Source: Branchiostoma lanceolatum (Eukaryota > Chordata > Leptocardii > Amphioxiformes > Branchiostomatidae). Taken from it: DNA of 64,000 bases. The stretch spans positions 9,161,410-9,225,409 of the forward strand of contig NC_089724.1 in assembly GCF_035083965.1 (NCBI RefSeq), in the 5' to 3' direction. Position 1 is the stretch's first letter. Each line of letters opens with the position of its first letter. The translations under genes were made by a program, and so were the position numbers. Of the stretch, positions 1-64,000 are shown piece after piece. The notes under the pieces were generated by a model. It was not told the DNA's origin. It worked only from the letters and a program-made list of their open reading frames with translations, and did no database searches.

Positions 1-1965
1 GTTTTCACCTCATAAACATTTCAATTAACAGTTTGGGTATAAAATCTGGTTCTCCAGTTCTTTCCGTTAGTCACTGACGAAAGATAGTTGTGTTGGATGC
101 TGTCTGACATTTTCAAAATTTCATCTATTTGCTTGGGAATGACTTACTTTTCTAGGCGTATCTTTATCCATCTCTATCTATAGATATAGATATTATTATA
201 TATGATTATATATTTATCTTCAGATATACATGAAAATTCGGCTATTATTCCCTTCCCTACTAGGCTTAAGCCGTTGTGTCCGTTGATGTCAACAGTAGGT
301 CCGTCCTGCTGGACGCCATCGCCATGTTATTTTCAGGTACTCGCCAAACCGCCGGCAATGCCAGTGTAGACCAGGTTAACGTGCGCACCATTGGCCACAG
401 GAGGCGGAGGGAGGGGAGACTGGGGCAGGTGGTGAAGACGAACATCCTGAAATGAGAAAGATATATATTCTTACACTGTGTTAATATAATTACATGCTAC
501 TGAACTTTGATGTAAGGCTATGTTGATTTGATTATATGAATGACATCCGCGCGCGCATCAATTCTCCTCCGTTTCCACACAAAAAAGTTTGGGACCATAC
601 TGTAAATCGTAAAAAAACAGCTGCAAAATGGTATAATATATGCCGTAAATGGCAAAAAAATTTATTCTGGAAAACGGATATTAATGTCGTAAAATGCCAA
701 AGTCAGTTCTTAAGTCAAAGAAAAAGATGTAAAAGAACGAAAATGAAGAGTCTTTTGTTCGGTATACCATACTCAGAGTGTTAAGTTTTGTTCATCCTTC
801 CTGGCCACGTATGTTTCATAATGAAGGTAACGTTTTGCCAAACTTTTTATTTTATTTTTCATATAACACACTCGCATAAGTTCTAGGGTTCCCAGAGGAT
901 GTCGTCCATATAATCAAATCAACACGACCTACTGTAAAATACGAATAATTAAGATGACTGTCAGACTGAGGAGCTTGTACCTGTAGGGAGAACAAACTAT
1001 TAATCTCCAAGCAGATCTACCGTTACAATTAAGGCAGTATCCATGGGTCGAAACAGCATCCATATGCCACCCGATGGCGTTTCGGCCCATTGCCAACCCG
1101 TAGATCTGACTAGATATTAGGAAGAGCATCCTTGATCAAAGATAAAATGCCCTTTGAGATGTTACGCTTGCCAATAATGCCAATGATAAAAAATGGATCC
1201 CATTTCCATTTTGTCTGCATTACAACAGGTCAAAACAAATGCAAAGTCAACATCGGGTACCACAAAACGTGTTAAACTATAGGTGTTACAATGTCATGGA
1301 ATTTTAGATTTACTTCAAAATAAAAAGTGCACTCCGGAAAGACCTGTGAGTGTGTCAGTGGTCTTCTACTTTTCTATAAAGTTTAACGTTTGCACGTTTC
1401 CTCAACTATCTTGTCTGAGCACACACCCATCCTGCCCTAAACCATTTATGACCCTTCCCTGAGTATACTATTAATATTTCGACTGTGAAGATCAGGTTTA
1501 TGCATTTTAACCGGCATATCATATTTTCATTGCCTCACTAATATGAAAAGTTGAAAACATTTTAGTTACGTTGCAAAAGTATCGCCGTACCGATGGATTG
1601 ACGTTCAGTACTGTGTTAATCTAAAGTGTGTCGATATCATCGTAAGAAAAAAAAATGGCGGGCACTGTCAACATTTTCTTTCACTGGAAGAACACAGGCG
1701 TTGTACGCAATCCCCGCGGGCACTGACAGCAATCTGAGCCAGAACAAAAGGCAAAATCCCTGACCTATGACTGTCGCCTGCTTTTGTATTAACAATACGG
1801 CCTTTCTCTGGAGACTAGTGCCAACATTACCTTTCTTACACTGCAAGGCATGTCAATTTTTGCATCTATTTTCATATCTATAGCTATATATCTCTAGCTA
1901 TATTAGCATTTGAGCTACTAGCTATTATTTGAGCTATTAGCATCAACTTGAAGAGTCCCTCACTA
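1..1965. other. Region downstream of the LRR receptor gene, no gene seen
   Basis: No coding exon could be supported here. The stretch holds a degenerate copy of the dispersed repeat built around CACTGACGAAAGACAG (about 60-135), one MITE (513-931) and a single arm of the CCAAGCAGATCT foldback family near 990-1,025. Part of it should be the 3' UTR of the minus-strand LRR receptor gene. I found no canonical AATAAA in the first few hundred bases after its stop. Confidence 0.6.
513..931. mobile_element. MITE, GGCCATGTTGATTTGATT terminal inverted repeat family
   Basis: The ends are inverted repeats: a left arm reading TGTTGATTTGATTATATG, and at the right end ATATAATCAAATCAACA. The interior shares blocks such as AGTTTGGGACCATACTGTAAA and a TTTTGTTCATCCTTCC block with copies at 15.2, 25.4, 28.7 and 55.9 kb. 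It has no coding capacity, so it is a non-autonomous element. The short 82-aa ORF inside it is not a gene. Confidence 0.8.
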
Positions 1966-4900
1966 CTAGCCGATGATGTTGATGTAAACATGACCCTCGT
2001 CAGGCGACGCATTTTGTTCTTCTCCTGACCCGACGTCATTGACTTTGCTATAGGTGTTGTCTGCCATCGGTCCCGGCATGTCGTACAGAGAGTTGTTGAA
2101 GGAGCTGGAGGAACCCTTGCGGTCCGTGGAGGGACTCGGGCGGGGAGTTGGAATGGGCACGTTACGACTTTCTTCATCATTTGCCCTGCTGTTTATCATG
2201 CTGTTCTTCGCTCCACACTGGGAAAGCTCCAAATAGGAACTGGTGATTCTGCCTGCCGTTGGTTCCTGCAGGGACTCGGGGTCCTGGTACGGGTTTTCCT
2301 GACTTGGGCGCCGATCAGAGCGCCGATTGTCGTTGATTATGTTGTATGGAGAGTCGTCTGTGCACGTGACACCACTGTCAGCTTCAGCTGAGTCGGCAGG
2401 CGCTTCCTGTAGTGTAACACGGCCACTCGGTTAGCGGCCGTCTGTACAGTTTGGCCCAGGACAACAATGGGCACATCAGAGATTAAAACTAACGTTACTA
2501 TTACACAAACGGAAACTACACTAAATATACAACAAATGGAAAATACCTGTTGTTGAGGATGATTAGGCGTGCGTGCATCCACGTGTTCGGCAGAGGAGAG
2601 TCCTTTTCTCTTCCACAGGAAAATGAGTGCCGCCATCACCAGGATTATTAACAACAGTGGCAATCCGACGCCCAAGCCCACCACTGTTGCTTGTGACAAG
2701 CCTGCAACTGCTTCCGTTGTGAACTCCACGCACTGGTCGTCTATTGCAAGTTTTTGCTTGAGCTCAATATTGTTACAGAAAACAGTCACGCAGGCTGTGT
2801 AGGGCGTGTCAGGAAGAAGGTCCAATATGGGGTCGGAACGACGGACCGTGGTGTGCACCGGTTTTGTTTTCATCCACTCTTTCTCACCGTGAGGTTTGTA
2901 TTTAATAACGAATCCAGTCAGATCCGTGCTGCCTCCGTGGATCCATTCTACCTCAGCACGAGAGTCTTTAACGTCATGTACCGTGACATTTCTCGGGCTA
3001 ATGCAGATTCCTGTTTGTTCTATTGTAGGGGACGGCGAGGGTGGTTTTGACGACTTTGGAGTTGTCACATAGGGAGATCCTTGGGAAGGAGTTGCCATTG
3101 AAGGTGATGGTGTTGGGCTGTATAAGGATATAGAACAGCGCATGAATTTACGACATAGACAAATAAAGATGAAAGAATCACGGCACGAAATCGAATATTT
3201 AAGGGAACTTTCCGAATGACGGAAACAAGAATTAAAGGTCGGGAAATATTTCAGCAGAGTTTACGGGGCCGTAAATGCCGCTGAAAGTAAGATTTGAGCT
3301 TTCCGCAACCTTTTCGCGTTCGTTAAGATGAATTAAATGAATACAATATCTTTCCATGGACTTGAAGCATCCTTATATATATCGTATAGATGAAACATTA
3401 TATTACATCAGTAACCGATATATTCTCGAAGCTGTTACATTCTCTCCTGGGGACTAATAGTGTCTCGATTTCTAAAATCTTGGGGAATAGCTGATATACC
3501 CGAAACGGTCTTCGATCTTTAAGATACACCCATTTGCAGTTAACACCGATCCCACTTAAGACATTTCTGTTACAGTCTTTTTTTTTTTTAAATAACGCAC
3601 GCGCACACATTGTACGTCTACTTTGTAGCAAAATTAGACATATAGTCCATACCTATCTTCGTCGGAGTTGATCTTCTTTTATCTGTGTTTATGCTACAGC
3701 TTACAAAAAACAGCAGTTATATTCTTAGGTTTATCCCCCCTTTTATGTTTAGGTAGAGATAAGCTGTCGGAAAGCGGGCGTTTTCCCTCGCAGTTATTTC
3801 TACCTTTCCGATATCCTTCCGTTACATATACGCTCGGTTTACATAATCCAATCTTATGTTTAGGTAGAGAAAAGCTGCCGGAAAGCGGGCGTTTTCCCAC
3901 GCAGTTATTTTTACCTTTCCTATATCCTTCCGTTACATGTAGGATCGGTTTACATAGAAGGGGGGGAGACCTCCCCCTATTATGTTTAGGTAGAGAAAAG
4001 CTGTCGAAAAGCGAGCGTTTTCCCTCGCAGTCATTTTTACCTTTCCGGTATCCTTCCGTTACCATTAAGCTCGGTTTACATAACCCCCTCTTATGTTTAG
4101 GTAGAGAAAAGTTGTCGGAAAGCGGGCGTTTTCCCTCTTATTTATTTCTACCTTTCCCATATCCTTCCGTTACATATAGGATCGGTTTACATAGAAGGGG
4201 TGAGACCTCCCCCCTTTTATGTTTAGGTAGAGAAAAGCTGTCGGAAAGCGAGCGTTTTCCCTCTTATTTATTTCCACCTTTCCGATATCCTTCCGTTACG
4301 TATAGGATCGGTTTACATAGAAGGGGGGGAACCTTCCCCCTTCTATGTTTAGGTAGAGAAAAGCTGCAGAAAGCGGGCGTTTTCTCACGTAGCTATTTTT
4401 ACCTTTCCGATATCCTTCCGTTACATATAGGCTCAGTTTAAATAACCTACTCTTCTGTTTAGGTAGAGGAAATTTGTCGGAAAGCGAGCGTTTATCCTCG
4501 CCATTATTTTTACCTTCCCGATATCCTTCCGTTACATATGGGATCGGTTTACATAGAAGGGGGGGGGGGACCTCGCCCTTTTATGTTTAGGTAGAGAAAA
4601 GCTGTCGAAAATCGAGCGTTTTCCCTCGCAGTTATTTCTACCTTTCCGATATCCTTCCGTTACCATAAGGCTCGGTTTACATAATCCCCTCTTATGTTCA
4701 GGTAGAGAAAAGCTGTCGGAAAGCGAGCGTTTTCCCTCTTATTTATTTCCACCTTTCCGATATCCTTCCGTTACATATAGGACCGGTTTACATAGAAGGG
4801 GGGAGACCTTCCCCCTTCTATGTTTAGGTAGAGAAAAGCTGTCGGAAAGCGGGCGTTTTCTCACGTAGCTATTTTTACCTTTCCGATATCCTTCCGTTAC

Positions 4901-7900
4901 ATATAGGCTCAGTTTAAGTAACCCACTCTTCTGTTAAGGTAGAGAAAAGTTGTCGGAAAGCGAGCGTTTATCCTCGCCATTATTTTTACCTTTCCGATAT
5001 CCTTCCGTTACATATAGGATCGGTTTACATAGAAGGGGGGGGGGACCTCGCCTTTTTATGTTTAGGTAGAGAACAGCTGTCGAAAAGCGAGCGTTTTCCC
5101 TCGCAGTTATTTCTACCTTTCCGATATCCTTCCGTTACATATAGGTTCGGTTTGCATAGAAGGGGGGGGGGGAGACCTCCCCCCTTTTATGTTTAGGTAG
5201 AGAAAAGCTGACGGAAAGCGGGCGTTTATCCTCCCAGTAATTTTTACCTTTTCGATATCATTCCGTTACATATAGGCTCGGTTTGCGTAACCCCCATTTT
5301 ATGTTTAGGTAGAGAAAAGCTGTCGGAAAGCGGACGTTTTCCCTCGCAGTTATTCCTTTTCTACCTTTCCGATATTCTTCCGTTACATATAGCCTTTTTT
5401 TATAGGCTCGGTTTGCGTAACCCCCATTTTATGTTTAGGTAGAGATAAGCTGTCGGAAAGCGGGCGTTTTCCCTCGCAGTTATTTCTACCTTTCCGATAT
5501 CCTTCCGTTACATATACGCTCGGTTTACATAATCCAATCTTATGTTTAGGTAGAGAAAAGCTGCCGGAAAGCGGGCGTTTTCCCTCGCAGTTATTTTTAC
5601 CTTTCCTATATCCTTCCGTTACATGTAGGATCGGTTTACATAGAAGGGGGGGAGACCTCCCCCTATTATGTTTAGGTAGAGAAAAGCTGTCGAAAAGCGA
5701 GCGTTTTCCCTCGCAGTCATTTTTACCTTTCCGGTATCCTTCCGTTACCATTAAGCTCGGTTTACATAACCCCCTCTTATGTTTAGGTAGAGAAAAGTTG
5801 TCGGAAAGCGGGCGTTTTCCCTCTTATTTATTTCTACCTTTCCCATATCCTTCCGTTACATATAGGATCGGTTTACATAGAAGGGGTGAGACCTCCCCCC
5901 TTTTATGTTTAGGTAGAGAAAAGCTGTCGGAAAGCGAGCGTTTTCCCTCTTATTTATTTCCACCTTTCCGATATCCTTCCGTTACGTATAGGATCGGTTT
6001 ACATAGAAGGGGGGGAACCTTCCCCCTTCTATGTTTAGGTAGAGAAAAGCTGCAGAAAGCGGGCGTTTTCTCACGTAGCTATTTTTACCTTTCCGATATC
6101 CTTCCGTTACATATAGGCTCAGTTTAAATAACCTACTCTTCTGTTTAGGTAGAGGAAATTTGTCGGAAAGCGAGCGTTTATCCTCGCCATTATTTTTACC
6201 TTCCCGATATCCTTCCGTTACATATGGGATCGGTTTACATAGAAGGGGGGGGGGGACCTCGCCCTTTTATGTTTAGGTAGAGAAAAGCTGTCGAAAATCG
6301 AGCGTTTTCCCTCGCAGTTATTTCTACCTTTCCGATATCCTTCCGTTACCATAAGGCTCGGTTTACATAATCCCCTCTTATGTTCAGGTAGAGAAAAGCT
6401 GTCGGAAAGCGAGCGTTTTCCCTCTTATTTATTTCCACCTTTCCGATATCCTTCCGTTACATATAGGACCGGTTTACATAGAAGGGGGGAGACCTTCCCC
6501 CTTCTATGTTTAGGTAGAGAAAAGCTGTCGGAAAGCGGGCGTTTTCTCACGTAGCTATTTTTACCTTTCCGATATCCTTCCGTTACATATAGGCTCAGTT
6601 TAAGTAACCCACTCTTCTGTTAAGGTAGAGAAAAGTTGTCGGAAAGCGAGCGTTTATCCTCGCCATTATTTTTACCTTTCCGATATCCTTCCGTTACATA
6701 TAGGATCGGTTTACATAGAAGGGGGGGGGACCTCGCCTTTTTATGTTTAGGTAGAGAACAGCTGTCGAAAAGCGAGCGTTTTCCCTCGCAGTTATTTCTA
6801 CCTTTCCGATATCCTTCCGTTACATATAGGTTCGGTTTGCATAGAAGGGGGGGGGGGGAGACCTCCCCCCTTTTATGTTTAGGTAGAGAAAAGCTGACGG
6901 AAAGCGGGCGTTTATCCTCCCAGTAATTTTTACCTTTTCGATATCATTCCGTTACATATAGGCTCGGTTTGCGTAACCCCCATTTTATGTTTAGGTAGAG
7001 AAAAGCTGTCGGAAAGCGGACGTTTTCCCTCGCAGTTATTCCTTTTCTACCTTTCCGATATTCTTCCGTTACATATAGCCTTTTTTTATAGGCTCGGTTT
7101 GCGTAACCCCCATTTTATGTTTAGGTAGAGATAAGCTGTCGGAAAGCGGGCGTTTTCCCTCGCAGTTATTTCTACCTTTCCGATATCCTTCCGTTACATA
7201 TACGCTCGGTTTACATAATCCAATCTTATGTTTAGGTAGAGAAAAGCTGCCGGAAAGCGGGCGTTTTCCCTCGCAGTTATTTTTACCTTTCCTATATCCT
7301 TCCGTTACATGTAGGATCGGTTTACATAGAAGGGGGGGAGACCTCCCCCTATTATGTTTAGGTAGAGAAAAGCTGTCGAAAAGCGAGCGTTTTCCCTCGC
7401 AGTCATTTTTACCTTTCCGGTATCCTTCCGTTACCATTAAGCTCGGTTTACATAACCCCCTCTTATGTTTAGGTAGAGAAAAGTTGTCGGAAAGCGGGCG
7501 TTTTCCCTCTTATTTATTTCTACCTTTCCCATATCCTTCCGTTACATATAGGATCGGTTTACATAGAAGGGGTGAGACCTCCCCCCTTTTATGTTTAGGT
7601 AGAGAAAAGCTGTCGGAAAGCGAGCGTTTTCCCTCTTATTTATTTCCACCTTTCCGATATCCTTCCGTTACGTATAGGATCGGTTTACATAGAAGGGGTG
7701 ACACCTCCCCCCTTTTATGTTTAGGTAGAGAAAAGCTGTCGGAAAGCGAGCGTTTATCCTCGCAGTTATTTCTACCTTTCCGATATCCTTCCGCTACATA
7801 TAGGATCGGTTTACATTAAAGGGGGGAGACCTCCCCCCTTTTATGTTTATGTAGAGAAAAGCTGTCGGAAAGCGAGCGTTTATCCTCGCAGTTATTTCTA

Positions 7901-10900
7901 CCTTTCCGATATCCTTCCGTTTCATATAGGATCGGTTTACATAAAAGGGGGGAGACGTCCCCCCTTTTATGTTAAGGTAGAGAAAAGCTGTCGGAAAGCG
8001 AGCGTTTATCCTCGCAGTTATTTCTACCTTTCTGATATCCTTCCGTTACATATAGGATCGGTTTACATAGAAGGGGGGGAGACCTCCCCCCTTTTATGTT
8101 AAGGTAGAGAAAAGCTGTCGGAAAGCGAGCGTTTATCCTCGCAGTTATTTCTACCTTTCCGATATCCTTCCGTTACATATAGGATCGGTTTACATAGATG
8201 GGGGGAGACCTCCCCCCTTTTATGTTTAGGTAGAGAAAAGCTGTCGGAAAGCGGTCGTTTTCCCCCGCAGTTACTTTTACCTTTCCGATATCCTTCCGTT
8301 ACATATAGGATCGGTTTACATAACCCACTCTTCTGTTTAGGAAAAGAAAAGCTGACGGAAAGCGAGCGTTTATCCTCGCCGTTATTTCTACCTTTCCGAT
8401 ATTCTTCCGTTACCTTTAGGCTGGGTTTACGGTGCTCCCAGTTTTAGAAAACAACGTGGAACATTGAGCTAACAATTCCCCCGGATTGCTAATCTATAGG
8501 TCGGCGGGCATACTGTCTTTGGCCACCGCACAAATTCGCCCAGTCCGCGGATCGAGACAGCGCCGCCGGCACATTTGGCAGATTTGTGTTTTTTTGTTCC
8601 TTGTTTTGTATCAAAGCTCATCAAATAACGCGTGTTCTCACGCAGTTTTCCTTCTTATAATCTACATGTATAAGTAACTTATAGAAAGATCGCCGCTAAC
8701 AGTATTTTCTATTGTCGCTCACGAGTGTTGTTGTGTTCGGGTCAAAAGCGTAACGCAAGGACGTCTGCTTTTCAACTGCAAATTTATACAGTGTGAAGCC
8801 GTAAACAAGCTGGGGCGGTACGTTGAGATGGTAATGAAACATCTCCATATTTACTAGCGGAATGCCATGTGACAGGGCATTACCCAATGACAGACAAGGG
8901 TGGCTTTTTCAAACTAACCGTATATCCCAGAGACAGAGATTGTTTACAGCGAAGACAGCTCATGAAGGAAGTTTGAACTCAGTCGTTTCAACCCACGACG
9001 GCAAGTTATGGCCACGACGTTGTTCTTACCAACCGGAACCCGGACGGAAAAATGTAAAGCTGGGACAAGGACATCAGTCTGTACAACTTGGTGAAACCAA
9101 GGCGGTTTCATAGGATTATACTTCGTAGGTGAAACCAAGGAGGTTTTGGTGAAACGGATCCGCAGTAGGATGGAGATGCTGAACGGGGCATGCGGGCACG
9201 CGATTCGGGACGGGGAAATCATTACTTTGTTGTATCTCCTAATCTACCCGGTACCAGTGGAGACAACGGTTAAACAACGGCGTGAGTGAAATCGGAACCT
9301 TTCTACCTGTCTTGATCGGAACTATTCCTGGCGACTGGCCCAACACTGGGACCGGAATCGTGGACTTGGAAATGGCGCAAAATGGTGAAGGGAGAATTAA
9401 CCGACAATGTGAGATTCTGATCCCTCGTTGACCGCGTCAAGTACAAGTTAGAATTTAACGACTGATGACGAAACCGCAAGTACCTAGTAAGTGTTATTCA
9501 ACCCAAAATGATTGTATTATTACTATTCACTCTATTTGGCCAATTTCTACTATTTTCCTAGCGATCCGCGGAGCCTGGTAGGACTAATAAGATACTAGCC
9601 TGAATGCCAAGAAACCAAGAAATATCTATCGTCAAGAAAGATATTTTAGAGTTTGGGGGTCTGGCATCCAGGCTAATAAGATACGGGAGGGAAGAAAAGT
9701 TAGTGTTAGGGGTTACGTTTTGGTGTCGATGTAATAGTTAGCTAGGGTTGGAACTTGGAAGTACATTGTAATAGTCAGTAGTTGGGGTAAAGAATAGCCT
9801 GAATAGTTTATCAATGTTTGGGATAAGGTGACATTTTTAAAAAATGAAACTGGTAGTCCATATGTAAGAAATCATTTATTCCATTTTGTATGTGTATATT
9901 TGTAAAGGTGGGGAGGGGTCTCGCTATAATGGCGTAACACGTTTTTGTGCAGTATTATCATCTTTGAAATAAATTGTTCTAAACTTTTATCGGCCCTGTT
10001 GCCTTTCATATTCATATTTACCTGTCTATGTAAGGGTTCGGAATGTTTAAGCCATCCGTAGCAAGTTAAGTCGTCGTGAAGGATTAAATTAGATACTGTG
10101 TAATGAAAAAGGAAACTTATTGTAGAGCATACGTTTTAGCACGTTAAGCTCGTGTTTTTAGCACGTTTAGCTCGTGTTTTTAGCACGTTAAGCTCATAAA
10201 AAGGCTACAGAAAACACCAGGAAAGGTGTAGCTTTAGGTAGTCTTTTAGGCTGCGTGAACGGCACATAAACGTAGGGAAATCGTGACGGAAATAGATTAT
10301 AAAGATGGACGAAAGATTACGGAAATGTCTCAAGAAACTTACACTTTCCGTGTTGGATCTTCCGTAAAGGTACGGAAAATTGTCCATAACGACGCCTTTA
10401 CGCCTTGCAGATACAACGTTTGTAGCACGTTAAGGTCTTAAAAAGATCACGGAAAGCCCGAGGAAAGGTACAGCTTTAGGTAACCTTTCAAGCTTTGTGA
10501 ACGGCACATAAACGTAGGGAAAATCCTGACGGAAATAGGTGATAAAGATGGACGAAAGGGTACGGAAAGGTCTCAATAAGCTAACACTTTCCGTATTGGA
10601 ACGGACGGAAAAAGTGTACTTAACGACGCCTTTACGCGTCGAATAGTCGCGTAAATACACGTGAAGAAGTGCAGAAACGTACCTGAACGCACGGAAAGAT
10701 TGTCCATAACGCCTTTACGCCTTGCAGATACCACGCTTGTAGCACGTTAAGGTCGTAAAAAGGTCACGGAAATACCGAGGAAAGGTATACCTTTAAGCAA
10801 CCTTTCAAGCTGTGTGAACGACACATAACGGCAGGGAGAATCGTGGCGGAAATGAATGATAAAGATGGACGAAAGGGTACGGAAAGGTCTCAAGAAACTT

Positions 10901-13900
10901 ACACTTTCCGTGTTTCAACGTACCTAAAAATTGTCCTTAACGACGCCTTTACGCGTCGAAAAGTCACGTAAATACACGTGAAGAAGTGCAGAAACGTACC
11001 TAAACGTACTTCCGGAAAGGGCACCTTATATGCAAAATTTAAGCAGACGTACAGGGGTCGTTAAGTTGCGGAAATAGTGAATAAACGTCACGTTTACGCT
11101 GCGTTTAAGTAGGCTTAAATACCAGATTTCGTGCCGTGAATAGAATCATCTTGTCATTCATCATGTTGGTGTCATACTTTTCCGACAACAGGCAATGGCT
11201 ACTTGGGGGACTGTAAACATGTGTATACGTCAGTATATATCGCTGTCTTGGGTAATCGAGGTGGGCCGCTTGAAACGCGATTCCATCAGGGTATACATGT
11301 AGGAAACTATGGTGCATAATCTATAAATATTGTTGCTCTGAAATGAAAAATGGTTTGTTTGTATGAGAAGACGCTGTTGAAGAAACTGATATAAGGACAA
11401 TGCTGCATGACAAGCCGTGGTTTCAGCACTGAGACAATTTACTTCCTTTGACGTTTTACCTGAAAGAGGTAAAAATTTGCCATTTGTAACATTTACCAGA
11501 TCTGCACGGCGGGTTCTGTTGCTGGTGGAGCAGTTGTCGCTGGGCACGTCCCAAAGTCCTCTTCCCGTAGGCTTTTCAGAGAACGTCCTTGCAGCGACAC
11601 TGGAGAGGAGCAGGTGGGCGAACTTGGTTGGACGTTCACGGCTGTAAGGACAAGAAGAAATAAGTTAATGAATGGATGAAATACGTTTATTGCACGTTTC
11701 TTACAAACTAAGTACAGGTCATGGTAATAAAGCAGTTGTATAATTACAGTGATATTAAAAACATGGCATCTTACTACATCTAATAAGGACTAATTGATAC
11801 TGTTATGTACGTATTCAATTTCTTCTCGCTAGCTCTCAAGACAGTTGTAGATGTTTGAACATGAGGAGCCTGTAATACATGGTTTGTCTACTTCTATAAG
11901 GAATACACATTTTTCTGTGCTATTTGAGTATTGAAAACTTGGAAATTTATCTTGCCTAGTATACAATTAAAGAGAATAATTTTCTCATTGTTGTGAAATG
12001 TACAATATTGGCAAATTGTTTGCTGCTGGAGAAGTGTACTGCTCAACTGATAAAACCAATATATGTGAAGAAATTAGTGTAGAAAGTCTAAGATTTACAA
12101 ACTGTACGGAAGAGTTTGTTCGCACGGATACTGTAATTCGTATGCTTTATGTATCTCTACGGGACAGAAGGAGAAAAAACATTCTAGCACCTGTTTTGTT
12201 GATCCATTTTCCGAGATCGAGCAAGTCACAACTTGTGCAGATGAAACTTTTCCCCAAGGTTACAGCTTGGAGGCAAGGGAGATGTCGAAACACCCCTGTG
12301 ACAGAAAACATACAATGTGTCTTTAAACAACCGTTAACCATGTTTGTGTACACGTATCTCTGATATCAAATTATTGACTAATTATCAAATATCAGAAAAC
12401 AGGAAATTACAAAGCCTTCAGGAATCATAGTTTAACTGTGATATATCATATAGCCTTCATTAATATTAATCCGCCGGGTTACATACCCTTCATTAACATT
12501 AATCCGCCGGGTTACATACATCCGCCACTTTGAAAAACAGTGAGTTTGAGAGATCGCTAATGCAGCACCCCCAGGTATGCATAATTTAGATACACAGGAG
12601 TACATTATACTGGAGAGAATTGGGTTGGAGATCTGTTTGGATGTATCTTTTCAGGGTGGCGGAATTATGTACCCTGAATTATGTTAGTAGATGTTACTGT
12701 GTCCACTCTAGACCACTACGTACAGAAACTACTGAAAACCTATAACATGGTAATGTATACATACGCGGTGACCAGGTCGTCACTTTGTCAACGTTCAGAC
12801 TTAGCAGAGTAGTCAGGTTACCGAATGCGTCTGGATCTACCGACAAAATGCTCTGAAAGTTGTTACTGTAAAGGAAAACATGAAAACTGTAGTTTCTTTT
12901 TTATGTTCTCCGCGGCCGATAACGAGGTAATATCAAGCAATTTTGAGAGATGTGATATAAACATATTAGCTAGTTAAACGGTATATTGGTACTGAAGTTG
13001 TGAATACCTGGAAAGATCTAGAGTTTTCAGAGCCGGCAACGTCGAGAAAGCAAACGGGTGGATCTTCTGAAGCCCAGTCTGCCTCAGGGTTAGGCTGGTC
13101 AGGTGGGGGAGCGGAAGGTGTTGTCCTGTCTCTGACGATGGAGACAATGATGCAGACATCAAACCTTCATCCATTATATTGTCGATTTATATTCACGTAC
13201 TAGAGTCGTTAAAAGTACTAGAGTCGTCATGATTTCTGCAAAATCTAAATACAAGTTTGCTATACAACAGACTCACCCCGACCAATCGATCTCTTTGAAA
13301 CTCAGATTCCAATCAGCCATGACCCGACAAATCGCTTCCTAGGTTGCCTTAACGACTATATCTGGCAAAACAAACTCTCCAGTGAGATTTGGAAAGTGTC
13401 AGGTTCTAAAGGATGTTTACAGATCGACAATTATGGCAGTTTGGAAATGATACAAGTCGACCGCCATTAAACCTTTGAACAAAAATAGTTTCTACAACCT
13501 TTGTCCAAAGGTTAAATGGCGGTCGACTTGACACTTGTATCATTTCTTAACTGCTGTAATTGTCAATCTGTAAGCATCCTTTAAAAGCTGGCATCTTCCC
13601 GCATCTCACTGGCGAGTTTGTTTTTCCAGATTTAGTCATTGAGGCAAACTAGGAAGCGATTTGTGGGGTCCTGGCTGATTCGAATCTGACTTTCAAAGAA
13701 GTCGGGGTGAGACGGCATACTGAGGTTGTATACGCCTTGGCGCCGGGACCTCCACTTGCGATATCCTGCTGCAGCATTTTCGCTAAAGACAAATTGTGAT
13801 AAGGCATGAGTCTTGGAAATCCAACGAGATTAACGCCAAGGAGTGCATTTGACAGAGTTTTCTAATCTTCCGGGACAAAGTAGCTCTCTTACCTGATCGA

Positions 13901-16900
13901 GGAAGTGTTGTGAAGTCTCCAAGGCGAAGTTCCGTCAACATCTGGTTATTACGATAAATCGAGAATGATTCCAAGGACACGGGCAGAACTGGTATAGACC
14001 TCAGCCTGGAGTCTGACATACTTATCTGTGAAAGCGGACAAAGGGGATCGGATATGCCGTTCATGTCTATAACATTGGTTCTTGCACTCTACAGATAATA
14101 TTCATATGTATTTGTCAGAATATGAACCAAAACCTGTCGCATGAATTCAGCGAACAATACATTGAAATGACAAAATTAAGATGACAAACCACACGATAGT
14201 CGATATTCAAACGAAAATATGTTAGTGTACGCATGTCACTTATTACCAGTGGGCATTTGAGTTTGAGTTTGAGTTTTATTGAGATCTCCATTAGTGTTCA
14301 ATTATTACAATCTTACACTATTCTTCCTGGAGTCCATTCACATTGATACATTAAAATAAAACAAACAAGAAGAAAACATACACAAATGATAGACAGTCAT
14401 GACCAAAATCAAATGTGATACAAGACATCTACAATTGACAGACAGTAATGAACAAAATCAAATGTGATGCAATAAAAAGAGCTTGAGGGGTCAGAGGTCA
14501 ACTTGAAATACATATGTACATACATTCAGCTACCACCATTGTTGTAATGGCTTATTTGTGTACTTAAGTGTAATCAGTCTTTCTTTGAGAAATGTTTTGA
14601 ACAGTGAAGGTGTGGATGTTTTGATGTGTTGTGGAAAGGTGTTATATAATTTGATACATCTGTGCAGAAAGGTTCTGGTAGCTGAGGTGGTTTTGGGTTT
14701 TGGCAGTTTGAAACCCCCTCCTTGTGCAAGACGGGTATTGTGTTGATGTGTGTTGTCAATTCTCTGTAACCTTTTATAGATAGCTTCTGGTTTTTTGGCC
14801 GCCTGAAGTTTGTGAAACATGGCAAGAGTGCTTGTGTATAGTCTTACGTTAACTTTGGGCCAATTCAACCTCCTGTGCATGTCATTTATGTTGGAATCAT
14901 ACTTTGCATTTAGGACAAGTCTAGCTGCCTTGTTTTGTAGAATCTGTAGTTTATTCAAGTGAGTTTGGGAACTAGCTGACAAGAGGCAAGAGCAGTAATC
15001 CATGTGACTGAGGACAAGTGATTGTGTGACTGTTTTCAACGTGTCGCTCGTGAGGTAGTCACGAGATCTTGCTAATGCTGCCAAAGCGCTTGTCATTTTG
15101 GATCTAACGTTGTCCAGGTGTAGACCCCACGTTAACTGCTGGTCCATTTCAATCCCTAAATTTCGGTTTCTTAGACTCTTGTCTTAAACATACTACTGGC
15201 AACTGAAAACTATAATGGTAAAACTATTAATCTAATATCATAGTCGTCCGTTTCAAAAAAAGTTTTTGACCATACTGTAAATCATACAAAGCAGCTACAA
15301 AATGAGAAAATAGTTGCTGTAAGTTGACAAAAAATACTTCGGGAAACGGAAACTAATGTCGTAGAATGACAAAGTCAATTCCAAATTTAAAGAGGAAGAT
15401 GTGAAAGAACAAAAAGGAAGAATCTATATGTCGGTGTGCCATACTCTGTGTGTTAATTTTTGTCCATCCTTCCTGACCACGTAGATTTCATAAAGAAGGA
15501 AATTTGTTTTGCCAAACTTATTCGCACGCTCGCAACAGTTTTGGGGTCTCCAGAGGATGTCATCCATATAATCAAATCAACATGGCCTTACTCACACTTT
15601 TTAAGCTTTGTAGGGGTGCCCACACACGGTCACTGACGCTCACGAGTGGAAGGCCAAGTAGGCCCAAATGAGAGAGCTTCGGAAGGTCCCGAAACGTGTC
15701 GTCGGGGAAGGTTTCAATAGGGTTACTGCCTCCCATCCCTATGTGTTCTACAGAAACCAAGCCTGAAGAAAAAGTATACTGTCAGTATTCCATGTGTGTC
15801 AGAGTATCATGTGTATACCACTATGTGGTGGAAGCTGAACTTGCTGTTTTAAACCTTCCCGTTTGTAACGTTACAAGTAATTTTTGTTACACATAATTGG
15901 CATCTGCAATTGACCTAAATGTGACCCCCTTGTCAGATTTGATTACATGCTTTTTATCAAGAACATAAAAATGAAGAAATTTTAAGCAGTAAAGACGAGC
16001 GAAGAAATATAGGCTCAGTAAATATATCCTATTTGCATCACAAGATGAAACTTGCTTTCCGGTGAGCCTACATGTAACGTTACATGTAGAAGATAAGTAC
16101 AGTACGTGTACGGTATGTTTTAGCCTTGGAACTGGTTTTACCACTGTCATCACAAACGCATGTCAACAGCGATTTGACCTTTTTGAGGTCATACCATATC
16201 AAACAACAGAACACAGAACAAGACCAGCTAAATTTTCTGCTACAAAGATCTTAAACACCAACACACGCTCGCACAGACATGTACGTCATCAGTTGATCTA
16301 TCAGAGGGTCCGTCCCTTTCGGACCACTGCCTTAACACCAATTGGCAACGTAGATTGCTACTAAAACATTTAGTTGCCGTAATGACTACCAGTAACTCGG
16401 AGTGATATGTGTATGGCTGATAGATCTTCATGATAAGATTGGCGCATCAAACAATACATAATCGTACGTAATGAAGTTCGAATGTCGCTTGTTTCACTGA
16501 GCTGCTCTTGTAATTAAGAAGTCAAACCCAAATATAGAATTTTCACTGTAGACTAGATAACTTTTTCGATTTTCATGCATCTCCATGTACTTGTTTGTCT
16601 GCATATTAGCCTTTGGGCATGAACTTGCAATTATTAAGTTATTATTTGTTTTTATTATAATCAACCATTGATAGAGTATACTGTGTACGTACCTTGAAAT
16701 GTTGCTCCTGAGACATTAGTAAGAAAGTTTCCGTATATCTCTAAGACAACGACGTTGGCAAGATTGGCGAATGAACCGTCCTCCACAGTTCTGATCCTGT
16801 TAGTCTATACGGGGGTTAAGAATAACAATGTAAGCTTGTTTCTACTTCCATATCGACAAAAATAACACGACAAAGTCGTGAATCTCGATATGAAGATAGT

Positions 16901-19133
16901 CATTTTGATGTTGCTATTGAACAAGTTTTGGCTATGTACAAATGTATGCAGCCAAACCAAAAGAACAGCTACATCTACGTATATTGTCTTCTGCAAACCA
17001 AATAATGAAATAGTAATGAGTCCTATTGTATTGAAAGACACAATGCAGCACTATGAATTTATTTACTGGTAAATAAAGTTATTTGATAAGGAAACAACTG
17101 AATGAAAAGCTCCACAAAAGCAACACCAGAATGCAGTTGAAAATGAAGCAATTTGTATCAAAATTCTCCTTCATCATTGATCTCTACAAGGGAAACAGGA
17201 ATTTTCTATCATGTGCACATGTGCTGATAAAATGAACTCACATGAAGACGAAGATATTTCAGTTTCGTCAGCCTGGCAAAATCCTCCCTCCGTACCGCAG
17301 TCAGGCGGTTGTCAGCGAGGTCCAGCTCCTGAACGGACCAGAATGGTTAAGTTTAAGTTAAAATCCTCCCACACCATAATTGATGTATAGGGCGGTGCCC
17401 ATCTCCGTTTCATAGCTCTGGGGCCACACTGTGGTGCAATCACTGCAGCAGGGGGCTAGTCCACTGGCAGTGGAGTGTGTTTAACTTCCATACTGTTTCA
17501 TAAGTATGTATCATTTTTACAAAGTCTTTGGTATGACTCAATGCGCCTCTTGTCCAGAGGTGCCCTACCTGGGACTAGAACCCCAGTCCTTCTGGTCCAA
17601 GTAATTTGAACCAGATGTGGCAGAGTAGCAAATGCGCAGACCACTACACCACCGGGACACCCCCCGGACCAGAATGGATTCGCCCTTTATTCTGATGATT
17701 TTACTTTTTTACTTGTGAAGCGTTTTAATATGTTTTGATAAATGACAGAATATATACATTCTGTAACAATGATTGTGTAGAAAATAAAACACATTTTGTT
17801 TTAGAACGCTCACTATACACAGACATGCGCAGATCCCTTGTAAGTTCCATACAACTAGACAAGAAACATGCGCATTTTACAAAGAACGAGTACGAATTAT
17901 TCACATATAGTATGCCCCCTAAAGACTACAATATAATTGACTGTGTAAATTTGTGTAGACATACTTCAAGAAGAGACTCTGTAGATTTAAATAGAATATA
18001 ACATGTTCCTTTTCTTTTACTTCAATTATGTTACCTCATGCATTTAGCCCATGTTAGGCATGGATATGCAACAAAGTTCATATTCAATGCGTTCTGAAAG
18101 GGAAGAATTTTATCAAAGGAAACGAGCTGAGGAGAATGGTATGGCTCACCCATAGGTCTGTGGACGTCAAAGTTGATGCTGACATGTTCTGTAGTATATT
18201 GTACCTCAGGACCAATGACTGCAGTTTGACCTGATCACCAAACGCCCCGTCCTCGATAGAGCTGATGTTGTTCCTCTCCAGGAGCAGAGTGGTAAGGTTG
18301 TACAGTCCAGAGAACGCTGTCCGTGTGACTGTGGAGAGGTCGTTAGATGACAGGTCCAGAAACCCCAGGTTTGTGGCGCCGATGAAGGCCATACCAGGTA
18401 GAGTCTGGATCTTGTTGTCGCTCAAAGTCAGACGAGTTAAAGCCGGCATCCCCCGGAAGGTCGCGCTGGTCAGCACGCCGATGTGATTCGAATGTAGGTA
18501 CAGCACACGTAGCTTCTTGAGACGACCGAAGCTCCCATCTTCTATCCTTGAGATGCTATTGGACGAGAGGTTGAGCTCTATAAGAAGCGGGACTCCTGTG
18601 AAAGTCTCGATCCCGATAGAGGTGAGCCTGTTGTCTTGTAAATCGAGCATCTCCAAGCTGTCAAGGAAAGAATTACTTCCGAACGCAGTTATTGTTGTGA
18701 TGGTATTCCTGTTGAGATAAAGTCTCACAAGTTGTCTCAGCCCGTCGAAAGCCGAAGTGGGTACGGTAGAGATCACGTTCCCTCCTAACCGGAGAACCTG
18801 GAGGTTGGGCCGGCGACTGAATGGGGATCCAGGACGTGATATGCTAGTGATCGAGTTATCTTCCAGGTTCAGTTCCAGCAGGTTGGGAAGCAGAGGATTA
18901 CGGTTCAGCCCCGAAATCTGATTGTCGTTTAACAGAAAAATTTCCGTTGAAGAAGGTATGAGCTGATCCCGGGGATAGGCCGTAAGGGCTCCGTGACTGC
19001 AGTCGACGGTGGCGCCGTGACATCGGCATTGGGGTGCGCAGTCAAGGGCAATCACAACTCCGGCCATCGACATCAGGAGCGTGAGCAAGAGTGCGGACAG
19101 GCAAGACGCCCTTGTGTGGACCATGGTGGCCAG
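1966..19133 (-). CDS. LRR-FN3 single-pass transmembrane receptor, 10 coding exons, 949 aa
   Basis: Probable cell-surface receptor or adhesion protein. Coding exons in transcript order: 19124-18150 (ATG at 19124; exon opens at 19133 after TTTTTCACAG), 17328-17242, 16804-16693, 15762-15596, 14025-13893, 13125-13008, 12865-12765, 11641-11497, 3117-2547 and 2406-1966. Every join is in phase and the sum is 2,850 nt. The start lies in a strong Kozak context (GCCACCATGG) and opens a signal peptide (VHTRASCLSALLLTLLMSMA). An LRRNT cap with CxPQCxC follows, then about 21 LRRs. The first 14 are canonical (LxxLxLxxNxL) and those from exon 4 on are degenerate. Next come a partial LRRCT lacking the usual CDC motif, a Pro/Ser/Thr-rich stalk, FN3 (about 654-748), a TM helix (about 756-781) and a 168-aa tail. 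Tail tyrosines are Y824 (SPYNII), Y843 (YQDP), Y861 (SSYLEL), Y911 (YDMP), Y922 (YSKV) and Y944 (VYINI). The order resembles FLRT/LRIT proteins but the tail does not, so no symbol is given. Confidence 0.9.
3735..8430. repeat. Minisatellite array with a 1,686-bp higher-order repeat
   Basis: About 40 head-to-tail copies of a roughly 100-125 bp monomer. Each contains TTTAGGTAGAGAAAAGCTGT, TTTTCCCTCGCAGTTATTT, CCGATATCCTTCCGTTACAT and a variable linker. In many monomers the linker is a G-run followed by AGACC and a C-run, which can form a hairpin. Identical runs of distinct monomers recur at an exact 1,686-bp spacing: landmarks at 4,065, 5,751 and 7,437. This gives a higher-order unit of about 15 monomers in roughly 2.4 copies. 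After about 7,690 the array becomes a run of similar monomers. Long ORFs in both directions exist only because many monomer lengths are multiples of three. I treat them as non-coding. Confidence 0.95.
10130..11070. repeat. Tandem array of about 290-bp units, roughly three copies
   Basis: Three successive blocks share AGCACGTTAAGGTC, GAACGGCACATAAACG, ATAAAGATGGACGAAAG, GGTCTCAAGAAACTTACACT and AACGACGCCTTTACGC. Their starts are near 10,140, 10,430 and 10,735. The first is preceded by three short GTTTTTAGCACGTTAAGCTC repeats. The array lies in the same intron as the minisatellite but is unrelated to it in sequence. No protein is evident. Confidence 0.8.
13272..13711. mobile_element. Foldback MITE with arms of about 200 bp
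   Basis: The two halves are imperfect inverted copies. CTCACCCCGACCAATCGA at the left matches GAAGTCGGGGTGAG at the right. GCGGTCGACTTGA and AAGTCGACCGCCATT flank the centre near 13,470. The element lies wholly within the intron between LRR exons 5 and 6 and is non-coding. Confidence 0.85.
14256..15178 (-). mobile_element. 5'-truncated non-LTR retrotransposon (LINE), 3' part of the RT ORF
   Basis: A 205-residue open frame (15147-14530) encodes the thumb and C-terminal part of a LINE reverse transcriptase. It has the typical SLVLSHMDYCSCLL, LQILQNKAARLVL and RTFLHRCIKLYNTFPQHIK segments. The catalytic domain is missing because homology begins abruptly near 15,178. The 3' end finishes in tandem AAACTC units, as in many CR1/L2-type elements. 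It lies in the same orientation as the host LRR gene, in the intron between exons 4 and 5. Confidence 0.9.
15241..15590. mobile_element. Left-truncated copy of the GGCCATGTTGATTTGATT MITE at a splice donor
   Basis: The right end (GATGTCATCCATATAATC, then CAACATGGCCTTA) is intact and stops at 15,590. The left terminal repeat is missing or highly diverged. The interior matches the copies at 513 and 55,851. The intact end lies six bases from the end of LRR exon 4 (15,596), so the element begins inside the 5' splice site. Confidence 0.8.
17381..17662 (-). mobile_element. tRNA-derived SINE
   Basis: On the minus strand the head has a recognisable A box (TGGTGTAGTGGTCTGCGC, 17651-17634) and B box (GGTTCTAGTCCC, near 17,571-17,583). 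A non-tRNA body follows that contains GGGGCTAGTCCACTGG-like sequence. A body fragment of the same family lies on the plus strand at 39,368-39,487. It is a Pol III-type retroposon and not a functional tRNA, because no complete cloverleaf or CCA-adjacent stem can be drawn. Confidence 0.75.
17700..18005 (+). pseudogene. LINE fragment, C-terminal Cys/His-containing segment
   Basis: The 88-residue frame at 17,735-18,001 reads CNNDCVENKTHFVLERSLY and then an R-rich helix. This follows the pattern CxxCxxxxVEDExHFLxxCPxY found near the C-terminus of many LINE reverse transcriptases. The cysteine expected after HFVLE is an arginine here, which fits decay. No RT core is present on either side. It lies antisense in the first intron of the LRR receptor gene. 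Confidence 0.55.
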
Positions 19134-20604
19134 CTGTGAAAAACAAAGCACAGACAGGCGTTACCACTTTGGTTGTCACCGAGCGCACAATTGCCAACTC
19201 AGAAGTGGTTAATGGTAGATGTCAACACGATACTAGTAGTTCCTTATGATCAGAGATTGGGCTTGTGAATTTTCAAGGACAGCTCTGAATGACGATGTGA
19301 CAAGCGAAGTAATAGGCCCCTCTCTCACCAGACCCGCGGCACGTTGGCGACCTCGCTGCGACCATGCGATTTGACAGCGCGCTCAACTTCATCGACATTG
19401 ACTGTCCAACATGAATCGGACAGCGAGGTGTAAAAGATTCTCGGATCGCCCCCTGGCATTTTGACATTGTTGTTGACAACTGTACTGTTTAAGAAGAGTT
19501 GAATCGTTGTGAAACTATCTTCACCTTTACAAAGTTTCAGCATTTCAGACGACATAGAACAAACTTCTAACCTGATATATGCCGTTTGGTTCTGTCTTGT
19601 TCGTCTATATTTCGAAAAAACACTCGAGCTCCACTTGAACGTATTTTGCGCCAGACTTTGTTTCCTGAATTAGTCCAGTCAAGCATAGAATCAAGTAGTC
19701 TGACAAGATTGGTGCATACCTGTGTAATGACCATGGGCTGTCTTAAATCAACTGATATCGTTTATGTTTGTGGGGGCGTGTGTTGGTATTTAACACCTTT
19801 GCAGCAGATCCAGCCTCTTGGAAGCCTCTCGTAACTCGATCATTTCAGCGCTCAGCTCAAATGGCTTTGCCTTGCTTCATGTTTTTGAGGGTTTTTTTCT
19901 AGTCACTTTTAAAGTATCACCCGAACGAGTCATTCAAAATATCAAAGAATTGATACACTTTAACTTATACTTTTGTAACTAGAAGTGATGTGACACAAAT
20001 AATTCCATTGATGTCGATATGACCTTTACGGACAATGTTGTCTCACAAGGACGATACGTGGTGTACAGATCAGATGATGCGTACTGAAAACCATGTGCTG
20101 AAAATATCCTACATACAAATTGTAAGAACATTTTTTGAGTTTGTAACATCTGTTATGTAGTATATCCTTTGGCATATTATTCTCAATTGTTGTAGGAATG
20201 ACACGATTCTTTAGACTGATATTCATAAATCTGTTCTTGCCATAAGTATCGTTAGATTACTTGCCGAAATTGCCATATTTATTCAGAACCCTTTGTGGAC
20301 CTTCAACGATGTCAATGATTTCAACTTGAGGGTCGCATTGCAAAAACTCCTCATGGCGACCGCGAGTGGTGCTGCAGACAAGGATCTGCAAGACCTCGAC
20401 ATAACCAAATTTGGACGCACTGAAAACAAAATCGTGTCGTCTTGAAGGACGATAACCCATTTTCAAGGTGAAACCTTTTCAATCCTTTCTTATCTAATTC
20501 TTCCTTAATCTTAATTTTTCTTCCTCTTTTGATCTTGGCCATTTGCATGTTATTATAGTACTGTGCTACAATGACAGACTGCTAGAATGATTGCACTCCC
20601 TCCC

Positions 20605-20830
20605 ACACCCACGTTCAAGAACTGGGCTTTGCAAGACAGAATGGCATTCGAATGATTACCGGCGAACTAGCGGCGAGAACACCAATGCTCTACGACATGC
20701 ATGCGCAGCGGCCCCTTCTCTCCGAAAGGAGGAGGAACGTCCGCCTCACCAACTTCTACAAACCACTGTACAATCATATTAATATAAACACTGACAGTTT
20801 ACTTAACTCAAGGAGGTTAAAATAACCCTT
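20605..20830 (+). pseudogene. Decayed LINE reverse-transcriptase C-terminal fragment
   Basis: One frame reads RQNGIRMITGELAARTPMLY followed by RPLLSERRRNVRLTNFYKPL. This resembles the common LINE thumb segment (ALRxITGxxxxTPxxxL, then PLxxRR). The fragment has no RT core and no long ORF. The following 250 bp read as further broken frames. The assignment to a LINE clade is open. Confidence 0.45.
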
Positions 20831-21838
20831 TCAACCTCCTTGCTCAACCAGCTGGGGGAGCCATCACCTCTAATTCCAACCTATAAACGCCAGGAGAGAC
20901 ACATACAAATACTAATATTTCCCCCGCACCATTCCCCAGTGGAATGCCCTGCCTGGCACGGTTATGACGGCTCCCACCGTTGGCAACAACTGATGTTAAG
21001 ATCATATATATCTTGTCGCTCCATTGCTGTATCCACTGACAGGCAGTCTGGTTGGCCTCTCGTTAAGATGTGAATGCCAAAATGGATGACTGGCTACCGT
21101 TAAATCAGCCTTCAATCAACAATATTCTAACCAATGCTAAGTTGAACCAAAAAAAATCTCTCTTTAATTAAGACTCACGATGAAATGTTGTGGTTTTAAT
21201 ATTTCTTAAATGTTCTGTTCTGCTGCGATGAATGACTAGGAAACACAGTTGTGTTCACGACCAAACTTATTTAGTAACCAGTGTAGTGTTATTTCTGTTT
21301 CATACATTGGTTTGACTGCAAAGAAACTGTATTCACATGGTCCAAACATTAACTTAATGACTAACCACTTCACAGCCAACACATTATTATGTTTTTCATG
21401 AACATTGTTTAATCTGGAGATATTTTGGAATAGCGCTGTCCAAATACGATACAAATAGTCTAAATATGTGCACTTGTCAGTTACATTTTCAGTAAAACAA
21501 GGATACTTACCACTGTGATGCTACAATACTTCATCCAGAAATTGATGGATCTAGTAGTAGTTGTACATGTTAGTACATGTAGGTAAAGATGTTTCACATG
21601 TCTATTAAATTTGATAAATGCTATTTCAACAAAAAAGGAAAAGATAAACTAGGGAACCAATGGACACTCACAGAATTTTTTTCAAAGGGTGCAGAGGAGA
21701 GTTGAAAAAAATTGTACATATTGTTGATCTGGTAGAAATGGTACAGATTTTTCACGCAACTTTTTCTCATAATCATTTCTGCTTCATCATCGGATGTGAC
21801 ACAGCCTGGTGTAAAGGGCTGTGAAATAACTACAAATA

Positions 21839-21946
21839 TTAATCTCCAAGCAGATTTGGAAAGGCAAAATCATAACGTTTCTCAAATTTGAACTGTGAGC
21901 TTGGGAAATGTCACGGTTTTGCCCTTCTACATCTGCCTGGAGATTT
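21839..21946. mobile_element. Short foldback element, AATCTCCAAGCAGAT family
   Basis: The ends are ATTAATCTCCAAGCAGATTT and ATCTGCCTGGAGATTTTAC in inverted orientation. A second inner pair (GGCAAAATCATAACG and GTCACGGTTTTGCC) continues the fold. Members of this family also lie at 23,451, 47,702, 48,691 and 50,212. Confidence 0.7.
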
Positions 21947-21952
21947 TACAAA

Positions 21953-22166
21953 TACTGCAAATGCAGAAATGTTAGCGGGGATGTAATTTCGCGGTAGGGA
22001 GAAAATGGAGTGTTCGCGATGGTTCCGAGTTCGCCCTTGAAACAATAGTAGCACTACAGTCACATAATTGAACGGCTTTTCGCAGTGATTCTAAGTTCAC
22101 GCTAAAGAGTTCACGGCAAAAACCGTGAACGTAAAACCATCGCAAACATTTCCGCATTTACAGTAT
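21953..22166. mobile_element. MITE, ACTGTAAATGCAGAAATGTT family
   Basis: The terminal inverted repeats are TACTGCAAATGCAGAAATGTT at the left and AACATTTCCGCATTTACAGT at the right. The interior has CGCGGTAGGGAGAAAATGGA. Related copies are at 49,017-49,232 and 50,060-50,208. It lies about 50 bp downstream of the EIF3M stop codon and so probably forms part of, or abuts, the EIF3M 3' UTR. Confidence 0.75.
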
Positions 22167-22218
22167 CCCTTGCTCTAGTTCTACACAGACGGCTCAATCC
22201 CCATCTGTACGTTATGTT

Positions 22219-25200
22219 CTACGTGGCCGGCGTGAGTTGTTGGAGGTTGTTCCGGACCGTGCCCAGGTTTTCCCGCCACCGCTCCAACATGTCCCGTAAC
22301 TGCTGCCACTGTTGCCGGCCGAACGTGCGGTGCTGTGACCAGCGGATCACGACCTTACGCTGGATCTGGTCTATGGATGCCTGCACCAGCTGAGTCCGCA
22401 CGACTGGGAAGAGGAAATACGATTACGTCATGCATACATTGTACAAAATGACATCATCCCTCTGCCTAGGCAGGCTTGACAAATAACCTCTGATTGATTT
22501 GAAACACATTTTAATACACACGTAGTAGTACGACAGAGAAGATCTTCAGTATGGCCACACCTGTATCATACCTCTTCCTCCTACTAAGATGTAACATTTT
22601 CACTGCCATCCTACTTCTCTTTATATATTTCATCTTTTTCTTCAGGTTTAGAAATAGGAGATAGCTGTTTTAACAATTTCTCCAACTTTCATCCTGAATA
22701 AATCTTAAATACACAAAATTCATTCATTGTGAATGAAATACAAAACAAACAACAAAATGAATAAAGGGAATACCAATGGTCAAATCACAGAAAACAGAAT
22801 TTTGTTGGTAAAGGTCCAAATAGCCTATAAGACATTACATAGTGAGTTGTTAAATCACCGTGTCTAGGGTATTGGAAGGCGGAACCCATTCCTCTCCTTC
22901 CACCATCTTTTATGTATATCATATGTAGGGAATTTCTCAGCAGCCTTTTATAACCCCTGCTTCTCCCATTGGGTCAGTAAGTCCTCACTCTTAGTCAGCT
23001 ATTGAGCTAGTCTCATGTTTTTGACCTACATTTTGTAGAGTGAAGAGATGCTTTTACCGTTATATATGTAACCTGTAACCTCAGAGTGGCCCTCACTCCT
23101 TGAAGTGACCTTCGGGTCTTGTTATGTGGTGACCATTGAGTAGAATAAAAAAAAAAACCCTCCCCAACAACATGCTTCTAGGTCTAGTAAAACTAGAGGC
23201 ATTCTTCAACTACAAAAAAGGTGGGAACAATAGTCACCATCGATGAGGAATGCCTCCACCTCGTCTGTGGTGAGGTTGAGTTGCTGCTCCATGGTGTCGA
23301 ACATGATCTCCTTGTTGTCAGAAGACATGGACAGGAACGTCAGGAAACGCATCTTCTCTATACACAACTCATGGGACAGACCTGCAACATGATGGGGATA
23401 ACAATTAAACAATGGTCCAATCTCAGCAAACAGAACTTTGTTGGAAAGGTTAAACTCCAATCAGATCTATCGATGGTAAGGCAGTATCAAAAGGGACAAC
23501 TAGTATCCAAAGCCTCTGGTACTCATTGGCCCTTTTGATACTGATTTGCCATCAATAGATCTGCTTGGAGATTAGGTAAAGGTCCCATAGACTTTGAGAC
23601 CGTAGAGGCAGTGGGGTTGTCAAATAACTGTATGTAGGGCACGGTATTACAAGATGGAGCAAAACCCCTTTCCTTCTATCACCTTTTACCTCCCCAAGCA
23701 AAGTCAGGTAATAACGGTATCTACAACAAGAGGTCAGGGTGAGTGCATACACATGCAAGGGTCGCCTAGACAGCCCCAGAGTTTCCTTTGGAAGAAGGCA
23801 GGCATGGTGGAAAGGGTCTTCCAGAGTGACGTTGCTCAGTACAAAAATTTTCTCTGGCCTCTGGCAGTTTTAGTGAGTTCAGGTGTCAGATGGTCACTGT
23901 TCCTGAGGGATTAACGTGACTCAGTGGCACTGATGCACAGGTTCTGGGTACCAGGGTTTGTAGGTGTGGAGGACGGCGTACATTAGTGCTGTGTACCTAA
24001 ACGTAACATCAGGTACAGGTACAGAGGTTTAGGTACAGGTACAGATCTGTACCTGTACCTGAACAATTTGAAAAATCTACACGGTACCGGTACGCAGCAC
24101 TAGTGTACATGGTAATAAATGCACAGACTTACATGTAAAGGCAACTCAAGCAATATTAGGGCCTGAAAATCGGATTTCGAAAGTCAATTTATTTCATCAT
24201 TTCTATACATGATTAGTTCAAACAACGCTATCACAATGTATAGTGACGTCCATGATGCCAAAAATATGACTTCGTTGTCACGTGAGAACTCACTGAAAAT
24301 CGTTACTGGGGTTTTTGTAGGCTTGCGAAACTAACGGGATCATCGTATGGTATGTTTTTGCATGGTTTTAAAATGCTCAAAGTATGAAGTTATTACACAG
24401 ATGTGCTAGCCAGTGTTAGTACATGTCACTAAAATAAAGATTTCAGCATTTTTTTCATTTCCATTTTTTGGTTCCTAATATTGCTTTGGTTGCCTTTAAA
24501 ATATACCAGACTTACCAAGCTTCTCAATATAGTCTGGATTGGCCTTGCAGAACTCCATGTAGTTGTGAAGACTGCCTCTTACAAATATGGTCAGTAGCTG
24601 TAATGGGCACATAGATAATCAGAAAAACTTGACTTAAATTTTAGATTTATCCTTCAAACGCCAGTTAACAACAACATTTTCACTGATAAGTTTGGTCAAC
24701 GGTTCTTCAATTAGATATTCAAGGCTTATCAAGAATTTCTTTAAAGTTATTTCCATTCAGTGTTTAATTATGGAATTCTTCAGTTCTTTTACAATTCCCT
24801 GACAAAATAGAACCACCACCTTACTCTGTCATCTTATAAACAATTCCTGAATTTTTGAACTGTTTGAAGGGAAAAATCCTTAGTCATTAGAACTTACATC
24901 GTGGATGAGTTCTCCCTCCAGAAACTTGATGGGTTTGAGAACCAGAAGGTGATCCACCAGGTACATGTCCTTCTGGGCCAGGTGATGCACTATACACCTG
25001 TACAGGGGGATACAGTATTGGTCAATATCACAGGTCTTCTGTTATCACTATTATTTTGTAGTTTTTTAGACCTTAACAAGTACATGGCACTTGCTTTGCA
25101 CTTATAACTTGGATATCTTAGTCATCAACATTAGATTTTCTTCATTAGTGACATGGCAAAACACATGACATGGCACAAGCCCCATATTTGGACATGTTTG

Positions 25201-28200
25201 ATCCCATGCCATTCTCACTTCACATCTTTATCTTTATAAAGAATGGCAACAAGACAATACACAGTAGAGCACCAGGCATACAAGTGGACCACTCAACATT
25301 GCAATTACATTTAACACAACAATAAAACACTACAGGTAATCCATAGACTTCAACTTGAGCTGTTGGACTAGATCTGTTCTCCATCATGACAATAACTCTT
25401 GTTTGTCACTTTTTTTCTTTCAAAACTTTGGAATCGATTCTGGCATTCTTCAACAGTAGTATCTGTTTTCGGAAGTATGTTTTTGCAATTTACAGCATGT
25501 GTTGTCTTAGTTTGTAGCTGCTCTTTACCATTCACAGTATGGTGGAAAACTTTATTTTTTGGAAACAGGACGAAAAGTGATGTCATCCATATAATCAAAT
25601 TAACATGACTTAAGGAACCTTAATCCTGTACTGTCACCTACAGACCCACCTGTGTGCGTCGTCCCTGGCCTGTGAGGCGTTGTCCTCTGTGTAGCTCCTC
25701 AACAGCTCCACCATGGCTTTACTGGCAGTTTCACTGCAAACAGTTACAATTACAACAGGATGAACTCTCATTGTGCACACATAAACAAATGCAGTCAGTT
25801 ACAACTACAGGATGGACTCTCATTGTGCACACATAAACAAATACAGTCATTTACAACCACAACAGGATGAACAATGTCATTGTGCAAACATAAACAAATG
25901 CAGTCTAATTCCTAAAGAAGGGAGCACTATGTCTGCATCACTGCCTAAACACAGCAAATTTACACTGAGGCATTGAAAGATAAAAGTGATTGTGTAAGTT
26001 ACATAAAAATCTATTAACAAGTTTTATGTTTTTGTTTTCTTCATGCACAAAGTCATGATACTACATTGTATGAACATAAATAAGATCAGCAAATGAGCAC
26101 AGCAAAGATCTATGAATAATGTTATACAGGTAAATGGCATCAACTTTTCCGATAGTTAAAAGTATCACACTAAAACATTTTGAGAGAGACAAACGCAATC
26201 TGTTCACAAAGCTTTTCATAAGATATCTACTCTTACTGATGGTCTGTATACTATAGAAATTTTTTTTTTCCCCATTTGGACAACTTGAAAGGAAACTTCA
26301 TCAGTGTTTGCCAACCTCTGTTTGCATTCCAGGAAAGCCTCCAGCAGTCGACGGAGAAGGTTTACCCTCTTGTCTGTGTCCAGATTCCACAGTTTCATCC
26401 ACTTCTGAACCTGAAAGCAGCACAGTGTGTACATACATAGTTAACTCTTCTGCACACTGCTTCATTCATTCATTGGTTTAGCTGTTATGTACGCACAGAC
26501 AGGGCTGCCCAACTAGCCTGTTGCTAATACAAAGGGCTAGCCCTGCTGACTAAAGCCCCGGTCACACTAAACTCACGTCGTACCTACGATGCACGTACGA
26601 TGCATTTCCCGTACAACGCAGGTAAATCGCAGGTAAATCGCAGGTAAGTCGTAGGTAAAATCAGCTATCGCAGAGCGTCGGGCAATGTTCAAAATTTCAT
26701 CCAACGTCGTACGATTTTTATAGCCTCATATTTAGGCTTTATTGCGGCCTTTTTATCTAATGATGAGGTGACGAATTCATAAATTTCGACCATGTTCTGA
26801 TGGTTTCAGTTACCCTGATATATTGCCGATGCTGATGCAAATTGTAACCATCATAAGACAATAGCAACCAGAAAACAGTGCGCCCGTAGAATAGCCTGCT
26901 TCCAAGTTTAGATTTTCTACGTGTCAGGTCCAGAACCAGGCGCATATAATTGCTTTATGTCTGTATACACCTGGGTTTATAATTAGATCATACCTCAGTC
27001 CTATCCTGTCTCTATTTTCAGTTTCAGTTTTTGTTTGACGCTTTATGCCTATTATGTGCTTTCTTTTTGATGGACAATACAACTGGCCTGTCATATTCTT
27101 TCTCTGGGCCATCCGCAAACTGTTCTCTTGGCAAACTTAAAGTAGAGACAGGATGGGACTGAGGTCTGATATAATTATGAACCCACGTGTGTATAGTCAT
27201 GAAACAATCGTATGCATCACCTGCCCGCGATACTTGATCTGACACGTAGAAAATCATGGACTTGAAAGCAGGCTCTTCAGCGGGCGCGCTGTACACCGGT
27301 TGCCAATGCGCTCTAGTGGCTGCACTTTTCAACAACATCGACAATATCAGGGAAAACTGAAACCATCAGAAAACGATCGAAATGTATACATTTTTCACCT
27401 CATTGGTATAAAAAGAAGGCCGCAGTGAAGTCTGTATTGGGGGCAATAAAAATCGTACGGCGACGGAGGGGAAATTTTGAACATGTTCAAAATCATCTTT
27501 AGCTGTATTTTTCGACGTAGGACGCTCGGCGATGGCTACTTTTACGTGCGATTCACCTGCGATTTACCTGCGATTGACCTAGGTACACTAAAAAAAACCA
27601 TCGTACGATGTACCTACGTTATATGTGACCACCACTTAGTATGTGTTAACTATTGCACCCGGTTTTTCCCAATCGTACGACGTACGGCGCTGTCATGACG
27701 GAAGAAACCCCATCGCAGGTACGACGTGAGTTTAGTGTGACCATAGCTTAAGACAGGAGATTACAATTTACAATGGAGTCAGATACGGACAGCATTGATT
27801 ATTTTGATAGCATGGTCACTGCTTCATTCAGTGCAACATCAGCCTCTTACTGTAATAAACAAATTTTTTTCTGGTAAAATTCATTACAACAATGTTCACA
27901 TGTTGGGCAGAGAGAGCAGAATCCATTGGACCTGGTTTATTTATCTATCTATTTATTTCTGCTTTCTTTTGTCAGGGTAGGCACACTCAGTGCTTAACAC
28001 ACTGTTTTATAGGCGTGCCCTGTACAGAATATTATAAACTGAATAACATAAACAAAGAAATAAGAGAAACTGATGAACAAAAAACAACCCAAAATAACAA
28101 TATATACGCGTTTATACACAGCCGAGCTACATGTACTCTACACGCTTAAAAAAATCTCCCAGGACTTTAAGTTGAGTTGAAGGCCAGATAGTAAGAAAAC

Positions 28201-31200
28201 AAACAAAGAAGCCAACAGAGTTCTGTGTACCTCCTCTAGGTTGGTGTTGATACAGTCCACACTGTTGGTCTGTCCAGCCAGTTTGACCATGGCGCAGTAC
28301 ACGTTGTACCTGACAGGGGACCTCTCATCAACACCGTTGTACAGGTTGTTCAAGCTGGGAAAAGAAATACAGGCAAAATACATAACTACTAGGAAGAAAA
28401 TAGTCACAAGTATCACAACTTTTCATTTTCAGCAAACTGCTTATAACCAAGCTTTCCTACAAGAAAGTGTGAGAGCGGCAGCTAATATCAATTCAACTTT
28501 TAAAAATAGATAGAGGGGTACATGAAACTTTATTACTTGCTGTAATTTTTCTGTGATATCTACAGATTTTGTCACATTTATCTGATTGCATGGAATTCAG
28601 TTTACATCACAAACCAACTTACCGAACAATGGGAAATTTGAGCTGCTTCTACAAGGAATAATATGACCATCAGCAATTTCAGGATGCTAAGGCCAAGTTG
28701 ATTTGATTATATTAATTTATATGGATGACATCCTCTGGAGACCCCAAAACTGATCTGAGTGTAGGAATAAACTAGCCTGAGTGTCATCCTGTTTCAGTTC
28801 CAGGCTCTACCTTCACCAAACAGTCTGAGATCGCTGCCATTCAAATCGTTTGGAATAAATGTATTCGTCCAGAAATCTGGACGGGCACGCTGATTGGCTC
28901 CTCCTATCAGAGCTCCATGGGGGAATTGTCCTTGTCACTCAACCTAACAACTTTCTCCACATGGTATCTCTGTAGGGACCACATCTTATTACGAACCACA
29001 CATACCAGTAATGGCCAAAAAAATGACCAAAAACATGGAGTTGATCTATGTCATAGATAGACAGATCCCAAGTTGTATAGACAAAGATCCCAATTGCAAG
29101 TAGTTTTTTTGTGTCAAATCTTTGTAAAATCGTCAGGATAACACTTTCTATCTGCCAAAAAGCAGGTACTACAGCCTATCTAAGATAAATAAACAAATCC
29201 TTTGGTCAGTTCTGGGATGGGGAATCCTTGCTGAGATAGCATGTGGAGCTCTGATAGATGGAGCCAATCAGCGTGCCCGTCCAGATTTCTGGACGAATAC
29301 ATTTATTCCAAACGATTTGAATGGCAGCGATCTCAGACTGTTTGGTGAAGGTAGAGCCTGGAACTGAAACAGGATGACACTCAGGCTACGAATAAACAAA
29401 AGTTTGGCAGAAAAAAGTTGCCTTCATTATGAAATCTATGTGGTCAAGAAGAATGAACAAAACTTAACACACAGAGTGGTATACCGAATAACAAATCCTT
29501 CATTTTTGTTCTTTCATATCTTCTTCTTTGACTTTGGCATTCAACTACATTAGTATCCGTTTTCCATAATTTTTATTTTTTAATCTACAGCAGATATTTT
29601 CGACGTTGACGAAGAGACAGAAAATTCATCTCGAAAGCTCCCCAGAGCAATCTTTTTTATGTTGGGTGTAATGCTTAAACGTTTGTCAAAAGTACAACAG
29701 ATATTTTCTCATTTTGCAGCTGATTTACAGTATGGCCAAAACTTTTTTTGTGTTGAAACGGACGAAAATTGATGCACGGGCGGATGTCATCCATATAATC
29801 AAATCAAAACTAAGGAAACAATTCAAGTCGTCTTACATTCTTAGCCTGAGCTCCTTCATCTTGTCTCCTCCTTTCACCACCTTCTCACACAGGGACAGGA
29901 CTACCTCGTCGATCTTGGCGGTCGGGGTGATGAACACCAGCGACAGGACGCTCGTTAGGAAACCCTCCACCTCTGTTGTTGGAGTGAAAAGAAATGACAA
30001 GATGTTCTTCTTGAAAATCAAGTGGTCATCAGACATTTTATTTTGACTTTTTTGAATGGCAACCTAACTGTTAAGAAATATCTTTTGAGCTGACCACTAC
30101 AACAACATGAAACTAGGGGCTTGGACATAGGTAATGGGATTGTGAGGTTTCCTATCAGAAGTAGATATAGAATATTACTTTTAACTCAGGTCCGCTTGCT
30201 CCCGAAGGGCGCATGGCGTCTCGGCAAACCCCTCTCCAGGCCAAATAATTTTTTGAGAGCGTTGAGGTTTTTGTGGGTTATAAGGGCAGAGTTACTCCAT
30301 TAAATCAACAGTATTTAGAAAGGGGAGACTTTATTCAATCAAAGGATGGTCTTACAGATAGATATAAGATACATAATTATACTAAGTCATAGAGGAACTC
30401 CTTAGCCTCTATACTATAGCAGGCTGTGTTGCTACTTTTGCTGTTCACACATATATACTGAGTGCAGCTGCAAAGCCTACATGTATAATAAAAAGTATTA
30501 TATCACTCACTCACTCACTCACTCACTCACTCACTCACTCACTCACACTCACTATCCAATTAACGTCTTCTGTTCCTCATCAACTGGGGGTTATACGTGC
30601 TTGCACATGGATGGGATAGCATTGAATATGGAGGCTAGCATTTATCTACAGCATTGATCGGTATAAACGATATCTGATAAGTACACGTTACACTCACGAG
30701 CTTCATCAGGTGACTTCCAGCACGTTTCCATGGCGTCGATGACCTGCATCAGGTCCGTGATCCATCCCGCGCCTGAGTTCTCCTCCGAGATCTCCGCACC
30801 TGTCGTCTTCAGGTATTTCCTCAGTTCTATTATCTGTGGGGTTCAAGGAAAACATGTTACAAACACATGGCAACACTGGAAGAACGTCCTACCTGACCGT
30901 AAACTCTATTCTACTCTACTCTACAGTGATACGAATATTACAAATATATATACAAATATAACATTCTGTTACTTGATTATGAATGTTTGCCCTGCTCTAT
31001 TCTAAGGCAGCGTGCATAGTCCAATGTTTAGCAGCCAGGGCTGCTTCCAGCTTTGAATTTTTCCCGTCCCACTCATTGTTTGGGAGCCGATGTTTTGAAT
31101 TTTCGCTGTTAAAGATACATTTTCATCAATTTTATGTCATTAAGTTCAGAATTTGGGATGGAAAGGATAATATTTTTTCCGTCCCAACAAGCAAATTTCC

Positions 31201-32123
31201 AGAGGGACAGGTCAGGGAGACAGCCCTGTTAGTGGCCCTGTCTTTGGAACTAGAAGTCGTGAGTTTGATCCCGACTGTGACACTCACCCAACATGCACTA
31301 TACCGGAAAGGGTCGCAGTTCTTAGGATAGGACGTTAAGTTGTGGTCCACTGTTTCTAGTACTTTTCGAAAATAACTGGGGGAATTTCCCGGGTACATAA
31401 TTTTGAATCTGTAAATACTGTACATAGCGTCTGTCATCTCAGTCACGACCAGTGGAAGAATACCTCTTCAGTGAGCTAAACTGGATCGAGATCACTTTCA
31501 CTTTCTTCTATTAATTCTTGGGAGACTCAAAAAGACATCAATTTTCAGGGTATCAAGACGTTATTATTTCACCATGAGACAATTCCGCATATCCTGTACA
31601 ATAACAGTCACAGTGCACACTTATTGAACTATAAATCTAAGTTCTTAAAATGTACAGTACTATTTGTAGTTAAACTCCTTTAGTTAGGGTTATGGTTAAG
31701 GTTAGAGTTTTCTTCCTCTTGGCAGTGAAACGTCCTGTAGGCGAATGTCTAGAGTCTAGAAACTATTCTGACATAAATTATCAAAAATCATTTTTGCACA
31801 CATATGGCTTCAACTTTAGTTCAAACCCTGGCTGTGAAGCACATTTAAGCAACTCTTACAATCCAGTATCCTGACCGGTGTAGTTGAAACACTTTTACGT
31901 GGTTCAATATGGAGTTTCTCTCTCTCCATATGTCGAAAATACTACTCCATGCTGCACACATGTGGGATAAAAAAAAAAGGTGGGAGGGGGGCAGCCGATC
32001 GACAGCCATAGAACCCATACGAACGCCTATTACCGCACAGTTAGCGACTAGAAAGATGTAAAAATCATGATTACATACCTGCTCCTCCTCCGGGAGGTCT
32101 ATGAAGGCGGGACAGCTGCTCAT
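22219..32123 (-). CDS. EIF3M: Eukaryotic translation initiation factor 3 subunit M
   Basis: A subunit of the eIF3 scaffold that loads mRNA onto the 40S ribosome in the cytoplasm. Ten coding exons in order: 32123-32079, 30833-30698, 29972-29837, 28354-28231, 26410-26316, 25733-25650, 24997-24898, 24597-24516, 23381-23238 and 22403-22219. All phases agree and the sum is 1,131 nt (376 aa), close to the usual animal length of about 374. Diagnostic segments are PAFIDLPEEEQ at the start, GAEISEENS, SPVRYNVYCAMVK, VELLRSYTEDNASQA, LVLKPIKFLEGELIHDLLTI and HRTFGRQQWQQL. The last four exons carry the C-terminal PCI domain that packs against other eIF3 subunits. The start codon is the only ATG before the conserved N-terminus. 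Introns hold many MITEs. The gene is head to head with the POGLUT gene. Confidence 0.97.
23451..23575. mobile_element. Foldback MITE in EIF3M intron 8
   Basis: The inverted arms are CTCCAATCAGATCTATCGATG at 23,456 and CATCAATAGATCTGCTTGGAG near 23,550. Inner pairs are GGCAGTATCAAAAGGG and CCCTTTTGATACTG. A close relative with the same interior lies at 47,702-47,821. Confidence 0.75.
25375..25612. mobile_element. Truncated copy of the GGCCATGTTGATTTGATT MITE
   Basis: The right end reads GATGTCATCCATATAATC then AAATTAACATGACTTAA. The interior shares TTACAGCAT, AGTATGGTGGAAAACTTT and the AGTAGTATCTGTTTTCGG block. The left terminal repeat is missing. It lies in an EIF3M intron. Confidence 0.65.
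26551..27750. mobile_element. 1.2-kb MITE-like element with subterminal repeats and a nested inverted repeat
   Basis: The termini are GGTCACACTAAACTCACG at the left and CGTGAGTTTAGTGTGACC at the right. The left subterminal part has three copies of CGCAGGTAAATCG. The right one has the inverse CGATTTACCTGCG. Inside, CCTGCTTCCAAG with TTTTCTACGTGTCAG (about 26,898-26,930) is inverted at 27,236-27,275, which suggests a second element inserted in the first. I see no transposase. It lies in EIF3M intron 4. Confidence 0.75.
28688..29812. mobile_element. GGCCATGTTGATTTGATT MITE interrupted by another element
   Basis: The left end at 28,688 (TAAGGCCAAGTTGATTTG) and the right end at about 29,812 (GATGTCATCCATATAATC) belong to one MITE copy. 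It is split by a 616-bp element (28,773-29,388). A further insertion of about 100 bp near 29,597-29,705 is bounded by repeated CAGATATTTTC. The whole lies in EIF3M intron 3. Confidence 0.8.
28773..29388. mobile_element. Nested TIR element with inverted repeats of about 150 bp
   Basis: The termini TAGCCTGAGTGTCATCCTG and CAGGATGACACTCAGGCTA are exact inverted repeats. The arms continue for about 150 bp through GGTAGAGCCTGGAACTG and ATTCGTCCAGAAATCTGGAC. The flanks GAATAAAC (left) and GAATAAAC (right, after one extra base) look like an 8-bp target duplication, as made by hAT-type transposases. No ORF of interest is inside. Confidence 0.8.
30503..30550. repeat. (TCAC)n microsatellite
   Basis: About 11 copies of the tetranucleotide CTCA run without interruption, followed by an imperfect unit. 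It lies in EIF3M intron 2. Confidence 0.95.
31210..31450 (+). mobile_element. Probable tRNA-derived SINE
   Basis: The head includes a B-box-like GTGAGTTTGATCCCGAC. The body ATAGGACGTTAAGTTGTGG is shared in form with ATAGGACGTTAGATGTAGG in the element at 48,143-48,400. The tail region TCAGTCACGACCAGTGGAAG recurs near 39,236. No complete tRNA fold is present. Confidence 0.55.
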
Positions 32124-32376
32124 TTTACGCAGATTTTGGCCCCTTTATTCGTGAAAATACGGAAAATCCGCAACGTGCCGCCGTGCAGCAAAGAACTCTG
32201 GGTAAGTCAGGCGAGGTCATATAAAATAGAGGTGTGAAAAATACAATTTTCTATATAAAACATTTATCACGACTTTCCTATAATCTGTATCAAATCATAA
32301 ATAAAGACCATACAGATAATATTCACAAAGTTATCTATCATAACTGAGGGTTGTGTTCTGTGATTATTTCTTACAG
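32124..32376. promoter_or_regulatory. Candidate bidirectional promoter and POGLUT 5' UTR intron
   Basis: The EIF3M start codon ends at 32,123 on the minus strand. The POGLUT start codon is at 32,521 on the plus strand. A good plus-strand donor, CTGG|GTAAGT at 32,201/32,202, pairs with an acceptor TTATTTCTTACAG at 32,376. This suggests a 175-bp intron in the POGLUT 5' UTR. If correct, transcription of both genes starts within about 80 bp (32,124-32,201). No TATA box is visible, as is usual for divergent housekeeping promoters. The intron is an inference from splice motifs only. Confidence 0.5.
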
Positions 32377-32520
32377 TTGTCTCCCCTACCAGATGAGTGG
32401 AATCGTCTTGTGTCAAGGGTTAAATGCAGCGGAAGAGACAGAAACCAGAAACTTCAGTCTGGGTTTGGTCTCGTTTGCAGTCCAGGAGGGCTCAAACCGG
32501 CCAGAATATCACTGCAAACG

Positions 32521-34053
32521 ATGGGATTTTCACGATCGGAGATCATCTCGCTCGTGTTGGCCAGCATCGTGCTCGGCGTGCTGCCCTTACGGGACCCTGT
32601 GACGGGGTACGAGCGGGAGAGGGTCGTGTGTCCCTCCAAGAGCGCCGTGTGGGGGCCCGGCCTGGAGACGAATTTCGTGGTCCCGGCGCGATGGTTTTAC
32701 ATCCAGGCCACAGATACCAGCGGGGAAAACTTCACCTTCTCCCCCGGGGATAAGGCGTTCCGGGTCAGCATCACGGCGACCGGCGGCGGGAGGGCCCGTG
32801 TGTGGGTGCAGAAACTCGACCGACAAGACGGCACTTTTCTCGTGCGGTACAAAATGTTCGATAGCTATGAGGGTCTGAAGATAGAGGTGTTCAGCGGAGA
32901 CGAACCAGTAGCGGACTCTCCCTACCTCCTCCCCGGACGTGTTTATCACGAGAACTGCTACTGTCCTCAACAGGATCACCAAAAGTGGGAAACCGACATG
33001 CAGTGCCCTTCAGCCTTCCCCCAAATCGAACGTGACCTTGAAATATTCCCCAAAATTAATCTAAACCGGCTCTCCACGGAAGCAGTAGACCGGTTCGGAA
33101 CCCACCACAGCCTCTGTCACTACACGGTCAAGGACAACAAGATCCACCGGAAGTGCCATGGAAAACACACCGGATTTAAGATGTTCATGGACGCCACGTT
33201 GCACTCGCTAACCCGGAAAGTTAAAATTCCGGATATCGAGTTTTTCGTCAACCTCGGGGACTGGCCCCTGGAGAAGAGACAAGTTAAAGACGGGCCTCTC
33301 CCGATCCTGTCGTGGTGCGGGTCGGAGGAGACACGGGATATCGTCATGCCCACCTACGACCTTACGGAGTCCACGTTAGAGACCATGGGGAGGGTTAGCC
33401 TAGACATGCTGTCCGTACAGGGGAACACTGGGCCCAGGTGGGTGAACAAGACCGAACAGGCGCTGTGGCGGGGTCGGGACAGCCGCCGAGAGAGGCTCAA
33501 CCTTGTAGACCTCGCCCGCAAATATCCCGACCTCATCGACGCCGCCCTCACCAACTTCTTCTTCTTCCGCGACGAGGAAGCCAAGTACGGACCCAAGGTG
33601 CAGCACATATCCTTCTTCGACTTTTTCAAGTATAAGTACCAGCTGAACATTGACGGCACGGTCGCGGCGTATCGCCTGCCGTACCTTCTCGCCGGGGACA
33701 GCGCTGTTTTCAAACACGAGTCCGTGTATTACGAACACTTCTACAAGGACCTGGAGCCGTACGTGCACTACATTCCCTTCAGGATGGACCTGACGGACCT
33801 GATCCCGAAGATCCGATGGGCGAAGAGAAACGACGACGACGCCCGACAGATCGCCGAGAACGGCCGAGACTACGCGAGGAAAAACCTGCTGGCCAACAGC
33901 GTCTTCTGCTACTACGAGAGGCTTTTCCGGGAGTACGCGAGCCGACAGGTGGACGAGCCGCAGGTGCGAGAGGGGATGGAGGAGGTTCCCCAGCCGGCAG
34001 AGACCGCCTGCCGTCTCTGCGACAGGATCGGCAACAAACACGAGGAGCTCTGA
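32521..34053 (+). CDS. POGLUT2/3: Protein O-glucosyltransferase 2/3 (KDELC1/2 type), ER lumen
   Basis: Expected to transfer glucose from UDP-glucose to serines of EGF repeats in Notch- or fibrillin-type proteins in the ER lumen. The 510-residue frame has an N-terminal signal segment (about 8-23), a filamin-type Ig domain (about 35-140, with VVPARWFYIQATDTSG) and a CAP10/glucosyltransferase domain (about 195-475). CAP10 motifs are FFVNLGDWPLEK, LSWCGSEETRDIVMPTYDLT, ALWRGRDSRRERL, INIDGTVAAYRLPYLL-like YQLNIDGTVAAYRLPYLL and YYEHFYKDLEPY. It ends in HEEL, a KDEL-type retrieval signal. The chosen ATG has A at -3 and G at +4 and directly precedes the signal peptide. The frame stays open upstream to 32,353, but that part looks like 5' UTR. 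The coding region has no intron. Whether it is POGLUT2 or POGLUT3 cannot be settled here. Confidence 0.95.
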   Translation: MGFSRSEIISLVLASIVLGVLPLRDPVTGYERERVVCPSKSAVWGPGLETNFVVPARWFYIQATDTSGENFTFSPGDKAFRVSITATGGGRARVWVQKLDRQDGTFLVRYKMFDSYEGLKIEVFSGDEPVADSPYLLPGRVYHENCYCPQQDHQKWETDMQCPSAFPQIERDLEIFPKINLNRLSTEAVDRFGTHHSLCHYTVKDNKIHRKCHGKHTGFKMFMDATLHSLTRKVKIPDIEFFVNLGDWPLEKRQVKDGPLPILSWCGSEETRDIVMPTYDLTESTLETMGRVSLDMLSVQGNTGPRWVNKTEQALWRGRDSRRERLNLVDLARKYPDLIDAALTNFFFFRDEEAKYGPKVQHISFFDFFKYKYQLNIDGTVAAYRLPYLLAGDSAVFKHESVYYEHFYKDLEPYVHYIPFRMDLTDLIPKIRWAKRNDDDARQIAENGRDYARKNLLANSVFCYYERLFREYASRQVDEPQVREGMEEVPQPAETACRLCDRIGNKHEEL

Positions 34054-37000
34054 CGGGGTGGTGACTTGCAGACCAAATAAGGATACAAAAGGGCACTAGA
34101 CATTTAAAGGGTGAATGCTAGCTTCCGTTGCACAGGTGCCAGTTGTCTTTCGCCAAGTGTTCTTACTAGCATCTTTTTCAATCCAGACACTAGTAGCTAC
34201 TAGCCACCATCCAAAGACAACGTTGTAGAGGAAGCATTCCTTATAAAATGCACATATCGTTATACATATATCTAAGGAGGTTATAACCTTCTTGATATAT
34301 CATATATCTTTATACTAAAAGGTATACACAGCTTCAAAGCATTCCAAAGATATGAAGCTCATATTGTATCTTCTCTTTTTATATTATAAGATACTCGACT
34401 TTGTATTGTTTCCATATGTACTGGTCCGTATGTTACACGTCTTTAGCGGATCAGTGGATGTAACCTTACCCATTGAAGTCGCACCCAGGCCACAGGTTAA
34501 TTTGACAGGGCGCGGCGGGAGTGGCGGTCCTGTTTAGTGTAGGGCGGGCGGGTCGTTTTCAATGGAGCTTGAACTGCGGTGAATATAAACATTGTTCAGT
34601 AAGTGACTTGTTGGGAACATTGTATGGTACAGATAAGGTGTTTCAAGATGGGAGAAGGTGGAAAGATTATCACCAAATATCGTTACTTTTATCAATTGCA
34701 GTATGTAGTAGTCATCATTCCATCATTGTAAGAGATACATCGCTGTCTCAATATGCAGTAATTTGGCTCTGATATACTGACATGATTATAGTGTAATGAT
34801 AGATAATAGAACATGAAATTACGGCTGTACTTTGGTCAGAAATTCACTCCTTACATTCTGACCCGTACTTGTGTTGTAATGAAATGTTTATGGACCTATA
34901 TGCATTTTCACTTCAAACAGATTAGCCTAGGAGGGAATATCGTTCTATGATTTACACCACATGGGATGTATTATCACTCGATCCCACTGTTTGTTGTTAG
35001 TCGAGCCAACACGACTGTTTACCACCATGTGTTTGTAAACACTAGAAACCAATTCTATAAACAAAATGGTCATGTTGGACCAACATCATTTAATTGTGAC
35101 TGTATGTTTTTCTATAACGACTTCAAAATATGCAGTAGGAAGACAGCACAAGCTTTGATAGCTACAAAATGATATTCTCCAAGAAGAGGTTTCGATCGGG
35201 AGGGCCAGTAGTGTCCGCAACGGCGTTAGAAATTGCGGCCACTACTAGCTAGCCCCCTGATCGAAACCTCTGCTATGAGAATAACAAAATGGGGCGTGAG
35301 TAACACGTCTTGTGATCTCTGGACGGATAAACATATCTCAACCTGACAGGAAGAAGAAAGGGGTCCATAATCTCATGTGAGTCGGTTGTTGAATTATCGC
35401 GTGTTGAACTGAAGTCTCGTGAGACTCAACAATGTGTATTGTGCTAACAGACGAGGTCTGTAATTGTTAAGGATGGTCCAAGTCTACACACCCCTATTGT
35501 TCACGTATGTTTACACATCTGGCGATATAGACGATGGCAATGGGATTAAAAAGGGTGTAGATCAGTAGATGCAAACTTGGTCTTGAGATAGCTAGCGTTG
35601 TTATGTCTGGTGGGATGTAAAGGCGCTAGTTTTAGAGGAAAATATTACTGTTGTAAAACGCTGTCCAAATTATCCGGTTGGCTGCACAGAAACCGGTCTT
35701 TCATCTTTCCTGCCATTTAGTACCTAATAGTTGATTTAATAGGCACATTTTTCTTATTGTTCGTGTCAAAGCGTTAAGTCATCTTGTAGATGTTTTTTTT
35801 TTACATCATTTGCATTTAGGCAAGTAAGTAACGAGGAACATCGTGTTTTTCTTCATTTCATATCTGAAGTGTATTTACGTTCCGTAGACTCAGTGTAAAA
35901 TCAAATAAACGAGTCCAAAATTTCAAAATATCAAGTAGATAGAAAACACTACCTACACTCACGCCCCGTTGAGACGGGGACATTTGATTTTGATCTGACC
36001 TTTAGAAGCGTTTTGCTCGTTTAGCTCTGTTGGCATTGCTCTTATGGGGAAAGGGCAAGACAAATTGTCGACACATGGCGCCTACGTGAAATCATTAAGC
36101 CTGCAGTAATGTCAACTCGCCGCCTAGTGGCGCTGTGAAAACGTAAGACATGTTAGACCATTCGTGTGAAGAACAGGCAAAATGCGACAGTATCTACATT
36201 ATATTTTGCCGTTACATCGTATTTGTCTACGTACAGAGTATTTTGTCCCGTATAAAGAAATGGTAGTTTTTAGTTCTTATCATTTATTTATAGGTATCAG
36301 ATGGTTCTTTGTGTGTGACAAAAGAACATCCCAGAAATACAAACGCTTCAGGTGATCTGTCAGGGTGTTCCAGGAACAATAGGTCTTGCGTCATCAGTTG
36401 CGTGTGGAATCGTCCCTTGGGAATTATCTATCACTACGTGTGCCCGCATCTCTCTCCTTGAGATAATGTACTTACAAAGGAGGACAGTTAGGCTCTTAGG
36501 TCTCTTCCAGACTAACTTGGCCGGCTATTGCCAATTTGCCAGGGAAATTTGGCCACCATAGGGTTTCCTTTCCCATCCCCAGCGGGGAAAATATAAACCT
36601 TACCCTTGGACTGACTCTACCGGCCAATCATTCCTTTTTTTTTGCCAAATTCTACGATCTATAGGAAGGCCTGGCGGAGGCTAGGTTAGGCCTAGGGAAA
36701 AACCGTGTTTCTGGTTACGGTCGTGAAAAAATTAGGGCCGGTAGGTCGGGATTCTGTTAAATTTCTCTTCTTTTAGATTTCGTCCATAGAGATTCAACAA
36801 ATACATTTAAGCAATATAAAACCGATATACGTATACATTGCACACATAAAATGTATCAATCAACTGAAGAAAGAAGTAAAATGTTTATCATACATGTTTA
36901 CATAAACTTTTCACTGAGCACTAATCTGTTAACAGAGTCTGAAATACAGGAAGTCTGTTTTGAATTTCTTCACTCTGATGTCAAAATGAAAATTCTATAT

Positions 37001-38186
37001 CCCAAGGCAGTGGTCGACCCCAAAAGGGCTAGGGTCGGCAGGTTATTGCTGGTGTCGGAGTCCCGGAAACACAACATTTTTCCTAGGCCTTAGGGCAGTG
37101 TGACCAGGTATCCGTGTAAAGTAACATTTTCTCGTCCCTACTCACTTCTTTGCCTGGGTGCCATCCCCGTTAATTTACTCTCGCTCCCATACCAGTCTAC
37201 CAACGTTCGCGAGAGTCTACTCGAAACTAAAGAGGATGGTACCCAAGCCACGCCTTTGCCTAAGCTTAAACGTCTAACAGGATAGTGGGACATTTGTTGG
37301 CATGATATTGTTGGTGTATTCAAACCTATTATAGCTGACGAGTTTCTTTTGAGGTTTGTCCTCTCCGCAAATTTGCAAATTCAAAATGAAAATGTTGTCG
37401 GAAACATTGTTCACGAGAATTGCTGAGCTTAAGAATTCATGTAATCGGTCTCTGTTCAATTATCCAATTCCGAGTGAGCGGAAGGTTTCCTGCCTCACCA
37501 TTGCCATCATTGTACGGTGTATTCATCTTGTAGATATCGATAGCTATTTGACTCTTTGCAGCTCTGTTTCGAATTACAAGGGGTCGCTGTTGCTCTGACC
37601 AACGAAGAGTGATCTGATCTTGAATGTTGTCCTGACAACGTTCTTTTTTGAGGACGACATTGGTAATGATTTAGCATCGAAGACAACAACGGGCCAACAT
37701 ATCATATGAATGTATTTGACGATATTATATTATTACAGTCCCTCCCTCAGTCCTAGGTTCACAGGATTACAACTTGTATAGCTGTAAAACTAATTTCTAT
37801 ATCCATGTATCAGTGAAAACAGCTGTTTTGAAGGACATAATAGAGTGCATGTTTCTTCAGAACGTCTTTTATTCATATTGAAATATGACTTACACAGTAG
37901 ATTCTTTAGTTTAAGCCGAGTAAAAAGTGGAGGTGTGTGAAGAAATAATGTTTTCAGAACGATTGTGTACATCTTTAGCATAATATTATTGTGCATATTC
38001 TATAATCTTTGAGACCTTACGCATGCGTAGACGGCACAAGACATGCATCAATACATAGACAGAGATTGTTCCCAAGTACACTTTTGCTTGACAAGACATT
38101 CTTCATCGACGGATATACCCTACAATGTAATTACTAAGCACTTATGTACAAGTATCTAAGTGTCCATTGTCAAGGTCAACACTGAA
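34054..38186. other. Gene-poor stretch between POGLUT and the first Ly6 gene
   Basis: No exon could be supported. The stretch begins with the POGLUT 3' UTR, in which I found no canonical AATAAA close to the stop. It contains a foldback element at 35,185-35,272 and AT-rich unique sequence. A tttatt at 37,868-37,873 could be the poly(A) signal of the minus-strand Ly6 gene, about 315 bp beyond its stop. Confidence 0.5.
35185..35272. mobile_element. Short foldback element (about 88 bp)
   Basis: AGAGGTTTCGATCGGG at the left pairs with CTGATCGAAACCTCT at the right. Inner pairs are CAGTAGTGTCCGCAA and TTGCGGCCACTACT. It is non-coding. Confidence 0.75.
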
Positions 38187-41100
38187 TCACCATGGCGTCA
38201 TCAAAAGAATGCAACAACATGCAACAATGAGTCCGACTTCACGAAGGACGCGTTGCCCTGCGCTCCTGACGACACCAATCTTCACGGGGGCCTTCTCAGG
38301 CCCCGGGTCGGATGTGACGTCAGCGATTGTTTGGTCGTTCTCCTGGAGGGTGGTGACGGTTGTGGTTTCCATGGTCACGGTCGCTGAGAACTCGTCGTTG
38401 CACATGTCGAAGGCGCAGCAGTACTGCTGGTTGGAACAGTTCCCCGTCACACCGTCACAGTCAGACAGGATGCACCGCGCAGGCGTGGCACAGCCTCGGA
38501 CTACAGTCACGTGACCGTTGGACTTGGCTTTAGAGGTCTATTGAAAAGAAAAACAGAGAAACCTACATGCTGTTTTATTATACACATGAACAAGCTTAAG
38601 TCAACATTTACTTTACCAACGCCAGGACTTTCAGCCACGGGGACGGAGGGCGCCATAGACTGTTTGCAATGAATGATTCACTGCTCACCGCGTCACGTGT
38701 CCTATCTGCATAACGTGACGTCACAGAGAGAGTGGATTGCTCATTTCAAGGATTGGAGTTGATCAGTCGAAAATTTGGGTAAGCCCAAATACTTGTGTTG
38801 GAAATTGCAGTTTAACTTTGGTACGGAATGGCTTCTACCAACACAGATGAACTTTCAAGTGAAGTGACGCTAAAATATTAGTACTGACCATGATCATGAC
38901 ATGCAATGTAACCTGAATTCTATAAAAGCTTGATCATCGAAAACGATCGAAAAAGATATACCTGACCGGTACGTAGCGTGTGAAATTAGACTTTGAACCA
39001 CCAGGTGGCTCAAGATAGTTCCAAAATGATGTCCGGCTCGAAAATGTTGCCCAGAAAGGAAAAAGCAGAATGACAAAAATAAGTCTGGATGCCATACTGT
39101 TTCATGGGTCTACACAAATACTTGGCTACAGGGCAACATGCATATGTCCCCTAATGAAATTCAACCAGAGCCGCCCCTAAAAAATCCTCTACGATCCTTC
39201 CCTCCTCTTCCTGCAGATGAAGTGACTGTCTTCTCTGTCACGACCAGTGGAAGAGTAGCTCATCTGTTCATTGAGTTCCTTTGAGCTAAATTGGTTCGAG
39301 ATCACTTTCCTTTACATTTACTTTACAGGACCCTTTTTTTAACTCCTCACAGCTGGTGCGTTTGGGAAAGAGTATGGAAGTTAAACACACACCACGACCA
39401 GTGGACTAGCCCCCTGCTGTAGTGGTTGCACAAAGTTGTGTGGCCCAAGGGCTACTGAAGTGGAGATGGGCGCCGCCCTATGTACCATCGGTGCGGGAAG
39501 GAACTTTTTTTGATAACGTATAACGTATGAGAGTAGCCATATGGGTTTAAGTATATTTATCGATCCATACGTATAACGTTTATACCGTACCAGACATCGT
39601 TTCTCCCTGTCCGTGCACTGTGTGGTCCTGGCCACCAGACCCGGCTGGTACTCACACCGGGTGTGCTCCCCTCGGGACCTGCACTCCCAGCAACGCAGTC
39701 CCGACACGCCTGCACAGGATGAAGACAAACACACTGATAACGGATGTAAACAGATTTAGAAATACCATGGTATATCCAGGTCAAAAGATTTTTAAAAAAC
39801 GAAGTTCCGCTGCAGTACCAAGGTCACACACCAGGGGGCCCAAAACCTACCTTGACCTTCGTCTTTATACCACCACCTAACATACCAAATATCATCACAA
39901 ATTCGAACTACAAAAATCCGGAAACATAGACACACACACACAGACAGATGCACACACACGCCACCAAAGAGTGGTCGCACTGTCCAGGGGGTCATTATGT
40001 AGAGGTGGACACTAAAACACGTTGGACTGTGTCAGTGTAAGTTGAATTAAAATGCAAGGGTCGGGACTCGGAGATGACACCATATCATCAATAAGTATAG
40101 AAGGATGACAAAACAATCAGACAAAGAGTACTCAATACATTTATCTCCCGAAGGAAAAAAAGGTACAGCACTAGCCGTTTGGTAAATTCCACTAGCCCTG
40201 CACCTATTCAAACCTTCCACATAGGGAGTCAATTTTGTATCAGGATCAGTGTTGACTGATTGAGTGGTTGATTGACGAATTTATCAGTGTTGTGTCTTCT
40301 TTACATCGTGATTGGTTGATTGATTGACTGTCTTTTCTAACCTGATCCTCACAACAACTTGAGAAACTATAAACACCGTGACGACACATTGGTTTTACCA
40401 ATATTGATTACTACGTAATGATATACCTTGCCACCTATGTGTTTTGAAGTTTGGTTTTCTGTCAATGAGAAGTATAGTAAATAGAGAAGTGTACATATAT
40501 ATCACCCTTCCATGTAATACCATACATACATACATGCATGCTATGTTAATGGGCGGTCCAGAAAATTCTTTGGGGGATAAATGTGAAAAAGACGAAAATA
40601 CACCAAAAATCATTTGCATGTTGCTAGAAATAAGAGAACACATTCAAAGACGCCCTCCCCCTGCGATCTTTCCTCTTCTTTGTACCAACACGAATTCTAG
40701 TTTCGCTTCATCTCAAAAGTCTTCCTTTCCTTTGGCTTTCCACGACAATCCTTACCGGAAGGTCTGGGCAGGGTATGTTTGCACACCAAATTAGGTAACT
40801 AAGCTCAAAAAGGATCTTTTGTTGTTCGTCTATGCCCTTGGGAGGTAAGGTCGAAGTTACTTCTACGTTGTGCCTAGAATTCATAAACAGGCTTCAAACA
40901 TGGTATGGGCAGACCGAGGCCAAGATGGAAAGTGAAAGAGAAAGATTGATCTCCGAGTCAAACTTTGCCAAGATAAAGGAGAATATAATACAAGAAAGCA
41001 GGAAGAAAACACAAGAAAGTGCAGAGCAATGGAAGAGCAACTAGAGTTCCACGACCTCATACCTCCGCCAAATGATTGTAACCTTTATGACTGACGTATT

Positions 41101-42446
41101 GGGAGTGTTTCTCATTCATTACAAATCATACCAGTTGATCGTCTTCATCCAAATAACAGAAGTTGTCCAAAGTATGAGCTTAACAAAGGTTATGCAAACA
41201 TTAATAATCAATCATGCAAATGAGGTCCTTATTAGCATAATTTGATTCAACGATGTTCACATTCACATAACTTCCAAATGCCACAAGTATGAAATTGCCA
41301 TCATTTACCTGTATGGAATTCTAGACGTTTCTCATTAATTATGCAAATTAGGCCTACAATTGCATATTTTCTATCTATCAACATTCCTCTCTTCCTCAGT
41401 TACAAATGTCACATATTTGAATAGTCATATCATGGAACACAGCGGGTTCTTAAAATTGTCTCATTAATTATGCAAATTAGAATCTGATTTGCATAATAAT
41501 CCTCCAATCATACAAAGTATCACCTAAGCTATCTACATACCAAGAATCATCAACATCCATCAAGCCCATCTTGAGTTATAGTATTTTGTCATTTATTATG
41601 CAAATGAGGTGTTGATTTTCATAGTTGATATCTAATAATATTTCTCTGTTCCTCAGTTACATATGTCACATGTTTGAGAGTCCTATCATGGAAGTTGGCG
41701 GCAGTATAAACTTTCCTCATTGATTATGCAAATTAGCTACTAATTTGCATAATAAGTATCTAATCATGCACATCATCACTCAAGCTATCTACTTACCAAA
41801 AATCATGACCATCCATCAGGCCCTTCTTGAGTTATTCCCTTTCAAAGTCTGAAGCAAAACCTGCTCCTGCAGTTTCAAAAAAGCCGCCAGGGGGCCCAAA
41901 CCTATAGCACTTACTCTATGTCCAAATAGCTACCTACCACTCAAAAATCAGTTCCATTGCATGTCCAGAACACGAGATATCAAAACAGGAAGTTCCTCTG
42001 CAGTACCGTGACAAGCCGCTAGGGTACCCAAAATCTAATCACTTCTAGGTCTCATCAAGACCTACCCACCTACCAAATATCAAGACAATCCATCCAAGCC
42101 TTCTTGAGTTATGCTTGTCAATTACACACACACACACACATACAAACGCTACCCTCTGCATAACCTTCTCGGCGAAGGTAAATATCACACAGGTGGCTCT
42201 GCAAACCAACACCTACGCTTTGATCCTACCTTAGCCATCTGATTATAGTCGGTGTTTAACCAAGGTTGCGCAACGTGCCTGCCTGACGGATGAACCAAGA
42301 CTGTGAGCCAATGTACACAGCGTTTGTTTTAGTATTTGCAACCTTGGGAAAAGAACTAGTGATAATGCCTTTACTGAGTCTCCTGCATCAAGAAACTGAG
42401 GGATTGTTCACGTGGAGGTTACACACATATGTACACACACGCGCGT

Positions 42447-42527
<81 letters not shown>

Positions 42528-42580
42528 TACATACACATGAACATACACACGCGCACACACACACACACACTCAGTGACAC

Positions 42581-42615
<35 letters not shown>

Positions 42616-45600
42616 CACACATTTCAAGAAATGCTTAAAACACCCCTAAAAGGACAGAGTCCGTGACGTTATCTGAAATACTTGTTTGAATCTTGAGGCT
42701 TATTGTGTGCAAGTGCACCTGCCCAGTCGTATAACTCACCGGTACATGACGCATGGAGATGTAACTCGATATATCGTTCATGTTGGACTGTAAAGTGCAT
42801 TTCATCCGCTATATCCCATCATCGATTACAATCCTTGGCTGAAGAAAATCAGGCCCAAAACCCTTACAGAAACCAAGGACATTTTACATTGCAGAAACCA
42901 AGGAAGTGAACTAGAGGTGAAATAGAGACAAATAAAGATTACGATACATTAACGGCTCTATCCCTGTCGGAGAGTCGTGACCATTTGCACTTAAAATGGT
43001 AAAATGTGTATCTTATTTCTGTATCATTGTATCTTTCAATTGCATAGCGATACGGGACTCGCCATCTGATTAGAAAGCGCAAATCACTGCTTACTAATAG
43101 TGGTAGTTATATTATTGAATACCCAACCGTTTTCAGGAAAGACTAAAATCGAGGCTCGATTTTAGTCTTTCCTGAAAACGGTAACAATATACTGTGTTCC
43201 ATAAAACCCTATCCTTAACTGGGCGTTTAGCGTGTGGCCTCCATTAACAGTTATCCGCTGTGTACATGTATATAACGTTACATGTATCCTTGAATTTAAT
43301 ACAAAACATCTAGATCTAAAGTTTCATAAAGGCATGTTTACATATTGCAAGACAGATATTGGTGTGAATACTTATCAATGTCTATCACCAAATATTTTTT
43401 TTTCAAAAACTGCCAATGATATTACCGTGTTTGGAAAATAATAGGACATAACTACAAATGCTTTTAATTGAATTATTGTATATATGATGTTTTTATTTGC
43501 TACCAGGGTAACAGAAGAGGAGAGTGGAAATAGAACCTACATGTAATTGAGTCTGACGTATTTCCTTTTCTGTACCTATAACAAGGACTGTATATACGTA
43601 AGTGTTAGGAGTTAATCCGTCAGTAATGATATTTCCTTATAAAAGTGATACTATTTATAAGGAATTAGCTACCTTCGGATAACTCAAACATGTCCGCCAC
43701 TTATGATATCATCCGAAAAGCATGTGATTACGCTTTTGATAAGTTACTGGAGGAGTGGAGTAAACTAACTGGTATGTTAGGTGATGTTTCCTGGCGCAAT
43801 ATCATGTATTGAATAGTTGTAACACTATTGACAGATTGGTGTTATAGTCTCATTGATCGAAAAATAGATACACATAATTTCATCTGAAATATTGTAAATA
43901 TTTCAGATGAAATTAAAATCAGATAATCGAATGGAGAACGAATCTAATCAAGTCCGACATCCTGTACCTTAACGGTGACTGTATATCAAATTATACGTAA
44001 GTTTCAGGCCTAGGAGTTAATCTGTCCGTTAAGATTTTTTTTCCTTTTAAACGTGGTCCAATATGAAAAGGAATTAGCTACCTGGGAGAACTCAAGCATG
44101 TCCGCCACTTATCATCTCAATTGAAATGCGTGATTGAGCCATTGATATACGGTTACTAAAGAATAGGAGTAAAATGATTGGCATATTAGGTGACGTTTCC
44201 TGGATCGCCTTCATGTATTAAATAGCTGTAATCAGTAATACTGTCCGCTGATTACTAGTAGTGTTATTCTCGTATTGTTTGCAACATAACTACAAATTAT
44301 ATCAGTTCATCAATGTGATCTTTTTTGGCTGTCCGGGTAACAGAAAAATCAAACAATCGAATGGAAAAAGAATCTTATTAAGTCTGACATATTTCTCTTC
44401 CTGTACTTATAAGGAGGACTGTATATGAAATTATACTTTCAGGCCTAGGAGTTAATCCGTCAGTATACCATTTTTCATTTCAAATGTGTCGCTATATATA
44501 CCATATACGTGTAAGGAATTAGCCACCTGGGAGAACTCTAGCATGTCCGCCACTAATCATATCATTTGAAAAGCGTCATTGGGCTTTTGATATACGGTTT
44601 CTAAAGAAGAGGAGTAAACTGATTGGCATGTTAGATGAAGTTTCCTGGATCGCCTTCGGATATTGAATAGCTGTAATCAGTATAGATGCGAGGTGGAGTA
44701 CGGACAAGGTATGTATGATTTTAAGACACTTCTTCATCAACTACTCAATTTTCAAACTGTTCGGCACTTGGGACTCAGCCTTCCCGCGAACCAGCTTTAG
44801 CTCCTGTTTTACACCAATCTTGTCTTGACTTTGTCTAATTTGTTTTCCTACTGGACTATCTAGAATTGTCCTCACTTTTAAAATTTGTTTGTCAATTCAC
44901 AGTTCGTGGTTAAAATCCTGATGTTTGAAATCTTGGCACTGACGAAAAGTAGTGGATGCTCCTTGTAACGTCTGGCCGTTCCCAAAATCATATCCAGTTG
45001 CTTGAGTAACTGCTGTTTGGCGTATGCATATTATTACCTGGATGCCTAACCTTCATCTCCGTACTCAACTTAAATTCTTGCTAAATCCGATTTTAGCATT
45101 GCTTACAACAACCATTAGGGTGTACAATTACTGAGATGTTTGGTAAAAGGTGTGCCCATCTGTCAAAACAGCGATTCGCGCGTCTCATCTGAATATACCT
45201 GAAATCTTGATCCTCGCAAAACCATTACCCAAATGTGATTACTTGCACTTCAGAGGTTACGCTAATGTATCTCACACACAATTTCAAGATGACAGAAAAG
45301 TAGCCTTTCTGACAGACCTTTTATTTCGTGAGTAGTTCAACGAAGAGAATATACATTAAGTGATATACTTTTGCAACGGCCGACTTACACCACAAATACT
45401 TCAAGCTAAACCGTTACACACATTACGTTCTTTTCCTTTACCACGAAAATACATGTAAATTCGATCTTGATTGGCAGATTTAGTGAACATCTACACTTGG
45501 CAACGTATCAGTAGTGTGAACGTTTACCACAACATTACCTAACGGTGCTACTTGGTTGTTAGCGGCTCTACCACACCGTCTGATCCAAACCCATCTGTGA

Positions 45601-48600
45601 CAATCTTGAAACATTTTCTTGAAAGCTGTGCGTAGCTGAGGCAAACGAAACGCGTACACAACTGGGTTTAACACAGGAAAGATCCCCAGAAAGACCACCG
45701 CCACACCAAAAACGGTCGGCTTGTAAGCTAACCTTTCCTCCACGCTACGCATGTACAGACCGTCTAACAGTTGGACCATGGCGATGACATAAGGGGTCCA
45801 GCTAATGATACAAGCGCATGCAAGGAAGCACACGGTCGTGGCTTTCTTTTTCGCGGCTTTGACTTGCTGTGCGCTCATGTGCACCCCTCCGAGTAGATGG
45901 GCATGCATGTTCGCACCAACGGCTACCAATCGGCGCTTCAAAGTTACGTAGATTCTTACATTTATCACTACAACAAAAACCATGCCTGCTAAAATGATGA
46001 CTACAAGACAGATGAAATAATTGAGGTCCAAAGAGTCTATACACATGTCGGAGAGACTGTTCGTGTCACAGGTCCACCCTAACAGCGGAGAGTAGGAGAC
46101 CAGCGCGCTCAGCACCCAAGTGGTGAAAACGGCTCCCGCGACGTGTTTCCCGGTGATGTTGGTCTGGTGGAAGAGGCCGTGGTATATGGAGACGTACCTG
46201 TCCAGGGTGAGCAGCATCAGTCCCGTGAGAGACAGGAGGACCGAGAAGAAGAAGGTGGTGTAGAGTATCAGGTAGGTCCCCTCCCCGCCACCTGCACCGC
46301 GAACGGCCGGTACGACTAGGCACATCACCCCGGCCATGGCGTCCACCCCTGCCATGTTAGCGATGAGGTAGTACATGGGTTTGTGGAGGCTTCTCTTCCT
46401 GGCGATGCCGAGGAGGACGGGCAGGTTGGCGAGGATGATGGCGAGGCCGAAGACGATGGCGGCGGACGTGGTGCTACCCTGCGCCGCGGAGTTGGCGGCG
46501 TGGCAGGCCTCCACGTCCAGGTCCGTACGGTTTTCCCCAAGGAGGATGTAGCACTGGAGATGGCTCGGCGTCCCGCCACCACCACCCGTTTCGCCAAGCC
46601 CTCCATCCTCTAACCAAACTTCTGTGCTTGTACTGTTGGACGTGTTGAGCGCCATGGTTCCGTCCTGTCGGACTACGTAGCGTTGCTGGCTGTCTGATGA
46701 AGAAAACTGTGATCTCACCTGTAATGTGTCTGGTTCATATAGCAACTGTCGTCTGCGCACGTCATCATCGTACGCCCACCTTTCCTTTGCTGGGGGCCAT
46801 TAGAAGTGTTAAGCCCCTGTCACACTTGTGCGTATATACAAGCCCGCATGAGTTGCGTATTAACATGTTTTTGGTTTAGGTTAAGTTTGTAGCCGAAGAA
46901 GTGATTTATTTGGTTTGAGAACTAGACTGCTCAACGATGGGTCAAAGTAGAAAACAACTTCCTTCCCGCAAAATTTACTTAAACCAAAAAGATGTTACTG
47001 CGGAACTCATGCGCACTTGAATATACGCACAAGTGTGACAGGGCCCTAAGAAACTGTACTGGGAGTTTTGGGGCCCTATAACACGTGTGCGTATATATTC
47101 ATGTGCGTATGAGTTGCGCATTAACATTATTTGGGGTTAAGTAAAGTTTGCGGGGAAGAAGTTCTTTTCTACTTTGACCCACCATTGTGCAGCCTAGTTA
47201 TCGAACGAAAGAAATGACTTCTTCGGCTGCATTCTTACCTAGACCAAAAACATGTTGATACGGCGCAACTCATGCGGACTTGTATATACACACAAGTGTG
47301 ACAGGGCCCTTACCCTCTATTCAATAATCGGTGCCGCGATTTTACGAGTAGAAATAAATGTGTTTGAGATTATAGAATCGTGCCTATCAAAAACCAATTG
47401 GTTTCAAATTAAAGATCATCAGTACATTACATAAACGTGGTTTGATTATTTGTCTTCTTTGATTAGGAAAAAATTGACATAGTCGGAGGAGTCGAAATGG
47501 CAGCTTATATAAACTAAATTGTTGATAATGGTCCATAATGTTAGTCTTGTAGGCGTTATTTTCCTCTAGAAGCAACTTGTTCAACGTAATTTGCCCTATT
47601 TCTTTTCTAGGTTATACAAGATATGTGATTAAACTATGATCCGTAACATTTTTCTGCGGACACTACGGAAAAGGTCAACATAGAGTAGATTCTGAGTCAA
47701 TCTAGTCTCCAAGCAGATCTATCGATGTCATGGCAGTATTAAAAGGGCCGGTGGCTTAGGATACACGTCGTTTTGATATTTTTGATGCTACCTTGCCACC
47801 GATAGATCTGCTTGGAGATTAATCCAATCTAAAAAAAGGACACGCCTGAAAAGCAGTGTGTTTAGCACTGAGTGCGCCTACCCTGTATTAAGAAAACGGA
47901 AATAGATAAATAATAAATAGATGAATAGACAACCGCAGAACGCTGTGGTTGATGGTTGTGATACATGCAACTTGAGAATCTATTTGCAGATTCTTGTCAG
48001 AAGGCTACTTTTAAGTAGAAAAGCTGACATATATGCATATGTGCGGATGAAAATGAAGAAAACATGTTGTATTGATGTGAGGGCATATCAATATCAATAT
48101 CTTACGCCTTCATACCCAGGCAGATATAACCGCGGCCTGTAAAGTGGCATCGTGTGGCACAAACGGTGATTGGTTCGCCCAGAACCGGGAGGTCTCGGGT
48201 TCGAAACCACCGATATGCCCCGATGTTGTGCCCTTGGGCAAGGCACTTTGCGCGAAAATGAGTACCTAGGTAAGGACTCCCTCGGATAGGACGTTAGATG
48301 TAGGTCCCGTGTTTGAGGAGGGCAACACCTCTTGCACGTAAAAGAACCCACTTATCGAAAAGATTATGGGTCCATCTCGGTATGAGTGGATCAAACCTTA
48401 CAGTCTGGTCCGGGTGGACATCTTGAAAAGGTGATAGTCACCTGTTATGTCAATTCTTCCATAAATGTGGCAAATCTCAACAAATAAACGAATAAAAGAA
48501 CCGTCGTAACAAGTCTTTGTGATGTGGCAACCCAATTTGGGCATTATTAGCGTTGCTTGGTTCGTTCTTCTGGTGGGGTGCCGTAGGGTGCGTTTTCTTT

Positions 48601-51600
48601 TTTGGGCAGACAAATCTCCTAGGAGATTAAGAAAAAAGCACCAGTTTAAAGTATTCATTCTTAGACCTCCTTTCCACTAGCCGGCGACCGTACTCTCCAA
48701 GCAGAGGTTAGGCTCCGGATGTTCTTTTTATATCTTCTTGGGCGTTTTTATCGGGCTGCCTGTTTTGTCAGGTTTTCGTTTTTTCCGTTAGCCATACAAA
48801 ACAAGAAAACATGACAGAATAGAAGGCCCGACAAAAATGCCTAAAAAGAACGTCAAAACCCAGTCAGAGCCTAAGCTCTGCTTGGAGAGTAGTTATAGAG
48901 CGACCGTACAGTGACCAAAATTAGATTTGTATGAGCCTTGATTTTATAATTAGAATAAGATGCAAAAAGTACGATTTTTAAAAAGGACAACAAAACACAC
49001 AAGAAAACGTGAAAATCTGTAAATGCAGAAATGTGGCTTTATGTTTGCGTTTTTCGCGGTTAACTCTTCAGCGCGAACTTAAAACCACCGCGAAATTTTT
49101 TGCCCACCTATGACTGTAGCGCTACTATTGTTTCAAATGTGAACATAACACCAGCGCGAACATCCCATTTTCTCCCTACCGCGAAATAAAAACCGAACGC
49201 GAACTTATATTTATGCATGTATAGTATTCGTTGGGCGACCTGTCAAGTCTGTGGTCGCTTAGTGGTCGCAGCCTCTGCTGAAGCGTGACGTGTAGGCCCC
49301 CATTCCACAGTTCTGTTCCCCAGCAAAAGACCATGGCCCCGATAAGTTGAAAAATTGCGAATCAGCTCCCTAAAAAATTATCGCCGGCGCCTTCCGGGAG
49401 GCCTGCAAAGAAGCCTGGAGCTTACCAGGGCACGTGAATCGGGCCTACTGTGTAAAACCGTTTCCCATTCACCTTCTCGTAAAACAGATTGGCGCTGGGC
49501 CGTTTGATTTACGGCAATTTAAACACCGTTCTCGTTCACTGATGGTTCCCCACAGCGGTTGCTCCAGCTGGTACTTCAGTAGCTTCTACCAGGCCCCGCG
49601 GATGGCTGCACAAATAGTAGAAATTGGCCAAATAGAGTGAATAGTATGCTAAAGGAGTCGGCTACGGAGGTAGAGACCATTTGCCATCTACGCAAAGTGT
49701 AACTTCTACAGCGGACTAACTTCTCTGGCATGTTATCCCTCTATTTTGCCAATTTGTACGATTTTATCAGCGCCCTGTGGAGCCTTGTAGAGGCTAGTAC
49801 TTCAGTGCGGTCAGCGACATGCTCACTACTTATGCAAGGTTGATAATTATCGGCGCGGACGTGGCGTAAATAGGGTAATTATAGGAGGTGGCTGTGTTCT
49901 AAATGCACGACATGATGTGACGCTGGGCAGCAAGGGGCGGCGTGTGGGCCCTGCTGGTGTTTTCAAGGGCAGTGGTTAGGGTGACTTGGTGGCGGCGGTG
50001 TCCTGTGACTCCAATCAAACCACCTGTTCGGTATACCGAACTTAAACTAAAACGTGAATTACTGTAAATGCAGATATGTTCGCTGTTGTTTTATGTTCGC
50101 GGTCTTTGCGGTGAACTCTTTACCGCGAACTTAAAACCACCGCGAACACTCCATTTTCTCCCTACCGCGAAATCAAATCCCCGCGAACATTTCTGCATTC
50201 ACAGTATATACTACTCTCCAAGCAGAGCTAGGGTTTGCAGCACAACAAAAACGATGACAAAGTAGAAGGCATGACAAAAACGCCTAAGAACACGTCAAAA
50301 ACCAGCCGAAACCCTAGCTCTGCTTGGAGAGTAAGTATATACCTCCTTGGCGGCTTTCTTAAGCTTCATGTTCCTATAAATCTGTTACTTCCCTTCACTG
50401 CTTTTTACCAGCACAGTGTTGCCCGTGATATAAGGTTGTCTACATGTAGCACGTTTGCGCATTTAAATCTACATATTGCATGTGGGATTTTAGATGTTTT
50501 ACGATGTACATAAAGTGAGAGCCTGGAATTCTGGTGTTACAAGTTTCACCTTTATCTACTTTTATTCTATCCCTTTTACTTTTTAAAATTTTATTCTGTC
50601 TTTTATGTTGCAACAATGGTACTCCTAGCTGGGCAATCATGTTTAAGATGATGTTCAATAATTAGTTCTCATCTGAAGTTGTCTCCACGTTCGCTTATAA
50701 CATGTAGTTATCATTGATTTTGTATTTCATCTTTCAATACAAGGGTACTCATAGTTAGTCAAGATGCAGTTTTAATCTCAAACGTTGTCACTATGTGTGC
50801 GTAATTATTATAGATTATGCCTTAACGCGTCGGCCCAGTCAAACAGCAGACGTGTGTGTGTTTGCGGGCACAATGTGCGTGAGATACGGCCTGTCGGCGA
50901 CTCCGCGGGGCACAAAGGCGGGAGGCTGGGGTCGCTACCGGCTGCCCGTTCCCAGCCATTGTGAACCACGGACCCGTACAAAATCAGCTTTACCCCGGTC
51001 TGGACCAAAACCCTTTCTCGTTTCCCGCGTGCATCCTGAAAGCGCTTCAGTCTGCCGCGGATAGAAACAGGAATCATATTTCGACTGAGACATTAGTACC
51101 AATACGCGGTAGGGATGAAGCGAGAATGATGATGGGGCTAGGGTTGGTAGGAATGGTGGGAAAATGAAATATGAAATAAAATCCGACGTGTTTGGGGGAA
51201 TGACGAAATGAAATAAGCTAGGGAAAAGAACAGGGAAAAGAACAAAAAGATAAATAAATGATAAAGAACAAAATCAGAACATTGGCATACCAAATGCAAA
51301 CATTTGACAAATTCCGCTACAGTCCATCCTTCAGAGTACGAATACGACTTTAAGTTTTTTTATAAGACTTGTCCGCACCCAAGTTGAGTTTGTTACAACA
51401 GTATCCCACTGCGAGGCAAATTGTCGAGCCATATGTTCAAAATATTGCAACAATACTATCCCTAACCTTGTTTCATACTATTTTTTTGGATGGAAATATC
51501 TGTTAAAGTCGCTGACGCAATAATTCTCTCGTTTCATATGTTGAGGTGTTTTGAGACTATCTCTAGGTTTTGTAGTGTTTTTACGACATGATTTTTAAAG

Positions 51601-52207
51601 CGAATACAAGAGCTAATAAAAATCCAGAACTGCATAAAAAAATCAGTTTTTAGTGAAGATGTCAGTCTTATCTTTGAATGTTGTTGAATCCTATCAACGC
51701 TAGTAAAACAAGTTATGTCGTCTTCTATGAGCATATTGTTGACTAGTTTCCGGGCACGCAGTTTCAGCCTACTTAGAATTTCAAATACATGACTGTAACT
51801 CTTTGTAATGTGTGTGGGGCCCGCCATTGTTGACCCTTGTTTCCCTGAGAACGAAATCCCCAATCCTCTCCCCACAAAAGTCTTCCTGTTGCTTGTATCA
51901 AACAGTTATGAGAAAGAGTAGTATGTGATTACTGTGGGATTGTTCAACAGCTAGGTAACATGAGAGGAATGTAACATACTCAAGGCTAGGGCCGCCTTCC
52001 GAGACGGGGAACAGAAAACGCTCGTTCTGTATAGCTCTACATGGGAACATCGCTTGTGCGAAACAAAAGAAAGTCGGACAAGTCTACTGATGATGCATGA
52101 AAGGATGGCCTAGAATCCATACACTGATTCTAACAAACAGAGAAATAACACAGTCACTCACGTAACAACAGCCCACACAGCAACGCCAGCACAAGGATCC
52201 GCCTCAT
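38187..52207 (-). CDS. Ly6/uPAR-domain GPI-anchored protein, copy 1 (171 aa)
   Basis: Small cell-surface protein of the three-finger LU family. Proposed coding exons: 52207-52162 (signal peptide RRILVLALLCGLLL, 46 nt), 39709-39591 and 38537-38187. Phases are 1 and 0, and the total is 516 nt. The domain opens with LRCWEC and closes with YCCAFDMCND, the family's CCxxDxCN end. Exon 2 carries five cysteines and exon 3 seven. After it come a Thr-rich linker and a hydrophobic C-terminus (LIVACCCILLMTPW) suited to GPI attachment. Exons 2 and 3 are secure. The first exon is the weak link: it is 12.4 kb away and was chosen because its length, phase and sequence type match exon 1 of the paralogue at 57.5 kb. 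The GPCR gene would then be nested in intron 1. The partner and function are unknown. Confidence 0.7.
39368..39487 (+). mobile_element. SINE body fragment
   Basis: The segment GTTAAACACACACCACGACC with AGTGGACTAGCCCCCTGCTG and GGAGATGGGCGCCGCCCTA matches, in reverse orientation, the body of the SINE at 17,381-17,662. The tRNA-like head is absent. It lies in the second intron of Ly6 copy 1. Confidence 0.65.
40832..41044 (+). other. Orphan 70-codon ORF, possibly an exon relic
   Basis: The translation is compositionally protein-like, with a Lys/Glu-rich helical stretch (ESERERLISESNFAKIKENI) that could form a coiled coil. No splice partner, start context or recognisable domain could be established, and a poly-repeat region follows at 41.1 kb. 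It may be a decayed exon carried by a repeat. I do not claim a function. Confidence 0.2.
41080..42115. repeat. Divergent tandem repeat rich in octamer motifs
   Basis: Units of roughly 250 bp share TCATTAATTATGCAAATTAG, CTAATTTGCATAATAA, CCTCAGTTACATATGTCACA and AAGCTATCTACATACCAA. The later part (41,860-42,110) has degenerate copies with AGCCGCCAGGGGGCCCAAA. Exact ATGCAAAT or ATTTGCAT octamers occur at 41214, 41341, 41470, 41487, 41598, 41726 and 41743. No ORF is present. Confidence 0.75.
42421..42621. repeat. (CA)n microsatellite, about 200 bp, compound
   Basis: A long AC dinucleotide run (about 42,449-42,520) continues as imperfect AC tracts to 42,621, broken by ATACATACACATGAACATAC and TCAGTGACAC. 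The ORFs that cross it on both strands are artefacts of the repeat. Confidence 0.98.
43126..43182. repeat. 57-bp perfect palindrome (28-bp arms, 1-base centre)
   Basis: The left arm begins ACCGTTTTCAGGAAAGACTA and ends AATCGAG. The right arm, after a single G, is its exact reverse complement and ends CTGAAAACGGT. There is no mismatch across 28 pairs. Confidence 0.95.
43500..44690. repeat. Three tandem copies of a unit of about 415 bp
   Basis: Copies begin near 43,503, 43,915 and 44,335. Each runs through GGGTAACAGAA (or a variant), GTCTGACATATTTCCTTTTC, TAGGAGTTAATCCGTCAGT, AAGGAATTAGCTACC, GCATGTCCGCCACTTAT and GGTGATGTTTCCTGG. Copies are roughly 75-80 percent alike by eye. A hairpin of 18-bp arms (43,876-43,914) sits between copies one and two. 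No conserved ORF is shared by the copies. Confidence 0.8.
45480..46655 (-). CDS. Rhodopsin-family GPCR of the MECA (lysophospholipid/cannabinoid-like) group
   Basis: Seven-transmembrane plasma-membrane receptor of 391 aa with a single coding exon. The start is the ATG at 46,655 in ACCATGG, followed by an N-terminus with NTS, NST and NRT glycosylation sites. The frame also runs upstream to 46,760, but that looks like 5' UTR. Class A marks: N1.50 in ANLPVL, D105 in NMAGVD, DRY at 152-154, SWTP at 285-288 and NPVVY at 330-334, then FRLPQLRTAF in helix 8 and two cysteines suited to palmitoylation. The extracellular end of TM3 lacks the usual cysteine, while loop 2 carries its own pair (C196, C205 in GWTCDTNSLSDMC). 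Both features are typical of S1P, LPA, cannabinoid and melanocortin receptors. The ligand is unknown. The gene lies inside the proposed first intron of Ly6 copy 1, on the same strand. Confidence 0.9.
   Translation of the reverse strand: MALNTSNSTSTEVWLEDGGLGETGGGGGTPSHLQCYILLGENRTDLDVEACHAANSAAQGSTTSAAIVFGLAIILANLPVLLGIARKRSLHKPMYYLIANMAGVDAMAGVMCLVVPAVRGAGGGEGTYLILYTTFFFSVLLSLTGLMLLTLDRYVSIYHGLFHQTNITGKHVAGAVFTTWVLSALVSYSPLLGWTCDTNSLSDMCIDSLDLNYFICLVVIILAGMVFVVVINVRIYVTLKRRLVAVGANMHAHLLGGVHMSAQQVKAAKKKATTVCFLACACIISWTPYVIAMVQLLDGLYMRSVEERLAYKPTVFGVAVVFLGIFPVLNPVVYAFRLPQLRTAFKKMFQDCHRWVWIRRCGRAANNQVAPLGNVVVNVHTTDTLPSVDVH
46809..47049. mobile_element. Foldback MITE, CCTGTCACACTTGTGCGTAT family, copy A
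   Basis: The ends CCCCTGTCACACTTGTGCGT and ACGCACAAGTGTGACAGGG are inverted repeats. The inner TGAGTTGCGTATTAACATG pairs with TTACTGCGGAACTCA. It lies about 155 bp upstream of the GPCR start codon, so it falls in the promoter or 5' UTR region of that gene. Confidence 0.85.
47069..47312. mobile_element. Foldback MITE, CCTGTCACACTTGTGCGTAT family, copy B
   Basis: A second full copy in the same arrangement starts 20 bp after copy A. The left end is more diverged (GGCCCTATAACACGTGTGCG) and the right end intact (CACAAGTGTGACAGGGCCCT). Confidence 0.85.
47702..47821. mobile_element. Foldback MITE, CTCCAAGCAGATCTATCGAT family
   Basis: The inverted ends are CTCCAAGCAGATCTATCGAT and CGATAGATCTGCTTGGAG. 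Inner pairs are GGCAGTATTAAAAGG and a degenerate TTTTGATGCTACC. The same family occurs in EIF3M intron 8 at 23,451. Confidence 0.8.
48143..48400 (+). mobile_element. tRNA-derived SINE
   Basis: The head carries a B box GGGTTCGAAACC (48,197-48,208) and a degenerate A box GTGTGGCACAAACGGTGATT upstream of it. The body holds GTGCCCTTGGGCAAGGCACT, a segment common in animal SINE cores, and ends near ATCTCGGTATGAGTGGATC. It is a retroposon and not a working tRNA gene. Confidence 0.75.
48691..48892. mobile_element. Foldback element, ACTCTCCAAGCAGAG family
   Basis: TACTCTCCAAGCAGAGGTTA at the left pairs with CTCTGCTTGGAGAGTA at the right. Inner arms with GGCCCGACAAAAATGCC and GGCGTTTTTATCGGGC continue the fold. 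It is related to the element at 50,212. Confidence 0.8.
49017..49232. mobile_element. Degenerate MITE, ACTGTAAATGCAGAAATGTT family
   Basis: It shares GTAAATGCAGAAATGTGGC, GCGAACTTAAAACCACCGCG and CATTTTCTCCCTACCGCGAA with the copies at 21,953 and 50,060. The right terminal repeat is diverged. Confidence 0.65.
50060..50208. mobile_element. MITE, ACTGTAAATGCAGAAATGTT family
   Basis: ACTGTAAATGCAGATATGTT at the left and AACATTTCTGCATTCACAGT at the right form the terminal inverted repeat. It is followed at once by the foldback element at 50,212. Confidence 0.75.
50212..50333. mobile_element. Foldback element, ACTCTCCAAGCAGAGCTAGG family
   Basis: TACTCTCCAAGCAGAGCTAG pairs exactly with CTAGCTCTGCTTGGAGAGTA. 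The loop holds CGATGACAAAGTAGAAGGC, also seen in the 48,691 element. Confidence 0.85.
51534..51827 (-). CDS. Hypothetical 97-codon ORF in the Ly6 copy 1 intron
   Basis: An ATG at about 51,827 in a favourable context (AACAATGGCGG) opens a frame starting MAGPTHITKSYSHVFEIL. The product is basic, has no signal peptide, and has one hydrophobic stretch (FFMQFWIFISSCI). No domain is recognised and no splice partners are evident. It could be a chance ORF or a first exon whose continuation I missed. Confidence 0.2.
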   Translation of the reverse strand: MAGPTHITKSYSHVFEILSRLKLRARKLVNNMLIEDDITCFTSVDRIQQHSKIRLTSSLKTDFFMQFWIFISSCIRFKNHVVKTLQNLEIVSKHLNI

Positions 52208-53177
52208 ATTTTGGGACACTTTTCGGTAGTTTGTTTTGCAAGATGAAAATCACATGGATGACCCCGTGTGAGGATGTACGTCCTGACGTCTCACGGAAAG
52301 TTTTCTTGGTTTTTGGAACGTCTCGGACTTTATGTAGAGGTTGGGCGTGGCGAAGCTAGACTGCAGCTGGGAAGGCTGGACCAAGAAGTTGAAATTGAGT
52401 GAGACGCGGTGACGTCACGTGAAATCTCGCGAGACTTGGTCAATTGTTTAACTGTAACAAAGGTCGTGTTGTCACATGGTTATACTGAACAAGCCCTGCC
52501 GGGGACATGTAGTAGATATCAATCTAAACGGAAGTATCCAGAGATGTCTAGGCGATACAGCCAACACTAGAGGATATCATGACAGGAAGATTGAATATAG
52601 CACGACGCGGCGAGTACTGGCCCCTTAATACTGCCCTCTCAATTTGCTGAAACCTCAACGGAGGAAAATACAGGCTGAAACAGAGTTCTTTTCTTTTCTA
52701 AACCTCCCCGAATCTCAGACTTGAATCACCTTTTATTTTGAAAACGCATGTACCAGAGGTGATCACGGAATTCTGCCACGGCGCTGGAAAAGTTAAAACA
52801 GAGATGAGAAACATGAAATGCGCAGCCACGCAAGTATAGAAAAGACAGTTGTATAATCATGGTATAAATAAAGGTTTTGGATTTATCAAATCAGTTCCAA
52901 TTTGAGATGGATTAAGCTTGAAGCCATCTTTATTTTGGTCAAATTTATTTGATAAAGCCTCGCTCTTTGAAGATTCTATATGCCTTAATCCAAATGTGAA
53001 CAAAAATAAGCACAATCGTGATTCATTCATGATGATATATCGTCAGCATTGGTTCACGTATCACAAATATCCTATATCGCTATATGCCAGCGTACGCCAT
53101 TCAAATTACCGACTTTGTTCTATCCGAATGTATAATGCACTTCTCTTCTGGAGTTCAAAGCATCAACGTCCATGATC

Positions 53178-55230
53178 AATCAATGGCCATGATGAAATAA
53201 GTGCGAAAGTCCTGAAGTTATCTTTGCCCTATATTATTGACCCTCTCACACATATTCTTTCCCTCTCCTTGCAAAATGGAGTTGTTCCTCAATCTCTTAA
53301 AGTCGCAAAATTCACTCCCATCTTTAAAAGTAGTGACCCGCTCAATGTTAACAACTATCGACCCATATCTGTCCTGCCCTGTATATCTAAAGTCCTCGAA
53401 AGACTAGTATATAACCGTCTCCTGAAACACTTAGATCAAAATAATATCTTGTACAAACACCAATATGGCTTCAGAAAAGGCCATTCCACCTCTATGGCAC
53501 TAGCTCAATTAATGGCCAAAATTTCCTCAGCTATAAACAACAAAGAGTACACCATAGGGATTTTTCTCGATTTATCTAAGGCATTTGATACGGTAAATCA
53601 CTCTATTCTACTTAGCAAGCTAAAAAGGTACGGCATGAATGACTCTGTAATGAAATGGTTTTCCTCTTATCTTTCCGACAGACAACAATACGTAACTCTC
53701 AGTAATACTAAATCAGCACTCAAAAAGGTAAAATGTGGAGTACCACAAGGATCGATTCTGGGTCCCCTACTATTTCTAATTTATATCAATGATGTTGCAG
53801 TAGCCTCCTCAACTATTTTCTTCATCTTATTTGCCGACGACTCAAATCTTTTCCTATCGCACTCGAACTTTAAGACTTTAGTTAAACTAGCCAATCAATA
53901 ATCAGAAAAAGTTGTTACCTGGTTTGAGGACAACAAGTTATCAGTCAATGCTAAAAAAAACTATTTCTTAATCTTCTGCAATAAGAATAAAATCTACAAT
54001 AGAAATGACGCAAACATATTTTTTAAAAATCTGCCACTTTCCCAAGATAGCCAAGCCAAATTCTTAGGCATAATAATAGATGACAGATTGACTTGGAAAC
54101 CCCATATAGACATGTTAAGTAAAAAAATATCTAAAACTGTTGGAATTACAGGGAAAGTCAAACATCTTCTTCATCAACAAACCATTATTACCATATATAA
54201 TAGCCTAATATACCCAAATCTGATCTATGGAAATATTGTCTGGGGATGCACTTACAAAACAACACTGCAGCCCCTAATACTACTTAAAAAACGATTTGTA
54301 CGTATGGCCGCCGGTTCCAGCTTTTATGCCCATTCCCTTCCTCTATTTATGAAGCTTAAGATTTTAAACATTATCGATATAAATAGACTTCAACTCAATA
54401 TTTTTACATTCAAATTTCTCAGTAATTCTCTACCAGATACGTTTGATAGCTTCCTAGTTATGAATTCCCAATATCACGCTCACCAAACTCGACAGAGAGA
54501 CCAACTGCATATCCCCCTAGTTCGAACAAGCCTAGCCCAAAATAGTGTAAAATACAAATGTGTGCTAAATTGGAACAACCTCCCTCTACACCTGAAAAGT
54601 ATTACATCCCTAAAAAGCTTCAAACGAAATCTCAAAAACCACCTACTTTCATGCCCCAGCCCTCTAAGTTGAATTTCATTTTTCTTTTTCACCTTACACT
54701 TATTTGCTATGTTTTGTTGATTGCGATAGACTTTGTGTTTAGCTAAATTATTTCAGTATTGAGTTATGCTATGATCTGATATCTAATTCTTATTTTTGTA
54801 TGCAATCAATTATTATATTGTCATCATTTGTTACTATTATTATCGTATGATTTGATATGATATTGTTATCACTTATTACTACAGTTATGTTATAGATTAT
54901 TACATTATTGTTATTTTGCTAACTGCGATGGACTCTGTAATCTCCATCATTTCGTTATCGAAATATGCTATGATTTGATATATAATTTTTTTATATACAA
55001 CCAATTACTATTCTGTTAGTATTTTGTTAGTATTATTATTGTCTGATTTGTTATTGTTATTATTTACTACTATAATTATATTATGAATTGTTAGATTTAT
55101 GTTATTTTTGTTAATTTAGATGGGGGAAGACCTTGTATAAGCCACTATGGCTTTTTTTCTTCCCCCAGCACATGTTTTTGTTTTGTTCTATTATGTAAAA
55201 TTGATTTTAATATGTGCGAATAAACCAAAC
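53178..55230 (+). mobile_element. 5'-truncated LINE with a near-intact RT region and one nonsense codon
   Basis: Homology starts abruptly at about 53,178. One reading frame (phase of 53,224) then runs to the stop near 54,672, interrupted only by TAA at 53,899-53,901. RT motifs in order: VAKFTPIFKS, NNYRPISVLPCISKVLE, YGFRKGHSTSMALAQ, IFLDLSKAFDTVNH, CGVPQGSILGPLLFLIYIND and the catalytic FADD (53,830-53,841). After the stop the frame continues with AKFLGIIIDDRLTWKPHI and the thumb region. The 3' UTR is very AT-rich and ends in a stem-loop (55,121-55,167) and AATAAACCAAACC. No endonuclease domain remains. It separates the two Ly6 genes. Confidence 0.95.
55121..55167 (+). other. Stem-loop near the 3' end of the LINE
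   Basis: TGGGGGAAGA (55,121-55,130) pairs exactly with TCTTCCCCCA (55,158-55,167). A second stem inside it is AAGCC/GGCTT with loop ACTAT. Many LINE reverse transcriptases bind a 3' stem-loop of their own RNA. The position about 60 bases before the 3' terminus fits such a role, which is inferred. Confidence 0.6.
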
Positions 55231-55292
55231 CAACGTGACGTAGACTTCTTGGATGTGGTAGCTAGCACACCTTGTGCGAAAACAACATACAT

Positions 55293-55298
55293 TTTATT
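55293..55298 (-). terminator. Poly(A) signal of Ly6 copy 2
   Basis: A canonical AATAAA on the minus strand lies 77 bases past the stop codon at 55,375 and before the LINE 3' end, so it is the likely 3' processing signal of this gene. Confidence 0.6.
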
Positions 55299-55374
55299 TC
55301 TAGTCTGTTTAGGAGCCGTTGATTGAACTGTAAACTAAATATTCTCATCGTGTGGTTTAGACAAAAGTTTCGTG

Positions 55375-57586
55375 TCACGGTTTCGTGATGAATAGGACAA
55401 CAAGTGGAAGCGAAAACGACAAGACTCCGCCAAATATGCTGCTGGTCCCTCCTCCGGTGACCGTCACTCCAGAGGGTGTAAGACTGGTCGTTGTACCAGC
55501 CAAATCGCCACCAATCAGGTTTTGAGTTGGTGATGACGTTGTCGGGCTCGCCTCATCTGTGATTGGTCGTGTGAGATGGTCGTTGCAGACGTCGGTGTTA
55601 CAGCAGTAGAGTTGTCTGTTGACCGAGCAGGACCCGAGCACTCCCCAACATGGGTTCGGCGCCGAGCAGTTCTCTGGGGTGGCGCATGCGCGGGAGATCG
55701 TCAAGTTGCCGTTCAGGTCCAGTCTGACAGTCTGCAAACGCAACAATAGTATCTGTGAGATTTATATCTGTTAGTACTAAGTAGTATTGTTAAACCAAGT
55801 GTACATAGTCTGCAATCAAAAGCAAAAGTAATGACTATCTTCTTTTGATTTTAGGCCATGTTGATTTCATTAGATGGATGACATCCTCTGGGGAGCCCAA
55901 AACTGATGCGAGCGTGCGAATACAAAAAAAAGTTTGGCAAAACAAATGTTGCCTTCATTATGAAATCTACATGGCCAGGAAGGATGAACAAAACTAAACA
56001 CACAGAGTATAGTATACCAAAGTATAGGTTATTCTATTTTTGTTCTTTCTACGACATAAGTATCTGTTTTCCTAAATCCCTTTTTTTTCAATTTACAGCA
56101 TATTTTTTCTCATTTCGCAGCTGCCTTTTCCAATTCAACAGTATGGCCGAACTGGAAACGAACGAAAATTGATGCGCGCGCAGATGTCATCCATATAATC
56201 AAATCAACATGGCCTTAGAGAAATACAAAAATGACAGACAACGCAAACCCACCATGCACCTGCTATAACCCTCCTGACAGGCGGAGATCTCGGCGCCGTT
56301 CCACGGATCGCTGGCGCAGAGAGAGGTCTCGTCCGTACTGGTGCACTCCAGACAGTCCAGGGCATCTGTCAAACCTTCAAAGGCAAAATTTATGTGTTTT
56401 CGTTACATTTTCATAGACAAAATTGAACAAGCAAAGCAAACGTGCATTCGGGGGTGTTCCCAGAAATGTACGGAAAGATACAACATGGTGACGATGTTTG
56501 TTTGACATACAATTCTGACATATCTACTCTCAGGGCCTGGGCTGGTGGTAGCAGAATGGCTTTGGAATGATATATTATCAGAACACATGGAAATCTTTAT
56601 TGACACACAAAAGAACAGCGACTTTAGTGAGGAAACAAATGAATCAACCTATACATAAATGTTTATGAATAGATATGGCTAATTCAACATGTTGAGTCTA
56701 ACGTATCATTAGGTCTAGACATTCTTTGATATATTGACCTATTTGTACACATCAGCATAATGCTAGATGTCGACCTGCACTTGGCAGCGTGTCCGCTAGA
56801 GGCCTATGAGAGGGTTAACCACAAATAAAGGCGTTGACTTGACTTGATGACAAGAACCTGGGTAGGGGAGTTCATTCCAAGCCCTGCCAACGTTAACATT
56901 CCATTGTCTGTTGAACTTTAAACACCATCTCTGAGGAATGCTGGCAACCGCCAAATAAAGCAAGAGGAGGTTGGTGGGGAGGGGGGCCTTCGGAAGTTGC
57001 TTGGAGACCAAGTTCTTCAGGCGATTTGATATTTGAGTGCTTTGGCAAAATAAATAAAAAATTCACATTTATTCATTTCTCATAACTGTAACAAAATGCT
57101 GAAAGTCCGTTTCCTTATTTTTCTTAACAATGAGCCAAAATTGCAATCAAAGTCTTTTGTCTGTGACACAAAATTAAAAGGTGCCTAGTGAATACTGTAC
57201 AGCTTTGTTTATATGTTCGGCATCTTACACGAATCCAATAGTCCTAATTACACTGGAAAAAGTCTTCAACCGTTTCCTTATTTTCCCACCATGTTTCCGA
57301 TAGAAATACAACAACAATAAAATAAATCACTTGTCATCACAAAAAGATAGCATGTGAACCTAGTATAAAGCTTTCAGGAAACAACGCCTCTTCCCATTCC
57401 CCCTTAATTTAGGCATCTACATGTACAATGAGTGCGCAGACAATAAGTACAATTAAGAATAAAAAGAAGAAATTAAGAGTCCCGCTGGCATTTACAGCCA
57501 TGTAACATGAGAATGTATGATGTCAACAAGAAATACTCACCGGACATGGTAACCGTGAGAAGCATCACGACAGTGTAGGCGATCAT
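55375..57586 (-). CDS. Ly6/uPAR-domain GPI-anchored protein, copy 2 (171 aa)
   Basis: Three coding exons: 57586-57541 (signal peptide, 46 nt, phase 1), 56365-56253 (113 nt, phase 0) and 55731-55375. All splice sites are canonical and the total is 516 nt. The LU domain starts LDCLECTSTDETSLC and ends YCCNTDVCND, with five cysteines in exon 2 and seven in exon 3. A Thr/Ser/Gly-rich linker (PTTSSPTQNLIGGDLAGTTT) and a hydrophobic tail (VLSFSLPLVVLFITKP) follow, as expected for a GPI-anchored surface protein. Exon number, exon 1 length, cysteine split and total length equal those of copy 1, although the sequences are quite diverged. Ligand and role are unknown. Confidence 0.88.
55851..56217. mobile_element. 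Full-length GGCCATGTTGATTTGATT MITE (367 bp)
   Basis: The best-preserved copy of the family. The left end is GGCCATGTTGATTTCATTAG, then GGATGACATC. The right end is GATGTCATCCATATAATC, then AAATCAACATGGCCTTA. It lies in the second intron of Ly6 copy 2 with its right end 36 bp from exon 2. Confidence 0.85.
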
Positions 57587-59548
57587 TTTGCTTGCCTCCA
57601 AAATCACAGCTCTTTCGAAGACTGATAAGGCTGGACTGGGAAATGTTAACACGACCCTCCGTTTTTCTGGGCACGCGTACGGTCACTGAAGTTAATCAAG
57701 TTGGTTTGTCATAACAGTCAGTGTTTACTGGCCATCGGTCACGGTAAAGTGCTAATTGGGTTTTTTTTCAGAAATGTTGGGGTGGGGTTTGGCTGATTAT
57801 AAATGAAAACAAAAACTATCTGAGTATCTCTGTTTTGTCAAATTCAGATCGTATTTCAACATCAACGATCTAAACGGGGTATGCCATGAAAAGGAAAAGA
57901 AACGGACGCCTTTGACACATATCTTCAAAATATGTCAAATAACCCCGACTTTGATGTCGACTTAATCATTAGATCACAGATCACCACAGAAAGGGAAAAT
58001 GAGGTATATTCTTCCTTTATGCACAGATGACCTTTCATTGTCTATATAGCTAAGGCCACAGCAAGTAAATTTTATGGATGACATCCTCCGCAGACTCCAA
58101 AATTAATGAGATAGGGCGAAAAAAAAACAAGGCGGGCCAAAAAAAACAAGATTCCTATATCTTCAAATTTTGAGATCACAATTCTTGTTAAACAAGAATT
58201 GAGGCGACGAAATATGATATCATGACCAACAGGTCTTTTAGTCCTGTATTCAACCTATGTTTTAGTCCTGCATTCATTAATATATGATATAAAACCTCCT
58301 TCATTCAATAGTAAACATGTCCTTGTAGATGTGTATATATCTCAATAGACTAACTACAACAAATGCAGAAAAGATCTTGTTGTACCATCATCTGAAGCAA
58401 CTACACTGGGTATTCATATGCGATGAAACACCTTGTGTATACAGCTCAATTTACTAGACCCCCCCCCCATTATTTATATAATGTCCTTGCTAGAACAAAT
58501 GCAGAAAACAGCTTGTTATCATACCATCATGGGCAGGAACTACACTGGGTATTCAAATGCAATGAAACACCTTAGACTGTCAATGTTTACGACATATTTG
58601 CCATTTTTTGGCATGTTGGCCACCATCGGAGGGCAATGAAATTTCTTGTTTTTTATTTCGAAATCAGGCGAAAATTAATGAGCGCGCTGATGTCATCCAT
58701 AAAAATTACTTGCTGTGGCCTAACTAACATTGATACGGCCGAGCAATCATATATAATTTGGGCCTGTTTGGCATCTTGGGACTTTTTCCACAACAGTTTA
58801 TCTGGGAACGTTGCCCAAATGGTGACGTTTGCCCGCATGGAATGCGACCAGGCAAAAGTGTCCAAATATAGAAAGTCGGACCACAGGACTACTTGGAAGG
58901 ATGTTTTAAGTGTGTGAATGTACCAACTGGTGTGTATAGCAAACAAGAACTTGTGCTTACGTGATAAACAAAATCTGTTGGTCTTCCTGGATAACATGAA
59001 CTCACTAAAGGCCCTCTAAAACGCATTAAAATGATCCAGACTTGTAACAAATACATTCAAGTTGAGAAAGTCACTACATGTCGTACAAAATTATATTCAC
59101 GTTGAAAAGGTTAGTTAATACGTCGTAAAAATATGTAAATATGTGCACGATTATTTTATATTACTTTATTACTGTGCTGTGCCTACCTACCCCCTCCCTA
59201 TGAGCTAATATTGCCTCAAAAGTTTTACATTGTATTCATCAAAGGAGGTTGTATTCAAGCTTGGTTATTCATGTTAATATGGATTTCTGACAAATGATAA
59301 AACATTCACTCATTCAATGTATGTATTTCAATATTTGTATTTTAATATATGTATTTCAATTGGAGATAGATAGATTATGCTAATTACAACCTTATTTCCA
59401 TAACTAGTAGGACAAAACAAGAAATCTACAAATCAAAGCTTCGTGGAGGTAAGAGGTCTCCAAATCCTTGCTTGTCCAAAGGTTTTGCGTTCTGAATATA
59501 TTTCCGTCAGAAAATAGTATCTTAGAGTACAAAAAAGTCATTCAAATC
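57587..59548. other. Intergenic region between Ly6 copy 2 and the methyltransferase
   Basis: No exon could be supported. The main content is a MITE of about 670 bp (58,051-58,723) and AT-rich unique sequence. The promoter of Ly6 copy 2 should lie just above 57,590. Confidence 0.5.
58051..58723. mobile_element. MITE, variant with TAAGGCCACAGCAAGTAA ends
   Basis: TAAGGCCACAGCAAGTAAAT and GGATGACATCC at the left are inverted as GATGTCATCC and ATTACTTGCTGTGGCCTAA at the right. The inner GGATGACATC block is shared with the GGCCATGTTGATTTGATT family. The outermost bases differ, so it may be a subfamily. Confidence 0.75.
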
Positions 59549-61338
59549 TTAATCTTTCCTGTCCTCGCCCTCCTTACTCGCAGTGTAGCCGTAGATTTTG
59601 CTCCTCCCCTCTCCGAATTCTTCCTCCTTGATTCCCACAAACCCTGCCATGTCGAGGGCCTTCATATATTCTGCGGGGTCAGTTTGACGCGCGTACATAT
59701 TGAGACCTCCGTCGACACTCTTCTCTACTATCGTCCTATTCATGGTGCTGGCTACGGCGCCACCTGGCGACAGGACACGGTACAGCTCCCTGCAGCCCTG
59801 GTGAAGGTCGTCCCAGAAGTAGAAGCAGTTGACGTGGAAGATTCTGTCCATGGAACCGTCAGGATAGGGGAGATTCACAGCATCTCCGACGGTGAGTTGT
59901 AGCTTGCCTGACGCAATGTACGGTTGGAGTCGCTTGGTGGCCACGTGCACCATATGTGGAGACAACTCCAGACCATACACCTTACCCGGGTCATCTGAAA
60001 ACACATTTACAACAGGTGATGTTTTATAGCATGATAAAGCAGTTCATATCGTTAAATTAGCCACTCTCCCTCCCAGAAATGAACAAAACAAAGTAGATAT
60101 AAGCAATCCACATTTACCGTTTCATTACATTTGCATCAAATTTATTTCAGTATGCTTCATATTTTGTTCCATTTCGTTCCATTTTGCTCTTTCTGTAGTT
60201 CCATTTTTCCACTTAGTTCCATTGCGCATTTTATGTACTTGCATTTTTTCAATTTCGTTCCATTTCGCACTTTATGTAGTTCCATTTTGTTTCAATTCGT
60301 TCAATTTCGCACTTTCTGTACACCCCTCACCTTTACCGATGTAACCCAGGGCTTCTTTCAGTCCGACTCCCGGTCCAAAACCGACTTCCAACACCTTGTG
60401 GTGCGGTTGGATATTCAAAAGTTTGGCAGCCTGCACTTCAATCGGATCATTGATTCTCAGAAAGATCAATTCCTACAGAAAACAAGAATTGAATGTAAAA
60501 CGCACAAGGCGTAGTGATACAGTCTCTTGGCTCCCGGGAATCAAACCCCGGGGCCGCCAGCTCACAAACCCAACGCATGCACACTTACCGCAAGGCTAAA
60601 ATGTACGGACCAGTTAGACTGGTCAGTAAGTGCCGCTTGAGCCACGCTGTTACAAATGCTTGAATAATGATAATGATAAGGCAAAAGACACTGACAATCG
60701 CAATTTGCACAAATCATTTCAGAAATAGAAACAAGATAGAAAGTAAATATGTAGAGTTATCAACCAAGGATTGACGTGGTCAAAAATTCACATTTTCCGA
60801 GAACCAAAGTAAAATGGAATTCGGTGTCATCAAGTACAGTAGGAGCATCCTCACTACATAGCTTTAAAGAACGGTTGCAGTTAGATGTGCAAAGGTTAGG
60901 TATGACAGGCCGTTCAGTGTAATATAACCACCTGCTCCTCCTGCACCGCGTGCCTGCGAAGCTGGTGTGTTGCGATGGAGGGCGGTTATACCGGCTATAC
61001 AGATACAGATACAGACGCCACTGACATTATGCACTATATTTTGTAACAACTACTTTCATTTAATAATATGTAACATTGAAATTGCACCATCATGAATATA
61101 AACATACTATAATTTACAGTTACACAATGTAAATACAATTATACATGTACATGTACATACAAATACAATTATACATGATACATGTTAATTATCTAGTGAC
61201 TCTATGATAAAAAAAATTGATTACAGGATATAACAGGAAGCATAAACTTTTCAAGACGGTAGCCTACCTTAACCAGCCGATAGGACCAGCGGTGGGGAGT
61301 TTGAGGTTCTGGGAAACCGCCCTTTTAATGTATTGCAT
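59549..61338 (-). CDS. Class I SAM-dependent methyltransferase (Methyltransf_11 type)
   Basis: Three exons were found: 61338-61268 (MQYIKRAVSQNLKLPTAGPI and GWL), 60472-60331 and 59994-59549, giving about 220 aa. Exon 2 holds the SAM-binding motif I (KVLEVGFGPGVG). Exon 3 holds the acidic motif II (VYGLELSP), motif III (LTVGDAVNLPYPDGSMD) and the post-motif YRVLSPGG. It is a cytosolic-type fold with no signal or TM segment. The substrate cannot be read from the sequence. The exon 2 to exon 3 join is in phase. The exon 1 to exon 2 join is not: exon 1 ends in phase 2 at its only good donor (AAG|GTAGGC), while exon 2 needs phase 0. Either a small exon is missing, exon 2 uses an internal acceptor (CTGAG|AATC, which is in phase but shortens the fold), or the copy carries a frameshift. 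Confidence 0.8.
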
Positions 61339-62352
61339 ACTTGTAACCGTCAGAACTAAAAAACAAACAATTTGCGCGGCATTAAGTAAATCTGACGTCA
61401 CCAGTATTCCATGAGAGACTAATACAAGGCGTGTAAGTGAAGTAAATCAGTTCACTTTCATGGCTACTGTCTTGTATGTTGCAACAAACGAGAAATGGGG
61501 AGGGGGGCGCTAAATCTTACCTTACCAGTTGGCCAATTAAGTTGTCCAACTCGTACGCCGGTTACACCATGTAGATTCGGTGGCCACCGACTGCTAAACG
61601 TTTCAGACGTTTCCTTTAATTTCTGTTCCTATCCCCTAAAATGCGACAGCAACAACCACACATGCACAGCAGCTGTAAGCATTTGAAGCAACCCTGAACT
61701 TTGGCACTAGGGTCATTGGAATAGTCTAAGGTCTTGATACTAGGGGGGGGGTCGTTTTTAAGTTCACTGACGATAGTATGCCATATGGTCAATGTTTGGT
61801 ATGCGCATTTGCTTTAACAATATTGGTGTGAATCTCGATAGGAAAGCAAACAAACAAACAAACACAAGACTAAACAAATATTCACCATTGGTTTTTACCC
61901 ATCCATCAATTAATCAATTTATTTTTTTTGCATACCAAAGTACGTGTTCCTTGCACAGCATGATTAGCACATCAACATGGCATCATGAGAAATTCAGTTG
62001 TTCAATTCATGATCACGTTTCGGTAAGATGATTGATCCTAACAGAAAACATCCTATACACGTCCCGATATTGGTGGATCATATAACATCAAAGGTACCGA
62101 TCTGTTTGGAAGTCATCGTACGTACGAATGGTGACAGGCATATTGGATTATTGAATGTCTTCTCCGGCGGATCGTTATAGAGAACTTAACAAACAAACGT
62201 CATGTTATTACACCTGAGATAAAACAGGCCTCCGGCAGTTCCTTCCGGGAGTCGCTGTAGCTAAAATTAGCTATATTTGATGGGTCAGCTGCCCAAAGGT
62301 GTTGCATTTAATAAGTTGATCGTTTTTGCTACGACTCACAGCCTAGTTCAAA
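61339..62352. other. Intergenic region between methyltransferase and small secreted protein
   Basis: The two genes are divergent here, so both promoters should lie in this stretch. I see no repeat family, exon or clear core promoter element apart from an AT-rich ATTTAATAAG about 45 bp upstream of the plus-strand ATG. Confidence 0.45.
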
Positions 62353-63697
62353 ATGGAACCATTCCGCGCTCTAACCTTGCTTCTGCTCTGGGCCGTGGTA
62401 GGATGCGGTGGATCTGAGGTATCTAACTTCTCCTTTGTTCATTAACATCACTTAATTTGTTTTTATCTTGTACTTAGTTATTACGCTTAGCAACTATCTC
62501 TATAATGTTGTGCAGCGAACAAATTTGCCGTGGATTTCACGTTGGTTGGCGATCACATGTTTAGTATAAAAAAACCCTGAAGAAATGAGTCTGGTCTGAT
62601 TGAAAAGAGAAACAAAACAAAAGTTGTGCTTTTATGTCAAACATTGTAAATTGTTTTTGTGTACCGTCTTCGTCTTCAATTGAACCACCTTACAATTCTC
62701 TTCACCTTATCAACAATTCAATTCAGAGTTTTGAATAAATAGCTGGTGAACTCCAAATTCTTGTTCAGTCACGGATACTGTCTGAAACGTCTGACCGTCT
62801 TCAAACCTATCCAGTTGCTTGAGTAACTGTTAACTTGCGTCATATACGTATGTAACTTTCTGGTTATCAAAGTCACTGACGAAAGACAGCGGATACTGTA
62901 CTAAAACGTCTGACCGTTTTCAAATCTACTGGTCCAGCTGCTTGAGTATCTGTTAACTTACGTATACGTATCATAACGGCTGGTTATTAAAGTCACTGAC
63001 GAAAGACAGCGGATACTGTATGGCAATATATCTGTTTCAAAAATACGGAGACAAAAGACGTGACGTTTTTGCAAAATACGTGACGTTTTTACTTAATTCA
63101 CGTCACGTGTGACATTAAAGACGTGACTTACGGCACGTCACACTTTTGTATACGTATTTTGCAAAAACGTCACGTCTTTTGTCTCCGTATTTTTGAAACA
63201 GATATATTGCCATAGATACTGTACTGAAACGGCTGACCGTTTTCAAATCCATCCAGTTTCTTGAGTAACTGTGAACTTGCGTCGTGTACGAATGTAACGT
63301 TCTGGTTATTAAAGTCACTGGCGAAAGACAGCGGATACTGTCAGAAACGTCTGACCGTTTTGCAAATCTATCCAGTTGCTTGAGTAAATGTGAACTTGTG
63401 TATACGTATGTAACGTTAGGGCAGTCACTGACGAAAGACAGTGGATACAGTATGAAACGTCTGGCCGTTTTCAAATCTATCCAGTTGCTTTTAAACAACT
63501 GTTAATTTGCGTATAAGTATGTAACGTTAACCAACTTAACGTCTGGTTTGTTACAGGTGTCTGGTCACTGTGACTGTGCCGCCATGGCGCCTTCTCCTGA
63601 CGCCTGTTCAGACGACACCAAGTACCAGCTCATGACGGCCCTACAGGACGATGTGGGAAACCTGACCTGTCTCGTACAAGACGTGGCTGACAAGTGA
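62353..63697 (+). CDS. Small secreted cysteine-containing protein, unrecognised (68 aa)
   Basis: Exon 1 (62,353-62,418) encodes a signal peptide (MEPFRALTLLLLWAVVGCGG) and ends at GAG|GTATCT. Exon 2 (63,557-63,697) opens after TTTGTTACAG and runs to TGA. Both are phase 0 and together encode 68 residues. The mature part is acidic, with cysteines in HCDCAAMAPSPDAC and NLTCLVQ, so four in all, and one NLT glycosylation site. I do not recognise a family. The 1.1-kb intron is filled by a tandem repeat and a MITE. Evidence is limited to the signal peptide, canonical splice sites, agreeing phase and cysteine content. Confidence 0.55.
62769..63532. repeat. Tandem copies of a unit of about 110 bp
   Basis: About five units share GTCACTGACGAAAGACAG, GATACTGTCTGAAACGTC, TGACCGTTTTCAAATCTATC and CAGTTGCTTGAGTAACTG. 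Isolated copies lie at 60-135 and 44,931-45,035, so the unit is dispersed as well as tandem. One unit is split by the MITE at 63,019-63,214. The array lies in the intron of the small secreted protein gene. Confidence 0.85.
63019..63214. mobile_element. MITE with perfect 63-bp terminal inverted repeats
   Basis: The arms 63,019-63,081 and 63,152-63,214 are exact reverse complements, starting TATGGCAATATATCTGTTTC. The flanks GATACTGTA (left) and GATACTGTA (right, following the element) look like a target-site duplication of up to 9 bp. The central 70 bp carries several CACGTCAC-like steps and no ORF. Confidence 0.9.
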
Positions 63698-64000
63698 TGA
63701 GCTAAATATCTCTTCATGACATGCTAGAATAAGATATTTTAGTTACCAAGTAACGTTATTCTCGAGTGTAGAACATGACTGATATTGGTATTTGTGTTCA
63801 TTTATTAGGTATCTAGCCTTTTCTAGACCTGTGGTGCTGATTTTTTTTCCAAAATCGGCAAAGCACACATGTAGACGTAGTAAGGGTCCAAGCTCTGTCT
63901 TTACTACAAGAAAACCGGGCTGAACTTATTTTTTCTCTGAATGATGACTTCTAGTCAAGCGGCATAGCTTAAAAATTGTGCAAATTTGTCTTAAAGCACC
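63698..64000. other. 3' flank of the small secreted protein gene
   Basis: No exon is visible. Only a weak AATAAG near 63,730 could serve as a poly(A) signal. Confidence 0.4.

Follow-up and report, generated by a model that had tools for sequence, protein, structure and literature searches.

We propose, with a probability of roughly 0.8, that the 4.7-kb tandem array in this DNA is a non-coding minisatellite with nested higher-order organization that lies in the intron of a receptor gene and has formed by ordinary tandem-repeat turnover. The proposal is carried by a sharp gap in similarity, 87.8% on average among the monomers versus 99.9% between monomers fourteen places apart, together with an older four-monomer duplication nested inside the repeated block and with discordances between monomer bodies and their linkers. 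Coordinates (Table 1) refer to the window, that is, the whole 64-kb stretch of DNA analysed.

Table 1. Features of the array and of its predicted host intron, in window positions.
Feature	Position	Strand	Remarks
Whole tandem array	3736..8430	.	39 monomers, m01-m39; TRF limits
Higher-order block 1	3744..5429	+	m01-m14, 1,686 bp
Higher-order block 2	5430..7115	+	m15-m28, 1,686 bp
Partial higher-order block 3	7116..7698	+	m29 up to the G-run of m33
Array remainder	7699..8430	+	rest of the m33 linker and m34-m39, the last truncated
Nested four-monomer duplication, first copy	4218..4692	+	m05-m08
Nested four-monomer duplication, second copy	4693..5187	+	m09-m12
Long linker example, palindromic arms	4189..4222	.	
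Host intron, predicted	3118..11496	-	8,379 bp; between LRRCT exon and FN3 exon; phases agree
LRRCT match, exon upstream of intron	11553..11621	-	
Open frame downstream of intron	2337..3117	-	FN3 domain; hydrophobic, transmembrane-like stretch by eye

The monomers follow each other head-to-tail, and the tandem units are flanked by non-array DNA, as in a minisatellite. The initial annotation had recognized this level and put the monomers at about 100-125 bp; the level stands, while the length is corrected to 110-132 bp, with a final monomer (m39) shortened to 99 bp. Two forms differ mostly in the linker: a long one of ~126 bp, in which a G-run is followed by AGACC or similar and then by a C-run, and a short one of ~111 bp, which has a C-rich stretch alone, without the G-run; m14 and m28 represent a type with two small insertions and the short linker. 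Among the 38 monomer junctions, 21 have long linkers (14 of them different) and the other 17 have the shorter form, so that the G-run/AGACC/C-run linker formerly ascribed to each monomer is present at only part of them. Linker form goes along with one base of the body, a C about a dozen positions before the linker, which is found in 8/9 short-linker and 0/12 long-linker monomers (Fisher p 4e-5; 21 compared, with m39, which ends before its linker, scored as short, and with m33 having the same body as m05). This association and the 237-bp period that TRF reports for the array suggest an ancestral short-long dimer beneath the present monomers. The mean similarity of 87.8% was obtained from 21 monomers (m01-m14 and m33-m39), the minimum being 74.8%. 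Further or degenerate monomers just outside the two array edges are unsupported (258/500 and 395/500 shuffles as good), and an exact 24-base monomer pattern gave 0 matches in a viral and in a genome contig collection, neither intended for animals. The CpG observed/expected ratio is 1.16 in the array and 0.84 in the whole window, and the G+C content of the DNA analysed is 41.7%, which, taken with the appearance of the proteins, may point to an amphioxus as host.

When offsets of 80-3599 were tried on positions 3701-8450, the best self-match was found at 1,686 bp, which corresponds to 14 monomers. The size of the block and its near-identity are thus as first described, but not the number of monomers, which had been counted as about 15; the landmark reported at 4065, 5751 and 7437 is found at all three positions. 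Mean identity of monomer bodies is 0.9995 at a lag of 14 (19 pairs) as compared to 0.863-0.889 at all remaining lags between 1 and 27, and when the order of m01-m33 was shuffled 5,000 times, no lag from 1 to 19 gave more than 0.929. Offset scan, lag-14 identity and shuffles together confirm the two-level organization claimed earlier. The sequence as given contains ~2.35 blocks and has both general properties of a higher-order repeat, near-identity at an integral multiple of the monomer and a block present in tandem at least two times. Between 3741-6012 and 5427-7698 (2,272 bases) we find one substitution, at 3899, and two indels, at 5035 and 5161, each of a single base in a G-run and opposite in sign; block 2 agrees with the beginning of block 3 at 586/586 bases, over which block 1 and block 3 differ at one base. 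Identity at this offset ends at 6012/7698, within a G-run linker, and the last six monomers, m34-m39, depart from the order of the block.

Since only one substitution per 2,272 bp separates the blocks, the last block copying appears to have been very recent, which agrees with the initial annotation. For Branchiostoma floridae, a mutation rate of 5.89e-9 per base per generation has been reported (PMC12862219; here as below, papers are cited from parts of their text). At this rate, which is perhaps not the host's, and assuming no gene conversion, the single substitution would date the last copying to ~37,000 generations before the present (range ~950 to 208,000).

Perfect register and near identity are, however, also what an assembly error leaves. 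The real locus might hold one 14-monomer block, or another number, with block 2 and the partial block 3 stemming from misplaced reads or merged haplotypes. The length of G-runs is a common sequencing error, and such differences account for both indels between the blocks, whose only other difference is the single substitution. Moreover, BflGb6, a comparable amphioxus array, has been reported as apparently misassembled in a draft genome (PMC3087553). We nevertheless regard an assembly effect as unlikely: the doubled sequence starts and ends at linkers inside the array and includes no unique flank, and the older, diverged duplication inside the block indicates that the same process acted earlier. 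Merged alleles in particular would be unlikely in an animal as heterozygous as amphioxus, for which 3.2-4.2% has been given, as at 3.2% the chance of finding at most one substitution is ~2e-30, an argument that leaves misplaced reads from one haplotype untouched.

The nested duplication comprises m05-m08 and m09-m12, which, judged by their sequences, look like copies made before the block itself was copied. Pair by pair they are 97, 97, 95 and 92% identical, and the mean of 95.3% was reached in 0.06% of 5,000 shuffles, with the best of all placements taken each time. The monomer tree unites m06 with m10 and m07 with m11 in its two starred forks and clusters m05, m33 and m09 (88/74). The fourth pair is weak, as m08 clusters with m03 (94/92) and not with m12, and 12/17 inner forks are open in this tree, whose bootstrap had not settled. 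With a duplication nested in the block, at least three layers can be told apart: the monomer (perhaps a dimer), ~four monomers and fourteen monomers. In addition, bodies and linkers are discordant in several monomers. The m12 linker is long and that of its counterpart m08 short, m33 combines an m05 body with an m04-like linker, and m38 has a short linker together with the base usual in long-linker monomers. Such combinations are as exchange or conversion would produce.

In the turnover that we envisage, a unit of ~111/126 bp would first have been amplified, after which the units would have diverged to a mean difference of ~12%. A stretch of ~four monomers would then have been duplicated and, very recently, a 14-monomer stretch copied in register, once or more than once, presumably by unequal exchange or replication(-repair) slippage. 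The layers themselves, how far each has diverged and the register of the block copies can be read directly from the sequence. Unequal exchange and slippage, the usual explanation of tandem-repeat turnover, are discussed for amphioxus minisatellites (PMC3087553) and for human arrays (PMC2588610). The length of the array would probably be polymorphic between individuals, and the array itself would have no role apart from being spliced out together with the intron. Besides the weak fourth pair and the mostly open tree, the mixed behavior of the edges speaks against this course of events: m39, at the right edge, is divergent (77-86% to the others), but so, to about the same degree, is the internal m14 (75-85%), while m01, at the left edge, is without such divergence (83-93%).

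The array occupies 56% of the predicted intron. Splicing from the GT donor at 11496 to the AG acceptor at 3118 connects the LRRCT frame to the FN3 frame with no intervening stop; as the predicted exon ends join in frame, the location in a receptor-gene intron given by the initial annotation is upheld. All frames concerned are on the minus strand. Frame 11493-11789 matches LRRCT just over the curated cut-off, frame 2337-3260 contains an FN3 domain followed by a hydrophobic stretch (by eye), and frame 18084-19160 contains many LRRs and, by eye, a signal-like start. Nine short minus-strand frames were scanned, 11493-11789 being one of them; of the others, 12974-13186 matches LRR_8 above the curated cut-off, 15572-15781 matches LRR_8 below it, and the remaining six are without a match that passes a cut-off. 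The host is an LRR-LRRCT-FN3 cell-surface receptor gene whose exon structure is a prediction. A LINE-like frame (14530-15183; by eye, no Pfam match) is also located inside the receptor gene.

Since 111 and 126 are both divisible by three, long stop-free frames run through many monomers on either strand. We rejected a coding role for the monomers, as units of 110, 112, 127, 128, 130 and 131 bp break the frame, and did not accept the array frame 3638-4441 as a protein, all three of its Pfam matches being below curated cut-offs. Rfam returned 0 matches at gathering score in the window. The same intron holds a second tandem array at 10134-11006, with units of ~242 and ~317 bp and a 22-bp unit at its left edge. 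In local alignments with the main array, 1/200 shuffles reach its score on the plus strand and 8/200 on the minus strand, but other parts of the window align to the main array as well or better, and kinship of the two arrays is unproven. Elsewhere in the window we observed an uninterrupted open frame of 569 aa at 32344-34053, in which a filamin repeat is combined with a glycosyltransferase 90 domain and whose product presumably resembles the POGLUT2/KDELC1 group; a reverse-transcriptase frame (RVT_1) with its following frame at 53176-54672; tandem repeats of ~110-120 bp near the right end (62772-63529); and an inverted repeat with 145-bp arms, 98.6% alike, at 28773-28917 and 29244-29388, which may be the termini of a mobile element of young age.

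Each monomer could alternatively be a small inverted-repeat, MITE-like transposon, in which case the array would be a tandem run of elements that abut end to end at the G-run/C-run linkers. Indeed, if the long-monomer consensus is cut between linker centres, its inverted ends match at 15/16 bases, and the array starts with a C-run, that is, with one such inverted end, whereas its right end is not located at one. The fold of a single long monomer as DNA is better than that of shuffled sequences (see below), and satellite arrays derived from MITEs are on record (PMC12628747). The window also contains other palindromic stretches, for instance 46815-47306 and 13292-13699, which are ~400-500 bp long, match their own reverse complement at ~82% and resemble foldback elements. 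Terminal inverted repeats, however, follow automatically from a single palindromic linker. A search of the 64-kb window gave no significant second copy of the monomer (best E 0.95) and no dispersed single copies with target-site duplications, nor was a target-site duplication identified for the array. We regard a transposon origin as quite unlikely. LanceleTn, a name for amphioxus MITEs, had no literature match.

The linker deserves consideration also in its own right, having been described earlier as able to form a hairpin in DNA or pre-mRNA. For DNA this holds: among the 14 distinct long linkers, 162/168 cells of the 12-base arms are paired (G-T included), and the DNA fold of one long monomer beats all 200 shuffles (z -3.87; 0/200 as good). 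As RNA in gene sense orientation, the same monomer folds unexceptionally (z -1.84; 10/200 shuffles as good). One arm position is mostly G-T, and the pair is improved in four linkers, by C on the 3' side in two and by A on the 5' side in two; elsewhere in the arms a mismatch occurs in 6/14 distinct linkers, two of these six having a further G-T, and across the 14 no arm pair has changed on both sides relative to its most frequent state. The arms are too little diverged for a test of pair maintenance. Hence, the hairpin is real as a DNA structure, which may aid breakage or slippage, and nothing indicates that it has a function or is maintained.

A stronger role has to be weighed, in which the hairpin is retained and drives amplification by stalling or breaking replication forks, or in which the repeats influence how the receptor gene is transcribed or spliced. 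Apart from the near-complete pairing of the arms, the identity between blocks starts and stops at G-run or C-run linkers; this is a weak argument, with two of two edges and linkers that make up about a quarter of a long monomer. In gene sense orientation the array contains 35 AAGGTA and 37 GTAACGG motifs, which might be decoy 5' splice sites, and in human ABCA7 an intronic VNTR influences splicing (PMC5954066). Yet the changes in the arms and the RNA fold described above do not favor such a role, and the variable sites of the monomer, 55/102 over 20 monomers, show no significant clustering (P 0.20 and 0.10), so that a conserved core is not detected in them. We consider this role very unlikely. 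It seems highly improbable that the monomers are palindromic mobile units joined end to end by 34-bp G-run/C-run palindromes that serve as recurrent break and template-switch sites, by which a euchromatic intron builds centromere-like multi-level repeats within one haplotype's lifetime.

The resemblance to centromeric higher-order repeats stressed in the initial annotation is supported in form, as in centromeric alpha-satellite DNA, too, diverged monomers in fixed order make up a block that is repeated almost unchanged. Alpha-satellite arrays, however, extend up to millions of bases, while ~2.35 blocks of an unrelated monomer are found here, and instead of a large array at a centromere we find 4.7 kb within a predicted 8.4-kb intron. 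The hornerin repeat of humans is coding. It shares with the human NBPF 3-mer and with our array a higher-order tandem organization in a gene, with nested levels in hornerin, yet NBPF units contain exons, whereas the array here is wholly intronic (PMC9584774). Large human tandem arrays are likewise locus-specific and in several cases intronic, with higher-order blocks reshaped by unequal crossing over; their higher-order example, however, is an LTR array with 3.5-kb units, and no intronic one is described as higher-order in the part of that paper cited here (PMC2588610). The amphioxus "mirage" minisatellites of the Adh3 and globin genes are in-gene tandem repeats as well, with units of 10 to 160 bp and repeat numbers that differ on two haplotypes (PMC3087553). 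In mirages, an exon-intron boundary is duplicated, whereas the monomers here stay within the intron; although the lineage is perhaps the same, we rejected this identity, as in the predicted structure the array spans no exon edge, and no other part of the window matches it significantly. A keyword search for higher-order repeats in invertebrate euchromatic introns or satellites gave no literature match.

Since higher-order repeats within human genes have been published, as have tandem arrays within human introns, the array is a further example of a documented class and, as such, expected and less surprising than the initial annotation implied. Its value lies in being a compact and readable record of turnover, with several duplication layers that lie within 4.7 kb inside a gene and outside any centromeric array observed here. 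If the host is as heterozygous as stated above for amphioxus, its blocks differ far less than two of its alleles would, and the length of the array should thus differ between haplotypes and be traceable in pedigrees.
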